From Hyphomicrobiales bacterium (lineage in GTDB: Bacteria > Pseudomonadota > Alphaproteobacteria > Rhizobiales > Rhizobiaceae): a stretch of 64,000 nucleotides of DNA. Positions 1-64,000 of the stretch are shown piece by piece. Location of the stretch: NCBI GenBank assembly GCA_900466605.1, contig UBMU01000002.1, positions 248,001-312,000 on the forward strand. The letters run 5' to 3'. Made by a program: the position numbers and the translations under genes. Position 1 is the first letter of the stretch, and the number at the start of each line of letters is the position of its first letter. Below the pieces are notes generated by a model. That model was not told the DNA's origin and searched no databases. It saw only the letters and a list, made by a program, of their open reading frames with translations.

Positions 1-55
1 TGACGTGGAAATGCTTGACGAGATTTTCGATCTTCAGCAGCGGTTGGGCGCCCAT
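1..55 (-). CDS. dppF: Oligopeptide/dipeptide ABC transporter ATP-binding protein, DppF/OppF type (partial, N-terminus only)
   Basis: Only the first 18 codons lie in the window, reading [18 protein letters not shown], which is the usual opening of DppF/OppF-type ATPases. The start ATG shares bases with the stop codon of the upstream ATPase gene (ATGA overlap), so the two are translationally coupled. It would be the second ATPase of the five-gene peptide-type importer encoded on this strand. No Walker motif is inside the window, so the call rests on the N-terminal sequence and the operon position. Confidence 0.75.
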   Translation of the reverse strand, partial: MGAQPLLKIENLVKHFHV

Positions 56-1062
56 CACGCAGCCTCCTGCATTTTGTGAACAACGAAGCAAGCCGCCCGG
101 TGATTGCCAGCACCGGCTACCGGCTCCAGCTTCGGCACCCGCTCGTGACAGACCGGCTCGGCCAGCGGGCAGCGCGGCGCAAACGGGCAGCCCTTCGGCC
201 GGCGGCCCGGCTCGGGCGGCGTGCCGCCGATCGAGGAAAGCCGGCTTGCCGGTGCGTCCGACAGTTTCGGGATAGAGGCGAGCAGACCGCGCGTATAGGG
301 ATGGCTTGGTCGTGCATAGAGCGCATCGACCGGTGCATCCTCGACGACGGTGCCGGCGTAAAGCACGGCAACGCGGTCAACGAGACCGGCAATCAGCGCC
401 AGGTCATGGGTGATCCAGACCACGGACATGCCGAGCTTGGCGCGCAGATCCTTCACGAGATCGACGATCTGCGCCTGGATAGTGACGTCGAGTGCCGTCG
501 TCGGCTCGTCGGCAATCAGCAGTTTCGGATTGCAGGCAAGGCCGATCGCGATCATAACGCGCTGGCGCATGCCGCCGGACAGCTCGTGAGGGTAGGCCTG
601 TAGGCGCTCTTCAGGGCCGGGAATGCCGACGAGGCGGAGTAGTTCGACGGCACGAACGCGCGCCTGCGCCTTGCTCATCCCGCGATGATAGATGAGCGGC
701 TCGCAAATCTGGTCGCCCACCCGCATGACCGGGTTCAAGGAAGTCATCGGATCCTGGAAGACGAAGCCGATGTCGCCGCCGCGTACTTTGCGCAGTTCCC
801 TGTTTGACATCTTCTGCAGATCTTTGCCATCAAAGCTGGCGCTGCCGTTGGTCACCTTGATCTTGTTGGGCAGGAGCCGCATCAGGCTCAGCATCGTCAA
901 GCTCTTGCCGCAGCCGGATTCTCCGACAACGCCAAGCGTCTCGCCTTTGTTGACGTAGAGATCGATCCCGTCGACAACAACGGCAGGGCCGTTGCGTCCG
1001 TCGATTTCGACGGTAAGGCCGCGGACGTCGAGCAACCGTTCGTTGGATTTGGTCGTGTTCAT
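55..1062 (-). CDS. dppD: Dipeptide/oligopeptide ABC transporter ATP-binding protein DppD
   Basis: First cytoplasmic ATPase of a peptide-type (DppBCDF) importer, 335 aa. Visible motifs are the Walker A GESGCGKS, the ABC signature LSGGMRQR, the Walker B run [12 protein letters not shown], and the C-terminal oligo_HPY extension with [21 protein letters not shown]-type cysteines, which is typical of this subfamily. The start at 1062 ([13 protein letters not shown]) overlaps the dppC stop by ATGA; the same frame stays open farther upstream but that stretch lies inside dppC. The substrate cannot be read from the ATPase. The neighbouring divergent catabolic genes suggest an acidic sugar or oligosaccharide rather than a peptide, which is inference. 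Confidence 0.93.
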
Positions 1063-2024
1063 CACTTGCTGCCCCGCGGATTGAGTGCGTCGTTGAGGCC
1101 ATCGCCGAGGAAGCTGAAAGCAACCGAGGCAAGGCCGAGGACGGCTGCCGGTGCGGCGAGGAGATGGGGATAGTGCTGCCAAACACGCAGACCATCGGAG
1201 ATCATGTTGCCCCAGCTTGGGGTGGGGGGATTGACGCCGACGCCGAGGAAGCTGAAGGCGCTCTCCAGAACCATCGCGGTGCCAAGACCAGCGCTGACGG
1301 AGACGATGAGCGGTCCCAGCGCGTTTGGCACCACGTAGCGCTTCATGATGACCCAGTTGGAAAGGCCGAGAGCCTGCGCCGCGGTGATATAGGGACGGCT
1401 GCGGATCGACAATACCTGGGCACGAACGAGACGTGCGTAGGGCGGCCAGGAGATCAGTGCCATCGAGCCGAAGACAAGGAAGAAGTCGACCCAGATCGTC
1501 TGGCGGTAGAACGGATTGAGGGTTGCCATATATTGGGCCTCCATCCATTTCGCGATCGGCGTTTTCAGGGATGCGTTGATAACGACCACGAGCAACAGGT
1601 TCGGGACTGACATTGTCACATCTGTCAACCACATGATGGCACTGTCGAACGGGTTGCCAAAAAAGCCGGCGATGGCGCCGAGCACGAGGCCGATCACCAC
1701 GGCGATAAAGGTCACGACGATCGCCACCATGAAGGCGGTGCGCGTCCCGAAGACGACGCGGCTGAAGACGTCACGACCGAGATCGTCGGTGCCGAACAGA
1801 TGGTGCAGCGAAGGAACGGCGTTTCGAGCCTGCAGGTCCTGGCTGAGATAATCGTAAGGCGCAAAATACGGGCCGAAGATTGCGGTGAAGGCCAGGATCA
1901 GCACGATGACGAGGCCGAACAGGGCAAGCTTGTTGCGCTTCAGGCGGTACCACGCATCACGCCATAGGTTGACAGGAGGTTCTTCCTGCGTCGTTTCAAT
2001 TGTAGTCAGAGGGATGGCGGACAT
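1062..2024 (-). CDS. dppC: Dipeptide/oligopeptide ABC transporter permease DppC
   Basis: Inner-membrane permease of 320 aa with the DppC/OppC layout: a cytoplasmic N-terminal tail, a first membrane segment near residues 30-55 (KLALFGLVIVLILAF), a periplasmic loop containing FGTDDLGRDVFSRVV, and then the BPD_transp_1 core of about five helices. The loop motif GTDxLGRDxxSR is diagnostic for DppC-type permeases. A good ribosome site (AAGGAG) precedes the ATG. The gene sits 2 bp after dppB and overlaps dppD by 1 bp, so it is part of one transcript. Confidence 0.94.
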   Translation of the reverse strand: MSAIPLTTIETTQEEPPVNLWRDAWYRLKRNKLALFGLVIVLILAFTAIFGPYFAPYDYLSQDLQARNAVPSLHHLFGTDDLGRDVFSRVVFGTRTAFMVAIVVTFIAVVIGLVLGAIAGFFGNPFDSAIMWLTDVTMSVPNLLLVVVINASLKTPIAKWMEAQYMATLNPFYRQTIWVDFFLVFGSMALISWPPYARLVRAQVLSIRSRPYITAAQALGLSNWVIMKRYVVPNALGPLIVSVSAGLGTAMVLESAFSFLGVGVNPPTPSWGNMISDGLRVWQHYPHLLAAPAAVLGLASVAFSFLGDGLNDALNPRGSK

Positions 2025-2026
2025 GG

Positions 2027-2983
2027 TCAGCGGCTCCTTCTTGCATCGTTGGCGCGCGGATCAAGCAGCGGGTAAAGCACATCGACCAGCAGGTTCGAGG
2101 CCATGACCAGGAAGGATCCGATCAGCGTGATTGCCAGAATGACGGGATAGTCCGAGTTGATCAGCGCCTGGACGGTCAGGCGTCCGAGGCCAGGCAGACC
2201 GAAGACGAGTTCCACGAAGATCGCGCCGTTGACGATGGTGATCATGATCAGGCCGAGTTGGGTCACGACAGGCGTCAACACCGGGCGCAGGATGTGGCGC
2301 AGTGCGACGACGATCTCAGGGACGCCCTTGGCGCGGGCTGTACGCACAAAATCCTCCGACAAAACCTCAATTACCGCAGCGCGCGTCTGACGCACGATTA
2401 GGGCGATCGGCTGAAAGGACAGCACGATCAGCGGCAGGATGATACGAACATCGAAAATGCCGCCCCAGCCATAGGGCACCTTGATCATCGGCAGCAGCAC
2501 GATGAGGGTAACCATCAACAGCGGTCCGGCGACATAGGCGGGGATCGCCCAGAGGAAGAGCGCGCTGCCGAGGATCGTATAGTCGAGCTTTGTGTTCTGG
2601 TTGAGCGCTGCGATCATGCCAAGCGGAATGGCGACGACAGCGGTCAGGATGATGGAACAGAGCGCCAGCTGGAAGGAAACGGGCGCAGCAGCCGAAACCA
2701 TGGCCCATACCGAACGGCCTGATGTCAGCGAGTTGCCGAACTGGCCATGCAGAAGGTTCCAGATGTAAAGTCCGAACTGCACGATGAATGGCTTGTTGAG
2801 GCCGGCGCTTTCGCGGATGGCTTCGATGCGCTGCGGATTGTAGGCAACATCACCGGGTGCGCGCAGAAAGATCAGCTTGATCGGATCGCCGGCGCCATAG
2901 AAGGCCAGCGCGTAGACGGCCAGCATGACTATCAGGACGGACGGAATCCAGATGGCAAACCGGGTTAGCACGTAGCGTAACAA
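2027..2983 (-). CDS. dppB: Dipeptide/oligopeptide ABC transporter permease DppB
   Basis: Inner-membrane permease partner of DppC. The N-terminus LRYVLTRFAIWIPSVLIVML is the classic DppB opening helix, and the BPD_transp_1 core includes the EAA-loop region (VRTARAKGVPEIVVALRHILRP) that contacts the ATPases. I chose a TTG start at 2983 because a strong GGGAGG lies 5 nt upstream; this gives 318 aa. In-frame ATG codons at 3010 and 3034 would add 9 or 17 residues but have poor ribosome sites and add an atypical N-terminus. It follows dppA after a 147-bp gap that holds a strong hairpin. Confidence 0.9.
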   Translation of the reverse strand: MLRYVLTRFAIWIPSVLIVMLAVYALAFYGAGDPIKLIFLRAPGDVAYNPQRIEAIRESAGLNKPFIVQFGLYIWNLLHGQFGNSLTSGRSVWAMVSAAAPVSFQLALCSIILTAVVAIPLGMIAALNQNTKLDYTILGSALFLWAIPAYVAGPLLMVTLIVLLPMIKVPYGWGGIFDVRIILPLIVLSFQPIALIVRQTRAAVIEVLSEDFVRTARAKGVPEIVVALRHILRPVLTPVVTQLGLIMITIVNGAIFVELVFGLPGLGRLTVQALINSDYPVILAITLIGSFLVMASNLLVDVLYPLLDPRANDARRSR

Positions 2984-3060
2984 GGTTACCTCCCACCTGT
3001 TGGTCGGCATGACTCCAAGTGTGGATGGCTCCACAGAGATGCCGTGTCTTCTTGAAACTT

Positions 3061-3086
3061 GCGCGAAGGCCTGACGGTCTTCGCGC
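3061..3086 (-). repeat. Intercistronic hairpin between dppA and dppB
   Basis: Arms GCGCGAAGGCC and GGTCTTCGCGC form an 11-bp stem (one G-U pair) closed by a 4-nt loop. There is no U-tract on the operon strand, so it is unlikely to be a full terminator. Stable hairpins just after a binding-protein gene often protect the upstream message and lower expression of the membrane genes. That is the likely role here, by analogy. Confidence 0.6.
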
Positions 3087-3130
3087 TGCTGCTAATTGCC
3101 TGAGGCGCTCTAATTCGAACGTCCGATCGA

Positions 3131-4780
3131 TCAGCCGATCGAAATGTCCCAGGGCGCCACGACCTGCCAGTCGAGGTTCTTTTCCATGCCCTTGACGTCC
3201 TTTGTGGCCCAGCGCGACATCGCCTGAGAATACCACGGAATAAACGCCCAATCGTCGCGGAATGCCTTCTGGGCATCCTGTGCGAGCTTGACGCGCTGCG
3301 GATCGTCGGCTGCCTTCGTGGCAGCTTCGGCGAGGGCAGCATCAACCTTCTCGTTCTTATATCCGCCAAGCTTGTTCTGCGCGTTCGACGAGGTCGAGGC
3401 GATGCAGCCGGTAAGATAGGAAACAGCATCCGGAACGCGGGTACCAACGTCGTCGCGGAAGATCTGGACGGCGTTCTGATCGGGGCCGGCGTAGGAGTCC
3501 TGCTGTGGCTTCATGTCGACGGCCGTGATGCCGAGGTTCTGGCGCCACTGTTCGGCGATGAACTGGGCGGCAGCTTCGATAGCCGGGGCGGAAATACCGA
3601 CGAACAGGATCTTCGGCAGGCGCTCCGGACCGCCGTAACTGGATTCCGCGAGCAGCTTCTTGGCGGCTTCCGGATCATAGGGGTAAGGCTCAAAGCCGGA
3701 ATTGTCGGCGCCGGGGACGGAATTGAGGATCTGGTCTGCCTTCTTGTGCGGCCCGTCAGGATAGGACGCCTTGAACAGTCCGTCGCGATCGATGGCCATG
3801 ACGAGCGCCTGACGAACCTTCGGATCGTCCATCGGCGCGCGATTGATGTTGAACCAGAAATGCTGGCTGGTCGGGATCAGCGGACCGGAGGAGAATTCGG
3901 GCCCGAGATCTTGAATAATAGTGGATGTGACAAGCTCGGTATGCGCGTTGAATTCACCCGATTTGATCAGTGATGTCGCCGTCACATTGTCTTCGACAGA
4001 GGTGACCTCAATACGGGCGAGCTTCGGCTTCGGCCCGAAGAAATTCTCGTTCGGCTCAAACACCAGCTTGCCGGCATCGATATCGAGGCTGGTCAGCTTG
4101 AACGGGCCAGAGAAAACCGGGTTGCTCTCGGGCTTGTACCAATCGGCAACTTCCTCGCCGTCGCTGCCGCGCGACTGCGCTGCCTTGGTAATTGGTGCGA
4201 TGTGGTTGGCGAGGCGCATGAAGAAGATCGGATCGACTTCCGCCAGGGTAACGACGACGGTACCTTCATCAGGCGTTGCGACGCCGGTCAGTTCATTGGC
4301 CGAGCCGCCGCTGATTTCCTTGTAACCCTGAACCTTGCTCAGCACCTGATCGGCACGCTGACTCTTGGTATTGGGCATGGACGCGACTTCCCACGAGCCC
4401 TTGACGTCTGCCGACGTGATTTTGCTGCCATCCGAGAAGACGGCTTTCGGATCGATTTTGAAGGTCCAGACCTTGTTGTCGGGGGATTCCCAGCTGGTGA
4501 AGACATAGGGTTTGATCTTGCCTTCGCTGTCGAAATACATCGGCGAGGCCCACCAGATCGAATTCCAGCGGAAGGGGCGGCCACCCCCGCGTAGCGGCGA
4601 CCAGTCCTGGTCGAACGCGGGATGTGCGGCCTTAAGAACCTGCCCCTCATCGGCAAACACGATGCGGGCGTTCATCCCGAATACTGTGAGGCCCACACCG
4701 GCGGCGAGGCCCAGCTTCAACGCCTCGCGGCGCGACATCTGCGTTCTCTGCGCAGATTTCCCTTCATTGCGATCAGTCAT
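3131..4780 (-). CDS. dppA: ABC transporter substrate-binding protein, peptide/nickel family 5 (SBP_bac_5), Tat-exported
   Basis: Periplasmic solute-binding protein of 549 aa, first gene of the minus-strand importer operon. The N-terminus carries a twin-arginine signal (SRREALKLG at about residues 16-24, then a hydrophobic stretch to about residue 43), so export in folded form by Tat is predicted. The mature part has the family layout, including WTFKIDPKAVFSDGSKITSADV, which is the family-5 binding-protein signature region. Start 4780 is preceded by GGGAGGACAAC; an upstream in-frame ATG at 4816 has no such site. Family 5 proteins bind peptides, but also oligosaccharides, nickel and opines. The divergent sugar-acid type genes make a non-peptide ligand plausible. 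Confidence 0.9.
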   Translation of the reverse strand: MTDRNEGKSAQRTQMSRREALKLGLAAGVGLTVFGMNARIVFADEGQVLKAAHPAFDQDWSPLRGGGRPFRWNSIWWASPMYFDSEGKIKPYVFTSWESPDNKVWTFKIDPKAVFSDGSKITSADVKGSWEVASMPNTKSQRADQVLSKVQGYKEISGGSANELTGVATPDEGTVVVTLAEVDPIFFMRLANHIAPITKAAQSRGSDGEEVADWYKPESNPVFSGPFKLTSLDIDAGKLVFEPNENFFGPKPKLARIEVTSVEDNVTATSLIKSGEFNAHTELVTSTIIQDLGPEFSSGPLIPTSQHFWFNINRAPMDDPKVRQALVMAIDRDGLFKASYPDGPHKKADQILNSVPGADNSGFEPYPYDPEAAKKLLAESSYGGPERLPKILFVGISAPAIEAAAQFIAEQWRQNLGITAVDMKPQQDSYAGPDQNAVQIFRDDVGTRVPDAVSYLTGCIASTSSNAQNKLGGYKNEKVDAALAEAATKAADDPQRVKLAQDAQKAFRDDWAFIPWYSQAMSRWATKDVKGMEKNLDWQVVAPWDISIG

Positions 4781-5086
4781 GTTGTCCTCCCATGGCAAAA
4801 TCAATGACGCCTCCACTTTCCACTCTATCCCGAAAGTGTGTCACGACATGGCGCAGACACTCGCTCGATAATGTAAATATGTCAACATAAATTAATGATG
4901 CTGAGATCCACGGAAAAATACAAAAGTTTTTATTGTTTATTTTCAGATGCTTAAAAAATGATCCGATTGCCGCATCGTATTGTCATATTGACAACATGCG
5001 TTGTGAGGATGAAGAAACCTGCATCTTGCGGGCCCGAATTGCCTGCCTTGGCCGCTATCGATGCGGCATTCGTCGAGGAGGACGAT
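4781..5086. promoter_or_regulatory. Divergent promoter region between the importer operon and the catabolic operon
   Basis: A 306-bp AT-rich region with no gene, separating outward-reading dppA and the DHDPS-family gene. It contains the inverted repeat TTGTCA-N3-TGACAA at 4980-4994 and the imperfect palindrome TATGT-CA-ACATA at 4878-4889. I could not fix convincing -35/-10 boxes. Shared control of transporter and enzymes from this region is expected from the layout. Confidence 0.7.
4980..4994. promoter_or_regulatory. Operator-like inverted repeat TTGTCA-TAT-TGACAA
   Basis: Perfect 6-bp arms around a 3-bp centre, 93 bp upstream of the DHDPS-family start. Size and composition resemble operators of GntR-family (FadR/NanR subfamily) repressors, which often control sugar-acid and sialic-acid-like operons. 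No regulator gene is present in the window, so the assignment is only by resemblance. Confidence 0.45.
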
Positions 5087-5992
5087 ATGAGCGATCACAA
5101 AATTACAGGCGTATTCAGTGCGGCGGCTACGCCGCTCAATGCAGATGGTAGCCCGGATCTTGGTTTGTTCACCGATCATTGCCAGCGACTGCTGCAGGAA
5201 GGTTGCCACGGTGTTGCTCTGCTTGGCACGACGGGAGAAGCAAATTCCTTCTCTTCCGGCGAGCGTCGCACGATTCTTGAGGCGGCGCTCAAGGCAGGCG
5301 TTCCGGCCGACAAGCTGCTGCCCGGGACTGGCGTTGTCGCCATCCCGGAAACGGTGGAGTTGACAAAACATGCACTGTCACTCGGCGTGACAAAGGTCGT
5401 GACGCTGCCGCCCTTCTACTATAAGGGCGTATCCGATGACGGGTTGTTTGCTGCCTACTCGCAAGTACTGGAGAAGGTTGCCGACAACCGTCTGCGGGTC
5501 ATTCTCTACCACATCCCGCAGGTCTCGGGCGTTCCGCTTTCTATCCCCTTGATCGGTCGGCTGATTGAGGCTTTTCCAGACACAGTGGTTGGCATTAAGG
5601 AATCCGCTGGAGATTTCAATAACATGCAGGAAATCATCAAAGCCTATCCGGGCTTTTCTGTCCTAGCTGGAGCCGATCCGTTACTACTGCCACTGTTGAA
5701 AGCGGGCGGTGCCGGCTGCATTACGGCAACCTCCAATCTTGTCGCGGATTCACTGCGCACGGTATACGACAAGGTTCACGATGAGGCGCAGGCTGGCGAG
5801 GTCGATGCAGCGCAGGCCCGCATCAATGCCTACCGAACGCTATCCAATTCCTATGTGCAGATTCCCACGATCAAGGCCATGGTGGGGCTAAAAACAGGCA
5901 ATGATGCATGGCGGCGAACGCGCGCACCGCTAATGCCGATCAGCGATGCCGACCATGCCGCGCTTGCCGAAGCCTATGCTAAGCTGCCGTAA
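5087..5992 (+). CDS. Dihydrodipicolinate synthase / N-acetylneuraminate lyase superfamily protein
   Basis: Class I (Schiff-base) aldolase/lyase of 301 aa with a TIM-barrel fold. It has the GTTGE loop (residues 47-51), the catalytic Tyr141 in YHIP and the Schiff-base Lys171 in GIKES, so it should be active on a 2-oxo acid such as pyruvate. Start 5087 has GAGGAGG 5 nt upstream; the open frame extends farther but without a ribosome site. Context argues against lysine-biosynthetic DapA: it leads a catabolic operon with a sialidase-fold protein and several dehydrogenases. A 2-keto-3-deoxy-sugar-acid aldolase or dehydratase, or a NanA-like lyase, is more likely, but the exact substrate cannot be read from sequence. 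Confidence 0.9.
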   Translation: MSDHKITGVFSAAATPLNADGSPDLGLFTDHCQRLLQEGCHGVALLGTTGEANSFSSGERRTILEAALKAGVPADKLLPGTGVVAIPETVELTKHALSLGVTKVVTLPPFYYKGVSDDGLFAAYSQVLEKVADNRLRVILYHIPQVSGVPLSIPLIGRLIEAFPDTVVGIKESAGDFNNMQEIIKAYPGFSVLAGADPLLLPLLKAGGAGCITATSNLVADSLRTVYDKVHDEAQAGEVDAAQARINAYRTLSNSYVQIPTIKAMVGLKTGNDAWRRTRAPLMPISDADHAALAEAYAKLP

Positions 5993-6004
5993 GGAGTTGT
6001 GACC

Positions 6005-7192
6005 ATGAGCTTTACTGGTCTGCCCCCTGAACTCGTTCCGGCGCTCATGACCGGAGAGATCATTGCGAATTCGAGCGAGAAGGGGCGTGCCGACGCCTAT
6101 CTCCACTCTCCCTGCATTCAGAACCATGCTGCCAATCTCGCTTTTCTCCCCAATGGGGTGCTGACGTGTGTTTGGTTCGGCGGCACAATGGAGGGCATGG
6201 GAGACATCTCCATTTACATGTCGCGACTGGAGCCGGGAGCAACACGGTGGTCGCAACCGGAAAAAATGTCGGACGACGTGGCAAAATCCGAGCAAAACCC
6301 TCTTGTTTTCAATGCACCGGGCGGAGATGTCTGGCTGCTTTACACCTCCCAGACGTCGGGTAACCAGGACGGGTCTGTTGTCAAGTGTCGTATCTCGGCA
6401 GATGGCGGCAGAACATTCGGCGAGGTGCGCGTTCTCTGTGATATCCCGGGCACGTTCGTGCGCCAACCGATCGTCGTCAACGATCGTGGTACCTGGCTGC
6501 TGCCGATCTTTCGCTGTGTCGGATTGTCCGGCGAACGCTGGACCGGAGATGTCGACACGGCGGCTGTCCTGATCTCGCGCGATCAGGGCAAGAGCTGGGC
6601 GATGACCGAGGTCCCGGACAGCATTGGAGCGGTTCATATGAACATCGTGCCGATCGGTGGCGACAAACTCGTGGCCTTCTATCGCAACCGCTTTTCCGAA
6701 TCTGTGTTGTCCAGCCGCTCGACCGATGGTGGCGAGCATTGGAGCGCACCCCAGCCCATTGATCTGCCGAACAACAACTCTTCCATTCAGGCAACGAAGC
6801 TTGAAAATGGAGTAATCGCAATGGTTTATAACCATTGCAATGCTTTGATGTCGGATGCCAGGCGCCTGTCGCTGTATGACGAGATCGAGGGTGATCAAGA
6901 AGTGAAGGTGGCGCCGGCGGAGATAGTCGAGCGTCGCAAGGCTGTTTGGGGCGTGCCTCGAGCGCCGCTCAGTCTTGCGTTTTCGAGCGACAACGGGGCA
7001 AGCTTCCCTCGCCGCGTCGACCTCGATACCGGAGATGGATATTGCCTTAGCAACAACTCGAAGGACTCGGTCAATCGGGAGTTTTCGTATCCTTCGATCG
7101 TGCAAGGGCCAGATGGTTTCATCCACGTCGCTTATACCTACTACCGGCGTGCCATAAAATACGTGCGGCTATCGACTGACGCGATTGCGTAA
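6005..7192 (+). CDS. Sialidase-fold (BNR/Asp-box) protein, cytosolic
   Basis: A 395-aa predicted beta-propeller of the predicted-neuraminidase (BNR_2-like) group. Four Asp boxes are visible: SADGGRTF (131-138), SRDQGKSW (191-198), STDGGEHW (239-246) and SSDNGASF (327-334). There is no signal peptide, so it should act in the cytosol on imported material. Start ATG 6005 sits 8 nt after AAGGAG; a GTG at 5999 would be too close. Only 12 bp separate it from the lyase gene. The family includes glycoside hydrolases, and related propellers include polysaccharide lyases. No nan genes (nanE, nanK) are nearby, so true sialic acid hydrolysis is not implied. Confidence 0.82.
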   Translation: MSFTGLPPELVPALMTGEIIANSSEKGRADAYLHSPCIQNHAANLAFLPNGVLTCVWFGGTMEGMGDISIYMSRLEPGATRWSQPEKMSDDVAKSEQNPLVFNAPGGDVWLLYTSQTSGNQDGSVVKCRISADGGRTFGEVRVLCDIPGTFVRQPIVVNDRGTWLLPIFRCVGLSGERWTGDVDTAAVLISRDQGKSWAMTEVPDSIGAVHMNIVPIGGDKLVAFYRNRFSESVLSSRSTDGGEHWSAPQPIDLPNNNSSIQATKLENGVIAMVYNHCNALMSDARRLSLYDEIEGDQEVKVAPAEIVERRKAVWGVPRAPLSLAFSSDNGASFPRRVDLDTGDGYCLSNNSKDSVNREFSYPSIVQGPDGFIHVAYTYYRRAIKYVRLSTDAIA

Positions 7193-7538
7193 CGACCCTG
7201 ACGGGGTTGCCAGTTGTGAATGTTCCAATCCGGCGCGGTCCGCCAGGCAGGGCAATCGCGCCGGAATCCTGTCATTTTTTACAAATTTATGCGATGTAGC
7301 TCGGCTCTTCTTTTGCCAAAATGGCATCGGGCATCTTCAATCCATATGCTGTATTTTATTGTTTAATTTCATTGCTATACGATAGTACCGCGGGCATTTT
7401 ATCGCGATGCAAAAGCTAGCGGGCGTACAAATTTTCTAAACCAACCCACGTCGCTGCTTGCCAAATGTGTCTACATTGTATAACAAATTTACATCTTGGC
7501 GGCGTAGACGCCGCTGCATTGCAGGGAGGAGTGATCCA
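7193..7538. promoter_or_regulatory. Intergenic region upstream of the iron-type alcohol dehydrogenase gene
   Basis: 346 bp with no supported gene. The central part (about 7270-7385) is AT-rich and promoter-like. Near 7464-7494 there are overlapping palindromes: AATGT-GTCT-ACATT, then TTGT-ATA-ACAA, then ATTTACAT, the reverse complement of the ATGTAAAT at 4871-4878. This suggests that the second half of the cluster has its own promoter under the same regulator as the first half. The ribosome site GGGAGGAG lies at 7524-7531. Confidence 0.6.
7476..7486. promoter_or_regulatory. Operator-like inverted repeat TTGT-ATA-ACAA
   Basis: Short inverted repeat 53 bp before the GTG start of the alcohol dehydrogenase. 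It is close to the TTGTATACAA-type sites bound by several FadR-subfamily GntR repressors of sugar-acid genes. It partly matches elements in the 4781-5086 divergent promoter. The regulator is not in the window. Confidence 0.4.
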
Positions 7539-8672
7539 GTGGTCAGCTTGGATTCGCCTATCACAATCGTCCGGCCGCATCTGATTGAGTTTGGCGTCGG
7601 CACCGCGGAGCGGCTCGGCAAGTGGGCAGCCGAGAAAGGCTACAGCCGAATCCTGGTTATTTCCGACGCCTTCAATGCAACGCGCGTCGATGTGCTTGCG
7701 CTGAAGGGTGAAGTCACGGTGTTTGCCGACGTCACACCCGAACCGGATACGGCCAATCTGGACAAGGTGCTGGCTGCGGCAAACGCTGCAGATGCCGAGC
7801 TCGTGGTCGGCTTCGGCGGTGGCAGCGCCATGGATCTTGCCAAGCTTGCCGCCGTTCTCGCTGGCTCGTCACAGACGCTGCATGAAGTCGTCGGGCCGAA
7901 CAAGGTCAAGGGACCGCGCCGCGTGGCGCTGGCACAGGTACCGACAACGTCGGGCACTGGCAGTGAAGCAGGAATTCGAGCCCTCGTAACCGATCCAAAG
8001 ACGATGGCCAAGCTTGCTGTCGAGAGCATGCACATGCTGGCCGATATCGCGGTTGTCGATCCGACGCTGACCTTCACCGTGCCCGCGCGCACGACCGCGG
8101 CGACAGGCGTCGACGCCATGGCGCATTGTGTCGAGGCATTCACCAATCGCAAGGCGCATCCGATGATCGACCTCTATGCGATCGAGGGCGCGCGGTTGGT
8201 CGGAAAATATCTGGCCCGTGCTGTCAAGGACGGCTCCGACGCAGAAGCGCGCGCCGGCCTGTCGCTTGCCTCGCTTTACGGCGGCTTCTGTCTCGGTCCT
8301 GTCAACACCGCCGGCGGCCACGCGCTCGCCTATCCGCTCGGCACACGCTGGCATGTGGCGCATGGTGCGGCGAACGCCCTGATCTTCCCACACGTCCTTG
8401 CCTTCAACACGCCAGCCGTCCCCGAGAAGACCCAGGCTGTCGTAGAGGCGCTTGGTCGCGAAGCCTCGGGCAGCATCGAGTCCGTCTTCGATGCGACATA
8501 TGCCTTTTGTGCCGATCTCGGTATCGAAATGAAACTCTCCGGGCTAGGTGTTCCGGAGAGCGATCTGGACGCGATGGCCGACGATGCCTTTGCCATTCGT
8601 CGCTTGCTGGACAACAATCCGCGCGACCTGTCGCGCGCTGATATCCGCTCGATCTACGAAGCCGCCTTTTGA
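7539..8672 (+). CDS. Iron-containing alcohol dehydrogenase family protein (maleylacetate reductase-like)
   Basis: NAD(P)-dependent dehydrogenase of the Fe-ADH superfamily, 377 aa. The nucleotide-binding loop GFGGGSAMDLAKL and the metal-binding histidine segments VDAMAHCVEAF and AHGAANALIFPHV are present. A GTG start at 7539 was chosen because GGGAGGAG lies 7 nt upstream; the frame is open to 7458 but the extra residues are arginine-rich and unlike the family. In this operon it probably oxidises a hydroxyl of a sugar-acid or aldehyde intermediate, which is inference. Maleylacetate reductase proper is less likely because no aromatic ring-cleavage genes are present. Confidence 0.88.
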   Translation: MVSLDSPITIVRPHLIEFGVGTAERLGKWAAEKGYSRILVISDAFNATRVDVLALKGEVTVFADVTPEPDTANLDKVLAAANAADAELVVGFGGGSAMDLAKLAAVLAGSSQTLHEVVGPNKVKGPRRVALAQVPTTSGTGSEAGIRALVTDPKTMAKLAVESMHMLADIAVVDPTLTFTVPARTTAATGVDAMAHCVEAFTNRKAHPMIDLYAIEGARLVGKYLARAVKDGSDAEARAGLSLASLYGGFCLGPVNTAGGHALAYPLGTRWHVAHGAANALIFPHVLAFNTPAVPEKTQAVVEALGREASGSIESVFDATYAFCADLGIEMKLSGLGVPESDLDAMADDAFAIRRLLDNNPRDLSRADIRSIYEAAF

Positions 8673-8700
8673 GGCGCTTTCCATTCAAAGAGGACTGTGA

Positions 8701-9693
8701 GTGATGGACAGGAATGCGAAAGTCGCCGTGACGCTCGGCGATCCGGCGGGCGTCGGCCCCGAGGTCATCGTCAAGGCGCTGGCCGCGATGCCGGAGCAGG
8801 AACGGCGCGATTTTGTCATCGTTGGAAATACCGAGGCGCTTGAGCGCGCCAATCTCACGGCAGCGACCGGACTTTCCTTTGCGCCGGCTGGTGCAGCTGG
8901 CGCTGGCAAAATTGCGGTCGACGAGGTGGAGCTTGGTGCACCGTTGCCTGAAATCGGCAAAGTCAGCCCCGTCGCGGGCGATGCCTCGGTGCGCTACATC
9001 AGCAGGGCGGTCGATCTTGCGATGTCGGGCGATGCTGACGTTATCGTCACTGCGCCAATCAACAAGGAAGCTATGAACCTCGCTGGTCATCACTATGACG
9101 GCCATACTGGCCTTCTGGCGCACCTGACTGGTTCGAAGAGCTCTTTCATGCTGCTTGCCTCCGAGCGGCTGAACACCATCCACGTCTCCACCCATATCTC
9201 GCTCAAGGGCGCGATCGAGCGCGCCAAGACGGAGCGCGTGCTGGCGACGATTGAGGCAGGGCACAATCACTTTATGCGACTGGGCAAGAAGGCGCGGATC
9301 GCGGTTGCCGGTCTCAATCCGCATTGCGGCGAGAACGGCCTGTTCGGCACCGAAGATACCGAATTCCTGGCACCTGCCGTCGAGCTGGCGAAGGCAAGGG
9401 GTATCGATGTCGTTGGTCCTATTTCTGCGGACACCGTGTTTGCTCGTGCTTACAATGGCGCCTTCGATCTGGTTATCGCGCAGTATCACGATCAGGGTCA
9501 TATCCCGATCAAGCTCATCGCCTTCGATACAGCGGTTAACGTTTCGCTCGGCTTGCCGATCGACCGCGTGTCGGTTGATCACGGTACCGCTTTCGATATC
9601 GCCGGCACGGGCAAGGCCAACCATGTGAACATGCTCTCAGCCATCGCCTATGCACGGCTGATGGCGCGGTCTCCGCGCCGGCAAGCGGCTTAG
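8701..9693 (+). CDS. 4-hydroxythreonine-4-phosphate dehydrogenase family protein (PdxA2-like)
   Basis: PdxA-family NAD-dependent dehydrogenase/decarboxylase, 330 aa. Motifs are [11 protein letters not shown] at the N-terminus, the metal-ligand histidine in DGHTG (His135), [12 protein letters not shown] and [15 protein letters not shown] near the C-terminus. The usual GHTE is GHTG here. The catabolic neighbourhood points to the PdxA2 class, which in known D-threonate/D-erythronate pathways works with a DUF1537 kinase. No such kinase lies in the window, so either it is elsewhere or the substrate differs. Start is GTG 8701 or ATG 8704 (AGAGGA 6 or 9 nt upstream). It lies 28 bp after the alcohol dehydrogenase. 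Confidence 0.88.
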
Positions 9694-9771
9694 GGCCCCG
9701 AAAGGTTTCTGCATCGCCGACGGCGCAGTATTGCGCCGCCTGTCGCGTTGCTCGTTGGAGGAGATGGGCGA

Positions 9772-10737
9772 ATGGAAAAGACCGTTGTCATTCTCGGTGG
9801 GGAGTTGGCGCCGGAAGGCCGCACGCTTCTGGAAGATGCCGGAGCAAGTGTCATTGCCACGCCGCCCTATATCGACCGGCAAGCTGTCATAAAAGCAATG
9901 ACGCTGCACAAGCCGGATGCTGTCATTGTTCGGCTGTTGGCTGACCTTCTCGGGCCCGACGAAATGCGGGCCGGCGGGAAGCTCCGGCACATCGCCAAGC
10001 ATGGCGTCGGAACCAATGACATCGATGTGATGGCGGCGACAGCGCTCGGCATCCCGGTATCGATGACGACGGGTAGCAACGGGCACTCCGTCGCCGAGCA
10101 TGCGCTTGCGTTGATCATGACGTTGGTCAAGGATTTGCCGCGCCAGGATGCGCTTATCCGGGACGGCATCTGGGACAAGAACCAGTACAGGGGGCGTGAG
10201 CTGCGCGGCCAGCGGCTGGGCCTCGTCGGCTTAGGCTTTATCGGGCGGACGCTTGCCGGAATGGCTGGAGCGATCGGCATGATTGTCTCGGCCTTCGATC
10301 CCCATGCACAGGAAAGCGCTTTTCAAGACGGGATCGGTCGCGAAACCGATCTCGATGCGCTTCTCGCGAATTCCGACGTCGTCAGCCTCCACTGTCCGCT
10401 GACACCGCAGACGCAGAACTTGATCGATGCGCGTCGCATAGGGCTGATGAAGCAGACTGCTTTCCTGATCAACACGGCGCGCGGTGACGTCGTCGACGAG
10501 AAGGCATTGATTGCTGCACTCGAAGACGGACGCCTGGCCGGAGCCGGTCTCGACAGTTTCGCGGTCGAGCCGCCTGGCATCGACAACCCCTTGTTCCAGC
10601 TCTCGAACACCTTGGTGACGCCGCATGTTGCGGGTGTCACGCTCGATGCGAAACGCGCCGTTTCGATCATGTCGGCTGAGAATGTGTTAGCGGCGCTCGA
10701 TGGCAGGACGCTTGAACCGCGCCTTCTGGCGCGCTGA
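9772..10737 (+). CDS. D-isomer-specific 2-hydroxyacid dehydrogenase (SerA-like)
   Basis: NAD-dependent 2-hydroxyacid dehydrogenase of 321 aa. The Rossmann motif GLVGLGFIG (about residues 145-153), the substrate-domain stretch NTARGDVVDEKAL, and the catalytic histidine in TPHVAGVT are visible. It lacks the ACT domain of long biosynthetic SerA enzymes, so phosphoglycerate dehydrogenase of serine synthesis is unlikely. Start ATG 9772 follows GGAGGAG by 8 nt. Together with the next gene it gives the operon two enzymes able to interconvert 2-oxo and 2-hydroxy acids. Confidence 0.9.
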   Translation: MEKTVVILGGELAPEGRTLLEDAGASVIATPPYIDRQAVIKAMTLHKPDAVIVRLLADLLGPDEMRAGGKLRHIAKHGVGTNDIDVMAATALGIPVSMTTGSNGHSVAEHALALIMTLVKDLPRQDALIRDGIWDKNQYRGRELRGQRLGLVGLGFIGRTLAGMAGAIGMIVSAFDPHAQESAFQDGIGRETDLDALLANSDVVSLHCPLTPQTQNLIDARRIGLMKQTAFLINTARGDVVDEKALIAALEDGRLAGAGLDSFAVEPPGIDNPLFQLSNTLVTPHVAGVTLDAKRAVSIMSAENVLAALDGRTLEPRLLAR

Positions 10738-10772
10738 TTCCGGCTTCGTGCCGGCAACTGATGGAGAAAACC

Positions 10773-11822
10773 ATGGGCGAGACATCTGCTATCCGATATG
10801 CACCGGATACGCTGCGCCAGTTCGTGCGGGCGCTGTTTAGTGCAGCCGGGCTTGAGGAGGAGAAGGCGGCCGCCGTCGCCCACTATCTCGTCGAAGCCGA
10901 TCTAATGGGGCACACGACGCATGGCCTGGCATTGGCCGGCTGGTATCTGCAAAGCATCGACGATGGCGTGATGAAGCGCGAAGGTATGCCGGAGGTCGTG
11001 TCCGACCGCGGTCCTGCCATTGCCTGGCGCGGGCGCCGCCTTCCTGGCGCCTGGCTGACTTCCGAGGCGGTGAAGCTTGCCTGTGAGCGCGCGGCTGCCT
11101 ACGGCACAGCAACGATCGCGATCGCCGACAGCCACCATATCGGTTGCCTCGCCGCCTATCTCACCATCGCTACCGATCGTGGCTACATGGTCAGTATTGC
11201 AAGCTCCAGCCCATCGGGTGCGCAGGTCGCGCCCTTCGGTGGGAGAAAAGGCGTCTATACGCCTAATCCGGTCGCACATGGAATTCCCACGCCCGGCGAC
11301 CCGATTCTGATCGACATCAGCGCGTCGATAACGACGGTCAACATGGCGCAGCGTCTGGTTCGCGAAGGCCGGCAGTATGATTACGAATGGCTGATGGACG
11401 AAAACGGCGAGCCAAGCCGCGACCCGCGGGTGATCGAACGCGGCGGCACGCTCATGCCGGTCGGAGGGCTCGATCACGGCCAGAAGGGTTATGGCATGGC
11501 GCTTCACGTCGAAGCATTCACGCAGGGGCTGGCCGGGCTTGGTCGTGTCGATGAGCTGAAGGGTACGAACGCTGCAGTCACCATCCAGGTTTTCGATCCT
11601 GACGCCTTCGGTGGCCGCGATGCCTTTCTGCGGCAAACAGGCTGGCTCGCGGATGCCTGCCGCAGCAATCCGCCACGGCCGGGCGTTGCCAGTGTACGCC
11701 TGCCGGGAGAAAACGGCCTGGCGCGCAAGCGCAGCGCCGTTGCTGAGGGGGTCGTGTTGCACCCTAACATAATGGCATCACTCGCGCCCCATGCCGAAAG
11801 GCTCGGGGTGGAGATGCCTTAG
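10773..11822 (+). CDS. Ldh/MdcH family NAD(P)-dependent oxidoreductase (malate/L-lactate dehydrogenase family)
   Basis: 349-aa member of the Ldh_2 family (malate/L-lactate, ureidoglycolate and 2,3-diketogulonate reductases). Recognisable segments are HTTHGLALAGWYLQSI, DSHHIGCLAAYL and SPSGAQVAPFGGRKG, with the conserved late GQKGYGMALHVEAFTQ. The start ATG at 10773 follows GGAG; an in-frame ATG 12 nt earlier overlaps that ribosome site. It is the last gene of the cluster, 35 bp after the 2-hydroxyacid dehydrogenase. Its role is probably reduction of a 2-oxo acid or oxidation of a 2-hydroxy acid from the imported compound. Confidence 0.88.
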   Translation: MGETSAIRYAPDTLRQFVRALFSAAGLEEEKAAAVAHYLVEADLMGHTTHGLALAGWYLQSIDDGVMKREGMPEVVSDRGPAIAWRGRRLPGAWLTSEAVKLACERAAAYGTATIAIADSHHIGCLAAYLTIATDRGYMVSIASSSPSGAQVAPFGGRKGVYTPNPVAHGIPTPGDPILIDISASITTVNMAQRLVREGRQYDYEWLMDENGEPSRDPRVIERGGTLMPVGGLDHGQKGYGMALHVEAFTQGLAGLGRVDELKGTNAAVTIQVFDPDAFGGRDAFLRQTGWLADACRSNPPRPGVASVRLPGENGLARKRSAVAEGVVLHPNIMASLAPHAERLGVEMP

Positions 11823-11904
11823 TTCCGGGCGCTTATCCTATCCCAAACAAAAGCTCGTGGAGAGTTCGATCGGACCGTTTCGATCGGCGCTGCGTGTCGC
11901 TAAA

Positions 11905-11923
11905 TGTTTACAAAACGTAAACA
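11905..11923. promoter_or_regulatory. Perfect 7-bp inverted repeat TGTTTAC-N5-GTAAACA
   Basis: Arms TGTTTAC (11905-11911) and GTAAACA (11917-11923) flank AAAAC. The repeat lies 14 bp before a possible small-gene start and just before its ribosome site. The shape fits a dimeric repressor operator, for example TetR-like or phage-repressor-like. No regulator gene is adjacent. Confidence 0.5.
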
Positions 11924-11937
11924 GTGCGAGGGATGAA

Positions 11938-12111
11938 ATGAGAAGCTTTGCAACGGGCCTGACGGCGGCTCATTTGGAGCAGATGCTGGCGCCCTACATC
12001 ACTGAGCGGCAGACGGAAGCGGATCGCGACAATGCCGAGCGCGGGGACGAGCGCGACAGTACGTCCACCAAGAAAGTCCAGGAGAATGTCTGGACGGAAT
12101 CTCGCAATTAA
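11938..12111 (+). CDS. Hypothetical small protein (57 aa)
   Basis: Unrecognised 57-residue reading frame: MRSFATGLTAAHLEQMLAPY at the start, then a strongly charged Glu/Asp/Arg-rich tail rich in Ser and Thr. GAGG lies 7 nt upstream of the ATG, a clear operator-like palindrome precedes it, and a good terminator (12141-12177) follows 29 bp after the stop, so it forms a compact unit. No domain, signal peptide or membrane segment is visible. The transcript could instead be a small RNA. Whether it is translated is uncertain. Confidence 0.45.
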   Translation: MRSFATGLTAAHLEQMLAPYITERQTEADRDNAERGDERDSTSTKKVQENVWTESRN

Positions 12112-12140
12112 TTCTGCTGACTACTTTCCGGGACACCGAG

Positions 12141-12177
12141 AACCGACGATTTCGGCGTTGCCGAACGTCGGTTTTTT
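12141..12177 (+). terminator. Rho-independent terminator
   Basis: Arms AACCGACG..TTCGGC and GCCGAA-CGTCGGTT pair around a 3-nt loop, followed by a run of six T. It ends transcription reading rightward from the small-gene unit or the catabolic operon. Confidence 0.85.
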
Positions 12178-12283
12178 GTTGCCCATCGATCTCATGAACG
12201 ACAATGCAACATCTTTAATGTCCGGAAACACAAGCGATCTTCAGGCCAAAGCCTGAAACAATATCGCTTTCAATAAGGAAAAC

Positions 12284-12358
12284 TGGAGCGGGCGAAGGGA
12301 TTTGAACCCTCGACCCCAACCTTGGCAAGGTTGTGCTCTACCCCTGAGCTACACCCGC
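12284..12358 (-). tRNA. tRNA-Gly (anticodon GCC)
   Basis: On the minus strand the sequence folds as a complete cloverleaf. The acceptor GCGGGTG pairs with CGCCCGC, the D-arm is AGCTCAGGGGTAGAGC, the anticodon loop contains GCC (CTTGCCAAG), the T-arm contains GGTTCAAATCC, and the discriminator T is followed by an encoded CCA. Length is 75 nt with CCA. No integrase or duplicated tRNA end is nearby, so it does not mark an island here. Confidence 0.97.
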
Positions 12359-12600
12359 TCAATCCGCACCGGTCCGGGGTAGTTGTGAGGACCGTGGGCG
12401 CCACCTTGCGGCGACGGGCGCTATATCGCCCAAACGATTTTCAAATGCAACAGGGAAATGACGGAAATTCTAAGAAAAATTCTCGAGCCTCATCCAGAGA
12501 CACCGAAAACGCCGCGAATGCAGGGCAAAGGGTCGGCGAGGAGCGTTGCAAAAGACGGTGGCGGGACGTAATCAGACAAGCCTATCACTCTTCCGACTCT

Positions 12601-13122
12601 ATGGATTTCACGATGACCGACGCGACTCCGAAGACCAGAGACGATCTTTTTGCCTTCCTTGATGGTCTTGAGATCAAGCACAGCACCAAAAACCACGCGC
12701 CCGTCTTTACAGTCGCCGAATCGGTTGCCTTGCGTGACGAGATCCCTGGCGGTCACACAAAAAATCTCTTCGTCAAAGACAAGAAGGATCAGTTCTTCCT
12801 GCTAACGGTGGAGGAAAATGCTGCGGTGGATCTAAAGACCGTGCACACGCTGATCGGCGCAGCCAGCAAGGTGTCATTCGGAAAGCCGGAAAAGTTGATG
12901 GAGTATCTCGGCGTCGCTCCCGGTTCGGTCACGGCGTTTGGAGCGATAAACGATACCGGTGGAAACGTAACGTTCGTACTCGATGCAGATCTCATGGGCG
13001 ACGAGGTCATCAACTGTCATCCGCTGACCAATGACGCCACGACATCGATTGCAAGCCGCGACCTTATTCGGTTTATGGAAGCAACAGGGCACAAGCCGCT
13101 TGTCTTGAAAGTGACGTCCTGA
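12601..13122 (+). CDS. YbaK/ProX-type aminoacyl-tRNA deacylase (ProXp-ala / PrdX-like)
   Basis: Free-standing tRNA-editing domain of the INS/YbaK superfamily, 173 aa from ATG 12601 (169 aa from ATG 12613). The order of segments, including KHSTKNHAPVFTVAES, GGHTKNLFVKDKK and the late GDEVINCHPLTNDATT, matches the ProXp-ala/PrdX group. Those proteins hydrolyse Ala-tRNA(Pro) made by proline-tRNA synthetases lacking an active editing domain, a situation described in alphaproteobacteria. No strong ribosome site decides between the two starts. It is cytosolic and probably monocistronic. Confidence 0.85.
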   Translation: MDFTMTDATPKTRDDLFAFLDGLEIKHSTKNHAPVFTVAESVALRDEIPGGHTKNLFVKDKKDQFFLLTVEENAAVDLKTVHTLIGAASKVSFGKPEKLMEYLGVAPGSVTAFGAINDTGGNVTFVLDADLMGDEVINCHPLTNDATTSIASRDLIRFMEATGHKPLVLKVTS

Positions 13123-13175
13123 CATACGATTTTAGCGCTAGAAAAACCGGCTGACCGGCACGGCGGGAGATATCC

Positions 13176-14141
13176 ATGAGCGGCAACGACAATCCTTACA
13201 GCAATTCCCTTGGCCAGATGACGGCAACGGCAAACTACGGAGCAGCACCGGCTCCGGCGGCGGCCGGCTACATCAAGGATACGACGACAGCGAATTTTGC
13301 GAAGGACGTCATCGAGGAATCGCGCAACCAGCCGGTTCTCGTCGATTTCTGGGCGCCTTGGTGCGGTCCCTGCAAGCAACTGACACCGGTGCTTGAAAAG
13401 GTTGTCAACGAGGCGCAGGGACGCGTCAAGCTTGTCAAGATGAACATCGATGACCACCCTTCGATTGCGGGACAGCTTGGCATCCAGTCTATTCCGGCTG
13501 TCATCGCTTTTGTCGGCGGCCGTCCTGCAGACGGCTTTATGGGCGCGGTGCCGGAAAGCCAGATTCAGCAATTCATTGATCGCATTGCCGGCCCGGCTGG
13601 CGCCGATCAGGCAGCTGAGATCGAGGCGGTCCTGAAGGAAGCCGACGAGTTGCTCGCATCCGCCGATATCAACGGTGCCGCACAGCTTTATGGCGCCATA
13701 ATGCAGGCCGATCCCGAAAATGCCAAGGCGTTGGCAGGGATGGCGGAGTGCATGATTGCCGCCAACCAGCACGAGCGCGCGCGCGAGGCGCTGACCGAAT
13801 TGCCGGAAGACATGGCGAAGGACCCGGCGATCTTGGCTGTATCGAAGAAACTCGACCAGATCGAAGAGGCCCGCAAGCTCGGCGATCCCGTTGCGCTTGA
13901 ACAAGATTTGACACGAAATCCCGACGATCACGAAGCCCGCCTGAAGCTGGCCAAGATCCGCAATGTCGAGGGTCGGCGCGAGGAATCGGCGGATCACCTA
14001 CTATATATCATGCGCAAGGACCGCACTTTCGACGACGATGGCGCACGCCGCCAGCTGCTGCAATTCTTCGACGTTTGGGGCTTCAAGGATCCTGCCACGG
14101 TTTCGGCGCGACGTAAGCTTTCCGCCATGCTGTTTTCATAA
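13176..14141 (+). CDS. Thioredoxin-TPR protein (YbbN/CnoX-like)
   Basis: A 321-aa cytosolic protein. After an N-terminal tail rich in Ala and Pro (1-30) comes a thioredoxin domain (about 35-140) with the active site WCGPC (Cys63, Cys66), then a helical region (about 150-321) of TPR-like repeats ending in FFDVWGFKDPATVSARRKLS. This layout is that of YbbN/CnoX, a chaperone-linked thioredoxin that helps proteins under oxidative stress. Unlike E. coli CnoX (SXXC) it retains both cysteines, as in Caulobacter-type members. The next two genes follow closely and may be cotranscribed. Confidence 0.9.
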   Translation: MSGNDNPYSNSLGQMTATANYGAAPAPAAAGYIKDTTTANFAKDVIEESRNQPVLVDFWAPWCGPCKQLTPVLEKVVNEAQGRVKLVKMNIDDHPSIAGQLGIQSIPAVIAFVGGRPADGFMGAVPESQIQQFIDRIAGPAGADQAAEIEAVLKEADELLASADINGAAQLYGAIMQADPENAKALAGMAECMIAANQHERAREALTELPEDMAKDPAILAVSKKLDQIEEARKLGDPVALEQDLTRNPDDHEARLKLAKIRNVEGRREESADHLLYIMRKDRTFDDDGARRQLLQFFDVWGFKDPATVSARRKLSAMLFS

Positions 14142-14252
14142 TTCGTACTTCAAGTTTCGGCCAGCCGCCCTTGTGTTTTCAAAGGCGGGCCCCACATTCC
14201 GTTTGTGCGGGCGCAGAGTGTCGCGGCCGCCGGCAATGCAGGACCAGTCTCT

Positions 14253-14921
14253 ATGCAAGTGGGGAATGCACGATATTTGAAGCCCGGTGATCTACCCGAT
14301 ACGATCGCTGTCTTTCCGCTTGGCGGTGCGCTGTTGCTGCCGACGGGCCAATTGCCCCTCAATATTTTCGAGCCACGCTATCTCGCGATGTTCGATGCGG
14401 CTTTATCCGGCAATCGGCTGATTGGTATGGTTCAGCCGGCTCTGGGAGACCAGGAAGGGCAGGGCGAGGTCAATTTGGCCCCGGTTGGCTGCCTTGGGCG
14501 TATTACGTCGTTCGCGGAAACAGGGGACGGTCGCTATATCGTTTCCCTTACCGGTATCTGCCGTTTTCGCCTCTTGGAGGAACGGGAGACGCACAATCCA
14601 TTCCGGACCTTCCGTATCGCGCCCTTCATTGCTGATCTTTCGGCGCGCGATGAGGAAGATGCGGTTGATCGTGCCGCGCTTCTGGGTGCCTTTAAAGCCT
14701 ATCTCGATGCAAACAAGCTAGAAGCCGATTGGGAAAGCGTCGAGCGCGCCAGCAACCTGACGCTGGTCAATTCGCTGGCGATGATGTCTCCCTTCGGGCC
14801 GGCCGAGAAGCAGGCACTTCTGGAAGCGCCCGATCTGAAAACGCGGGCGGAAACGCTGATCGCGATCACCGAGATCGTGCTGGCGCGCGTTTTCGGTGAC
14901 TCCGACACGGTTCTGCAGTAA
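14253..14921 (+). CDS. LON N-terminal (substrate-binding) domain protein
   Basis: 222-aa protein consisting only of a Lon N-terminal-like domain. The opening IAVFPLGGALLLPTGQLPLNIFEPRY is the signature of LonSB proteins, and the ATPase and protease domains of Lon are absent. The start is ATG 14253 with AGGA upstream. The function of stand-alone LonSB proteins is unknown; an adaptor or substrate-binding role is only inferred. It lies 111 bp after the thioredoxin gene and 9 bp before the Trm112-like gene, an association common in this bacterial order. Confidence 0.88.
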   Translation: MQVGNARYLKPGDLPDTIAVFPLGGALLLPTGQLPLNIFEPRYLAMFDAALSGNRLIGMVQPALGDQEGQGEVNLAPVGCLGRITSFAETGDGRYIVSLTGICRFRLLEERETHNPFRTFRIAPFIADLSARDEEDAVDRAALLGAFKAYLDANKLEADWESVERASNLTLVNSLAMMSPFGPAEKQALLEAPDLKTRAETLIAITEIVLARVFGDSDTVLQ

Positions 14922-14930
14922 AACCGCCTC

Positions 14931-15119
14931 ATGGACGAAAAGCTCAGCCGCGTTGATCCGAAGCTTCTGGAACTGCTGGTATGCCCTTTGACCAAGGGAC
15001 GGCTCACCTATGACAGGGAGCACAATGAACTCGTGTCCGAAAAGGCACGGCTAGCCTATCCCATCCGCGATGGCATTCCGATCATGCTGGTATCGGAGGC
15101 GCGTGGGTTGGACGATTGA
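14931..15119 (+). CDS. Trm112 family protein (YcaR-like, UPF0434)
   Basis: 62-residue protein with the family pattern: [17 protein letters not shown] near the N-terminus and [12 protein letters not shown] toward the C-terminus. Trm112 proteins activate methyltransferases in eukaryotes and archaea; the bacterial YcaR form is small and its partner is unclear. It is 9 bp downstream of the LonSB gene and probably shares its transcript. Its TGA directly abuts the stop codon of the convergent UbiH-family gene. Confidence 0.88.
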
Positions 15120-16334
15120 TTAGATCGTCTCTCCTGCGAGCAGGCGGGGGTTGTCTTTGGCGGTCGTACCGGCAGCCTGCCCGATGAAGAACGATTTGAG
15201 GCCGGGTAACCGGTCGACGATACCCAGGCCAAAATCGCGGGCGATGCGCAGCGGTGCAAGGTCGTTCGAAAAGAGCCGATTCAGCGCGTCGGTCGTGACA
15301 CCCATACGGAATGTATCGAAGCGGCGCCACGCCTGATAGCGTTCGAGAATGTTGATCGAGCCGATGTCGAGACCAAGTCGGTCGGCTTCGACGATGGTTT
15401 CGGCAAGGGCGGCAATGTCCTTGAAGCCAAGATTCAGGCCCTGACCTGAAATCGGATGAATGCCGTGGGCGGCATCGCCGGCAAGCGCTACGCGCGGAGC
15501 CACAAAAGCGCGGGCAAGGGTCAGCCCAAGCGGAAAGGCACGCTTCTCGCCGACGATCCTCAAAGTGCCGAGCTTGTGGCCGAAGCGGCGCTCCAGTTCT
15601 TCCTCAAAGATGAGATCGTCGGATGTGACAAGGCGGTTGGCTTCGGGCGTCGGTTCCGTCCAGACGAGCGAGGAGCGGTTACCTTTCAGCGGCAGGATGG
15701 CAAAAGGCCCTGACGGGAGGAAGTGCTCTTCCGCGCAGCCGTGGTGCGGGCGCTCATGCTCGACCGTCGCGACGATACCCGATTGCCCATAATCCCAGGA
15801 GACGGTCTTGATTCCCGCGAGATCCCGCAGGTGCGAGCGGACGCCGTCGCAGGCAACAACGAGCCGGGCGTCCAGCACGCTTCCGTCCGCCGCCGTAACC
15901 GCGGCATGCGTATCCTCGACAGCAAGTCCGGTCGCGCTGAAGCCGTGACGAATTTCGATGCCAAGCCGCTCGCATGCTCCCCGGAGCGCCTGCACGAGCA
16001 CGACGTTCGGAATCATGTGGGCAAAAGGCCGTCCATCCTCCACTTCACCATCGAAGGTCAGGAACACCGGGCGCACAGGATCGGATGTCTTCGAATCGGT
16101 GACGATCATTTTGGTGATCGGTTGCGCTTCGGGCCCGATCTCGTCCCAGATGCCGAAAACCTCAAGCATCCTGGTTGCGGCCGCGATAATGGCGGAGGCC
16201 CGCATGTCCTTCTGCCATACCCCGGCAGGGGCAGCCTCGACGACAGCGACTTCGAGATGAGGTGCCGCCTGCTTGACTGCGACGGCAGCGGAAAGCCCTA
16301 CATAACCCGCGCCTACGACCAGCATGTCCCGCAT
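15120..16334 (-). CDS. UbiH/UbiF/COQ6-family FAD-dependent monooxygenase
   Basis: 404-aa flavin monooxygenase. An FAD-binding GxGxxG is present at the N-terminus (VVGAGYVGLSAAVAV), a central DG motif (VACDGVRSHLRDLAG), and the second FAD motif GDAAHGIHPISGQGLNLG that marks the ubiquinone hydroxylase family. The likely reaction is one ring hydroxylation in ubiquinone biosynthesis. Which position (UbiH, UbiF, UbiI or UbiL type) cannot be told by eye. Start 16334 matches the family N-terminus (MRDMLVVGAG). It diverges from tesB and runs tail-to-tail, with zero spacing, into the Trm112-like gene. Confidence 0.88.
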   Translation of the reverse strand: MRDMLVVGAGYVGLSAAVAVKQAAPHLEVAVVEAAPAGVWQKDMRASAIIAAATRMLEVFGIWDEIGPEAQPITKMIVTDSKTSDPVRPVFLTFDGEVEDGRPFAHMIPNVVLVQALRGACERLGIEIRHGFSATGLAVEDTHAAVTAADGSVLDARLVVACDGVRSHLRDLAGIKTVSWDYGQSGIVATVEHERPHHGCAEEHFLPSGPFAILPLKGNRSSLVWTEPTPEANRLVTSDDLIFEEELERRFGHKLGTLRIVGEKRAFPLGLTLARAFVAPRVALAGDAAHGIHPISGQGLNLGFKDIAALAETIVEADRLGLDIGSINILERYQAWRRFDTFRMGVTTDALNRLFSNDLAPLRIARDFGLGIVDRLPGLKSFFIGQAAGTTAKDNPRLLAGETI

Positions 16335-16420
16335 GGAGTTCCGTTCCGTTTCTTGTGAATATCGTATTGATCTATATAGATCATCGCTGCCGCACTTCCT
16401 ACCGCCCGGAGCCATACAAA

Positions 16421-17305
16421 ATGACGCGCGACACCGAAAAACCGACTGCGATGGAGACCTTGCTTTCCACGCTGGATCTTGAAGCGATCGAGGTCGACAT
16501 TTTTCGTGGGCGCAGCCCGCAGGTTGGCTGGCAGCGTGTTTTCGGCGGCCAAGTGATAGCGCAGGCGCTGATGGCGGCCCAGCGTACGGTCGAGCGCGAC
16601 CGCATCGTGCATTCGTTGCACTCCTATTTCATGCGCCCCGGTGACCCCTCCGTGCCGATCGTCTATCAGGTGGAGCGGATTCGGGACGGGTCGAGTTTCA
16701 ATACACGCCGGGTCGTCGCCATCCAACACGGAAAGGCAATCTTTGCCTTATCCGCATCCTTCCAGATCGAAGAGCCCGGTTTTGATCATCAGATCGAGAT
16801 GCCCGATGTGACCGCTCCCGAAGACCTTCTGGATGAACAGCAGATCGCGGCGCAGTTTCTCGCCAATGCGCCAGCGCCGATTCGCAAATACTGGGAGCGC
16901 GAACGGCCGATCGAGATCCGGCCGATCTCGCTCACGCATTATTTCTCGGACAAGAAGCTGGACCCGGTGCAGCATGTCTGGGTGCGGGCGACCGGGCCAG
17001 TCCCCGACGATCGCTATTATCAGGCTGCCATTCTTGCCTATCTCTCCGATATGACATTGCTCGATACGTCGCTTTATCCGCATGGAACATCGATTTTCGA
17101 CCAGACGATTCAGGTCGCCAGCCTTGATCACTCGATGTGGTTTCACCGGCCGACAAAACTCGACGATTGGCTGCTTTATACGCAGGACAGCCCCTCGGCC
17201 TCGGGTGCGAGGGGTCTGACCCGCGGTAGTCTGTTTACGAGAGACGGTGTCCTGATTGCGTCGGTGGCGCAAGAGGGCCTGATTCGTAAAAGGGCAAATG
17301 AATAA
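16421..17305 (+). CDS. tesB: Acyl-CoA thioesterase II
   Basis: 294-aa double-hotdog thioesterase. GRSPQVGWQRVFGGQVIAQAL in the first half and SLDHSMWFHRPTKLDDWLLY in the second are typical of TesB; they contain the segments that carry the Asp/Thr/Gln catalytic set. It hydrolyses medium- to long-chain acyl-CoA in the cytosol. Start 16421 has GGAG 9 nt upstream; another ATG at 16451 is possible. A separate promoter in the short gap to the divergent UbiH-family gene is expected. Confidence 0.93.
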   Translation: MTRDTEKPTAMETLLSTLDLEAIEVDIFRGRSPQVGWQRVFGGQVIAQALMAAQRTVERDRIVHSLHSYFMRPGDPSVPIVYQVERIRDGSSFNTRRVVAIQHGKAIFALSASFQIEEPGFDHQIEMPDVTAPEDLLDEQQIAAQFLANAPAPIRKYWERERPIEIRPISLTHYFSDKKLDPVQHVWVRATGPVPDDRYYQAAILAYLSDMTLLDTSLYPHGTSIFDQTIQVASLDHSMWFHRPTKLDDWLLYTQDSPSASGARGLTRGSLFTRDGVLIASVAQEGLIRKRANE

Positions 17306-17428
17306 ATTGTAGGCATAATTATTCATTTGAACATTTTTTGAGCGATTATTGGGCAATCATTTGCCTGTTTATTGGTGCAGATTTATATAATCTTTATATT
17401 TCAATTAGTTAGCGTGCGGCCTCGAATC

Positions 17429-17444
17429 TGGCACGTCCTTTGAA
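17429..17444 (+). promoter_or_regulatory. Candidate sigma-54 promoter for glnK-amtB
   Basis: TGGCACG followed by TTTGAA: a perfect -24 TGGCAC with 10 nt between the GG and the -12 dinucleotide. That dinucleotide is GA instead of the consensus GC. It lies 85 bp before glnK, and an upstream palindrome GGCAA-TCAT-TTGCC (17352-17365) and a TGGTGCA half-site (17373-17379) are in enhancer range. glnK-amtB is normally NtrC/sigma-54 controlled, which supports the reading, but the -12 deviation keeps confidence moderate. Confidence 0.5.
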
Positions 17445-17510
17445 TGTATATCCCCGGTCGCTGTTCGTGAACGTCAGCGGCAAGGAGAGTCGGCTCCGTG
17501 CCGAGGATAA

Positions 17511-17867
<357 letters not shown>

Positions 17868-17894
17868 GGCGGCAGAGCAAGGGAGCCTCTTTCA

Positions 17895-19259
17895 ATGTCA
17901 ATTTCGAAGTTTTCTTCCACATATGCGCGGCTTGCTGCTGCGTCGGCTGCGCTGCTCGCGCCGGTCGCAGCCTTCGCGCAGGATGCCGCCACGGCGGCCG
18001 CGCCTGCTGCGGCAGCGGCCCCTGTCCCGGACAAGGGTGACACGGCCTTCATGTTCATTTCAACCCTGCTCGTTCTGTTCATGATCCTGCCGGGCCTGGC
18101 ACTGTTCTATGGTGGCCTGGTGCGCGCAAAGAACATGCTGTCAGTGCTTATGCAGTGCACGATGGTTGCTGCCGTCCTGATGCTCATCTGGGTTATCTAC
18201 GGCTACTCTTTCGCTTTCGGCGGTTCGGACAGCCCTTATTGGGGTGGTACGGCAAAGCTCTTCCTGGCTGGGGTCACGAAGGATTCGACAGCTGCGACCT
18301 TCTCGCAGGGCGTTGTCATTCCTGAGTTCATCTTCGCCATGTTCCAGATGACCTTTGCCGCAATTACGCCTGCACTGATCGTCGGCGCCTTTGCTGAGCG
18401 CATCAAGTTCTCGGCTGTGGTTCTCTTCTGCGCGCTGTGGGCAACCTTCGTCTACTTCCCGATTGCGCACATGGTTTGGGACGCAAACGGCCTGCTCTTC
18501 AAGATGGGCGCACTGGACTTCGCCGGTGGTACCGTCGTTCACATCAACGCCGGTGTTGCCGGCCTGATTGGTGCGATCATGGTCGGCAAGCGTACCGGCT
18601 ACGGCAAGGACATGATGGCTCCTCACTCGATGACGCTGACGATGGTCGGTGCATCGATGCTCTGGTTCGGCTGGTTTGGCTTCAACGCTGGCTCCAACCT
18701 CGAGGCTTCCGGCGGCGCGATGCTCGCAACGGTCAACACGTTCGTTGCTACCGCTGCTGCTGTGATTTCCTGGGCTGCTGTCGAAACGCTTACCCGTGGC
18801 AAAGCATCTATGCTTGGCGGCGCTTCCGGTATGGTTGCCGGCCTTGTTGCCATCACGCCTGCCGCCGGTATCGTCGGTCCGATGGGCGCCATCATCATGG
18901 GTCTGATCGTTTCGCCGCTTTGCTACTTCTTCGTTTCCGTCGTCAAGAACAAGTTCGGATACGACGATACGGCTGATGTCTTCGGCGTTCACGGCATCGG
19001 CGGCATGTTCGGTGCCGTTGCAACGGGCATCTTCGCAAGTGCATCGCTCGGCGGCGTCGGCTATGCCGAAGGCGTCACGATGGGCAGCCAGGTCGTCACT
19101 CAGATCACTGCAATCGCCACCACCATCGTATGGTGCGGCGTTGGCTCGGCGATCCTCTACAAGATCGTCGACATCATCGTCGGTCTGCGTGTCACCGTCG
19201 AAGCCGAGCGCGAAGGCCTCGACCTCGCAACGCACGGCGAAGCTGCTTACCACTCGTAA
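17895..19259 (+). CDS. amtB: Ammonium transporter AmtB
   Basis: 454-aa inner-membrane ammonium channel. An N-terminal signal sequence (about residues 1-28, ending AAFAQ) is followed by an Ala/Pro-rich stretch and eleven hydrophobic segments. Family markers are ALFYGGLVRAKNMLS, IVGAFAERIKFSAV, FAGGTVVHINAGVAGL and GVHGIGGMFGAVATGIFA, the last two containing the two pore histidines. It imports ammonium when nitrogen is scarce and is closed by GlnK. A clear terminator follows. Confidence 0.97.
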   Translation: MSISKFSSTYARLAAASAALLAPVAAFAQDAATAAAPAAAAAPVPDKGDTAFMFISTLLVLFMILPGLALFYGGLVRAKNMLSVLMQCTMVAAVLMLIWVIYGYSFAFGGSDSPYWGGTAKLFLAGVTKDSTAATFSQGVVIPEFIFAMFQMTFAAITPALIVGAFAERIKFSAVVLFCALWATFVYFPIAHMVWDANGLLFKMGALDFAGGTVVHINAGVAGLIGAIMVGKRTGYGKDMMAPHSMTLTMVGASMLWFGWFGFNAGSNLEASGGAMLATVNTFVATAAAVISWAAVETLTRGKASMLGGASGMVAGLVAITPAAGIVGPMGAIIMGLIVSPLCYFFVSVVKNKFGYDDTADVFGVHGIGGMFGAVATGIFASASLGGVGYAEGVTMGSQVVTQITAIATTIVWCGVGSAILYKIVDIIVGLRVTVEAEREGLDLATHGEAAYHS

Positions 19260-19338
19260 TCAAGGCATTGCGGCGCTTGCGCAAGCAGCGCCGCAGAACA
19301 GCCCGTCGCGATCTGTTCGAATGAATGGATCGCCCTTG

Positions 19339-19368
19339 GCCCGGACCTCCATAGGTTCGGGCTTTTTT
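19339..19368 (+). terminator. Rho-independent terminator after amtB
   Basis: A 10-bp stem (GCCCGGACCT with AGGTTCGGGC, one G-T pair) with a 4-nt loop and six T immediately after. Confidence 0.9.
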
Positions 19369-19400
19369 ATTTTCAGGTGCAAGATGTGGGAGCGGCATGG

Positions 19401-19416
19401 TTAATACCGCTTTAAC
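19401..19416 (+). promoter_or_regulatory. CtrA binding box upstream of ftsK
   Basis: TTAA-TACCGCT-TTAAC matches the full CtrA consensus TTAA-N7-TTAAC exactly. It lies 84 bp before the ftsK start, in the gap after the amtB terminator. Cell-cycle control of ftsK by the master regulator CtrA is therefore likely. Established knowledge: CtrA controls many division and chromosome-segregation genes in alphaproteobacteria. Confidence 0.7.
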
Positions 19417-19499
19417 CGTCCTCTGATTAGGTGGGGCGAACGTACTGGGCGCAGACGCTTGGCGATTCGCACGCTCTCACGCATTGAACGGGTACACAC

Positions 19500-22160
19500 A
19501 TGGCAAGAAGCACATCGCCAGCAATGGATGGCCGGCCGGACCGTTTTTCCCTTTCGGGTTTCATGTTCCGGCAGGCGCAGACCCTTGTTGGTTTCGCGAT
19601 TTTTCTTCTGCTCGCTTTGGCAGTCGCGGCGCTCGCGACGTGGAACGTTGCGGATCCAAGCTATTCCTATGCGACCGGGAACGAACCGACCAACATCCTG
19701 GGTTATGGCGGCGCCGCTTTTGCCGACATCGCGATGCAGTTCTTCGGCCTCGCCAGCGTCATGGCGCTTCTGCCTGTTGTTGCCTGGGCTCTGGCCTTGA
19801 TCTCAGGTCGTCGCATCAGCCGCATCCCGGCGCGAGCCGCCGCCTGGGGGCTGGGTTCCGTACTCTCTTCCGCCGTTATCGGTTGTTTCCCGCCGCCGCT
19901 CACCTGGCCGATTCCGAATGGTATCGGCGGCGTTATCGGCGACATGATTTTGCGCTTTCCGGCGCTGTTTGTCGGCGCCTATCCGACCGGCGCCTTTGCG
20001 ACCGCCGTCGGTTGCGTGTTTGCCATCCCGACACTCTGGATGATGCTGTTTGCTGCCGGTCTCGTTGGCCGTAGCGAGGATGATGAGGACGAGGCAGCAG
20101 AGGAGGAGTATACAAATACGCGCTCCAAGCTGCGCTCGGTGGGTGATGAAGACGAGGATGACGACGAGGGCGGCGGCTGGCTTGCCTTCGGTGCGCTGAC
20201 GCATGCCTGGTACATGAGCCAGGCAAGGATGCGCCGCCTGCTTGGTATGGGTCCCCGGAAGCGGCGACAGGACGATTTCGAGTCGCCTTACGATTTCAAC
20301 GATGACGAGTTTGGCAAGCTGAACGAGCCGGTCCGCGCTAAGGCGCCGCGCGGAGAGCGCACGGAGCCATCCATGGACCCGCGCGCTGCCTCGCAGCGTC
20401 GCATCGTTTCTGCGCCGTCCATTTCGCTCAACGATGACGATGAGGATGATGACGCGCCGTTCGACGATATGCCGCCGCGCCCGGCTGATATCCTGCCCGA
20501 TGATGATGACTGGATGATGCGTGCGCCGGCCAAGGCGACCGGGCGTGCAGAGCCGCGTGTTGTGCCGCCTCCGGCGCGGCCGAAGCCCGGTGCGCGTGTC
20601 GAACGCGAGCAGCAGGGATCCTTTATTCGTCCTGAAGGCTTCCAGCTTCCGTCGATGCATCTTCTTGCTGAACCCAAGAATGTCGTGCGTGATTCGACGC
20701 TGTCTGCCGATGCGCTGGAGCAGAATGCGCGCATGCTCGAAGGCGTGCTCGAGGATTTCGGCGTCAAGGGAGAAATCATCCACGTTCGCCCCGGTCCCGT
20801 CGTCACGCTTTACGAATTGGAGCCTGCTCCGGGCATCAAGTCGTCTCGTGTCATCGGCCTCGCAGACGATATTGCCCGCTCGATGAGCGCGATTGCTGCC
20901 CGCGTCGCGGTCGTGCCGGGTCGCAACGCAATCGGTATCGAATTGCCGAACTCGACGCGCGAAACAGTCTATCTGCGCGAGCTCATCGCCTCGCGCGACT
21001 TTGAGGGCTCGAAGGCAAAGCTCGCCATGGCGCTCGGCAAGACGATCGGCGGCGAGGCCGTGATCGCGGATCTGGCGAAGATGCCGCATCTGCTGGTCGC
21101 TGGCACCACCGGCTCGGGCAAATCGGTCGCCATCAACACGATGATCCTGTCGCTTCTCTATCGCATGACACCTGAGCAGTGCCGCCTGATCATGATCGAT
21201 CCGAAGATGCTCGAATTGTCGGTCTACGATGGTATTCCGCATCTTCTCTCGCCCGTCGTGACCGATCCCAAGAAGGCTGTCGTTGCGCTCAAGTGGACCG
21301 TTCGCGAGATGGAAGAGCGCTACAAGAAGATGTCGAAGATCGGCGTCCGCAATATCGACGGCTTCAACAGCCGCGTCGAACAGGCGCTTGCCAAGGGCGA
21401 GGTGATCTCGCGTACGGTGCAGACCGGTTTCGATCGCCACACCGGCGAAGCGATGTACGAGACCGAGGAATTCGACCTGCAGCCGATGCCCTACATCGTC
21501 GTGATCATCGACGAAATGGCCGACCTCATGATGGTCGCCGGAAAGGACATCGAAGGCGCGGTACAGCGCCTGGCGCAGATGGCGCGTGCCGCGGGCATCC
21601 ACGTCATTATGGCGACGCAGCGTCCGTCCGTCGATGTGATCACCGGCACGATCAAGGCAAACTTCCCGACCCGCATCTCCTTCCAGGTGACGTCGAAGAT
21701 CGACAGTCGCACCATCCTTGGCGAACAGGGCGCCGAACAGCTGCTCGGCATGGGTGATATGCTCTATATGGCAGGCGGCGGACGCATCCAGCGTGTCCAT
21801 GGGCCGTTCGTCGCCGACATGGAGGTGGAAGAGATCGTCTCCTATCTGAAGACGCAAGGCGCACCGCAATATCTCGACGCGATCACTGCCGATGATGACG
21901 AAGACGGCGACTACGGCGGTGGTCCGGCGGGGACATCCAATCTCTCGGATTCCGACGATCCGTACGATCAGGCTGTCGCTATTGTTCTGCGTGACGGAAA
22001 GGCGTCTACGTCGTATATTCAGCGCAGACTAGGCATTGGGTACAACCGCGCCGCATCACTTATCGAGCGGATGGAGCAGGAAGGCATCATCGGTCCCGCC
22101 AATCACGCTGGGAAACGCGAGATTCTGGTTCCGACCGAAGGCGATATCCTCGACCGCTGA
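19500..22160 (+). CDS. ftsK: DNA translocase FtsK
   Basis: 886-aa division protein. Hydrophobic segments between about residues 25 and 190 form the membrane domain. An acidic and Pro-rich linker follows to about residue 390. The RecA-like motor has Walker A GTTGSGKS at about 535-542 and Walker [11 protein letters not shown] near 668-677, with [20 protein letters not shown] downstream. A winged-helix gamma domain that reads KOPS sites closes the protein (about 820-886). It pumps chromosome DNA through the septum and coordinates dimer resolution. The linker is short compared with E. coli FtsK (1329 aa). Confidence 0.97.
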
Positions 22161-22295
22161 GGTCTATAGCGTCGAAATCATACCGGCATCACGGAAACCT
22201 GATCGCAGTGAAAACGTTAGTTTATGCAGCCCTGCGGACTACGCCATGAAGGCGCCGCGTTTCCGCAGCATGCAAATTGCATAAAGGAGACATAG

Positions 22296-22967
22296 ATGAA
22301 CAACTCCGACTCCATCTTGGGCCGCATCTCGCTGACCCGGCGCCACCTTTTGGGGACGCTGGCTGTCGCGACGGCATCTGCGATCCCGATTGCTGCCTAT
22401 GCACAGGCGGCATCTGCTGCCTCAGGTGCGGGCACCGCACAGGCAATAGCGGATCATTTCTCAAGTGTAGCCACGATGCAGGGCGAATTCGTTCAGTTCG
22501 GTCCGCGCGGCGAGCAGACAGGCGGGAAATTCTACATCCAGCGACCCGGCAAGCTGCGCTTCAACTATGACAATCCGTCACCGATCCGGGTCATCGCGGA
22601 TGGCAAGAACGTGGCCGTCGGAAACGTCAAGCTCAAGACCTGGGATCTCTATCCGCTGTCGAAGACGCCGCTCAGCCTGCTGCTCGCGCAGCGTATCGAT
22701 CTTTCGGCCGGTTCGGTGAAGAGCGTGAAGCAGGAATCTGACCTGACGACGATCGCTCTCGGCAACAACACCGTTTTTGGTAGCTCGACGATTACGATGA
22801 TGTTTGATCCAAAGACTTATGATCTCCGGCAGTGGACGATCACTGACAACCAGGGCAAGGACACGTCTGTGATGGTGTTCAACGTCAAGACTGGCGTCCA
22901 GTTCGACGACAAGGTGTTCAGGGTGCCGTACGAGGTAATCCCGGGAACGGCCGCTTACCGAGATTGA
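22296..22967 (+). CDS. lolA: Outer-membrane lipoprotein carrier protein LolA
   Basis: 223-aa periplasmic lipoprotein chaperone. Family features include FSSVATMQGEFVQFGPRGEQ and GKFYIQRPGKLRFNYD, then the late WTITDNQGKDTSVMVFNV. It carries outer-membrane lipoproteins from LolCDE across the periplasm. The leader reads LTRRHLLGTLAVATASAIPI, an Arg15-Arg16 pair before a hydrophobic stretch, so Tat export is possible rather than the usual Sec route. AAGGAG precedes the start. It lies 135 bp after ftsK, a common gene order in this bacterial order. Confidence 0.93.
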   Translation: MNNSDSILGRISLTRRHLLGTLAVATASAIPIAAYAQAASAASGAGTAQAIADHFSSVATMQGEFVQFGPRGEQTGGKFYIQRPGKLRFNYDNPSPIRVIADGKNVAVGNVKLKTWDLYPLSKTPLSLLLAQRIDLSAGSVKSVKQESDLTTIALGNNTVFGSSTITMMFDPKTYDLRQWTITDNQGKDTSVMVFNVKTGVQFDDKVFRVPYEVIPGTAAYRD

Positions 22968-22985
22968 TTTTTACTGTTTGCTGAG

Positions 22986-23017
22986 AAAACGCCCTGCCGT
23001 CCCGCGGGGCGTTTTTT
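22986..23017 (+). terminator. Rho-independent terminator after lolA
   Basis: Arms AAAACGCCC and GGGCGTTTT with a 12-nt loop, running into a T-run. Confidence 0.8.
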
Positions 23018-23091
23018 CTTTGCGCCCATCCGTTCCATCGGCGCGGCCTTTGTTCTAAAGCCAGTTTCGTGCGGTTTTGAAAGGCAATGGA

Positions 23092-23895
23092 ATGGGCTTC
23101 TCGATCACGACTTGGAATATCAACTCTGTGCGGCTTCGCATGCCGATCGTCGAGCAATTCGTGCTCAAGCATAAGCCTGATATTCTTTGCCTCCAGGAAA
23201 CGAAGGTTCCGAATGACCTATTTCCAGCCTCTCCGTTGCGGGCAATGGGCTACGACCACATCATCATCCATGGCCAGAAGGGCTATCACGGCGTTGCCAT
23301 CGCATCGCGCTTTCCGTTGGTCGAAGACCACCGGCAGGACTATTGCAACGTCGGCGACGCGAGACATATCTCCGCCGTGTTCGAGCGTGGCGGTCGCCGT
23401 ATTCGGCTGCATAATTTCTATGTGCCAGCCGGCGGCGACGAGCCGGATCGGACGATCAATCCGAAGTTCGGTCACAAGCTCGATTTCATCGAGGAGATGA
23501 AGCACCTCAAGGCGAATGGCGAGGCGAATACCTCGGCGATCCTCGTCGGCGATCTCAACATTGCACCGCTTGAGCATGATGTCTGGTCACACAAGCAGCT
23601 GCTGAAGATCGTCAGCCATACGCCTGTAGAGACGGACGGTCTGCTCGAAGTGATGCAGCGGGGCGCCTGGCTTGACCTTATGCGGCAGCATGTTCCGGAA
23701 AATGAAAAGCTCTATACATGGTGGAGCTATCGCGCCAAGGACTGGGAAGCGGCGGATCGCGGCCGTCGCCTGGACCACATCTGGAGCTCGAAGGATCTTG
23801 GACCGCACCTGCAGCGCATCGATATTCTGAAGGAGGCGCGTGGCTGGGATCGGCCGTCCGACCATGTGCCCGTCACGGCACATTTCAATATCTAA
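23092..23895 (+). CDS. xthA: Exodeoxyribonuclease III
   Basis: 267-aa AP endonuclease/3'-exonuclease of the EEP superfamily. Motifs are TTWNINSVR (metal Asn), CLQETKV (metal Glu), GDLNIAPLEHDVW (active-site Asp/Asn), and the late RLDHIW and SDHVPVTAHF (catalytic Asp-His). It repairs abasic sites and 3'-blocked ends. ATG 23092 is preceded by AAAGG; the TTG at 23077 in the same frame is less likely. Convergent with the cNMP-binding protein gene. Confidence 0.95.
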   Translation: MGFSITTWNINSVRLRMPIVEQFVLKHKPDILCLQETKVPNDLFPASPLRAMGYDHIIIHGQKGYHGVAIASRFPLVEDHRQDYCNVGDARHISAVFERGGRRIRLHNFYVPAGGDEPDRTINPKFGHKLDFIEEMKHLKANGEANTSAILVGDLNIAPLEHDVWSHKQLLKIVSHTPVETDGLLEVMQRGAWLDLMRQHVPENEKLYTWWSYRAKDWEAADRGRRLDHIWSSKDLGPHLQRIDILKEARGWDRPSDHVPVTAHFNI

Positions 23896-23899
23896 ACTG

Positions 23900-24355
23900 T
23901 CAGACGAAGCGGTGAAGCTGGGCTGCCGCTTTGGCAGCGAGTTCGGCAATGTTGTCGCGGATGCGATGCTCGATCAGTCGAGCCGCATCCGGGTACTCCT
24001 CGATCAACCGATGGAAGAGAGAGCGGGTAATTCGGATGATACTCGTGTCTTCGGTTGCAACGGCCGTAAACTTGCGCTCGACCAGCGTGATCAGCGCAAG
24101 TTCGGACAGAAGCGTACCAGGTCCGACAACATTCTGGATTTCTGGCTGGCCATCGCGACCGGTCCGGCTGAGTTCGACGCCGCCGCTGAGGATGACATAG
24201 GCGCTTTCCGCCGGCGAACCCTCACGAAAGAGCATCTGGCCGGCAGAAATGACACGTCGATCGGCCCCGAAGGCAATCAGCCGCAACTGATCCTCAGACA
24301 TGCCGTGGAAGAGTGACAGCTGCGACAGCAGTCGGATGTCATCGTTAAGAGCCAT
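23900..24355 (-). CDS. Cyclic nucleotide-binding domain protein (partner of CenR/OtpR, Cpk-like)
   Basis: 151 aa made almost entirely of one cNMP-binding beta-roll (FREGSPAESAYVILSGGVELSRTG, then PGTLLSELALI) plus a C-terminal helix. There is no helix-turn-helix, so it is not a Crp/Fnr transcription factor. It starts 1 bp after the CenR-type regulator gene, so the two are cotranscribed. In Brucella the orthologous pair is described as OtpR (CenR) and Cpk, a cAMP-dependent-kinase-regulatory-subunit-like protein. Whether it binds cAMP is untested: the binding cassette reads LLSELALI where a classical Crp cassette would have a GE pair and a conserved Arg. Confidence 0.85.
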   Translation of the reverse strand: MALNDDIRLLSQLSLFHGMSEDQLRLIAFGADRRVISAGQMLFREGSPAESAYVILSGGVELSRTGRDGQPEIQNVVGPGTLLSELALITLVERKFTAVATEDTSIIRITRSLFHRLIEEYPDAARLIEHRIRDNIAELAAKAAAQLHRFV

Positions 24356-24356
24356 C

Positions 24357-25040
24357 TTACGGTATAATCTTGTAGCCACCGTTCTCCGTTACCAGAATTT
24401 CGGCATTGGAGGGGTCGCGTTCGATCTTCTGGCGGAGACGGTAGACATGGGTTTCCAGCGTATGTGTCGTTACGCCGGAATTGTAACCCCACACCTCTTC
24501 AAGCAGTACGTCACGGGTGACCACCTTCTGCTCCGCACGGTATAGGTAGCGAATGATCGCCGCTTCCTTCTCGGTCAGGCGGATCTTTTGGCCGCTGTCC
24601 ATCGTAAGGAGCTTCTGGCTCGGCTTGAAGACGTAAGGGCCGACATTGAAGGTGGCGTCCTCGCTCTGCTCGTGCTGTCGCAGCTGTACGCGAATGCGCG
24701 CAAGCAGGACGGCAAAGCGGAACGGCTTGGTGATGTAGTCGTTGGCGCCAGCCTCAAGGCCAAGGATCGTATCGGAGTCCGTGTCATGGCCGGTCAGCAT
24801 GATGATCGGCGCTTTCAGTCCGCCCTTGCGAAGCAGCTTCACAGCCTCGCGGCCGTCCATATCAGGCAGTCCCACGTCCATGATCAGCAGGTCGATCGGC
24901 GTCGAACGCGCGCGCTCGACGCCCTTGGCCGCAGTCGCTTCCTGAAGCACCGTGAACTCGTCATAGAGAGAGAGCTGTTCCGTCAGCGTCTCGCGGAGGT
25001 CGTCGTCATCATCCACCAAGAGAATGGTGCGTGCGGTCAT
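24357..25040 (-). CDS. cenR: OmpR-family response regulator CenR (OtpR)
   Basis: 227-aa two-component regulator. The receiver domain (1-120) has the acidic patch DDDD (10-13), phospho-acceptor Asp55 in IMDVGLPD and the ITKPF lysine; the winged-helix DNA-binding domain (about 130-227) ends with THTLETHVYRLRQKIE. The sequence and the adjacent cNMP-binding partner match CenR of Caulobacter and OtpR of Brucella, an essential cell-envelope regulator in those genera. The divergent neighbour is a YkuD-type peptidoglycan enzyme, consistent with an envelope theme. No sensor kinase is adjacent. Confidence 0.87.
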   Translation of the reverse strand: MTARTILLVDDDDDLRETLTEQLSLYDEFTVLQEATAAKGVERARSTPIDLLIMDVGLPDMDGREAVKLLRKGGLKAPIIMLTGHDTDSDTILGLEAGANDYITKPFRFAVLLARIRVQLRQHEQSEDATFNVGPYVFKPSQKLLTMDSGQKIRLTEKEAAIIRYLYRAEQKVVTRDVLLEEVWGYNSGVTTHTLETHVYRLRQKIERDPSNAEILVTENGGYKIIP

Positions 25041-25183
25041 GCGGCTCTATCCCTCGCCTGCGGTTCCTCACTCCTACGCCAATTTTTGAGCATTGGCAAA
25101 GATCGGGCAACCGAGCTGTTGTCGTATACGATGCTATATGATTTCAATCGTAATCCTAGCGATAGCAACCACATGTGAGAAAA

Positions 25184-25732
25184 ATGGAGAAAACAAGGCG
25201 TTCGAGACCGATAAAGTCGACGACCCTCCTCGTTCGTCCTGCGCCGGGCAAAAAAAGCCGTGCTTTGATCCAGTTCGGTACGATTACCGTGCCCGCCGCA
25301 ATCGGCCGCTCCGGTCGAACGATCCTCAAACGCGAGGGCGACGGTGCGACCCCTATCGCCTCGATGAAGCTGCTCTATGGATTTCGCCGAGGTGACCGAC
25401 CGATGCGTCTCGAGACGCCGCTTGCGATTCGTCGCATTCGTAAAGATATGCTCTGGTGCGATCAGCCCGAAAACCCGAACTACAATCGGCTCACTAAGGC
25501 GCCCTTCCTGTCTAGTCACGAGGAAATGAAGCGCAAGGACGGGCTCTATGATGTCTGTCTCGTCATGGACTGGAATATCACGTCGCGTATCAGAAATCGC
25601 GGTTCGGCAATCTTCTTTCATCTTATCAAGCCGGGCTACGAGCCGACCGCGGGATGTGTGGCAGTCCATCCACGCGACATGCGGCGGCTCCTGCCCTTCA
25701 TGCGCAAGGGTACCATCGTGCACGTTCTTTGA
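25184..25732 (+). CDS. YkuD (L,D-transpeptidase fold) protein without signal peptide
   Basis: 182-aa protein that is essentially a YkuD domain. The catalytic segment carries His146 (FFHLIKPG) and Cys158 in EPTAGCVAV. The N-terminus is basic and lacks a signal peptide or membrane helix, so the enzyme should stay in the cytosol. Typical L,D-transpeptidases are periplasmic. Cytosolic YkuD proteins such as ElsL of Acinetobacter act as L,D-carboxypeptidases in peptidoglycan recycling, which is a plausible role here. Start ATG 25184; a GTG at 25175 is also possible, with no strong ribosome site for either. It diverges from cenR. Confidence 0.85.
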   Translation: MEKTRRSRPIKSTTLLVRPAPGKKSRALIQFGTITVPAAIGRSGRTILKREGDGATPIASMKLLYGFRRGDRPMRLETPLAIRRIRKDMLWCDQPENPNYNRLTKAPFLSSHEEMKRKDGLYDVCLVMDWNITSRIRNRGSAIFFHLIKPGYEPTAGCVAVHPRDMRRLLPFMRKGTIVHVL

Positions 25733-25873
25733 TATGCGGGGGTGATAAACCAGCCGTGCCGACCTATATGCCCTCTCGACCGGCGCACGGGCTGAAATGC
25801 GCGCAGGGAAGTCCGCAAACGCAGCGGGTTCAATCACGCCCCGTCCAATTCTTCAAACTTCCGGAGACATATT

Positions 25874-26704
25874 GTGGCACAGCAACCCATCATCACTTTC
25901 CATGACGGACATTCCATTCCCCAGGTCGGCCTCGGGGTTTGGCAAACGCCTCAGGACATCGCGGCGCCGACGGTGCGCGCGGCAATTGCCGCCGGCTATC
26001 GTCACATCGACACAGCTTCCGGTTACGACAACGAGGAAGGTGTCGGTGAGGGCATCCGCTCATCCGGCCTCGATCGCAAAGACATTTTCGTTACCACCAA
26101 GCTCCGCAACACCGACCAGGGCTACGACGCGACCATGCGCGCGTTCGAGGGTAGCCTGAAGAAGCTTGGCACGGATTATGTCGATCTCTACCTCATTCAC
26201 TGGCCATCGCCGCACCGTGGGCTGTATCGCGAAACCTGGAAGGCTTTCGTCAAGATCAGGGAAGAGGGTCGCGCGCGTTCCATCGGTGTTTCGAACTTCT
26301 ATCCTGACCATCTGGAGCAAATCATCGGCGACACGGGCGTCGTTCCTGTTATCAACCAGATCGAGCTGCATCCCGATTTCCAACAGCAGGCGGCGCAGGA
26401 CGCACACAAGAAGCTGAACATCGCCACTGAATCCTGGAGCCCACTCGGCCAAGGCAAGTTGATCGCCGATGCAACGATTGGCGAGATCGCCAAGAAACAC
26501 GGAAAGACACCCGCGCAGGTCATCATCCGCTGGCATATCGATAGCGGCCTCGTCGTCATTCCGAAGTCGGTAACCCCATCGCGCATTGAGGAGAATTTCA
26601 GGGTCTTCGATTTCAGGCTGGATGCGGCCGACATGGCGGCGATTGCCAAGCTCGACGACAAGAGCGCCCGCATGGGACCCGATCCCTACACCGCCAACTT
26701 CTGA
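25874..26704 (+). CDS. Aldo/keto reductase
   Basis: 276-aa NADPH-dependent reductase of the AKR superfamily. The catalytic tetrad positions are visible: Asp and Tyr in HIDTASGYDNEEGVG, Lys in VTTKLRN, and His in YLIHWPSP. The C-terminal phosphate-binding signature VVIPKSVTPSRIEENF is present. The closest kind is the DkgA/DkgB-type 2,5-diketo-gluconate or methylglyoxal reductase group; the real substrate is unknown. GTG start at 25874 with CGGAGA upstream. Convergent with the SixA-like gene across a hairpin. Confidence 0.92.
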   Translation: MAQQPIITFHDGHSIPQVGLGVWQTPQDIAAPTVRAAIAAGYRHIDTASGYDNEEGVGEGIRSSGLDRKDIFVTTKLRNTDQGYDATMRAFEGSLKKLGTDYVDLYLIHWPSPHRGLYRETWKAFVKIREEGRARSIGVSNFYPDHLEQIIGDTGVVPVINQIELHPDFQQQAAQDAHKKLNIATESWSPLGQGKLIADATIGEIAKKHGKTPAQVIIRWHIDSGLVVIPKSVTPSRIEENFRVFDFRLDAADMAAIAKLDDKSARMGPDPYTANF

Positions 26705-26716
26705 TCTGAACGTTGC

Positions 26717-26747
26717 TCTCCCTTCTCTCTATGCGGGAGGAGGGAGA
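26717..26747. terminator. Hairpin between convergent genes
   Basis: A 13-bp pyrimidine/purine stem (TCTCCCTTCTCTC with GGGAGGAGGGAGA, two G-T pairs, 5-nt loop) fills the gap between the aldo/keto reductase and the SixA-like gene. No clear T-run on either side, so it may act as a weak bidirectional stop. Confidence 0.5.
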
Positions 26748-26758
26748 TGTCAGCTCGC

Positions 26759-27298
26759 TCAGGCGAGCGAACGCGGCGTGACGAACCGTTCCAATGTGCC
26801 GCTTTGCGGCTTGAGCTGCGTCCAGCGATCAGCATCGAACGCGATGACCGCAAGTGCGGCCGTCGGAAATTTCTGCCTGATGCCAGCACATGCCTCCGGA
26901 TCGCCCGCGCCGATCAATCCATCCGCAAGATCCTGAAAGCCGGGATTGTGCCCAATCAGCATAAGCGTCAGGATCGATGGATCGATCGACTGAACCACGG
27001 CTGCGATTTTCGCCGCCGAGGCTTCGTACAGGTCTTCGCTATCCCGTTTTGCGATTGAGGATGGGAGCTTCCTGGCGACAAGCTCCCACGTCTGCTGCGT
27101 GCGGCGAGCCGACGACACCATTACAAGATCTGGAATTAGCTTTTCTCCAGCGAGATAGCGACCGATCAGTGGTGCTGTCTTCTCTCCGCGACCTGCAAGC
27201 GGACGGTCATGATCGGCAATGCCTGCGGGCCATGCTGACTTGGCGTGACGAAGGAGGAGGAGGCGCCGTCTTGTGGGCGGTTTCGCTGCAGCGTTCAT
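26759..27298 (-). CDS. SixA-type histidine phosphatase family protein
   Basis: About 179-aa phosphatase of the histidine phosphatase superfamily. The phospho-accepting motif LLRHAKSAW lies near residue 18, an arginine-bearing SSARRTQQTWE near residues 62-72, and the second catalytic His in LIGHNPGFQDLA. SixA enzymes remove phosphate from histidine phosphotransfer domains; other members act on small molecules, so the target is open. Start ATG 27298 chosen over a GTG 9 nt upstream; neither has a clear ribosome site. Confidence 0.88.
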   Translation of the reverse strand: MNAAAKPPTRRRLLLLRHAKSAWPAGIADHDRPLAGRGEKTAPLIGRYLAGEKLIPDLVMVSSARRTQQTWELVARKLPSSIAKRDSEDLYEASAAKIAAVVQSIDPSILTLMLIGHNPGFQDLADGLIGAGDPEACAGIRQKFPTAALAVIAFDADRWTQLKPQSGTLERFVTPRSLA

Positions 27299-27372
27299 GT
27301 CGCTCACCAGAAAGGAGCCAGGGTTCGAACGCGGCTATTGTCTCACCGAATGCGTCCGGTGTCTGCTGAGAT

Positions 27373-27402
27373 AGCCTCCCGCTCGTTTCCGAGCGGGAGG
27401 CT
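27373..27402 (-). terminator. Hairpin downstream of leuC
   Basis: A perfect 13-bp stem (AGCCTCCCGCTCG with its complement, 4-nt loop) just after the leuC stop. On the leuC strand it is followed by ATCTC rather than a T-run, so termination may be inefficient or factor-assisted. Confidence 0.6.
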
Positions 27403-27410
27403 TTCCTGTC

Positions 27411-28820
27411 TTAATTCCACTCGCGAATATCGACGAAGTGGCCGGCGATCGCGGCTGCTGCAGCCATGGCCGGGGAGACCAGATGCGTGCGGCCCTTGAA
27501 ACCTTGACGACCTTCGAAGTTGCGGTTGGAGGTCGAGGCGCAACGCTCGCCGGGCTTCAGGCGGTCGTCGTTCATGGCAAGACACATAGAGCAGCCCGGC
27601 TCGCGCCAGTCGAAGCCGGCGGCCTTGAATATCTTGTCGAGGCCTTCCTGCTCTGCCTGCTCCTTCACGAGGCCGGAGCCTGGAACGATCATGGCATTGA
27701 CGGTCGAGGCAACGGTTTTGCCTTCGACGACCTTGGCGACGGCGCGCAGGTCTTCAATACGGCCGTTGGTGCAGGAACCGATGAAGACGCGGTCGATGCT
27801 GATGTCAGTGATCGGGGTGCCGGGCTTCAGACCCATGTAATCAAGTGCACGCCACTTGGAAGCGCGCTTCGTTTCTTCCGGGATTTCATCAGGGTTCGGG
27901 ACGACGCCCTGAACGGAAATGACGTCCTCCGGCGAAGAGCCCCAGGAAACGATCGGCGGCAGTTCGGCGGCGTTGAGCTTCACAACGCGGTCAAAATGCG
28001 CGCCCTCGTCCGACTTGAGAGTCTTCCAATAAGCGATCGCCTGCTCCAGCGCCTCGCCCTTCGGCGCGCGCGGCTTGCCTGTGATGTATTCGAAGGTGAT
28101 GTCGTCGGGCGCGATCAGGCCGGCGCGTGCGCCGCCTTCGATCGACATGTTGCAGATCGTCATGCGGCCTTCCATCGACAGCGCGCGAATGGCCTCGCCG
28201 GCATATTCGATGACGTAGCCGGTGCCGCCGGCCGTGCCGATTTCACCGATGATGGCGAGAACGATATCCTTTGCGGTCACACCGGCCGGCAGCTGGCCGT
28301 CGACCTGCACCAGCATGTTCTTCGCCTTCTTCTGGATCAGCGTCTGGGTCGCGAGCACGTGCTCGACCTCAGACGTTCCGATGCCATGGGCAAGCGAGCC
28401 GAACGCGCCGTGCGTCGAAGTGTGGCTGTCGCCGCAGACGATCGTCATACCAGGCAGGGTGAAACCCTGTTCCGGTCCAATGATGTGGACGATGCCCTGG
28501 CGCTTGTCGTTTTCCGAGTAGTACTCGACATTGAACTCGGCGGCGTTGATGGCGAGCTGCTCGACCTGGATACGGCTCTCCTCGTTCTTGATGCCGAGGT
28601 GGCGATCCGGTGAGGTTGGAACGTTGTGGTCGACGACAGCCAGCGTCTTTTCAGGTGCACGAACCTTGCGGCCGGTCATGCGCAGGCCTTCGAAAGCCTG
28701 CGGTGAGGTGACTTCGTGGACCAGGTGGCGGTCGATGTAGAGAAGACAGGTGCCGTCGTCCTGCTGATCGACCAGGTGGTCGTCCCAGATCTTGTCGTAA
28801 AGGGTACGCGGTGCGCTCAT
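27411..28820 (-). CDS. leuC: 3-isopropylmalate dehydratase large subunit
   Basis: 469-aa aconitase-family enzyme of leucine biosynthesis. It isomerises 2- to 3-isopropylmalate together with LeuD, which is not in the window. 4Fe-4S ligands are visible in GSCTNGR and in [10 protein letters not shown]. Substrate-binding segments [26 protein letters not shown] and the ending [20 protein letters not shown] are standard. A 90-bp untranslated leader before the start holds a short reading frame and a hairpin that could be regulatory. Confidence 0.97.
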
Positions 28821-28865
28821 GGCGGTATGTCCGTTCTTTGATGCGTATGGAGAAATGGAGCTGGT

Positions 28866-28881
28866 GGCGGACAGATCCGCC
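28866..28881 (-). promoter_or_regulatory. Leader hairpin upstream of leuC
   Basis: A 6-bp GGCGGA/TCCGCC stem with 4-nt loop in the 5' leader of leuC, located just after a 25-codon possible leader reading frame (28973 to 28896, minus strand). No T-run follows. It could be part of an attenuation or translational control element. Confidence 0.35.
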
Positions 28882-29065
28882 GGGCCGTCGTTCGATCAAC
28901 GAAGTCGGCTGTTGAGTGCACCGGAAACAGCCGCAAAGAAGCGTGCCGGCAGGCGATAATGATCCTGCAGCACGAAAATATGCGACCCAATGCAACTAAA
29001 CTTGGATTCCATGAGCTGTCACATACCAATTTTTCGCGACGGCGGCAATTCGAATCATTCGGCCG

Positions 29066-29887
29066 CTAGCGCCGGTCGTTCCCGCGCATCCGTTTCTCCA
29101 CTTGCCTCAGTGCAAGCGACAAACCGATGGTCAGGACGAGGTAGATACAGGTGACGATCGAATAGGTTTCAAAGAAGCGAAACGAGCCGGAGGCATAGAT
29201 TTTGCCCATTTGCGTGATGTCGGAGACGCCAAGCACCGAGACCAGCGATGAATCCTTGACCATTGCCACGAAGTCGTTCGATAGCGGCGGGAAGATTACC
29301 TTGATCGCCTGCGGAAAGACGACGAAGCGGAAGCGGTGATAGCGCGACAGGCCCAGCGCCTTGGCCGCCTCGATCTGGCCGTGGTCGACCGATTGAATGC
29401 CGGCGCGGAAAACTTCGGCGATGAACGAGGAATAGCCGATCATCAGGGCGATGATCGCTCGCCACATCAGCGAGAAGTCGCGCACCATCACCGGTTCGCT
29501 CAAGCCGGCCTGCACCAGTGGACTGGTCAGGAAGTTGTAGGCGGCGACGATGCCGGGGGCGCCCACGAAGGCGACATAGAACAGCAGTACCAGCATCGGC
29601 ACGCCGCGGATGACTTCGATGTAGAAGCGTGAGATCTGGCGGAGCGCAACGCTGTCGGACAGTCCAAGCAGCGCTATGCCGAGGCCGAGAATGGTCGCCA
29701 GCGAAAATCCCACCAACGTCACGAAGATGGTGACGCCGACGCCGTTGAAGACGGTGCGGAACACCTGCGCGTAGATGTCGTTGGTGACGATGACGATGGC
29801 AAGGATGATGCCGATGACGACAAGGGCGACCAGCCACCAAGGAAAGTCGCCCTTACTATGCCCGCCGGGGGCTGGCTGCTGAGCCAT
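29066..29887 (-). CDS. Amino-acid ABC transporter permease (HisM/GlnP type)
   Basis: 273-aa inner-membrane permease. After a short cytoplasmic tail and a first hydrophobic segment (about residues 20-40) comes FNGVGVTIFVTLVGFSLATILGLGIALL, the typical entry of polar-amino-acid permeases. RFYIEVIRGVPMLVLLFYVAFVG and the EAA region RAGIQSVDHGQIEAAKALGLSRYHRF follow. It pairs with the binding protein gene 22 bp upstream. No ATP-binding subunit gene lies next to it, so the ATPase must be encoded elsewhere or shared. Confidence 0.92.
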   Translation of the reverse strand: MAQQPAPGGHSKGDFPWWLVALVVIGIILAIVIVTNDIYAQVFRTVFNGVGVTIFVTLVGFSLATILGLGIALLGLSDSVALRQISRFYIEVIRGVPMLVLLFYVAFVGAPGIVAAYNFLTSPLVQAGLSEPVMVRDFSLMWRAIIALMIGYSSFIAEVFRAGIQSVDHGQIEAAKALGLSRYHRFRFVVFPQAIKVIFPPLSNDFVAMVKDSSLVSVLGVSDITQMGKIYASGSFRFFETYSIVTCIYLVLTIGLSLALRQVEKRMRGNDRR

Positions 29888-29909
29888 CACGTGTTAGCCG
29901 AAGACGGGA

Positions 29910-30707
29910 TCATTGCCCCATCTTGTAGTCGAGAAACCACTTCTTGCTCAGCGCGTCGAATGTGCCGTCGGCCTTCAGGCTTGCGATCGCGGCATTCACC
30001 GGGGCGACGAGATCCGAGCCCTTCGGGAAGATGAAGCCGAAGTCTTCGGTGCCGAGCGGGCCGCCGATGACCTTCAGGCCGCCGTTCGAGGCGTCGACAT
30101 AGCCCTTTGCGGCGACGCTGTCGGTCAGCACTACGTCGACGTCGCCGGCCTTGAGTGCCTGCACGGTGGCGCCGAAGGTTTCGAAGAGCTTTACGCGCGG
30201 GTTCTGCTCGTTGCCATCGAGAATCTCATAGACCGCCGTATAGAAAGGCGAGGTGCCCGGCTGCGCACCGACGAGGCCGTCGTTGAAGGCACCGAAGGTC
30301 TTGCCGTCAGTGAAGCGTTTCTCGTCGCCGCGTACGAGCATGAACTGCTGCGAGCGCAAATAGGGATCGGAGAAATCAACCTTAGCCTTGCGATCATCCT
30401 TGATGGTGATGCCGGTCATGCCGATGTTGTACTGATTGTCGGAAACGGCCTGGATCATCGCGTCCCAGCTGGTGTTCTGGTACTCGACCTTGAAATTCAG
30501 CCGCTTGGCGATCTCGTTCATTGCATCATATTCCCAGCCGATCGCCTTGCCAGACTTCGGATCGACGAACTGCAGCGGCGGGTAGGCGTTCTCGGTGACG
30601 ACGACGACCGACTTGCCTTGAAGGTCCGGAAGGTCGGCGCCTACGGCGGCTAGCGGCGACAGGACGAGAGCGGTCAGTCCTGCGAGGACGGTGCGGCGGA
30701 ACGGCAT
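29910..30707 (-). CDS. Amino-acid ABC transporter substrate-binding protein
   Basis: 265-aa periplasmic binding protein of family 3. A Sec signal peptide (about residues 1-24, ending AAVGA) precedes [28 protein letters not shown], the classic family opening. [26 protein letters not shown] is the conserved central motif. GGGGAG precedes the ATG at 30707. It likely binds a polar amino acid; the ligand cannot be told. It lies immediately after the rplS terminator. Confidence 0.93.
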
Positions 30708-30790
30708 CAAGTATCTCCCCAAAATATGGCTCGCGAAACCTGTCATAGTTGCGAAGCGGATAGCAAGAGCATTGCCGCTTGCGGAGACCC

Positions 30791-30820
30791 AAAAATAGAA
30801 AAGGCGGCCCAAAGACCGCC
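30791..30820 (-). terminator. Terminator downstream of rplS
   Basis: Stem GGCGG/CCGCC with an 8-nt loop, followed on the minus strand by a T-rich tail (TTTTCTATTTTT). Placed 35 bp after the rplS stop. Confidence 0.7.
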
Positions 30821-30854
30821 CTTCCATGCAAAGATTTTTGCGTTGCCGCAGAAC

Positions 30855-31391
30855 TTATTCTGCTGCCGGTTCGGCCGCTGCTGCAGCTTCGGCTGCTGCC
30901 TTGGCTTCTGCGGCTTCCTGTGCTGCCTTTTCGGCTGCCAGGGCCTGAGCTGCTGCGACCTTTTCAGCTTCCAGGCGTGCCTTTTCCTGGGCAAGAGCGG
31001 CGCGCTCGGCGTCGTTGAGCTTGCGGGCGCGAACGCCGGTGTCTTCAACGATACGAGCGGACTTACCGCGACGGTCGCGCAGGTAGTAGAGCTTGGCGCG
31101 ACGGACTTTACCGCGGCGAACGACTTCTACGCTTTCGATAGCAGGCGAGTAGATCGGGAATACGCGCTCGACGCCTTCGCCGTAGGAGATCTTGCGGACC
31201 GTGAAGTTCTCCTGCAGACCGCCGCCCGAACGGGCGATGCAGACGCCTTCGTAGGCCTGCACGCGGGTACGCGTGCCTTCCGTGACCTTCACGTTAACGC
31301 GAACGGTATCACCCGGGGAGAATTCCGGGAGCGTACGCTGGGCTTCGATCTTGGCGACCTGTTCGGCCTCAAGCTGCTGAATGATGTTCAT
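30855..31391 (-). CDS. rplS: 50S ribosomal protein L19
   Basis: 178-aa L19. The core (about residues 1-118, including [25 protein letters not shown] and [28 protein letters not shown]) is standard. The C-terminal 60 residues are an Ala/Glu/Lys-rich, probably helical extension; E. coli L19 is 115 aa. Extended forms are common in rhizobia. It follows trmD after a 223-bp gap, so it probably has its own promoter or leader, and a terminator follows. Confidence 0.97.
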
Positions 31392-31614
31392 CGTCTTAAC
31401 CTTTGGTTCTTCTGAAACAGCCAGAGCGCTCGACACATGTCCTTCGGTTGATAACCTCCGGAGTTAGCCCTTACGGGCGGGAGCGGGTTCGCCATTCTTT
31501 GTTGCTGGCAGACGGGGATAACCCCATTTCCGCGTGCGCTCCTACACGAAAGCAGCCGGCTTGTCATCCCTTGAGCCGAAAAATTGTCGTGCGGTTTGAG
31601 CAATTATCGGGCTT

Positions 31615-32316
31615 TCAGCGGCTATTCTCTGGATGGGCCGCTTGCAGCAGGTCCGGACGCCGCTCTTTCGTCAGTTGCAGCGCCTGCTCCCGGCGCCACT
31701 TGTCGATCGCGCCGTGATTGCCAGACGTTAGGATCGGTGGAATCTCGCGGCTCTCCCACTCCTGTGGCCGGGTGTAATGCGGATGTTCCAGCAGGCCGCC
31801 TTCGAAGCTCTCATGCAGTCCGGAAAGATCGTTGCCCATGACGCCGGGCAAAATACGGACGATCGCATCGAGTACCGTCAGTGCTGCCGGCTCGCCGCCC
31901 GAAAGCACGTAGTCGCCGATCGAGACTTCTTCCAGCTCGCGTGCATCAATAACACGCTGATCCACGCCTTCGAAGCGGCCGCAAACGATGATGACGCCGT
32001 CGCCGGACGCCAGTTCGCGCACGCGCTCCTGGGTCAGAGGCTTGCCGCGTGGGCTCATCAGCAGGCGCGGGCGGCTGTCGTTTTCGGAGGCACTGTCGAT
32101 GGCGCGGGCGAGAACATCGGGCTTGAGGACCATGCCCGCGCCGCCGCCGGCGGGCGTATCATCCACTGTGCGGTGCTTGTCGGTGGCGAAATCGCGGATC
32201 TGCAACGTGTCGAGCGACCACTGGCCACGCTCCATCGCCTTTCCGGCGAGGGAATAGCCGAGGTGGCCCGGAAACATTTCCGGATAGAGGGTCAGCACGG
32301 TCGCGCGAAACGCCAT
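31615..32316 (-). CDS. trmD: tRNA (guanine-37-N1)-methyltransferase
   Basis: 233-aa SPOUT methyltransferase that methylates G37 of tRNAs reading CNN codons, preventing frameshifts. The N-terminus [43 protein letters not shown] and the knotted SAM site [11 protein letters not shown] with [14 protein letters not shown] are all present. It starts 8 bp after rimM, in the conserved rpsP-rimM-trmD-rplS order. ATG 32316 fits the family N-terminus. Confidence 0.96.
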
Positions 32317-32324
32317 CGACCGCC

Positions 32325-32894
32325 TCACTTCTTCTTCTTGGGCTTGTCAGGCGTGAACTTCGGGCCGTCATCCTCGCTTTCGACCAGGCCGGCAGCCAGC
32401 GGATCGATGGTGATCCTGCCGGCTTCAAGGTCGATCTCGAGTACTGAGACTTCTGAGAACGGGATCAGAACGGGGCGTTTGCCCGGTCCCTTCAGTTCGA
32501 GGAGATCGCCGGCGCCGAAATCGAAGACGCCGGTCACTTTTCCGTAGCTGACGCCTTGGTCGTCGATCGCTTCCAGACCTTCGAGATCGGCGTAGAAGAA
32601 TTCGTCCTCCTCCAGTTCCTCGTCCGGCAGGTTGTCGCGCTCGATGTAGAGCTCCAGTCCGTTCAGCGCCTCGGCCGCAGTACGGTTGTTGATACCGCGG
32701 AAGCGGACGACGACAACGTTCTTCATTTCTCGGATGTCGAGGATCTCGAAGGTACGCCCATCCATGCTGTGCAGGCTGCCGTAGTCGCCGAGTGCGGTCG
32801 GGTCGGCGGTATAGGCCTTGGCGCGTACTTCGCCGCGCAGCCCCTGGGCGCCGCCGATCGTTGCCATCAAAACGGGATTTTCAAGCTTTGCCAT
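32325..32894 (-). CDS. rimM: 16S rRNA-processing protein RimM
   Basis: 189-aa 30S maturation factor. The RimM N-terminal domain begins [23 protein letters not shown]; the PRC-barrel domain follows with [16 protein letters not shown] and [24 protein letters not shown]. It ends in a short acidic then lysine-rich tail. It binds S19 in the 30S head. The start ATG 32894 lies 117 bp after rpsP, with a terminator-like hairpin in the gap, so readthrough or a second promoter must supply rimM-trmD. Confidence 0.95.
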
Positions 32895-32957
32895 GACGTC
32901 CTTCACATGAAGCCGTAAATCTGGGTTTCTCTTAACCGAAGTGCGGCGGAATGGAAA

Positions 32958-32994
32958 CGAAAACGGGCGGCATGTCGCCATGCCGCCCGTTTCA
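32958..32994 (-). terminator. Hairpin terminator between rpsP and rimM
   Basis: A perfect 14-bp stem (AAACGGGCGGCATG with its complement, 4-nt loop), followed on the minus strand by TTTTCG. It lies inside a ribosomal operon and probably sets rpsP expression above rimM-trmD. Confidence 0.75.
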
Positions 32995-33011
32995 TAAGGG
33001 AAGGATCCCGA

Positions 33012-33380
33012 TTATTCTGCGGAAGCAGCAGCTTCGGCAGCGTCAGCAGCCTTCTGAGCCTTCTCAGCAGCGCGCTCCTGAGCCTTCTTGCCCGGCTTTG
33101 CCTTTTCCGGGTTGCTCTTGGCGTCACGCTTTGCGAGGCCAGCTTCGTTCAGGAAGCGCAGAACGCGATCGGTCGGCTGTGCGCCCTGGTCGAGCCAATG
33201 CTTGATGCGGTCGGCGTCGAGCTTGATGCGAGCATCGTTGTCCTTGGCCAGCATCGGGTTCCAGGAACCGAGGTTCTCGAGGAAGCGGCCGTCGCGCGGC
33301 GAACGGGCGTCAGCGAGAACGATGTGGTAGTACGGGCGCTTCTTAGAACCACCGCGTGCGAGACGAATTTTCAGTGCCAT
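33012..33380 (-). CDS. rpsP: 30S ribosomal protein S16
   Basis: 122-aa S16. The core [20 protein letters not shown] through [14 protein letters not shown] is standard (about 80 residues), followed by a Lys/Ala/Glu-rich extension of about 40 residues; E. coli S16 is 82 aa. The extension style matches that of L19 in the same window. It lies 49 bp after the chorismate mutase gene. Confidence 0.97.
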
Positions 33381-33429
33381 TTTCTTTACTCCTTGGACTT
33401 TTCTGGACCGCCTGATCCGGCGGTATGGT

Positions 33430-33750
33430 TCATTTTGCTGCGGCGCCGTTTTCGGCGTGGTCTGCAGCGATTTGCTCATGATGCCGGATGACTTCCTTGA
33501 TGATGAAGTTCAGGAACTTCTCGGCGAAATCCGGATCCAGATTGGCATCCTTCGCCAGATGGCGGAGGCGTTCGATCTGGTATTCTTCGCGCGCCGGATC
33601 GGCCGGCGGCAACTTGTACTTGGCCTTGAGAACGCCGACCTCTTTGGTGCAGCGAAACCGTTCGGCCAGGATGTGGACCAGCGCTGCGTCGATGTTGTCG
33701 ATCGACTGGCGATAGTTCGAAAGCTGGGCTTTGATTTCAGGATCAATCAT
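33430..33750 (-). CDS. Chorismate mutase (AroQ class)
   Basis: 106-aa all-helical chorismate mutase that converts chorismate to prephenate for phenylalanine and tyrosine synthesis. The pattern [32 protein letters not shown] carries the N-terminal Arg and the following active-site helix. There is no fused prephenate dehydratase or dehydrogenase, so it is a monofunctional enzyme. Its position between ffh (16 bp) and rpsP (49 bp) is characteristic of rhizobial genomes. Confidence 0.93.
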
Positions 33751-33766
33751 CTTCTACGCGACCCCT

Positions 33767-35335
33767 TCACTTCTTCTTGGGCAGGCCCGGAAGACCTGGG
33801 AAACCACCGCCGAGACCTGGCAGCTTGGCGCCGCCAAGCCCTGGCAAACCGCCGCCGCTAAGACCGGGCAGCCCGCCGCCCGGCTTTCCAAGACCGGCAG
33901 CTTCAGCCTGCTTCTGGAGCGCTTCGAGCTGCTTGGGGTCGATGTTCGAAAGATCGGGCATGCCGCCGCCGAGGCCGCCAAGACCCATCTTGCCGGCAAG
34001 GCCGCCCATCATCTGCTTCATCAGGCCGCCTTTGCCCTTGCCGCCCATCATCTTCATCATGTCCGCCATCTGGCGGTGCATCTTCAGAAGCTTGTTGATG
34101 TCGGAGGCGTCGGTGCCGGAGCCGGCGGCGATGCGCTTCTTGCGGGAATGCTTGAGCATATCAGGATTGGCGCGCTCGGCCTTGGTCATCGAACCGATGA
34201 TGGCGAGCTGGCGGCCGAACAGGCTGTCATTGAGACCGGCCGAGGCCATCTTGTCCTTCATGCCGGCCATACCGGGCATCATGCTCATGATGCCGCCCAT
34301 GCCGCCCATCTTCTGCATCTGGCGCAGCTGGTCGGCGAGGTCGTTGAGGTCGAACTTGCCCTTGGCCATCTTGGCGGCCATGGCGGCCGCCTTTTCGGCG
34401 TCGATATTCTCGGCGGCGCGCTCGACCAGCGAGACGATGTCGCCCATGCCGAGAATGCGGTCGGCAATACGGCGGGGGTGGAACTCTTCCAGTTCGCCCA
34501 TGCGCTCACCGACGCCGATGAGCTTGATCGGCTTGCCTGTCACGGCGCGCATCGAGAGCGCTGCACCGCCACGGCCATCGCCGTCCATGCGGGTCAGCAC
34601 CAGGCCGGTGATGCCGACGCGTTCGTCGAAGTTGCGCGCCAGGTTGACGGCGTCCTGACCGGTCAGCGAATCCGCGACCAGCAGGATTTCATGCGGGTTC
34701 GACTTCTTCTTGATGTCGGCCATTTCGACCATCAAGGGCTCGTCGATATGCGTGCGGCCGGCGGTATCGAGGATGACGACGTCATGGCCGCCGAGCTTGG
34801 CTGCCTGTACGGCGCGCGCGGCAATATCCGTCGGCGACTGGCCGGCGATGACCGGCAGCGTATCGACGCCCGTCTGCACGCCGAGTTGGCGCAGCTGTTC
34901 TTGCGCTGCCGGACGTCGCGTATCGAGCGACGCCATCAGCACCTTCTTCTTCTCGCGGTCGGTGAGCCGCTTGGCGATCTTCGCCGATGTCGTGGTCTTG
35001 CCCGAGCCCTGCAGACCGACCATCATGATGACAACAGGAGCGACCGCGTGCAGATCGACGCCGACGCCTTCGCCGCCGAGCATCTCGATCAGCTCGTCAT
35101 GGACGATCTTGACGACCATCTGGCCGGGCTTGATGGACTTCAGAATCTCGGCGCCGACGGCCTTTTCGCGGACGCGGTCGGTGAAGGCGCGCACCACGTC
35201 GAGCGCGACGTCGGCTTCCAGCAGCGCACGGCGAACCTCGCGCAGCGCTGCGGAAACATCGGCTTCCGAAAGCGCGCCACGGCCTGTCAGTCCATTCAGA
35301 ATGGATCCAAGACGGTCCTGGAGGTTCTCAAACAT
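33767..35335 (-). CDS. ffh: Signal recognition particle protein Ffh
   Basis: 522-aa SRP54 GTPase. N domain from MFENLQDRLG, G domain with G1 GLQGSGKTTTSAKIA, RRPAAQEQLR and DTAGRTHIDEPLM, TRMDGDGRGGAAL, then the methionine-rich M domain (MGGMGGIMSMMPGMAGMKDKM). The last 60 residues are an unusual Gly/Pro/Leu-rich tail with repeated GLPGL units. It delivers nascent membrane proteins to FtsY, also in this window. Start 35335 fits the family; a leader of roughly 180 nt holds a terminator-like hairpin. Confidence 0.96.
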   Translation of the reverse strand: MFENLQDRLGSILNGLTGRGALSEADVSAALREVRRALLEADVALDVVRAFTDRVREKAVGAEILKSIKPGQMVVKIVHDELIEMLGGEGVGVDLHAVAPVVIMMVGLQGSGKTTTSAKIAKRLTDREKKKVLMASLDTRRPAAQEQLRQLGVQTGVDTLPVIAGQSPTDIAARAVQAAKLGGHDVVILDTAGRTHIDEPLMVEMADIKKKSNPHEILLVADSLTGQDAVNLARNFDERVGITGLVLTRMDGDGRGGAALSMRAVTGKPIKLIGVGERMGELEEFHPRRIADRILGMGDIVSLVERAAENIDAEKAAAMAAKMAKGKFDLNDLADQLRQMQKMGGMGGIMSMMPGMAGMKDKMASAGLNDSLFGRQLAIIGSMTKAERANPDMLKHSRKKRIAAGSGTDASDINKLLKMHRQMADMMKMMGGKGKGGLMKQMMGGLAGKMGLGGLGGGMPDLSNIDPKQLEALQKQAEAAGLGKPGGGLPGLSGGGLPGLGGAKLPGLGGGFPGLPGLPKKK

Positions 35336-35404
35336 CGGCTCTTCCTTGTGATTTCCTGAAGACGGAAACCTTGTGCTTTTCCTTGACGAAAACAAGACGC
35401 ATAG

Positions 35405-35441
35405 CCAAAAAGCACCCGAGGGCGCATCGCGCTGTCGGGTG
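35405..35441 (-). terminator. Terminator-like hairpin in the ffh leader
   Basis: On the minus strand CACCCGA, then GCGC-GAT-GCGC, then TCGGGTG form a nested stem followed by CTTTTTGG. It lies 70 bp before the ffh start, on the ffh coding strand, and downstream of a promoter candidate. It may terminate a short RNA or act as an attenuator of the ffh-rpsP operon. Confidence 0.6.
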
Positions 35442-35521
35442 TGGACCTCCGGGATCGATTTATACCTTTGCGGGTCCCGGTCGGTGGCTCGAGTCTTGAA
35501 GCTCGTCGCAGATTGAGCGGC

Positions 35522-35550
35522 GGTAAACAGGAAAAAGCGCCGGGAGTCAA
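35522..35550 (-). promoter_or_regulatory. Candidate sigma-70 promoter for the ffh operon
   Basis: Minus strand: CTTGACT (-35, the TTGACT occupying 35545-35550), 17 bp, then TTTACC (-10, 35522-35527). The -35 matches the rhizobial CTTGAC consensus exactly; the -10 is weak. It would start a leader of about 180 nt before ffh. The remainder of 35336-35638 shows no gene. Confidence 0.45.
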
Positions 35551-35638
35551 GGCAAAGCCGAGAAAAGGCAGGGTTTCGGCCTTTCAAAAACGTGCGTCCG
35601 TTCCCAGATCTGCCTTCCCTTCAACGGAAACGCTCTTG

Positions 35639-36643
35639 ATGTCCCCGGCCAAACGACGCAATCCCTATTATCAAGGGCCTGTCTCCGATCACTTCGACGG
35701 CACGCATTTCTTCAATCCTGAGGGTATCGAGCCTCTCGGCTTTCGAGAGCTGATGCGGTGGCAGTTCGGCGGCGGCCGCGATCGCTGGCCGAAGTCCGTT
35801 CAGAGCCCGTTCGGACAGGCCAAGCCGGATTTGCGCGTCGATGGCGAGGATATCAGGGTAACGATGGTCGGCCATGCGACCATGCTGGTCCAGGTCGCGG
35901 GGTTGAACATTCTGACGGATCCTGTTTGGTCCGATCGAGCCAGCCCCTTTGCCTTCGCCGGACCTAAGCGAGTCGTTGCGCCCGGTATTGCGTTCGATGA
36001 TCTGCCGCCGATCGATCTCGTTCTCGTTTCGCACAATCACTACGATCATCTCGATGTTGCCACGCTCCGTCGTCTGCAGGCGAAGCATAGGCCGCTTGTC
36101 GTGACGCCGCTTGGCAACGAAACGATCATTCGCCGTGCCGCCCCCACGGTGCAGGTGACCGCGATGGATTGGGGCGAGCGCATCTCGCTTGAGAGTATCG
36201 ACATCTACGCGGAGCCGGCGCACCACTGGTCGGCGCGCGGGACCGGAGATCGTCGCATGGCGCTCTGGGCCGCGTTCGTGTTGTCGACGCCGGCCGGGAA
36301 GATCTACCACGTCGGCGATACGGGCTTTCATGGCGGCGTCAACTACAAGGCTGTTCAGCAAAAGCATGGCGGGTTTCGCCTCGCCATACTGCCGTTCGGC
36401 GCCTATGAGCCGCGCTGGTTCATGAAGGGCCAGCATCAGAATCCTGAGGAAGCGGTGATGGGAATGCAGCTCGCCAACGCCGCCTATGTCGCCGGGCACC
36501 ACTTCGCTACGTTCCAGCTGACGGACGAGGCGATCGATGCGCCGGTCAAGGCGCTGCATGCGGCCATGATCGATCGCAGCGTGTCGCCCGAGCGGTTCCG
36601 GCCACTCAAGGCAGGCGAGATCTTCGATGTGCCGCGGACATGA
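35639..36643 (+). CDS. Metallo-beta-lactamase fold hydrolase (NAPE-PLD-like)
   Basis: 334-aa enzyme. The metal site signature is SHNHYDHLD (HxHxDH), with the fold opener VTMVGHATMLVQVAGLNILTDPVW and the late metal residues in VGDTGFHGG and YVAGHHFATF. The overall layout matches NAPE-hydrolysing phospholipase D-like and UlaG-like hydrolases. The substrate may be an N-acyl-phosphatidylethanolamine or another phosphodiester; this is inference. The ribosome site is weak (CGGAA). Its stop directly abuts the stop of the convergent EF-G-like gene. Confidence 0.88.
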   Translation: MSPAKRRNPYYQGPVSDHFDGTHFFNPEGIEPLGFRELMRWQFGGGRDRWPKSVQSPFGQAKPDLRVDGEDIRVTMVGHATMLVQVAGLNILTDPVWSDRASPFAFAGPKRVVAPGIAFDDLPPIDLVLVSHNHYDHLDVATLRRLQAKHRPLVVTPLGNETIIRRAAPTVQVTAMDWGERISLESIDIYAEPAHHWSARGTGDRRMALWAAFVLSTPAGKIYHVGDTGFHGGVNYKAVQQKHGGFRLAILPFGAYEPRWFMKGQHQNPEEAVMGMQLANAAYVAGHHFATFQLTDEAIDAPVKALHAAMIDRSVSPERFRPLKAGEIFDVPRT

Positions 36644-38602
36644 TCAGTGCGGTTGAGCCCCTGAACCATGCGTATTGACGATGGTGTCCGCTTCCTTTCC
36701 GTAAAGCTCCTCGAAATGATCGAAGGTCTTCGAGAAGTGGCCGATGCCCTGCGTTGCTGATTTCAGTGATCGTGCCAGCTCTTCCAGGACTCCACCCGGG
36801 ACAAGCGCGCGGAATATGTCCCAACCCTTGGCATTCTCGTCTCGGTCGAAGCCGAGAACCTGTCCCTTGAGCGAGGAAACGAGTGTCACCATGCCTCCGG
36901 AGTAAACCGAGGGGATATGGATATCGATCCTGATGACAGGCTGCATGAGAACGGCGGATGCCTGCGACAGCGCCTGCTTGACGCCCATTTTACCGGCCGC
37001 ACGGAAGGCGAAATCGGAACTGTCGACCGAGTGATACTGGCCGTCGGTCAATGTCACATCGACATCTACTACCTGGAAGCCAAGGGGCCCTTTCTCCATG
37101 GCTTCGCGGGCTCCGGCCTCGACCGCCGGTATGTAGTTTCGCGGCACGGTGCCGCCCTTGACGCTTTCGCCGAAGGTGAAACCCTGTCCGCGTTCGTTCG
37201 GCCGCACGCTGAGTTGCACATCGGCGAATTGGCCAGCGCCGCCCGTCTGCTTGCGGTGACGGTAGCGCACGTCCGAGGGCTTGGAGATTGTTTCCCGGTA
37301 GATCGGGTTCGGTGCGCGGTCCGAGACTTCGACCCGGAAGACCTCTGACAGCGTTTTTCGTAGATCACGCAGATGGACGGGTCCCTGCGCGCAAATCAGT
37401 GCGGCGCCAGTACCTTCCTCCTGCATCACCTTGAGACCGCGATCGGTTTCCGCCAGTTTCGCCAGCGTCGCCGAGAGCTTGGTTTCGTCACGTTCGCTGC
37501 CAGGAACGAGGATCCTTTCGAGCATGGGTGTCGGCGGTGTTGTCCAGTCAGGCGGTTCGACGCTGGCGGATTGCGTCAGCAAGGCGGGCGCGGGCAGATG
37601 GTCCGATTTCAGAGCAGCAAAGATACCGCCTGGCTGCACGGTGCCACTGATCGGCTTTCCGCTGCCGGCTTCCTGCAGGGGACCCAGAGTGGCCCCGCCG
37701 AGCGAGGCGCCTTGCTTCAAGCCGTCAGCAAACGCGCGTATCAGGACCGTCTTGCCGACATTGGCCTTGTGATAGGCGTGGAAACTGACGGCGGAAAGTT
37801 CCGTGCCTTGCGCCCCTGAGCTTCCCGCAAGCCTCGTCCGCAGCGCTGCTGCCGGTGGCGCCTCGTGGCGAAGGGCCTTCATCAGGCGCATGATACCGTT
37901 GCTGTGTGACGCGGCACCGAACAGCACGGGGATGACCCGGTTCTCCTTGAGTATCCGTGAGGAAATTGCAAACAGCGTGTCGCTTGCCGGCTCGCGGTCT
38001 TCGATAAGCTCTTCGAGTAGCCAGTCGTCGAATTCCGACAGCTGTTCGAGCATCTCTGCCCGCGCCTCGTGCTCGCGCTCGGCAGTGTCCTGCGGTAGTT
38101 CGATCAGCGCGGACGGCTGCCCTTCCCGGTAGCGCCACGCACGTTCGGAAATCAGGTCGCAGCTGCCGACGACCGTGTCGCCTTCGCGAATCGGCACCTG
38201 CCGCAGAACGAGAGGGTGGTTTGAGTAGGCCTGGAGTGCGGAGATGACATCGCGCAATCGGCCACGCGGCTCATCCATGCGATTGATGAAGACCAAACAG
38301 GGCGTGCCGGATGCCTCGATGGCACGGAGATAAGGTGCCACCAGAACCGCTTCGTCGGGCGTTGGTGATATGCAGAGAATGCACGCGTCGCTGGCGAGCA
38401 GAGCATCTTGCGCCAAAGCCAGCGCCTCGTTTGTTCCGGGTGTGTCGATCGCACACCATGCTTCGTCCTTGAAATCGAATTCCGTCAGGCTTGATCCATA
38501 TGGAGAGGCTGACTTTTTGGGCGTTCCCTCGAGCGAGGCCAGCTTTGCGACGAGTGTCGTTTTTCCCGTCTGCGAGGGCCCAAGTACCGTGAAGCAGCGC
38601 AT
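36644..38602 (-). CDS. Divergent elongation factor G-like protein (EF-G paralogue)
   Basis: 652-aa protein with the five-domain layout of EF-G, including the domain III/IV region (RHRKQTGGAGQFADVQLSVRPN) and the C-terminal VYSGGMVTLVSSLKGQVLGFD. The GTPase part is altered: P-loop GPSQTGKT (8-15), no RGITI switch I, DTPGT (53-57) where active translational GTPases have DTPGH, and NRMD (107-110) instead of NKMD. The catalytic histidine is therefore missing and GTP hydrolysis is probably weak or absent. Start 38602 has GGGAGG upstream. It cannot be the housekeeping fusA. Confidence 0.88.
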   Translation of the reverse strand: MRCFTVLGPSQTGKTTLVAKLASLEGTPKKSASPYGSSLTEFDFKDEAWCAIDTPGTNEALALAQDALLASDACILCISPTPDEAVLVAPYLRAIEASGTPCLVFINRMDEPRGRLRDVISALQAYSNHPLVLRQVPIREGDTVVGSCDLISERAWRYREGQPSALIELPQDTAEREHEARAEMLEQLSEFDDWLLEELIEDREPASDTLFAISSRILKENRVIPVLFGAASHSNGIMRLMKALRHEAPPAAALRTRLAGSSGAQGTELSAVSFHAYHKANVGKTVLIRAFADGLKQGASLGGATLGPLQEAGSGKPISGTVQPGGIFAALKSDHLPAPALLTQSASVEPPDWTTPPTPMLERILVPGSERDETKLSATLAKLAETDRGLKVMQEEGTGAALICAQGPVHLRDLRKTLSEVFRVEVSDRAPNPIYRETISKPSDVRYRHRKQTGGAGQFADVQLSVRPNERGQGFTFGESVKGGTVPRNYIPAVEAGAREAMEKGPLGFQVVDVDVTLTDGQYHSVDSSDFAFRAAGKMGVKQALSQASAVLMQPVIRIDIHIPSVYSGGMVTLVSSLKGQVLGFDRDENAKGWDIFRALVPGGVLEELARSLKSATQGIGHFSKTFDHFEELYGKEADTIVNTHGSGAQPH

Positions 38603-38799
38603 CGGCGATCCTCCCTGCCAAAAGCACCATCCGAACCAAAGAATGCCTCCAAGCGAAGAAAAGCGCCAGATAGTTGCGATCATTCTTAAATATGAGGCTT
38701 CGTATGGCTCTCTCATGAATGTGTCGCGGTGCTCGGGTCCGTCAAGCCACTGGTAATTGCCCCGCATTTCCGCCATATACAGCCCAAACAGAGACGGAC

Positions 38800-39714
38800 A
38801 TGACACCTATGAACGCAACGGTCGAATTCGCGAAGATGAACGGGCTTGGCAACAAGATCCTGGTCGTTGATATGCGTGGCCGTGCCGACAAGGTGACGCC
38901 TGCCGCAGCAATCGCGTTGAATGCCGTGCCGGACACGCAGTTCGACCAGATCATGGCGATCCACGCTCCTAAGGCATCAGGCACGGATGCCTGGATCGAT
39001 ATTCTCAATTCCGACGGCTCGAAGGCGCAGGCCTGCGGCAACGGCACGCGCTGTGTCGTCCAGGCGCTTGCGTCCGAAACCGGCAAGAAGGTTTTCACCT
39101 TCCAGACGGTGGCAGGCATCCTCAATGCCGTCGAGCACGAGGATGGGACGATCTCCGTCGATATGGGCAAGCCGGTCTTCGAGTGGAACAAGATCCCGCT
39201 TGCCGAGGAATTCCACGATACCAGCCGTATCGAGCTGCAGATTGGGCCGATCGACAACCCGGTGCTGCATTCGCCCTCCGTCGCTTCGATGGGCAATCCG
39301 CATGCGATCTTCTGGATCGACCAGGACCCGATGTCGTTCGATCTTGGCCGTTTTGGACCGCTGCTTGAGAACCATCCAATGTTCCCCGAGCGCGCCAACA
39401 TCACGCTGGCGCAGGTGACCTCTCCGAGCTCGATCACGACGCGCACCTGGGAGCGGGGCGCTGGGCTGACGCTTGCCTGCGGTTCTGCCGCCTGTGCCAC
39501 GGCCGTTTCGGCCGCCCGCACCGGCCGTACGGCGCGCGAAGTCGCGGTGAAGGTTGCCAGCAGCCCAAACCAGGGTGTGCTGACGATCGAATGGCGCGAA
39601 CGCGACGATCACGTCATCATGACCGGTCCTGCCGAATGGGAATGGTCCGGCACGCTCGATCCGTCGACGGGTACCTGGTCGCGCGACGCGGCGCCGGGAG
39701 CGGAAGCGCGGTGA
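38800..39714 (+). CDS. dapF: Diaminopimelate epimerase
   Basis: 304-aa PLP-independent epimerase converting LL- to meso-diaminopimelate for lysine and peptidoglycan. The two catalytic cysteines are in ACGNGTRCV and [11 protein letters not shown], and [15 protein letters not shown] is the family opening. ATG 38800 is used; ATG 38809 is an alternative. Its TGA overlaps the GTG start of mtaB. dapF-mtaB-ftsY is a conserved rhizobial order. Confidence 0.96.
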
Positions 39715-40985
39715 GCGGCGTCGAAGTCATCACCTTCGGCTGTCGTCTCAATACCTACGAATCCGAAGTGATGCGGGCCGAGGCCGAGAAGGCCGGGCTC
39801 AACAATGCCATCCTCGTCAATACTTGTGCCGTCACCGGCGAAGCCGTGCGCCAGGCTCGCCAGGCGATCCGACGTGCGAGGCGCGACAATCCCCATGCCC
39901 GCATTATCGTAACAGGCTGCGCGGCCCAGACAGAGAAAGAAACCTTCGCCGACATGGCCGAGGTCGATGCTGTCCTCGGCAACGAAGAGAAGCTGAAGAG
40001 TGCGTCCTATCGCGCTTTGCCGGATTTCGGCGTTTCGGCGGAAGAGAAGCTGCGCGTCAACGACATCATGAGCGTGCGCCAGACGGCGCCGCAGATGGTC
40101 AAGCATATCGACGGTCATGTGCGGGCGTTCATTCAGGTCCAGAACGGTTGCGACCACCGATGCACCTTCTGCATCATTCCCTATGGTCGCGGCAATTCGC
40201 GCTCCGTGCCGATGGGGGCGGTCGTCGACCAGGCGCGCAAGCTCGTTGAAAGCGGCTACCGGGAGATCGTCCTGACGGGTGTCGACGCAACCAGCTTTGG
40301 TGCCGACCTGCCCGGCGAGCCGACGCTGGGAATGCTTGCCAAGACGCTTCTGAACCAGGTGCCTGATATTCGCCGCCTGCGGCTTTCGTCGATCGACAGC
40401 ATCGAGGCCGACAGGCATCTGTTGGATCTGATCGCCGAGGAAGCGCGCTTCATGCCGCATCTCCACCTTTCGCTGCAGCATGGCGATGACATGATCCTGA
40501 AGCGGATGAAGCGTCGCCATTCGAGCGCGGACGCCTTGACCTTCGTCAACGAGGTGCGCCGCCTGCGGCCGGAGATGAGCTTCGGTGCGGATATGATCGC
40601 CGGCTTTCCGACCGAGAGCGAGGAGATGTTCGCCAATGCCGTGCGGCTGGCGGAAGAGGCCAATATCGCCCATCTCCACGTGTTCCCTTACAGCCCACGG
40701 CCGGGAACGCCCGCCGCGCGCATGCCGCAACTCGATCGCGCGCTGGTCAAGGAGCGGGCAGGGCGGCTTCGCGCCACTGGACATCGCCTGCATCAGTCCC
40801 ATCTCGACGGGATGGTCGGGACGCAGCAATGGCTGCTGGTGGAAAACAACGGTTTGGCGCATACCGAGAACTTCACGCTTGTCGAAGCCGCGGGACTTGC
40901 CCCCAGAAGCTTCGTGCAGGCTGCCATTACCGGGCACAACGGCAAACACCTCGACATGCAATTGACGGCCGCCGACGCGGCCTGA
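39711..40985 (+). CDS. mtaB: tRNA t6A37 methylthiotransferase MtaB
   Basis: 424-aa radical SAM enzyme that converts t6A37 to ms2t6A37 in tRNAs. The N-terminal UPF0004 cluster cysteines are Cys11 (TFGCRLN), Cys39 (NTCAVT) and Cys70 (GCAAQ). The radical SAM cluster is Cys147, Cys151 and Cys154 (CDHRCTFC). A TRAM-like C-terminal region follows. The GTG start overlaps the dapF stop (GTGA) with a purine-rich ribosome site inside dapF. MtaB rather than MiaB is chosen from the [10 protein letters not shown] opening. Confidence 0.93.
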
Positions 40986-41000
40986 GTTTACGGAATCCTC

Positions 41001-42590
41001 ATGGCGTTCAATTTCATCAAAAAGGTCTTCACCTTCGGCCCGAAGCCCGAGGAAGAGCAGACGCCGGAGGCGGTCGAGACAAAGGCGCTCGAATCCGAAC
41101 TGGAGCCGCACTCGCGCGAGGAAAATCTTCCTGTCGTCGCTGACCCGGTCCTGGCCGAGGAGATGGACACAGCTGGCGGTCCTGCCGATGACGTAGGTGA
41201 GGACGCTCCGATCGAGGAACTCGCCGAGCAGGCTGAAGCGCTGGCGCCCGTCGAGGAAGACGTTTCCGAGGTCTTGCCGTCCGAGATGCAGGCGAGCGAC
41301 ATTGGCATTGTGCCGCTTTCGCTGCTTGAGGCCGAAGCCGAGGTCGAGACGCCCGCTGAAAGCACGCCGGAAGAGGCGGTTGCTGTTGCTGATTCCCTGC
41401 AGCCGGAAACCGGCGAGCAGGTAGAAGAGGACGACGTTGCGCGGGTAGTGTACGCTGCCGAGACCGACGAGCCGGCCGCAGAGCTTGAAACGGACGCTGA
41501 TGCTGAGCAGCAGCCTATCACGGATAAACTCTCTCCTGCCGATCAAGAGATATCTGCTCCGATCGAAGATGACGACGTTTCCGGTGATGCCTCTGCCGCG
41601 CCGGTTCTTCCAAAGGGATTTGCGACAGGTCCCGTTGCTTCCGAGGCAGCGCCTCTGGTTCCTCCTCCTAAACTTTCTTGGTTCCAGCGTCTGCGTGCCG
41701 GCCTTGCCCGCACGTCGTCGCAGCTCACCGGCCAGATCGCGGCGCTCTTCACCAAGCGCAAGCTCGACGACGAGACGCTGCAGGATCTCGAGGATCTGCT
41801 GATCCAGGCCGATCTTGGCGTCGAGACGGCGATGCGCGTCACCGATACGCTGGCCTCCGAGCGCTACGGCAAGGATGTCACCGGCGAGGATGTCAGCCGT
41901 ATCATGGCAAGCGAGATCGCCAAGGTGCTGAAGCCCGTCGCCAAGCCGCTGCAGCTCGATCTCAGCCACAAGCCGCACGTCATCCTTGTCGTCGGCGTCA
42001 ACGGAACAGGCAAGACGACGACGATCGGCAAGCTGGCGTCGAAGCTCTCGGGTGCCGGGCTGAAGGTCATGGTGGCCGCCGGCGATACGTTCCGCGCCGC
42101 TGCGATCGAGCAGCTGAAGATCTGGGCCGATCGCACGAAGTCGGAGTTCATCGGCACCAAGCTCGGCGCGGATGCTGCGGGCCTCGCCTACGATGCCTTC
42201 GAGCAGGCAAAGGCGAAGAAGTGCGACGTACTGATCATCGATACGGCCGGCCGCCTGCAGAACAAGGTCGAGCTGATGGCCGAGCTTGAGAAGATCGTTC
42301 GGGTTCTCGGCAAACTCGATCCGGATGCGCCGCATACGGTGCTGCAGACGCTCGACGCGACAACGGGACAGAATGCTCTGTCGCAGGTCGAAATCTTCCG
42401 CAATGTCGCCGGCGTCAACGGATTGATCATGACGAAGCTCGACGGCACGGCCCGCGGCGGTATCCTCGTGGCGATCTCCGCCAAGCACAAACTGCCGGTC
42501 TATTTCATCGGCGTCGGCGAAGGCGTCGATGATCTCGAGCCTTTCGAGGCCGAGGATTTTGCCCACGCCATTGCCGGGCTCGGCCAATAA
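41001..42590 (+). CDS. ftsY: Signal recognition particle receptor FtsY
   Basis: 529-aa SRP receptor GTPase. Residues about 10-220 form a long acidic A domain, repeatedly Glu/Asp/Ala-rich. The NG domain follows, with G1 GVNGTGKTTTIGKLA, AAGDTFRAAAIEQL, DTAGRLQNKVELM and TKLDGTARGG. It docks Ffh-ribosome complexes at the inner membrane. It starts 15 bp after mtaB. The A domain is poorly conserved and serves membrane association. Confidence 0.97.
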   Translation: MAFNFIKKVFTFGPKPEEEQTPEAVETKALESELEPHSREENLPVVADPVLAEEMDTAGGPADDVGEDAPIEELAEQAEALAPVEEDVSEVLPSEMQASDIGIVPLSLLEAEAEVETPAESTPEEAVAVADSLQPETGEQVEEDDVARVVYAAETDEPAAELETDADAEQQPITDKLSPADQEISAPIEDDDVSGDASAAPVLPKGFATGPVASEAAPLVPPPKLSWFQRLRAGLARTSSQLTGQIAALFTKRKLDDETLQDLEDLLIQADLGVETAMRVTDTLASERYGKDVTGEDVSRIMASEIAKVLKPVAKPLQLDLSHKPHVILVVGVNGTGKTTTIGKLASKLSGAGLKVMVAAGDTFRAAAIEQLKIWADRTKSEFIGTKLGADAAGLAYDAFEQAKAKKCDVLIIDTAGRLQNKVELMAELEKIVRVLGKLDPDAPHTVLQTLDATTGQNALSQVEIFRNVAGVNGLIMTKLDGTARGGILVAISAKHKLPVYFIGVGEGVDDLEPFEAEDFAHAIAGLGQ

Positions 42591-42654
42591 TGCCACAGAT
42601 ATGCCGACAAACACGGGCAAGCGTCTCGTGTGACACAAACGGATTTGAGATAGA

Positions 42655-43299
42655 ATGACGACAGAGAGCGATATCACCCCAAGCGCGACCGACAGGCATC
42701 ACCCGATGCTGAAGCTCGTCCTGGAGCTTGGCCCGCTTCTGATCTTCTTCTTCGCCAACCTGCGCGGTGCGTGGCTGGTCGAGCGGTTTCCTGTTCTCTC
42801 GGAGCTTGGCGGACCACTGTTCGTGGCAACAGCGCTCTTCATGGGGGCGACGGTGATCTCGCTGACCGTATCGAAGGTCATGCTCGGGCATTTGCCGATC
42901 ATGCCCTTCGTATCAGGCATCGTCGTCGTCATCTTTGGATCGCTGTCGATCTACCTGCAGAACGAAACCTTCATCAAGATGAAGCCGACCATCGTCAACG
43001 CGCTTTTCGGCGTTGCGCTGCTTGGTGGCCTGGCTTTCGGCAAATCTTTGCTCGGCTACGTCTTCAACGCGGCCTTTCAGCTCGACGCAGAGGGATGGCG
43101 CAAACTGACGGTTCGCTGGGGGATCTTCTTCCTCTTCCTCGCGGTGCTGAACGAAGTCATCTGGCGTAACTTCTCTGATGACTTCTGGATCGCTTTCAAG
43201 GTCTGGGGAACGATGCCGATCACCATCATCTTCACGATGGCGCAGATGCCGCTCATCCTGAAGCACACGGTAACGCCAGCCGGAGAGGCCGATAAGTGA
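42655..43299 (+). CDS. yciB: Inner-membrane septation protein YciB (IspZ family)
   Basis: 214-aa membrane protein with about five to six hydrophobic segments. Markers are [17 protein letters not shown] at the start, [15 protein letters not shown] in the middle and the late [27 protein letters not shown]. The family is linked to cell-envelope maintenance and septation; its molecular function is not settled. It lies 64 bp after ftsY and overlaps the next gene by 4 bp (GTGA). Confidence 0.92.
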
Positions 43300-43883
43300 C
43301 CGTCGCAGAAACGCAGACAAGGGTTCGCCATCAGACGTTCTGGTTCGCAGCCTGTCTGCTGGTTCTGCTGGCGCAGGTGGTCGCAGAGTATCTGATGGGC
43401 CGCACGCCGATCTGCACCTGCGGCTATGTCAAGCTGTGGGAAGGCGTCGTCAATTCAAGCGGCAATTCCCAGCACCTTTCGGACTGGTACACGCCGTCAC
43501 ATATCATCCACGGCTTCATCTTCTACGGCGTGGCGCACCTTGTCCTGCGCGGAAAGCCGTTCGCGGCACGCCTGCTGTTGGCGTTGCTCATCGAGTCCGG
43601 CTGGGAGTTGCTGGAGAACTCGCCGATCATCATTGATCGCTACCGCACCGCGACGATCTCGCTCGATTATTACGGCGACAGCATCATCAATTCGGCGATG
43701 GACACGGTGTTCATGGTTGTCGGATTTATCTTCGCCTCGCGCGCGCCGGTGGCGCTGACGGTGGCGATCGCGATCTTCTTCGAGCTTCTGACCGGCTACT
43801 TGATCCGCGACAACCTGACGCTCAATGTCCTAATGCTGGTCTGGCCCGTCGAGGCGGTCAAGACCTGGCAGAGCGGCCTCTAG
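43296..43883 (+). CDS. DUF2585 family membrane protein (UPF0314)
   Basis: 195-aa inner-membrane protein of unknown function, known as UPF0314 and found mainly in rhizobia and relatives. Recognisable segments are [38 protein letters not shown] and [17 protein letters not shown]. About five hydrophobic segments are present. GTG start coupled to the yciB stop. Its TAG abuts the ccmG stop with no gap. Confidence 0.88.
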
Positions 43884-44489
43884 TCAAGAAGCTGGCTTGC
43901 TCAGCGCTTTTTCCATGGCCGGGAGCAGTCCCTCCCTCAAACTGATGTCGTCGAACGGGCCGACCCGTTTGTAGAGGATCGTGCCGTCGGGAGCGACCAG
44001 GTAGCTTTCGGGGATGCCGTAGACACCCCAATCGATGGCTGCCTGTCCTTTCGGATCGATGCCGATGGCGGCAAAGGGATTGCCGAGTTCGCCGAGGAAA
44101 CGAAGCGCGTTGTCGTTCTTGTCCTTGTAGTTGATGGCAACCACGTTGAGCCGGCTGTCCTTCGCAAGCTCCTTCAGGATCGGATGCTCTTCGCGACAGG
44201 GAATGCACCAGGACGCGAAGACGTTGACGAGCGTCAGTTTGCCCTTGATGGCGCTATCGGTCAGCGATGGCAGGTTGGCGCCTTCGAGCGGCGCAAGGTT
44301 CAGTGCCGGTGCCTTCGTGCCGATAAGTGCCGAGGGGATTTCCGAGATATCCTTGCCGTGGACATCCTGATCATAAAGCATCTTTGCCGCGGTGGCCGCG
44401 ATACCACCAAAGACGACCAACGGGATCAAGGCAACGGCATAACGTCCGAATCCGCGCTTGGCAGGGCTTGTTTCGGGCGCCGTGCTCAT
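43884..44489 (-). CDS. ccmG: Cytochrome c maturation thiol:disulfide interchange protein CcmG (DsbE/CycY)
   Basis: 201-aa membrane-anchored periplasmic thioredoxin. One N-terminal helix (about residues 17-36), then a thioredoxin-like domain with active site WCIPC (Cys95, Cys98) and the [15 protein letters not shown] segment typical of CcmG. It keeps apocytochrome c CXXCH cysteines reduced for haem attachment. Its ATG overlaps the ccmD stop (ATGA), and it is the last gene of the ccmABCDG operon. ccmE, F and H are not in the window. Confidence 0.95.
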
Positions 44490-44653
44490 TCACCATCCCT
44501 CGTTCGCGCTGAGCGGCGGCGGATACCGGAGGCCTCGAGGGCTGCCAACTCCTGACGGCGCGTGCGGCCGTCGGCCCAAGTCCAAAGAGTGGCCGCTGCC
44601 GTGACAAGGGCAGCAAAGCCATAGGCGCCATAGACATAGAAGGCGTGTGTCAT
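44486..44653 (-). CDS. ccmD: Haem exporter protein CcmD
   Basis: A 55-aa reading frame, easily missed because of its size: [20 protein letters not shown] at the start gives a single membrane helix, followed by a basic cytoplasmic tail ([20 protein letters not shown]). That is the standard CcmD layout. CcmD helps release holo-CcmE from the CcmABC complex. It starts 2 bp after the ccmC stop and ends inside the ccmG start, so it is translationally coupled on both sides. Confidence 0.9.
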
Positions 44654-44655
44654 GA

Positions 44656-45417
44656 CTATCCCTCGCGGCTCGCCAGGCGCGCCGCCATACGACGCTGCGC
44701 TGCGACACGGCGTCGCCAGATTTCATTGCGCATCGCCATGATATGGAGCGTGAAAAAGAGTGCGGTGAATGCAACAGCCATCACCAGCAGCGGCCGCAGG
44801 AACTCCGGATCGATCACCGGACCGTCAAGACGCAGCACGCTCGCGGATTGATGCAGCGTGTTCCACCAATCGACAGAGAACTTGATGATCGGGATGTTGA
44901 CGAACCCGACGAGGATCAGGACGGCGCTGACGCGGGCGGCCTTCGATGGGTCGTCGATTGCGCGATTGAGGGCGATGAGCCCGAGATACATCAAAAATAG
45001 AATGAAGACGGACGTGAGCCGGGCATCCCAGACCCACCAGGTGCCCCACATCGGCTTACCCCAGAGGGAGCCTGTCACGAGGGCGATCAGCGTGAAGGCC
45101 GCACCAAGCGGCGCTGCGGCCTTTGCCGAGACATCGGCCAGCGGGTGGCGCCAGACCAGCGTGCCGATCGCCGAAACGCTCATGATCGTGTAGCCCATCA
45201 TCGCAAGCCAGGCCGCCGGCACGTGGATATACATGATGCGGACGGTCTCGCCCTGCTGGTAGTCGCCCTCGGTCGTGAAGCTGAGATACAGCCCCACGAT
45301 AAAACAGAGGGCAGTGAAACCAGCCATCCAGGGAACGATGCGTGCGGCCAGCGCCAGAAACCGCGTAGGGTTGGCGAGATCGCTGAATTTTGTGATGGCA
45401 AGGCTTGTTTCGCTCAT
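44656..45417 (-). CDS. ccmC: Haem exporter/handling protein CcmC
   Basis: 253-aa inner-membrane protein with six hydrophobic segments and the tryptophan-rich periplasmic haem motif [17 protein letters not shown] (WWD domain). Haem-ligand histidines lie in periplasmic loops (for example [12 protein letters not shown]). It loads haem on CcmE. The gene lies 47 bp after ccmB and 2 bp before ccmD. Confidence 0.96.
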
Positions 45418-45464
45418 GCTGTTTCCTTACCGCGATATGCCGAATGCCGCAATCGAGCGCCTAA

Positions 45465-46124
45465 TCAATCCGACGTGTTGCGCAGCGCAAGAGCCGCCGC
45501 AGCCGGTCCGATCACCGCGAAGAAGAGGGTCAGCGCTATCAGGATGAGGAAGGGCGGCAGAAAGGGCGATGGTCCCTCGACCGCCGCATAGGTAGCGCTA
45601 ACGCCAAAGATCAGCACCGGGATCGTCAGGGGCAGCACGAGAATCGAGACCAGCAGGCCGCCGCGCGGCAAGGCGACCGCCACGGCTGCGCCGACGGCGC
45701 CGATGAAGGTAATTGCAGGCGAACCGACGAGCAGCGTCAGCGTTGTCGCGCCGATGGCGGTCTCGCTCATGTTCATAAAGAGGCCAAGCAGCGGCGAGGC
45801 GATGACGAGCGGTAGGCTGGTGGCGATCCAGTGCGCCAGGCATTTGACGAGTACCGTCAGCACGAGCGGTGTTTCCTGCATCAGCATGAGATCGAGCGAG
45901 CCATCGTCACGCTCGGCCTGGAACAGGCGATCGAGGCCGAGAAGTGCAGCAAGCAGTGCGCCGATCCAGACGATCGCGGGACCGATGCGGGATAGAAGTG
46001 CGAGATCAGGACCGACGCCGAAGGGGATGACTGCGACAACGGTCAGGAAGAAGAGAACACCGATCAGCGCACCGCCGCCGGCGCGGATGGAGAGTTTGAG
46101 GTCGCGCAGAAGAAGGGCCGTCAT
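45465..46124 (-). CDS. ccmB: Haem exporter permease CcmB
   Basis: 219-aa inner-membrane protein with six hydrophobic segments. MTALLLRDLKLSIRAGGGALIGVLFFL opens the protein and AERDDGSLDLMLMQETPLVLTVLVKC is the family signature. Start 46124 is chosen over the ATG 6 nt upstream because AGGAG sits 7 nt away and the ATG forms an ATGA overlap with the ccmA stop. It forms the ABC-type complex with CcmA. Confidence 0.95.
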   Translation of the reverse strand: MTALLLRDLKLSIRAGGGALIGVLFFLTVVAVIPFGVGPDLALLSRIGPAIVWIGALLAALLGLDRLFQAERDDGSLDLMLMQETPLVLTVLVKCLAHWIATSLPLVIASPLLGLFMNMSETAIGATTLTLLVGSPAITFIGAVGAAVAVALPRGGLLVSILVLPLTIPVLIFGVSATYAAVEGPSPFLPPFLILIALTLFFAVIGPAAAALALRNTSD

Positions 46125-46768
46125 GCCCATACTCCTGGTCCGGTGTGGGCAAATCCCGTCATCCTCAACTCCTGCGCGCCTTCCAGGCTCAACGGCTGGT
46201 GGGTTGCGGCAAGCACGATACCGCCGCGCCGTCGATGGGCTTCGACAAGCTCTGCAAAGAGGCGGTCCCCGCTTGTGTCCAACGCAGCGGTCGGCTCATC
46301 GAGGATCCAGACCGGCCGGTAGGCGATAAGCAGCTTGGCGAAGGCGAAGCGGCGTTGCTGGCCAGCCGAAAGATAGCCGAAAGGGAGATGCGTGATCCCG
46401 GCGAGCCCCACCGCTTCGGCCGCCTGATCCATGGAAATGCCCGAAACGCCGTGCGTATCTCCCAGAAAGCGACGCCAGAATTCGAGGTTTTCGGCGACTG
46501 TCAACTCGCTTTTCATCGCATTGCGGTGGCCGAGATAGTGACTGATTTCTCCGACGCGCTCGTGGGCGTTACCCTGCGGATCAGTGAAGCTGACCGAACC
46601 TCTTTCCTGCCGTAACAGGCCGGCGACGACACGCAGCAACGTCGACTTTCCTGATCCGTTCCTGCCAGTCAAAACCAGCGCTTCGCCTGACTTCAAGTGG
46701 AAGGATACATCCTCGAAAATCAGGTCTTCGCCCCGGCGCGCAGCCAGATTGGCGGCCTCGAGATACAT
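46121..46768 (-). CDS. ccmA: Haem exporter ATP-binding protein CcmA
   Basis: 215-aa ABC ATPase. Walker A is TGRNGSGKST, the signature is LSAGQQRRFAFAKLL, and Walker B is VWILDEPTAALD; the abbreviated form LSAGQQ is typical of CcmA. It powers release of holo-CcmE. Start 46768 (MYLEAANLAARRG) fits the family; an ATG at 46798 is possible but lacks a ribosome site. It leads the ccm operon and diverges from acnA. Confidence 0.94.
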   Translation of the reverse strand: MYLEAANLAARRGEDLIFEDVSFHLKSGEALVLTGRNGSGKSTLLRVVAGLLRQERGSVSFTDPQGNAHERVGEISHYLGHRNAMKSELTVAENLEFWRRFLGDTHGVSGISMDQAAEAVGLAGITHLPFGYLSAGQQRRFAFAKLLIAYRPVWILDEPTAALDTSGDRLFAELVEAHRRRGGIVLAATHQPLSLEGAQELRMTGFAHTGPGVWA

Positions 46769-46989
46769 GACTTTTCCGTGGTTTAATTTTTCAGTCATCG
46801 CAATGCAAAAAAATCCGAAATGAGCCATGCACTCTCTGGCACCTTTCCTGGAAATTATCTATATGTCCGTAACCACGCCAGCGGTCGGCGTGAATTTCAT
46901 CCTAAAGCCGAACATGGGCTTCGCTCATGTGCGGACAGCGGAAATGGCCGCACCCGCATCCTGATGTGCATTCAGTGCATAGGCGTCCG

Positions 46990-46999
46990 CACAATTGTG
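46990..46999. promoter_or_regulatory. Palindrome CACAATTGTG upstream of acnA
   Basis: A perfect 10-bp palindrome 25 bp before the acnA GTG, in the 256-bp ccmA-acnA divergent region. Nearby are GTGCGG...CCGCAC arms (46930-46952) and a TGCA-TTCAG-TGCA motif. Any of these could be an operator; none matches a site I can name. Confidence 0.3.
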
Positions 47000-47024
47000 T
47001 TCGCTATCAGAAACGGGGTCTCTC

Positions 47025-49715
<2,691 letters not shown>

Positions 49716-49740
49716 TTTTTAACAGACTTCTACGAGAATG

Positions 49741-49771
49741 ACCGCCGGAAAGAGATTTTCCGGCGGTTTTT
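49741..49771 (+). terminator. Rho-independent terminator after acnA
   Basis: A perfect 11-bp stem (ACCGCCGGAAA with TTTCCGGCGGT), 5-nt loop and a T-run. Confidence 0.92.
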
Positions 49772-49949
49772 GTTTGCGCGCGAGGTATTGGGTGCCCGGT
49801 CACGACGATGTGTTTCGGCGTGGCTTCTCCGGCACCTGGTCTCACCCGTTCGTGACTTTCCGTTTGGATCGAGAACCACTATCTCTACGTTCATACATCG
49901 GAACCTGCTGCGAACTGGGCGGCAGGTACTGAAGAAAAAGGTGCAGTGA

Positions 49950-50687
49950 ATGTCCCCGCGGTTTGTGATTTCTCTGGTTGCAGGTGTTGCCCTTGCTGGC
50001 CCGCTTTTTGCCCAGGATGCGCCGAAAGGTGTGGTTGAACTTTTCACTTCGCAGGGGTGTTCTTCCTGTCCTCCGGCCGATGCCGCTTTCCGCAAGCTAG
50101 TCGAGGCTGGTGGCGTTATCGCCCTCGCCTATCACGTTGATTACTGGAATTATATGGGCTGGGCCGACACGCTGAGCTCGAAGGAAAACACGGAGCGGCA
50201 GTATGGCTATGCGCAGACGATGGGCCGCGCCAACGTCTATACGCCACAGGTTATCGTCAATGGCCGCGACCACGTAGCAGGAGCCGATCTGGGGGCGATC
50301 AATAAGAAGATCGATGGCTATGCAGCTGAAGGTAAGGGACTGTCGGTGCCAGTGAAAGCGCAGATGCGCGGCGATCAACTCGAGATCAAGATCGGTGCAG
50401 GGCAGGGTAAAGCCAATGTCGTCATGGTCTATTTTAACCGTGAGAAGACCATTGATGTCGAGAAGGGCGAAAACAGCGGTCAGAAGATTGCTTATCTAAA
50501 CAGTGTTGCCGACGTGGAGACCGTCGGCATGTGGGAGGGCAAGGAAACAAGCTTGACGCTGCCGGCAAGCGTGATGCAGAAGCCGGATCTTGAGGGCTGC
50601 GCGATTCTACTTCAATCCTCCACCGCTGATGGCAATCCATCTGCGATTCTCGGAGCGACGGTCGTTATGGCCGGGAAGAATATTTGA
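49950..50687 (+). CDS. DUF1223 family secreted thioredoxin-like protein
   Basis: 245-aa exported protein. A signal peptide (about residues 1-21, ending PLFAQ) precedes GVVELFTSQGCSSCPPADAA, in which the CSSC motif (Cys37, Cys40) resembles a thioredoxin or glutaredoxin active site. AYHVDYWNYMGWADTLSSKENTERQ and YTPQVIVNGRDHVAG complete the family pattern. The function is unknown; a periplasmic redox role is inferred from the fold. It is followed by a strongly structured non-coding stretch. Confidence 0.88.
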   Translation: MSPRFVISLVAGVALAGPLFAQDAPKGVVELFTSQGCSSCPPADAAFRKLVEAGGVIALAYHVDYWNYMGWADTLSSKENTERQYGYAQTMGRANVYTPQVIVNGRDHVAGADLGAINKKIDGYAAEGKGLSVPVKAQMRGDQLEIKIGAGQGKANVVMVYFNREKTIDVEKGENSGQKIAYLNSVADVETVGMWEGKETSLTLPASVMQKPDLEGCAILLQSSTADGNPSAILGATVVMAGKNI

Positions 50688-51054
50688 CCGTTTCATCTGC
50701 TTGTGCGGATGGAAAACGGGGTGGCCCGGCTGATCGTATTCGGGGCTGGGGTTAAGGTCGATACGGTCAGCCGGGCCCTTTGGCGCGCTGGCGCCAAACT
50801 CGTACGCAACCGTTTCAACAGACCAAATCTGGCAAAAAGATTACGTGCAATTCAGGTTCGCCGCGGGGGCCGAACGGCTCCGCGGCGCAGTCGTGAGGGA
50901 ATTTCCCTTGCAAATGAGGCGCTGTTTTGACTGAATTGCGGCGCTCGGGAGATTGCACAGGCTATGATTAATGTGAGCGATCGCGTGCTTGCAATTTATA
51001 AACGCTAAGGCAAACTGTCATTTACCCGTCACAAGCGGAGGCACAGGGAGACTG
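50688..51054 (+). other. Structured intergenic region, candidate non-coding RNA
   Basis: 367 bp without a convincing gene. It holds three successive hairpins: 50723-50777 (17-bp stem GGCCCGGCTGATCGTAT with its complement, one G-U pair, 21-nt loop), 50779-50798 (8-bp stem TTTGGCGC/GCGCCAAA, 4-nt loop) and 50859-50887 (8-bp CGCCGCGG stem plus inner 3 bp). The first two are directly stacked. None is followed by a clear T-run. A small RNA, a long 3' element of the DUF1223 message, or a leader of the DUF2794 gene are all possible. The strand is assumed from the flanking genes. Confidence 0.45.
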
Positions 51055-51456
51055 ATGACAGATCAGCCGGATTTGCGGCGCGGCGAAAGCCGGTCGGCCG
51101 ATAGCAGTTCCTCAGTCGTCGTAGATCTCAAGGAATACAAGCAGAGCAAGGATCCTGCGCCGGTTACGTTTCACCGGCGCGAACTCGATGCCATTTTATG
51201 GATCTATGGCCGCATGGTCGGCGAGGGCGACTGGCGGGACTATGCGATCGATCATCTGAAGGATCGAGCTGTCTTCTCCGTTTTCAAGCGATCTGGTGAA
51301 ATGCCGCTCTTTCGCATCGAGAAGAATCCCAAGCTTGCCGTCAAGCAGGGGGCTTATTCCGTTGTCAACACGCACGGCGTTATCCTGAAGCGTGGGCACG
51401 AGCTACAACAGGTTCTGAAGGTCTTCAATAAAGTGTTGAAGCTGGTCGAGAAGTAG
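51055..51456 (+). CDS. DUF2794 family protein
   Basis: 133-aa cytosolic protein of unknown function found in rhizobia and relatives. After a flexible N-terminus comes VTFHRRELDAILWIYGRMV, then WRDYAIDHLKDRAVFSVFKRS and FRIEKNPKLAVKQGAYSVVNT. No catalytic motif is obvious. GGGAG lies 6 nt before the ATG. Convergent with the GNAT gene, 7 bp apart. Confidence 0.87.
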   Translation: MTDQPDLRRGESRSADSSSSVVVDLKEYKQSKDPAPVTFHRRELDAILWIYGRMVGEGDWRDYAIDHLKDRAVFSVFKRSGEMPLFRIEKNPKLAVKQGAYSVVNTHGVILKRGHELQQVLKVFNKVLKLVEK

Positions 51457-51463
51457 CCTGGCT

Positions 51464-52021
51464 TCAAGCTTTGAAGAGGGTGCCCGGATAGATCGAGGCG
51501 TCGGGGTCGGTTGACATTCCTTCACCCAGGGCGCGCTGCATGATCATCGTATCGAGCCAGCGGCCGTGCTTGTAGCCCGTACCTTTCAGGCGGCCCGTCT
51601 CTTCAAAACCCAGTGCCTGATGGAGGGCGATCGATGCCGGATGGGCGCCGCCGATCACGGCCACCATCTGGCGAAAACCGAGGTCGGTGCAGCGACGGAT
51701 CAGCTCGGTGAGCAGTAGCTTTCCAATTCCCTTGCCGCGTGCTTCAGGCCCCAGGTAGATCGAATCCTCAACCATCCAGCGATAGGCAGGCCGTGTGCGG
51801 AAGGCTGAGGCATAGGCGTAGCCGAGAAAGCTGCCATCATCATCGATTGCTGCGATATAGGGGTAGCCCTGGCTTTTGATTGCGGAGAACCGTTCTGCCA
51901 TCTCGCTCTGCATGGGCGGGACGATCTCGTAGCTTGCGACACCGTTCAGCACGGATTCGCGGTAGATGGCGGTGATTGCCAGAAGGTCAGATGAGGAAGC
52001 GTCGCGGAGGGAGATGGGCAT
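51464..52021 (-). CDS. GNAT family N-acetyltransferase (phosphinothricin acetyltransferase-like)
   Basis: 185-aa acetyltransferase. The acetyl-CoA-binding loop GPEARGKGIGKLLL is clear, with ESVLNGVASYEIVPP and NGxxSxE-like family features and the late HQALGFEETGRLKGTGYKHGRWLDT. This is the PAT/BAR/YncA-type group, which acetylates amines of toxic amino acids such as methionine sulfone or phosphinothricin. The actual substrate is unknown. Confidence 0.9.
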   Translation of the reverse strand: MPISLRDASSSDLLAITAIYRESVLNGVASYEIVPPMQSEMAERFSAIKSQGYPYIAAIDDDGSFLGYAYASAFRTRPAYRWMVEDSIYLGPEARGKGIGKLLLTELIRRCTDLGFRQMVAVIGGAHPASIALHQALGFEETGRLKGTGYKHGRWLDTMIMQRALGEGMSTDPDASIYPGTLFKA

Positions 52022-52086
52022 TCAATGGGGGCCGGTCGAATATGACGATGGATGCCTCCAGAGATCATTCTCTGCGTGACCAGGCA

Positions 52087-52114
52087 ACAAAAAAGGCGGC
52101 CGAAGCCGCCTTTT
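52087..52114 (-). terminator. Terminator downstream of the Bax-inhibitor-1 gene
   Basis: Perfect 10-bp AAAAGGCGGC stem with a 4-nt loop; on the minus strand it runs into TTTTTTGTT. It lies 18 bp after the stop codon. Confidence 0.9.
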
Positions 52115-52131
52115 CGATAACGTCCTGTTCC

Positions 52132-52860
52132 TTACTTGCGGTTGCCCATGAACTGCAGCAGGAACATGAAGAGGTTGATGAAGTCGAGATAGAGGGTCAG
52201 TGCGCCCATGATCGCCTTGCGACCGGCGACGTCTGCGCCGTCGGCTTCGTAGTATAGCTCCTTGATGCGCTGCGTGTCGTAGGCAGTGAGGCCTGCGAAG
52301 ATCAGCACACCGATCACCGAGATCGCAAACTGCATGGCCGACGATGCCAGGAAGATGTTCACGATCGACGCAATGATCAGGCCGAAAAGGCCCATCATTA
52401 GAAACGAACCCATCGCCGAGAGATCACGCTTGGTCGTATATCCGTACAGCGAGAGTGCGCCGAACGAGGCGGCCGTCACGAAGAAGGTCTGCGTGATGCT
52501 CGACTGGGTGTAGACCAGGAAGATCGACGACAAGGACAAGCCCACAAGCGCTGCGTAGACCCAGAAGGTCGTCTGTGCGGCGGCAACGCTCATGCGGTTG
52601 ATCCTGAAGCTCAGGAAGAACACGGCTGCCAGCGGCGCGAGAATAACCACCCAGCGAAGCGGCGACTGGAATAGTAGTACGCCAAACTGCGTCAGCTGAC
52701 CGTTTTGGACGGCGAAGTTGAAAGCGAGATAGGCGGCTACACCTGTGATCGCCAAACCCAGCGCCATCAGGTTGTAGACCTTGAGCATATAGCTGCGCAG
52801 CCCCTGGTCGATCATCTCGCCAGTTTGTGCGCGGCTTTGGTAATTACGAAGGTCAGCCAT
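52132..52860 (-). CDS. Bax inhibitor-1 / YccA family membrane protein
   Basis: 242-aa protein with seven hydrophobic segments, starting after the soluble stretch RNYQSRAQTGEMIDQGLRSYM. Typical features are LMALGLAITGVAAYLA near the first helix and the C-terminal acidic FAGLTAYDTQRIKELY, which contains the conserved Asp. BI-1/YbhL/YccA proteins are suspected ion channels or modulators of FtsH. It has its own terminator, so it is probably monocistronic. Confidence 0.93.
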   Translation of the reverse strand: MADLRNYQSRAQTGEMIDQGLRSYMLKVYNLMALGLAITGVAAYLAFNFAVQNGQLTQFGVLLFQSPLRWVVILAPLAAVFFLSFRINRMSVAAAQTTFWVYAALVGLSLSSIFLVYTQSSITQTFFVTAASFGALSLYGYTTKRDLSAMGSFLMMGLFGLIIASIVNIFLASSAMQFAISVIGVLIFAGLTAYDTQRIKELYYEADGADVAGRKAIMGALTLYLDFINLFMFLLQFMGNRK

Positions 52861-53039
52861 AGTTTCCTCTTATAAGCTCCGATGTGAACACGGTGTCGGG
52901 TTTTCTACCCGGGCGCCGCTGCGGAGCTCCAGCTTGCCTGTTGACAATATGAGCCTTTCACCTTTTGCAAACAAGAGCCTTGCAACCCGGGACCGGGTTA
53001 AATCGCCGTAAGGTGAAGGGAATTTCTCCATATCTTCAA

Positions 53040-55583
53040 TCAGAGTTCGCGCAAAACGGGTGCCGCCTTCTGCCCGAGGATGCGCCAGGTTCCTATAAGA
53101 CCGATGCCGACGGTGAGCACCAGAGCCGTCACGAGCGTCAAGCCAGCGACATCGGGAAGGAAGTGCGAGGGGATGCGCATGATCCGCGCGGTGATGAACC
53201 AGGCCGCAACGCCGCCGGCAAAAAGGGCGAAGACTGCGGTTGCTGCACCAAGGATCAGGTACTCGTAGCAGAACGCGCGGATGAGCATTCGCCTGGTTGC
53301 GCCCAGCGTCTTGAGCACCACCGCGTCGTGGGTACGGGCTCGGTTGCCGGCAGCCAGCGCGCCAGCAAGAACGAGCACCGAAGCGATCAGTGCAACAGAG
53401 GCGGCGGCGCGGATTGCTGTCGCCAGCTGCGCCACCAGTGTATTGACGATGTCGATCGCGTCCTTGACCCGCACGCTGGTGATGGTCGGGTACGTATTCG
53501 TCACGGATTTGAGGATCGCGGCTTCCTGGCTGGACGTCGCCGTTGCGTCGGTGAGCGTCGCCAGCCAGGCATGCGGCGCTCCGCGGAACGTATTCGGCGA
53601 GAAGACCATCACGAAGTTGATGGAAAGCGTTTCCCATTCGACCTTACGCAGGTTCGCGATCCTGGCGGTGATGTTGCGGCCGAGCACGTTGACGGTGACC
53701 GTGTCGCCGATCTTCAGGCCGAGTTCTTTTGCTTCCTCGGCGGAAAAGGAGACGAGCGGCTCGCCGCTATAGTCCTTTGGCCACCAGGAACCTTCGGTCA
53801 ACGACGCATTTTCCGGCAGCGTTTCCGAGTATGTGATACCGCGGTCGCCTCGCAGCACCCACTGGCCGCCCGGCGGAACCTTCCGCTTGGTCACGTCCTC
53901 GCCGTTGAAGGCGAGGATGCGGCCGCGCAGCATCGGCACTTCGACCAGCTTGCCATCAGGGGAGCCGGCCTTGATGACACTGCGAAATTTATCGAGTTCC
54001 GATCCCTGGATGTCGACGAAGAAGAAGTTCGGCGCGCCGGCTGACATGCGTCCGGTCAGTTGCTGGCGCATGTTGCCATCGATGAGGGTGAGGGTCACAA
54101 GCAGCGCAAGCCCGAGGCCGAGCGACAGGACGACGGAGGACGTCAGTGCGCCGGGTCTATGGATGTTGCCGATCGCGAGCCGTAGGGCAGGTGAATTCAC
54201 GCGTGGGCTGCGACGCGCCAGCCAGGCAATACCGGCTGCGACCAGCCGCAGGATGACGAAAGCGAAGGCGGTTGCTCCGACGAAAACGATCGCGATGAAG
54301 CGATCGTAGGCGGTTGCGACGGCAAGAGCGGCGAGGGCGAGGAGAAAGGCCGCGGCAAGAAGAATGTAGGGCCAGGAGGGCAAGCCCTGCGGCTCGAAGC
54401 CTTGTTCGCGGAACAGAGCGGTTGCCGGTACCTCGCGGGAATGCCCGAGCGGCATGATGGCAAAGGCAAGTGTTGTCAGAATGCCGAACAGGACAGCAAG
54501 CGCGAGGGCGCCTGGGTAGAAGGTCAGATCGGTGGAAACTGGCAGGAACTGTGCCAGAAATTGCGATGCTACGATGGGTGCCAGCGCCCCGATGACAAGG
54601 CCGATGATCATTCCGCCAAGGGCGATGATCGCGATCTGGAAGAGGTAGATCAGCACCACCGTTGCGGCCGGCGCGCCAAGGCATTTGAATGTCGCGATCG
54701 TCGTGCGCTTGGAATCGAGGAAAGCGCGCACGGCGTTCGCGACACCGACACCGCCAACGATCAGTGCCGTCAATCCGACCAGCGTCAGGAACTGCGAGAA
54801 ACGCTCGATGTTTTCGGTCAGCGATGGTGCTGCCCGGTCGCTCGTGCGGATCGACCAACCGGCAGAGGGAAATTCCTTCGCGGCCCGATCGCGCAGAGTG
54901 GATCTCTCGGTCGGATCGTCCATGTGGATCTTGTAGGCGTGTTCGACCAGACTCCCAGTCTGGATGAGGCCCGATGCCTTCAGCGCTTCCCTGCTGACCA
55001 GCAGGCGAGGCGCGAAGCCGAAACCTTCCGAAATCGCGTCCGGCTCGGTCTTGATCGTGCCGGTGATGTTGAGAATCACATTGCCGAGGAGAATCTCATC
55101 ACCAATCGAGAGGCCAAGGCGCTCGAGCAGAAGGGGTGCGGCGATTGCACCGTAGGTACCACTCTGCCCCGATAGAAGTGCGTGTAGCGGATAGTTCGGG
55201 GTGGCCTCGAACGTGCCATAGAGCGGATAGGCGCCGTCCACTGCCTTGACTTCGACCAAAGCCTGATCGGAGCCGTCGGGCTTGCGCGCCATCGAGCGCA
55301 GACCCGTTGACTCCGATACCCTTCCGAATCCGCGCAGGAAATCCATTTCCGCTTCGGTCGCTTCGCGATTGTTGAGCTCGAAGCGTGCGTCGCCAGCGAG
55401 AATCTCCTGACCCTGCGTGGCTATCGTTTCGGTGATGGACTGCGAAACCGAATTGACTGCCGCGATAGCGCCGGTACCGAGGGCGATACAGGCAAGAAAG
55501 ATATAGAAGCCGCCAAGCCCGCCGCGCAGCTCGCGGAGCGCGAGACGAAAGGCAAGGGAGACGCGCGGGGTCAGCAATGTCAT
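53040..55583 (-). CDS. ybbP: ABC transporter permease, FtsX-like (YbbP family)
   Basis: 847-aa membrane protein. The first helix (GGFYIFLACIALGTGAIAAV) is followed by a large periplasmic domain, a FtsX-type helix bundle in the middle (about residues 255-450), a second periplasmic domain and a last FtsX bundle (about 720-847). The two-bundle architecture is that of YbbP. Its ATG overlaps the upstream ATPase stop (ATGA). With YbbA and TesA it forms the tesA-ybbAP arrangement known in E. coli; the transported or extracted lipid is not known. Confidence 0.92.
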   Translation of the reverse strand: MTLLTPRVSLAFRLALRELRGGLGGFYIFLACIALGTGAIAAVNSVSQSITETIATQGQEILAGDARFELNNREATEAEMDFLRGFGRVSESTGLRSMARKPDGSDQALVEVKAVDGAYPLYGTFEATPNYPLHALLSGQSGTYGAIAAPLLLERLGLSIGDEILLGNVILNITGTIKTEPDAISEGFGFAPRLLVSREALKASGLIQTGSLVEHAYKIHMDDPTERSTLRDRAAKEFPSAGWSIRTSDRAAPSLTENIERFSQFLTLVGLTALIVGGVGVANAVRAFLDSKRTTIATFKCLGAPAATVVLIYLFQIAIIALGGMIIGLVIGALAPIVASQFLAQFLPVSTDLTFYPGALALAVLFGILTTLAFAIMPLGHSREVPATALFREQGFEPQGLPSWPYILLAAAFLLALAALAVATAYDRFIAIVFVGATAFAFVILRLVAAGIAWLARRSPRVNSPALRLAIGNIHRPGALTSSVVLSLGLGLALLVTLTLIDGNMRQQLTGRMSAGAPNFFFVDIQGSELDKFRSVIKAGSPDGKLVEVPMLRGRILAFNGEDVTKRKVPPGGQWVLRGDRGITYSETLPENASLTEGSWWPKDYSGEPLVSFSAEEAKELGLKIGDTVTVNVLGRNITARIANLRKVEWETLSINFVMVFSPNTFRGAPHAWLATLTDATATSSQEAAILKSVTNTYPTITSVRVKDAIDIVNTLVAQLATAIRAAASVALIASVLVLAGALAAGNRARTHDAVVLKTLGATRRMLIRAFCYEYLILGAATAVFALFAGGVAAWFITARIMRIPSHFLPDVAGLTLVTALVLTVGIGLIGTWRILGQKAAPVLREL

Positions 55584-56287
55584 GCAATCGCCGCCTCGGG
55601 CTGCACCGGCGCACTATCGCCCTCGATTTGCCCGGAGCGAACGCGAATCTGCCTGGAGCAGCGCTTGGCAAGCGCCGCATCATGGGTCACGAGCACCAGC
55701 GTCATCGCGCGCTCGGCCTGTTTCGAAAACAGGAGATCAGCTATCTGGCGACCGGTGTCGGTGTCGAGGTTGCCGGTCGGTTCGTCGGCAATCAGCAAAG
55801 CCGGTGAGGGTGCAAGTGCGCGCGCAATCGCCACGCGTTGCTGTTCACCGCCGGAAAGCTGGCCGGGATAATGGTTCAATCGATCGCCCAGACCGACCGA
55901 CTTCAACTCGCGGCGCGCGACGTCGAAAGCGTTCGGAGTGTTGGCAAGCTCCAGCGGCACGGCGACATTCTCCAGCGCTGTCATATTGGCGATCAGATGG
56001 AACGACTGAAAGACAATGCCGATGTTGCGGCCACGAAAATCTGCGACCTGATCCTCGCTCAAACCGTGCAGAGGGGTGCCGCTGATGCTGATCTCGCCGC
56101 TATCGAGTCTTTCCAGTCCGGCCAGCACCATCAGCAACGTCGATTTCCCAGAACCTGACGGTCCGACAATCCCGACCGATTCGCCGGTGGCAATCGTCAG
56201 GTCGATTCCTTTCAGCACATGGACGGAGGCAGCAGCGCTGCCAAGCGTCAAATCGGCGCGCTTCAACTCGATGATGGTTTTTGCCAA
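55580..56287 (-). CDS. ybbA: ABC transporter ATP-binding protein (YbbA family)
   Basis: 235-aa ATPase of the LolD/MacB-like group. Walker A GPSGSGKST, signature LSGGEQQRVAIARAL and Walker [13 protein letters not shown] are intact, and SGEISISGTPLHGLSEDQVADFRGRNIGIVFQSFHL is typical of the family. It pairs with the overlapping FtsX-like permease gene. It diverges from the tesA-like gene, which lies 52 bp away. Confidence 0.93.
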   Translation of the reverse strand: MAKTIIELKRADLTLGSAAASVHVLKGIDLTIATGESVGIVGPSGSGKSTLLMVLAGLERLDSGEISISGTPLHGLSEDQVADFRGRNIGIVFQSFHLIANMTALENVAVPLELANTPNAFDVARRELKSVGLGDRLNHYPGQLSGGEQQRVAIARALAPSPALLIADEPTGNLDTDTGRQIADLLFSKQAERAMTLVLVTHDAALAKRCSRQIRVRSGQIEGDSAPVQPEAAIA

Positions 56288-56339
56288 CAGTATTTGCCCT
56301 ATATAAAGCCGATCGTCCTGCCAATTTAGGGAAAGCGGA

Positions 56340-56984
56340 ATGAGTTTTAAAGTTGCCGGCCTTCACATCGCCGTCATTGCTGCGTCGCTTATTTTTTCGA
56401 TTACGGCCAATGCAAAGACAATCAGTCTGGTCGGCTTCGGCGACAGCCTGATGGCAGGCTACCAGCTTCCACCGGGTGATGGCTTTCCGGAAAAACTGCA
56501 AGCAGCCCTGAAAGCCAAAGGGGTCGATATATCGATCACCAATGCGGGGGTTTCCGGCGACACGACGACCGGCGGCCTTGCGCGAATCGACTGGTCGGTT
56601 CCCGACGGCACCGATGGCGTAATTCTTGAACTGGGCGCCAATGATGCGCTGCGCGGCATCCCGCCCGAAGAGAGCGAAAAGAATCTCGACCAGATGATTG
56701 TCCGGCTAAAGGAACGGGGGATTGCCGTTCTTCTCGTTGGCATGCTAGCGCCGCCGAACATGGGTGGCGACTACGCGGCTCGCTTCAACGGGATTTACCA
56801 GAAACTCGCGCAAAAACATGGTGTTGCGCTCTATCCATTTTTTCTCGACGGCGTTGTTCTCGACGCTGGTTTGAAGCTTGAGGATGGCATGCATCCCAAC
56901 AGCAAGGGCGTCGATGTGATGGTTGAAAAGATGGAGCCGGCTATCACGCAATTCTTGGGAACGATTTCTACTGTGAAGAATTAG
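56340..56984 (+). CDS. tesA: Periplasmic SGNH esterase / multifunctional acyl-CoA thioesterase I-like (arylesterase)
   Basis: 214-aa GDSL hydrolase with a signal peptide (about residues 1-25). Block I GFGDSLMAGYQLPPGDGFPEKL holds Ser36, block III LELGANDALRG the Asn, and DGMHPNSKG the Asp and His. TesA acts on thioesters, lysophospholipids and small esters in the periplasm. Its position opposite ybbAP is the same as in E. coli and supports a lipid-linked role for the trio. Confidence 0.92.
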   Translation: MSFKVAGLHIAVIAASLIFSITANAKTISLVGFGDSLMAGYQLPPGDGFPEKLQAALKAKGVDISITNAGVSGDTTTGGLARIDWSVPDGTDGVILELGANDALRGIPPEESEKNLDQMIVRLKERGIAVLLVGMLAPPNMGGDYAARFNGIYQKLAQKHGVALYPFFLDGVVLDAGLKLEDGMHPNSKGVDVMVEKMEPAITQFLGTISTVKN

Positions 56985-57052
56985 GGACTTGCGCAGGTGC
57001 TCAATGCGTGATTCCGTGTGAGCACCTGCAAAAGATTCGGGGAGTGCTCGTT

Positions 57053-57646
57053 ATGCCGAGACTGTTTACCGCCCTCGAAATTCCGCGCAATGCCGCGATG
57101 AGCCTCTCATTGCTGCGCGGTGGTCTCCCTGGTGCAAGATGGATCGATGTGGAGAACTACCACATCACTTTGCGGTTCATTGGCGATGTCGATGGACGGA
57201 CGGCAGACGAAATTGTCGATCGGCTCGACCGTATCGACCGGCCCGAATTCCAGATCCGTCTTGATGGTATCGGCGCATTCGGGTCTAAGAAGCCTCATTC
57301 GGTATGGGCTGGCGTCTCGCCTTCGCCTGAGATGCATGCGCTCCAGGCGGAAATCGAGCGGATTTGCCAGCGCATCGGGCTGCCGCCGGATCCTCGCAAG
57401 TTCACCCCGCATGTCACGCTGGCGCGACTGAAGTCGTCGCGGGTCGATGATGTGGTGCATTACCTTGCTGGTCGCGGGAATTTTCAGACCTCGGCCTTCA
57501 CGGTACCTCGGTTCGTCCTTCTGTCCTCGAGGGAATCGGTTGGTGGCGGGCCTTATCTGACGGAGGAGATTTTCCCGCTCCGCGAGGCACTGTCTGTCCC
57601 CAGCGCCTCCAGCAGCTTCTTGCAGCCCGCAAAGAGCCTGGCATAG
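57053..57646 (+). CDS. thpR: RNA 2',3'-cyclic phosphodiesterase
   Basis: 197-aa 2H phosphoesterase. Both HxTx motifs are visible: HITL (His37, Thr39) in ENYHITLRFIGDV and HVTL (His120) in PRKFTPHVTLARL. It hydrolyses 2',3'-cyclic phosphate ends of RNA. Start 57053 has GGGGAG upstream. Its last 94 bp overlap the 3' end of the convergent phosphatase gene. Confidence 0.93.
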   Translation: MPRLFTALEIPRNAAMSLSLLRGGLPGARWIDVENYHITLRFIGDVDGRTADEIVDRLDRIDRPEFQIRLDGIGAFGSKKPHSVWAGVSPSPEMHALQAEIERICQRIGLPPDPRKFTPHVTLARLKSSRVDDVVHYLAGRGNFQTSAFTVPRFVLLSSRESVGGGPYLTEEIFPLREALSVPSASSSFLQPAKSLA

Positions 57647-58053
57647 ACGAGTTCGAATTCGTCGACGCCACTGTAATAGGGATCGGGTATATCCTCGCCG
57701 GTCTCCAAGGCAAAATCGCCAAACAGGCGGATATTTGCGGCTCCCTCGCTCATTCGCTGCAGTTCGGCGATATTTGATCGATCCATCGCGAGTATGAGGT
57801 CGAAGTTGCCGAAGTCCTTCCGCCTGATCTGACGGGCGCGCTGCCGGGAAATGTCTACCCCGTGCGCTCTAGCGGTTGCGACCGAACGTCGATCCGGATG
57901 CTCGCCTTCATGCCAGCCGCCCGTGCCTGCCGAATCGACTTCGAATCGATCAGCAAAGCCGGCCTCGTCGATGAGATGCGAGAAAATACCCTGTGCAAGG
58001 GGCGAACGGCAGATATTGCCCATGCAAACAAACAGGATGCTAATGCGTTTCAT
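57553..58053 (-). CDS. Low-molecular-weight protein-tyrosine phosphatase
   Basis: 166-aa phosphatase. The P-loop CX5R is Cys10 to Arg16 in [14 protein letters not shown], and the general-acid Asp is in DIPDPYYSG. Family length is about 155; the last residues extend over the thpR 3' end in the opposite strand. Substrates in rhizobia may be tyrosine kinases of polysaccharide export or other phosphoproteins. Start 58053 fits the family N-terminus. Confidence 0.92.
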
Positions 58054-58087
58054 CTGTGGTCCTGTTGCGAAGAGGAGAGACAATCAC

Positions 58088-58393
58088 ATGAAACGGGAAA
58101 AACTGGAAAGGCAAGCCATCGCTGCCGAACTCGCCAAGCTCGACGGCTGGTCGCTTGATGACACCGGTACGTCGATCTCGCGAAGCTTCAAGTTCCGTAA
58201 TTTCGTCGAGGCGTTCGGTTTCATGACCGAAGCGGCACTGGCGGCAGAAAGGCTCAACCATCATCCCGAGTGGCTCAATGTCTATTCGCGTGTCGACGTG
58301 AAGCTGAATACGCATGATGCTGGCGGCCTGACCGAGCTCGACTTCAGGCTGGCATCGGCAATGGAGAAAGCGGCAGAGCGCCGACTTGATTGA
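58088..58393 (+). CDS. phhB: 4a-hydroxytetrahydrobiopterin dehydratase (pterin-4-alpha-carbinolamine dehydratase)
   Basis: 101-aa enzyme. The active-site signature is [19 protein letters not shown] followed by [14 protein letters not shown], with the His-His-Pro and late His typical of PCD/DCoH. It dehydrates the carbinolamine product of aromatic amino-acid hydroxylases. GAGGAG is 9 nt upstream. No phenylalanine hydroxylase gene is near; in such bacteria it may instead serve a molybdopterin-related or other pterin role. Confidence 0.92.
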
Positions 58394-58445
58394 ATCCGGC
58401 GCCGCCATCACCATATGTGCGCGTGAATGAAAGGACCAATCTGGA

Positions 58446-58835
58446 ATGGACGACGTCAAATTCGGTGAGATCCTGCTGCCGGGCGACGATGATACGCAAA
58501 GCCGGCGCGAACAGACAGTGCGCAAGAAATTCTGGCCGACTTTCAGGAAGGCAGTGCGCCAGATTCCATTTTCGCGCGACGTCGTTGCCGCATTCTATTG
58601 CGCGATGGACCCGCAGACACCGACAAGGGTGCGCGGCGTTCTCCTGGCCGCACTTGCCTATTTCGTCATGCCGATCGACATGATCCCCGATGTTTTTGCG
58701 GTCATCGGCTTTTCCGACGACGTGGCAGTTCTGTCTGCTGCCTTCGCAATGGTCAGCAGGCACCTGCAGCCAAAACATTATGAAGCGGCAGACCGTGCCC
58801 TTGCCGACAAGCCGGAAGGCATGAAGACGATCTAG
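58446..58835 (+). CDS. YkvA family protein (DUF1232)
   Basis: 129-aa protein with one DUF1232 segment: RGVLLAALAYFVMPIDMIPDVF followed by IGFSDDVAVLSAAFAM, which forms a membrane-associated hairpin. No enzymatic motif is seen. Function is unknown. It lies 52 bp after the pterin dehydratase and ends 7 bp from the stop of the convergent sigma factor gene. Confidence 0.88.
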   Translation: MDDVKFGEILLPGDDDTQSRREQTVRKKFWPTFRKAVRQIPFSRDVVAAFYCAMDPQTPTRVRGVLLAALAYFVMPIDMIPDVFAVIGFSDDVAVLSAAFAMVSRHLQPKHYEAADRALADKPEGMKTI

Positions 58836-58842
58836 CGGGTCG

Positions 58843-59403
58843 TCAGGCGCTCTCGGCTTCGAGAACCTTTCTGAGCTTTCCGAAGGCAAGTCGGATGCGA
58901 GACTTCACCGTTCCGAGCGGCAAGCCTGTCGCTTCGGCGATCTGGGAATGAGATTGGCCGAGAAAGAAGGCGGCGCGGAGCATTTCGCGTTGTTCTTCCG
59001 GGAGTTGGCTGACAGCAGCGCGCACATGGGCGTCGCGATCGTCATTCGCGAGAATTTCGTCTGCCCCGCTTTCCGCGATCGGCTGCAGCGCGGGATCTGC
59101 CTCATCCAAGGTACGTGCTCTGGCCCGGCGCTGGAGGTCAATCCGGCGATTGCGGGCGATGCGAAAAAGCCAGGTCGACAGCGACGATCTCGTTGCGTCA
59201 TAGAGTTCGGCCTTGTGCCAAAGCACGATCATGACTTCCTGCACAAGCTCCTCGGCCTCGCTGCCGGCCATCCGTTGCCGCAGCAACCATGATTTTAGGC
59301 GTGGTGCGAAGTAATCGAACAGCACGGCGAACGCCTCCGGGTCGCGGCGTTCCGCAACGGCCCTGGCGAGGTCGGCGAAGCGCTGTTTCTCCTCGGCATT
59401 CAT
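58843..59403 (-). CDS. ECF-type RNA polymerase sigma factor (SigK/RpoE-like)
   Basis: 186-aa sigma factor with only regions 2 and 4. Region 2 reads FAPRLKSWLLRQRMAGSEAEELVQEVMIVLWHKA and WLFRIARNRRIDLQRR; region 4 has LPEEQREMLRAAFFLGQSHSQIAEATGLPLGTVKSRIR with the helix-turn-helix. No anti-sigma factor gene is next to it on either side, so control may come from a distant gene or from its own transcription. It is not the EcfG general stress factor, which would be accompanied by nepR and phyR. Confidence 0.9.
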   Translation of the reverse strand: MNAEEKQRFADLARAVAERRDPEAFAVLFDYFAPRLKSWLLRQRMAGSEAEELVQEVMIVLWHKAELYDATRSSLSTWLFRIARNRRIDLQRRARARTLDEADPALQPIAESGADEILANDDRDAHVRAAVSQLPEEQREMLRAAFFLGQSHSQIAEATGLPLGTVKSRIRLAFGKLRKVLEAESA

Positions 59404-59738
59404 ATTCCGTTCAACGTCCCCTGGCTCAGCGAATTCTCCAACGGATTTCCAACGCTTATTGACCTACAACGGTTTCTCAAAAGGTCAAACTCTTGCCTGA
59501 ATCTTTATGTCTTAAATTCACTCATGGCGATGGTCTGTGTGCGCACTCAGCATCACGTCATCGTGGGCGAGGCGACAGCGCCCGAACGTTGACACTTGGG
59601 CGAAAATGGCACAGGCAGGGACTTCTCACGGTCTCTGTTGACGCTTTGGTAACCTGAATTAAGTCAAAATAAAGCAGATCGTGATTATGCGCCGCCCGTT
59701 CGCTTCGGGCTCGAATCGCAAGAACCGGCAGGATATCC
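59404..59738. promoter_or_regulatory. Divergent intergenic region between the ECF sigma gene and the IalB-like gene
   Basis: 335 bp with no supported gene. A TTGACG element near 59638 with AT-rich sequence downstream could belong to a promoter of the IalB-like gene. I found no reliable ECF-type -35/-10 pair and no strong hairpin. Confidence 0.5.
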
Positions 59739-60302
59739 ATGTTTGTAAGAAGTACCGCAATCGCCCTCTCACTCGTTCTCGCCGGCGCCGGCATTGCATC
59801 CGCTCAAACCAAGAAGTCGCAGCCGGCAGCGCAGGCCACGCAGCAGCAGGCAACCCCGGCTTCCACAGCGCCGACGCGGATACAGCAGTTCCAGGCCTGG
59901 GGCGCTTACTCCTACAAGTCGGGCGCGAGCACCGTCTGCTACGTGCTGTCCGTTCCGACGGAAAAGAAGCCGGCAGGCATTGATCACGGCGATAACTTCT
60001 TCATCGTGTCACAGCGCCCGGGCCAGAACATTTCCTACGAGCCGCAGGCGATGATGGGCTATACCGTCAAGGAGAACTCGAAGATCGATGTCGTTATCGA
60101 CAACAAGACCTTCGTGATGTTTACCAAGGATAAGGCCGGCTGGGTTGAGAATGCAGCTCAGGAGCCTGCGCTGGTCGCGGCTATGAAGGGAGGCCACTCG
60201 ATGACGGTTAATGCGACATCGCGGAAAGGCACTGCGACCTCCTACAGCTATTCGCTTTCAGGTATTTCGGCCGCGCTGAAGCAGGTTGAAGGCTGCAAAT
60301 AA
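59739..60302 (+). CDS. Invasion-associated locus B (IalB) family protein
   Basis: 187-aa exported protein. A signal peptide (about residues 1-23, ending IASAQ) is followed by a Gln/Ala/Pro-rich linker and the IalB core: FQAWGAYSYKSGASTVCYVLSVPTEKKPAG and the late ALVAAMKGGHSMTVNATSRKGTATSYSYSLSG. IalB proteins are periplasmic or surface proteins first linked to Bartonella invasion but widespread in free-living alphaproteobacteria, where the role is unclear. A terminator follows. Confidence 0.88.
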   Translation: MFVRSTAIALSLVLAGAGIASAQTKKSQPAAQATQQQATPASTAPTRIQQFQAWGAYSYKSGASTVCYVLSVPTEKKPAGIDHGDNFFIVSQRPGQNISYEPQAMMGYTVKENSKIDVVIDNKTFVMFTKDKAGWVENAAQEPALVAAMKGGHSMTVNATSRKGTATSYSYSLSGISAALKQVEGCK

Positions 60303-60330
60303 GCGGCTCTCGACCGTCTCTTGATTTCGG

Positions 60331-60354
60331 AGGCCGGCCCTTGCGCCGGCCTTT
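60331..60354 (+). terminator. Rho-independent terminator after the IalB-like gene
   Basis: Perfect 8-bp stem AGGCCGGC/GCCGGCCT with a 6-nt loop, followed by TTTGTCGTTT. Confidence 0.75.
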
Positions 60355-60530
60355 GTCGTTTCCATCTATAGTGACGCGCGGCAAAAATGATGCTAAAGGC
60401 CCGCGCAACAGCGGATAGATCGCGGTCCTTGCCGTATGCTCCGCATTCAATTTCTGCCACCATGCCCTTCCTACCCGCAAGTCATCCGGCTTTCCGGGGT
60501 GGTCGCATGTTGAATTCGGGATTAGAGACT

Positions 60531-61766
60531 ATGTCCGTCATGGATGCGATGACTGTTACCAAGCCTTTGGGCGCAGCGATCAGCGGTGCTGACGCTGGAC
60601 TGAAGCCTTCGCTGATCGGCCTCAGCCGTGAAGAGATGGGCGCGGCGCTGCGCGAAAAAGGCGTACCGGACAAGCAGATCAAGATGCGCGTTGCGCAGCT
60701 GTGGAACTGGATCTACGTGCGCGGTGTCTCCGATTTCGATCACATGACGAATGTCGCCAAGGACATGCGCGAGATGCTGAAGCGGCATTTTACCATCGCG
60801 CGCCCTGAAATCGTCGAGGAGCAGGTGTCGAACGACGGCACCCGCAAGTGGTTGCTGCGCTTTCCCGCCCGCGGCGCCGGCCGTCCGGTCGAGATCGAGG
60901 CCGTCTATATCCCTGAAGAAGGTCGCGGCACGCTCTGCATCTCCAGCCAGGTCGGCTGTACGCTGACCTGTTCCTTCTGTCACACCGGCACGCAGCGGCT
61001 GGTCCGCAACCTCACCGCTGAAGAAATACTCTCCCAGCTTTTGCTTGCCCGCGATCGGCTCGGCGATTTCCCGGACCGCGAAGCGCCGCAAGGCACGATC
61101 ATGCCTGCCGAGGGCCGCAAGGTCAGCAACATCGTGATGATGGGCATGGGTGAGCCGCTCTATAACTTCGATGCGGTGAAGCAGGCACTGCTGATCGCAA
61201 CCGACGGCGACGGGCTGTCGCTCTCCAAGCGCCGCGTCACGCTGTCGACCTCGGGCGTCGTGCCCGAGATCTTCCGCACCGGCGACGAAATCGGCGTGAT
61301 GCTGGCGATCTCGCTGCATGCCGTGCGCGACGACCTGCGTGACATCCTCGTGCCGATCAACAAGAAGTATCCGTTGAAGGAATTGATCGACGCCTGCCGC
61401 AAGTATCCCGGCCTGTCGAACGCCCGCCGCATCACGTTCGAATATGTGATGCTGAAGGACGTCAATGACAGCCTCGAGGACGCCAAGGGGCTGATCCAGC
61501 TGCTGAAGGGCGTGCCGGCGAAGATCAACCTCATTCCGTTCAACCCCTGGCCGGGCACCAACTACCAGTGTTCCGACTGGGCGCAGATCGAGAAATTTGC
61601 CGATTTCATTAACTCGGCCGGCTATGCCTCGCCGATCCGTACGCCGCGCGGTCGCGACATTCTTGCGGCCTGCGGTCAGCTGAAGTCGGAGTCGGAACGC
61701 ATGCGCAAGACTGAACGGCTGGCTTTCGAGGCGATGATGATCGCCAACCACGGCGCGGATGACTGA
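60531..61766 (+). CDS. rlmN: Dual-specificity 23S rRNA/tRNA adenine-C2 methyltransferase RlmN
   Basis: 411-aa radical SAM methyltransferase. It makes m2A2503 in 23S rRNA and m2A37 in some tRNAs. The cluster motif CX3CX2C is Cys143, Cys147, Cys150 (CTLTCSFC). The methyl-carrying catalytic cysteine lies near the C-terminus ([12 protein letters not shown]). [13 protein letters not shown] and [15 protein letters not shown] are family hallmarks. Start ATG 60531 was chosen from the family N-terminus; the frame is open farther upstream without a ribosome site. Confidence 0.96.
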
Positions 61767-61811
61767 TCAGCAAGTTTGATCTGTTCAGTGTTTTCTAATG
61801 ATTGATTTCAT

Positions 61812-61836
61812 GGCCTGCTTTTCCTAGAAGCAGGCC
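61812..61836 (+). repeat. Hairpin upstream of the TrpX-like gene
   Basis: Perfect 9-bp stem GGCCTGCTT/AAGCAGGCC with a 7-nt loop, 24 bp before the binding-protein start and directly ahead of its GGAGG. It may end the rlmN transcript weakly or serve as a leader element. Confidence 0.5.
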
Positions 61837-61860
61837 AAAATCATATCTGGAGGATACCCA

Positions 61861-62814
61861 ATGCGTTCAATTCTGCTTGCCGTCGCGGCTACGCTGGCCC
61901 TGACCCTGCCTGCAAAGGCCGAAGATGTGACCGTCGCGGTTACGGCGATCGTCGAGCATCCGGCTCTTGATGCCGCACGCAAGGGTGTCCTCGATGTGCT
62001 GACGGCCGCCGGCTACAAGGAAGGCGAGAACCTGAAGTTCATGTTCGAGTCGGCCCAGGGCAATCCGGCAACGGCTGCGCAGATCGCACGCCAGTTCGCA
62101 GGCGAAGGTCCCAATGTCATCGTGCCGATCTCGACGCCATCGGCTCAGGCCGTCGTTTCCTCGACGCGCGACATCCCGGTTGTCTTCACCGCCGTTTCCG
62201 ATCCGCTCGGTGCGCAGCTTGTAAAGGATATGGACAAGCCGGGCGGCAATGTCACCGGCCTTTCCGACATGTCTCCGGTTGCCGAGCATCTTGCGCTAAT
62301 CAAGGAAATCCTGCCGAACGTCAAAACGATCGGCTACCTCTACAACTCCGGTGAAGCCAACTCCGTATCGCTGCTCGCCGTCCTGAAGGCGGAGGCTGAC
62401 AAGGCTGGCCTGAAGGTTGTCGAATCCGCCGCCACCAAATCCGCTGAAGTGCAGGGCGCTGCCCGTGCGCTGGTCGGCCGCGCCGACGCCATCTACATCC
62501 CGACTGACAACACGATCATTTCTGCACTCGAAGGCGCCGTCGCCGTTGCCGAAGAAAGCAAGCTGCCGCTCTTCACCGCCGACACGGACTCCGTTTCACG
62601 CGGTGCGATCGCTGCACTTGGCTTCAACTACTACGACGTCGGCAAGCAGACCGGCGAAATCGTCGTTCGCATCCTCAAGGGTGAAAACCCGGGCGACATT
62701 CCGGTGAAGGTTGCTGCTGGCAGCGATCTCGTGATCAACAAGGGCGCGGCCGCCAAGATGGGCGTCACCCTGCCTGAAAGCATCGTGAAGCGCGCGACAA
62801 AGACGATCGACTGA
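61861..62814 (+). CDS. ABC transporter substrate-binding protein, TrpX-like (COG2984 type)
   Basis: 317-aa periplasmic binding protein. A Sec signal peptide (about residues 1-20, ending PAKA) precedes VTVAVTAIVEHPALDAARKGV, a strong marker of this family. PVVFTAVSDPLGAQLV and the PGGNVTGLSD motif follow, then IYIPTDNTI and the late ALGFNYYDVGKQTGEI. In Streptococcus the orthologous system TrpXYZ imports tryptophan; the ligand here is unproved. GGAGG lies 7 nt before the ATG. Confidence 0.93.
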   Translation: MRSILLAVAATLALTLPAKAEDVTVAVTAIVEHPALDAARKGVLDVLTAAGYKEGENLKFMFESAQGNPATAAQIARQFAGEGPNVIVPISTPSAQAVVSSTRDIPVVFTAVSDPLGAQLVKDMDKPGGNVTGLSDMSPVAEHLALIKEILPNVKTIGYLYNSGEANSVSLLAVLKAEADKAGLKVVESAATKSAEVQGAARALVGRADAIYIPTDNTIISALEGAVAVAEESKLPLFTADTDSVSRGAIAALGFNYYDVGKQTGEIVVRILKGENPGDIPVKVAAGSDLVINKGAAAKMGVTLPESIVKRATKTID

Positions 62815-62844
62815 TCGCCGCAGAGTTTTGAGAAACTGGTTATC

Positions 62845-62875
62845 CAGCCGCTCCCGTTTTACGCGGGGGCGGCTG
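62845..62875 (+). repeat. Intercistronic hairpin between TrpX-like and permease genes
   Basis: A stem of about 13 bp (CAGCCGCTCCCGT with GCGGGGGCGGCTG, G-T pairs included) and a 5-nt loop, with no T-run. It is equivalent in position to the hairpin after dppA and probably raises the ratio of binding protein to membrane components. Confidence 0.6.
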
Positions 62876-62935
62876 ATGGTATTAAAAGCTTGGACCCGGT
62901 GACAGGCGGGCAAGTCAGAGGAAAGGGCAGGAGCC

Positions 62936-63817
62936 TTGAGTCAGATCGCTTTCTGGGGAGCCGTGGAGCTGGGGTTGGTCTATGCCTTCGTCGCACTCGG
63001 CGTTTACCTCGCATTCCGCGTGCTGGATTTTCCGGATCTGACGGTTGACGGCTCCTTTCCACTCGGTGCTGCGGTAACGGCGGTTCTCATCATCGCAGGC
63101 GTCAACGCGTGGTTGGCCGCCCTCGTCGCGATGGTCGCGGGTGCTGCCGCCGGCATGGTGACCGCGATGCTCAATGTGCGGTTCAAGATCCTGAACCTGC
63201 TGGCCTCGATCCTGACGATGATCGCACTGTTCTCGGTCAACCTTCGCATCATGGGCAAGCCGAACGTCGCGCTGATCAATGCCGATACGATGATCAGCCC
63301 GTTCTTCGGCCATGGTTTGCGTGACTTCTACGTTCGCCCGCTCTTCGTCGGCGCGCTCGTGGTCGTCGCCGTCATCCTCGTCTGGCGCTTCCTCGAGAGC
63401 GACTCGGGTCTGGCGATGCGCGCGACCGGCGCGAATGCCCGCATGGCTCGCGCTCAAGGCGTCGACACCAGCCGCCAGATCTATCTCGGCATGGCGCTCT
63501 CCAACGCGTTGGTTGCACTCGGCGGTGCGTTGTTTGCTCAGACGAATGGCTTTGCCGATGTCACCTCGGGCGTTGGTACGATCGTCGTGGGTCTCGCCGC
63601 CGTCATCATCGGCGAAACGCTGCTCGGACGGCGTGGTCTGCTGATCGCCTTGATCGGCTGTGTGCTTGGCTCCATTCTCTATCGTATTGCCATCCAGCTC
63701 GCTCTCTCGACCGATGTCATTGGACTTCAGGCCTCGGACCTCAATTTCGTGACCGCGGTTCTGGTGACGATCGCGCTCATTCTTCCTCGCCTTCGCCGCG
63801 GAGGTGCCGCATCGTGA
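62936..63817 (+). CDS. ABC transporter permease, TrpY-like (COG4120 type)
   Basis: 293-aa inner-membrane permease of the branched-chain/BMP permease class with about eight hydrophobic segments. Family features are the early FRVLDFPDLTVDGSFPLGAAV and the late VTSGVGTIVVGLAAVIIGETLLGRRG. TTG start at 62936, preceded by AGGAG. Its stop overlaps the GTG start of the ATPase gene (GTGA). Confidence 0.92.
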   Translation: MSQIAFWGAVELGLVYAFVALGVYLAFRVLDFPDLTVDGSFPLGAAVTAVLIIAGVNAWLAALVAMVAGAAAGMVTAMLNVRFKILNLLASILTMIALFSVNLRIMGKPNVALINADTMISPFFGHGLRDFYVRPLFVGALVVVAVILVWRFLESDSGLAMRATGANARMARAQGVDTSRQIYLGMALSNALVALGGALFAQTNGFADVTSGVGTIVVGLAAVIIGETLLGRRGLLIALIGCVLGSILYRIAIQLALSTDVIGLQASDLNFVTAVLVTIALILPRLRRGGAAS

Positions 63818-64000
63818 TTACGCTCAAGGATATCAAGGTCGTCTTCGGTAAGGGTACGCCGTTGCAGAAGCAGGCGTTGAATGGCGTCAGCCTGACGATC
63901 GAGGAAGGCTCGTTCGTCACCGTCATCGGCTCGAACGGTGCGGGCAAGTCGACGCTGCTTGGCGTGCTGGCCGGTGATGTACTTGCCAGTGATGGCCAGG
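63814..64000 (+). CDS. ABC transporter ATP-binding protein, TrpZ-like (partial, N-terminus)
   Basis: First 62 codons of an ATPase, cut by the window end. MITLKDIKVVFGKGTPLQKQ opens it and Walker A GSNGAGKST is complete. The GTG start overlaps the permease stop, so it is the third gene of the TrpXYZ-type importer. Confidence 0.9.
   Translation, partial: MITLKDIKVVFGKGTPLQKQALNGVSLTIEEGSFVTVIGSNGAGKSTLLGVLAGDVLASDGQ

Follow-up and report, generated by a model that had tools for sequence, protein, structure and literature searches.

A conserved gene set of rhizobia, Escherichia coli and Streptomyces centred on a sialidase-fold protein and proposed to serve Dha catabolism

Closest described systems and layout of the locus

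The catabolism of D-threonate by DtnK (DUF1537) and PdxA2 and the degradation of RG-II by Bacteroides were reportedly described by Zhang et al. in 2016 and Ndeh et al. in 2017, respectively. The locus analyzed here has the four-carbon acid kinase and PdxA2 in common with the former system, although here they would supply the last steps of a more extended pathway starting from a C7 keto acid. With sialic acid catabolism (NanH, NanQ, NanA) the locus and its relatives share the sialidase fold, a YhcH/NanQ-family gene and a NAL-family aldolase, but a tetronate branch takes the place of a ManNAc branch, of which nothing was seen, and the sialidase-fold protein is apparently cytosolic. The HpaI/GarL aldolase steps cut the same bond as proposed here, whereas the usual lyase of this gene set belongs to the DHDPS family and its semialdehyde product would bear two hydroxyls. 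Finally, genomic region GR6 of E. coli BEN2908, between nagE and glnS, is the same island as the E. coli one considered below; its authors noted a counterpart in S. meliloti and, in the available portion of this 2026 paper, list the cluster with no substrate or pathway proposed (PMC12928451). Dha is a rare acidic sugar, confined among plant materials to rhamnogalacturonan II (RG-II), a domain of pectin. The literature searched, which largely excluded subscription papers, contained no catabolic fate for Dha, and the accessible text of two papers lists it as a monomer only (PMC6353982, PMC6854810).

The window, i.e. the whole stretch of 64,000 nucleotides analyzed, starts at contig base 248001. 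A Pfam and NCBIfam scan of ten window genes returned the binding protein, importer and enzyme families named in the preliminary description of this DNA: SBP_bac_5, two Opp-type permeases, an ATPase, DHDPS, BNR_2, Fe-ADH, PdxA, 2-Hacid_dh and Ldh_2. The starts of the SBP, DHDPS, BNR, Fe-ADH, PdxA and D2HDH genes were revised from the sequence, giving the following features:

1..91, minus strand: dppF-type ATPase gene, only the 5' end of which is in the window, most of it lying to the left
55..1062, minus strand: Opp/Dpp-type ABC ATPase (DppD), its 5' end assigned by eye
1062..2024, minus strand: ABC permease of DppC/OppC type (Pfam/NCBIfam scan)
2027..3034, minus strand: ABC permease of DppB/OppB type (Pfam/NCBIfam scan)
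3131..4780, minus strand: family-5 solute-binding protein with twin-arginine-type signal (scan; start read from sequence)
4980..4994, no strand: perfect palindrome TTGTCATATTGACAA, candidate GntR operator, in the promoter region between the divergent operons
5087..5992, plus strand: DHDPS/NAL-family lyase, proposed Dha aldolase (scan; Tyr141 and Lys171 present)
6005..7192, plus strand: BNR_2 sialidase-fold protein, apparently cytosolic, proposed Dha ketosidase (scan, model, alignments)
7539..8672, plus strand: iron-containing alcohol dehydrogenase, proposed C4 semialdehyde acid reductase (scan)
8704..9693, plus strand: PdxA2-type dehydrogenase, proposed D-threonate 4-phosphate dehydrogenase (scan)
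9772..10737, plus strand: D-2-hydroxyacid dehydrogenase, accessory (scan; neighbourhood counts)
10761..11822, plus strand: Ldh_2-family oxidoreductase, accessory (scan; neighbourhood counts)
contig about 246002-247084, left of the window, minus strand: DUF1537 kinase, behind dppF (Pfam)
contig 245214-246005, left of the window, minus strand: GntR gene, behind dppF and the kinase gene

The partner kinase of PdxA2 had been reported absent, an artefact of the window edge, just left of which the DUF1537 kinase gene lies; its product exceeds the Pfam cut-offs for both SBD_N (113.2 bits, cut-off 25) and NBD_C (58.6, cut-off 28.3). Since the kinase is present, the lower half of the locus matches the known D-threonate route to DHAP, and the earlier statement that no known pathway fits was wrong. 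Against the NCBIfam models for D-threonate kinase and D-threonate 4-phosphate dehydrogenase, the window kinase and PdxA stay below the cut-offs (140 of 450 and 310.9 of 583, respectively), whereas their E. coli equivalents pass both (533.5 and 680.3); the D-threonate assignment of the window pair would be one carried over from E. coli. On the other hand, nanE and nanK were, as noted before, not found among the locus genes scanned.

With its start at 5087, the lyase shows Tyr141 within the motif YHIP and Lys171 within GIKES, both intact as previously read; in an alignment limited to five curated lyase rows, they coincide with the catalytic Tyr and Schiff-base Lys of four other class I NAL/DHDPS lyases. 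The protein scores below the cut-offs of the DapA equivalog (137.8 of 206.15) and of the NanA equivalogs (99.8 of 382 and 115.6 of 281). In DapA, Arg138 serves the semialdehyde carboxylate; the window lyase reads YHIPQVSG, with no Arg, in contrast to the IPART of its E. coli and Agrobacterium counterparts.

The binding protein carries, by eye, a twin-arginine-type N-terminus (SRREALK), in agreement with the Tat-type export first suggested. The palindrome pattern occurs once in the window, at 4980..4994, and in 23 of 69 intergenic regions of relatives, 16 of them with the exact sequence, as against none of 71 gaps between the BNR and Fe-ADH genes. Both divergent operons are probably controlled by GntR through this palindrome.

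Conservation of the core genes and their neighbourhoods

The core set comprises the sialidase-fold protein, the DHDPS-type lyase, the iron alcohol dehydrogenase, the DUF1537 kinase and PdxA2. Co-occurrence elsewhere had been set in advance as the test of the preliminary description, and all five genes stand together in 75/80 named, 34/40 family and 10/20 wider loci and in seven of nine annotated plasmid or E. coli records; because every set was chosen via the sialidase-fold gene and the sets overlap, with several G-numbered genomes turning up again in the named contigs, these counts describe the neighbourhoods of that gene and not independent events. The family loci represent 40 of the 48 family genomes that matched; two of these 48 matches were weak, and one of the two genomes concerned (L069) is included. 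The wider loci come from 20 of 37 matching genomes, chosen for spread. The gene set is strongly conserved beyond chance, and this co-occurrence rules out a chance assembly. Among the exceptions, L154 and L069 contain the sialidase-fold gene but no further core gene, three core genes are missing from L046, L048 and L149, and L169 and L170 are without Fe-ADH and PdxA. One SDR is carried by six of the 14 loci without Fe-ADH and is absent, at a threshold of at least 40% identity, from loci with Fe-ADH. Of the four dehydrogenases previously grouped together, Fe-ADH and PdxA belong to the core; D2HDH and Ldh2, present in only 18/80 and 17/80 named loci, respectively, are accessory, which rules out a single pathway of all four.

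Two loci, L167 and L161, contain no DHDPS relative and carry instead an HpcH/HpaI-family aldolase (70% alike between them); no DHDPS-bearing locus has a member of this family at that level. The replacement aldolase is below all its NCBIfam cut-offs, the best being 4-hydroxy-2-oxoheptanedioate aldolase (293 of 368.8), with 2-dehydro-3-deoxyglucarate aldolase also matched (286.7 of 393). The importer is likewise exchanged: by Pfam, the core set is kept with SSS (L147, L163), TRAP (L045) and MFS (L156) transporters, a TctC-type binding protein stands in the importer's place in L164, and E. coli has an SLC13 permease, which passes Pfam CitMHS and falls below the NCBIfam DASS cut-off (56.7 of 198.6). 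It is not obvious that such importers of small acids would carry a glycoside.

Beyond root bacteria, the set is carried by a Streptomyces and certain E. coli strains. By nucleotide match at 60-80% identity, the best matches spanning 79% of the query, the sialidase-fold gene was recovered from 1043 of 5426 E. coli genomes, about a fifth. The one E. coli island read gene by gene, between glnS and nagE, has the same gene set, its lyase and Fe-ADH being 25 and 34% identical to those of the window, respectively.

In Streptomyces, two plasmids encode sialidase-fold proteins 98% identical to each other, the plasmid of NBC_00841 being unannotated. On the other plasmid, the lyase, Opp importer and sialidase-fold genes run into an apiosidase gene, in a locus that is RG-II-like over some 85 kb. 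Its neighbours encode GH127, GH28, GH78, GH95, GH2, pectinesterase, transketolase, RuBisCO-like and four-carbon kinase proteins, and a second kinase lies with pdxA and deoR 30 kb away; the kinase and PdxA pair scores 75.2 and 331.9, below the D-threonate cut-offs. A BNR_2 domain of Bacteroides finegoldii, 24% identical, is joined in one protein to a rhamnosidase, with an apiosidase gene as neighbour. As in Bacteroides RG-II degradation, apiosidase, GH78 and GH28 genes occur in the Streptomyces and B. finegoldii neighbourhoods. In contrast, RG-II genes stand beside the module in Streptomyces alone: relatives of its apiosidase, GH127, GH28, GH78, pectinesterase, RuBisCO-like and transketolase genes were found in 0/40, 0/80 and 0/20 loci of the family, named and wider sets. 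Lacking the polymer-degrading genes searched, the proteobacterial loci look like scavengers of released pieces.

The sialidase-fold protein

The window protein matches BNR_2 with 220.9 bits (cut-off 31.4). No signal peptide is apparent by eye, in keeping with the first reading; N-terminal hydropathy gave no clean separation (highest value 1.61 among 33 sialidase-fold rows vs 1.73 for the binding protein), so that its absence stands on inspection. The AlphaFold model (pLDDT 87.0, pTM 0.89) has the propeller fold of GH33 sialidases, bearing out the fold first proposed, and among the 50 matches listed it aligns with solved sialidases at Z 34.1-37.2 and rmsd 2.0-3.2 over 304-332 residues. Structure 5mqr, which we take to be BT1020, is among the matches only at E 0.047; GH143 is the Dha hydrolase of Bacteroides.

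The candidate nucleophile, Tyr364, is present in 14 of 14 aligned rows, and its counterpart in B. finegoldii lies opposite a Tyr of NanB, presumably the catalytic Tyr653. The Glu partner is replaced: His213, invariant in 25 rows, faces the NanB/NanC Glu assumed to be catalytic, and this position is His in 11 and Gln in three of 14 rows. Glu65 is found in 14/14 rows, but its pairing with the NanB Asp, residue 270, comes solely from an alignment stretch of 3.7 bits. As to the arginine triad, one Arg lies opposite Arg229; His43 and Arg321 are motif guesses, and the equivalent of Arg321 does not fall on an Arg when aligned. Compared with GH33 and GH181 sialidases, the protein has the same fold and retains, by alignment, the Tyr and one Arg, but differs from GH33 in having His or Gln at the catalytic Glu position and possibly Glu at the acid/base Asp position. 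Because His or Gln faces the sialidase Glu, hydrolysis by this protein is only putative. GH181 alters the Tyr, with Gln in its place according to the parts of two papers available (PMC10067855, PMC12018670), whereas the BNR_2 protein keeps it.

Proposed route and competing readings

We propose, with a probability of roughly 55%, that the locus is a route for Dha catabolism, every step being derived from homology and chemistry and the enzymes being predicted. The Opp-type importer would take up Dha or a small Dha ketoside, and the cytosolic sialidase-fold protein would release Dha from its 2-ketosidic partner. The DHDPS/NAL-type lyase would then cleave Dha by retro-aldol reaction to pyruvate and 2,3-dihydroxy-4-oxobutanoate, with the carbon logic of DapA reversed (C7 diacid = pyruvate + C4 semialdehyde acid). 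Reduction of the aldehyde by the iron alcohol dehydrogenase would give D-threonate, phosphorylated by the DUF1537 kinase to D-threonate 4-phosphate, which PdxA2 would oxidize and decarboxylate to DHAP and CO2, so that C7 would yield pyruvate, DHAP and CO2. Other tetronates may be fed in by D2HDH and Ldh2 acting together as a C2-epimerising pair. The evidence fits the original outline, in which an acidic keto-deoxy sugar or glycoside was imported and split to pyruvate and an aldehyde processed by dehydrogenases. HpaI/GarL-family enzymes split keto-dicarboxylates into a semialdehyde acid and pyruvate, and the replacement of the lyase by a relative of theirs, identified by sequence, would fit the Dha route; for this reason Dha was rated higher, and the two-branch, vitamin B6 and sialic acid alternatives below slightly lower. 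In a stereochemical enumeration of the eight 3-deoxy-2-heptulosarates, D-lyxo and D-xylo alone yield D-threonate. In the portion of PMC12168206 available, Dha is D-lyxo and has its plant synthesis listed as unidentified; the stereochemistry is thus consistent with Dha.

The two stereoisomers left by the enumeration also admit the same chemistry on another substrate, the D-xylo 3-deoxy-2-heptulosarate or a microbial or algal keto-dicarboxylate yielding a tetronate, the Streptomyces RG-II genes being coincidental. The pectin genes searched are missing from all 140 loci of the family, named and wider sets, and some carriers, such as Roseicitreum from Antarctic sediment, are not obviously plant-associated; however, the extent of the RG-II-like Streptomyces locus speaks against coincidence, and to our knowledge Dha is the sole natural sugar of this type, which makes another substrate unlikely. 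Two parallel branches appear more improbable still. Here the sialidase-fold protein would split a small glycoside, the lyase taking one half, as in the cleavage of Kdo to pyruvate and D-arabinose, and the kinase and PdxA2 a tetronate from the other. Kdo, which RG-II also contains according to the text available, is a possible substrate of the Streptomyces lyase, and the B. finegoldii BNR_2-rhamnosidase fusion would suit a Rha-Kdo side chain. Nevertheless, the annotation shows no gene of arabinose type either in the E. coli island or in the pRL9 island of R. leguminosarum/johnstonii 3841, RL_RS26360 to RL_RS26405; a single linear pathway employs all the core genes, and the lyase is replaceable by a family cutting keto-dicarboxylates, which Kdo is not.

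A vitamin B6 side route, with the kinase and PdxA2 recycling 4-hydroxythreonine into PLP synthesis, is favoured by the window PdxA passing the PdxA equivalog TIGR00557 (340.6, cut-off 290.35). In the excerpts available, a B6 role is cited as proposed for DUF1537 by Thiaville et al., 2016 (PMC7954711, PMC12928451), the latter paper assigning it to the E. coli pair, but PdxA2 is filed under organic-acid catabolism elsewhere (PMC9997740). As the genome has two further PdxA-family genes and the lyase, sialidase-fold protein and importer would be left unexplained, we regard such a role as very improbable. Catabolism of sialic acid-type nonulosonates would account for the sialidase fold, the NAL-family lyase and the YhcH/NanQ-family gene of five relatives, YhcH opening the ring for sialate aldolase in the part of PMC8141875 available. 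It is nonetheless scarcely credible: besides being missing from the scanned locus genes, nanE and nanK do not appear in the annotation of the E. coli and pRL9 islands, such catabolism has no step for the C4-acid kinase and PdxA2, the lyase scores far too low for NanA, and the E. coli anomerase does not reach the cut-off for N-acetylneuraminate anomerase (91.5 of 160).

Returning to the Dha route, we advance only tentatively, at somewhat less than even odds, the wider claim that it is the first identified Dha catabolic pathway, extending from rhizobia to E. coli and to the Streptomyces RG-II locus, and that the cytosolic sialidase-fold protein founds a family of its own, composed of ketosidases specific to Dha in which the catalytic pair is altered to Tyr-His/Gln. 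Each enzymatic step is testable with purified proteins. The pathway would give a function to rhizobial genes annotated 'exo-alpha-sialidase' and would explain an E. coli island easily misread as sialic acid or vitamin B6 metabolism.

Gene content and conservation of the locus

The window corresponds to contig positions 248001-312000 in a genome of 6.6 Mb, and its sialidase-fold (BNR) gene, used to find all compared loci, has its best named matches in Rhizobium. Sequence inspection and family scans bore out the gene list of the preliminary description; its statement that the partner kinase of PdxA2 is absent was refuted, as a DUF1537 kinase was found beyond the left window edge. There, the remainder of dppF, the DUF1537 "four-carbon acid sugar" kinase gene (Pfam SBD_N and NBD_C domains) and a GntR gene lie in line on the minus strand (L031), giving the full order GntR-kinase-DppF-D-C-B-SBP diverging from lyase-BNR-FeADH-PdxA-D2HDH-Ldh2. 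The whole genome contains 4 DUF1537, 3 PdxA and 12 DHDPS-family matches, and only at this locus do a kinase and a pdxA gene lie ≤20 kb apart. A perfect palindrome, TTGTCATATTGACAA (window 4980-4994), located in the divergent promoter, is a candidate GntR operator; its pattern is present in 23 of 69 relatives, with identical sequence in 16. The approximately 345 bases between BNR and Fe-ADH (window 7193-7538) are gene-free, with a similar gap in many relatives, and may hold a second promoter or a small RNA. Directly past the GntR gene are thiamine-synthesis-like genes (L031 565-4975; thiC/thiO/thiG/thiE by eye).

Among the genomes sampled, the BNR gene was detected in 48/297 at family level (2 of them weakly), 32/297 at order level and 11/398 at phylum level, these samples having genomes in common. 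The 80 named loci contain GntR, lyase and PdxA genes in 79 cases each, SBP in 78, Fe-ADH in 77 and the kinase in 75 (77 once further kinase queries were added). The core five (BNR, lyase, Fe-ADH, kinase and PdxA2) are complete in 75/80 named, 34/40 family, 10/20 wider and 7/9 annotated plasmid/E. coli loci. Searches for the other four core genes found none in L154 and L069, the BNR match of the latter being a protein of only 28% identity; three were not found in L046, L048 (close to a contig end) and L149, and in L161, which has a substitute lyase, these queries found none of the four. We estimate at roughly 0.75 the probability that the locus is a genuine conserved module for catabolism, its route leading to pyruvate and DHAP. 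D2HDH and Ldh2 are restricted to a subset (18 and 17 named loci, respectively), with relatives of one or both also in L060, L156 and L160. As two opposite 2-hydroxyacid dehydrogenases, this pair could epimerise a tetronate at C2, comparable to the case of sulfolactate.

Exchangeable parts and the E. coli island

As judged from sequence families, the chemistry of the module appears to be kept while individual parts are exchanged. Importers beside it belong, by Pfam, to the Opp ABC, sodium:solute symporter, TRAP, MFS or TctC types, with SLC13 in E. coli and TTT on a Comamonadaceae plasmid. The window lyase is only 27% identical to the Agrobacterium type, and the Streptomyces lyase is a third type. 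No DHDPS relative was found in 7 of 149 loci, two of which (L167 and L161) encode an HpcH/HpaI-family aldolase (Pfam, 148.7 bits), immediately upstream of kinase, pdxA and Fe-ADH in L167 and directly adjoining BNR in L161; elsewhere in the 149 loci it has a single match (L160, 32% identical). Fe-ADH was not found in 14 of 149 loci, six of which (L047, L138, L140, L162, L165, L166) share one SDR, with 70-75% identity to the L047 copy; at ≥40% identity, this SDR was not found in any locus with Fe-ADH. A second SDR type (229 aa) occurs in 14 loci, including L152, L153, L147 and L156, mostly with non-ABC importers. In the divergent L169 and L170, the module is without Fe-ADH and PdxA, and a PrpR-type sigma-54 activator adjoins it (16845-18845 by eye and 16935-18899 by Pfam, respectively).

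In E. coli E2348/69, the island is placed between glnS and nagE:

First part: DeoR, D-threonate 4-phosphate dehydrogenase, dtnK, Fe-ADH, DHDPS family
Continued: TerC family, sialidase family, NanQ/TabA/YiaL family, SLC13 permease

Matches to its sialidase-family gene occur in 1043 of 5426 genomes; the TerC-family gene (L191 11123-11881) is not annotated in the other versions of the module examined. The kinase and dehydrogenase score above the NCBIfam D-threonate equivalog cut-offs. The anomerase-like protein reaches the YhcH/YjgK/YiaL cut-off but stays below that of N-acetylneuraminate anomerase (91.5 vs 160), and Neu5Ac is therefore not necessarily its substrate; YhcH has been described as the opener of the sialate ring for sialate aldolase (PMC8141875). 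The same island is already on record as GR6 in another paper, where its likeness to the S. meliloti counterpart is remarked and its kinase/PdxA2 pair is assigned to PLP synthesis (PMC12928451).

Predicted substrate and the sialidase-fold protein

The kinase and PdxA2 would convert D-threonate to DHAP, the lyase would split the substrate into pyruvate and an aldehyde, mirroring the DapA reaction in reverse, and Fe-ADH (or the SDR) would reduce that aldehyde. If so, the substrate would be a C7 2-keto-3-deoxy dicarboxylate, and Fischer bookkeeping of the eight stereoisomers leaves D-lyxo and D-xylo. The E. coli permease, which is of citrate type (87 bits for Pfam CitMHS against a cut-off of 31.9; NCBIfam DASS cut-off missed), would agree with a dicarboxylate. 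The nearest NCBIfam families of the HpcH/HpaI aldolase, both below cut-off, are 4-hydroxy-2-oxoheptanedioate aldolase and 2-dehydro-3-deoxyglucarate aldolase; both reactions yield pyruvate and a semialdehyde acid from a keto-dicarboxylate, and 4-hydroxy-2-oxoheptanedioate equals D-lyxo 3-deoxy-2-heptulosarate (Dha) minus two hydroxyls. Because this aldolase replaces the lyase in L167 and L161, our confidence in Dha as the substrate rose from an even chance to slightly better than that. A literature search combining "heptulosaric" and "threonate", with most subscription papers outside its reach, found no text with both; two papers that name the heptulosaric sugar list it, in their available parts, as a monomer and nothing further.

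The sialidase-fold protein gives Z scores of 34-37 against solved sialidases. HMMER alignment to NanB places His213 at Glu, Arg229 at an Arg and, weakly, Glu65 at Asp, NanB residues that we take to be catalytic, and alignment via a Bacteroides finegoldii domain places a Tyr at Tyr. Glu65, Arg229 and Tyr364 do not vary across 14 diverse sequences; at position 213, 11 of these have His and 3 have Gln. The residues that define GH33 are an Asp, a Tyr paired with a Glu, and a triad of Arg (PMC12018670). By these alignments the protein appears to be no canonical GH33 member; a ketosidase is the favoured reading, at evenly balanced odds, the alternatives being a mutarotase and a lactonase.

Rhamnogalacturonan-II context

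Apiose, beta-arabinofuranose and Dha meet in the pectin domain rhamnogalacturonan-II (RG-II). A Streptomyces plasmid BNR gene, 34% identical to that of the window and 41% to that of E. coli, lies in the run lyase-SBP-permease-permease-ATPase-ATPase-BNR-apiosidase-DUF5605, surrounded by GH127, GH28 (3 annotated), pectinesterase, GH78 (2), GH95 and GH2 genes, an alpha-L-fucosidase (by annotation), transketolase halves and a RuBisCO-like protein. Its OiaK-like kinase scores 264 against a cut-off of 700; a second kinase, with pdxA and deoR (158063-161279), adjoins an aldo/keto reductase, and this kinase and pdxA fall below the D-threonate cut-offs (75.2 vs 450 and 331.9 vs 583, respectively). The region at about 76-161 kb of this plasmid (NZ_CP108139.1; L198/L199/L200) has the appearance of an entire RG-II utilisation locus. 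In B. finegoldii (L204 2226-6092), a GH78 rhamnosidase is fused to a related BNR_2 domain with an apiosidase adjacent, plausibly forming a Rha-Kdo cleaving enzyme. Relatives of seven Streptomyces genes were found in 0 of 140 loci (named, family and wider sets), which weakens the RG-II link and is also read as scavenging of released pieces.
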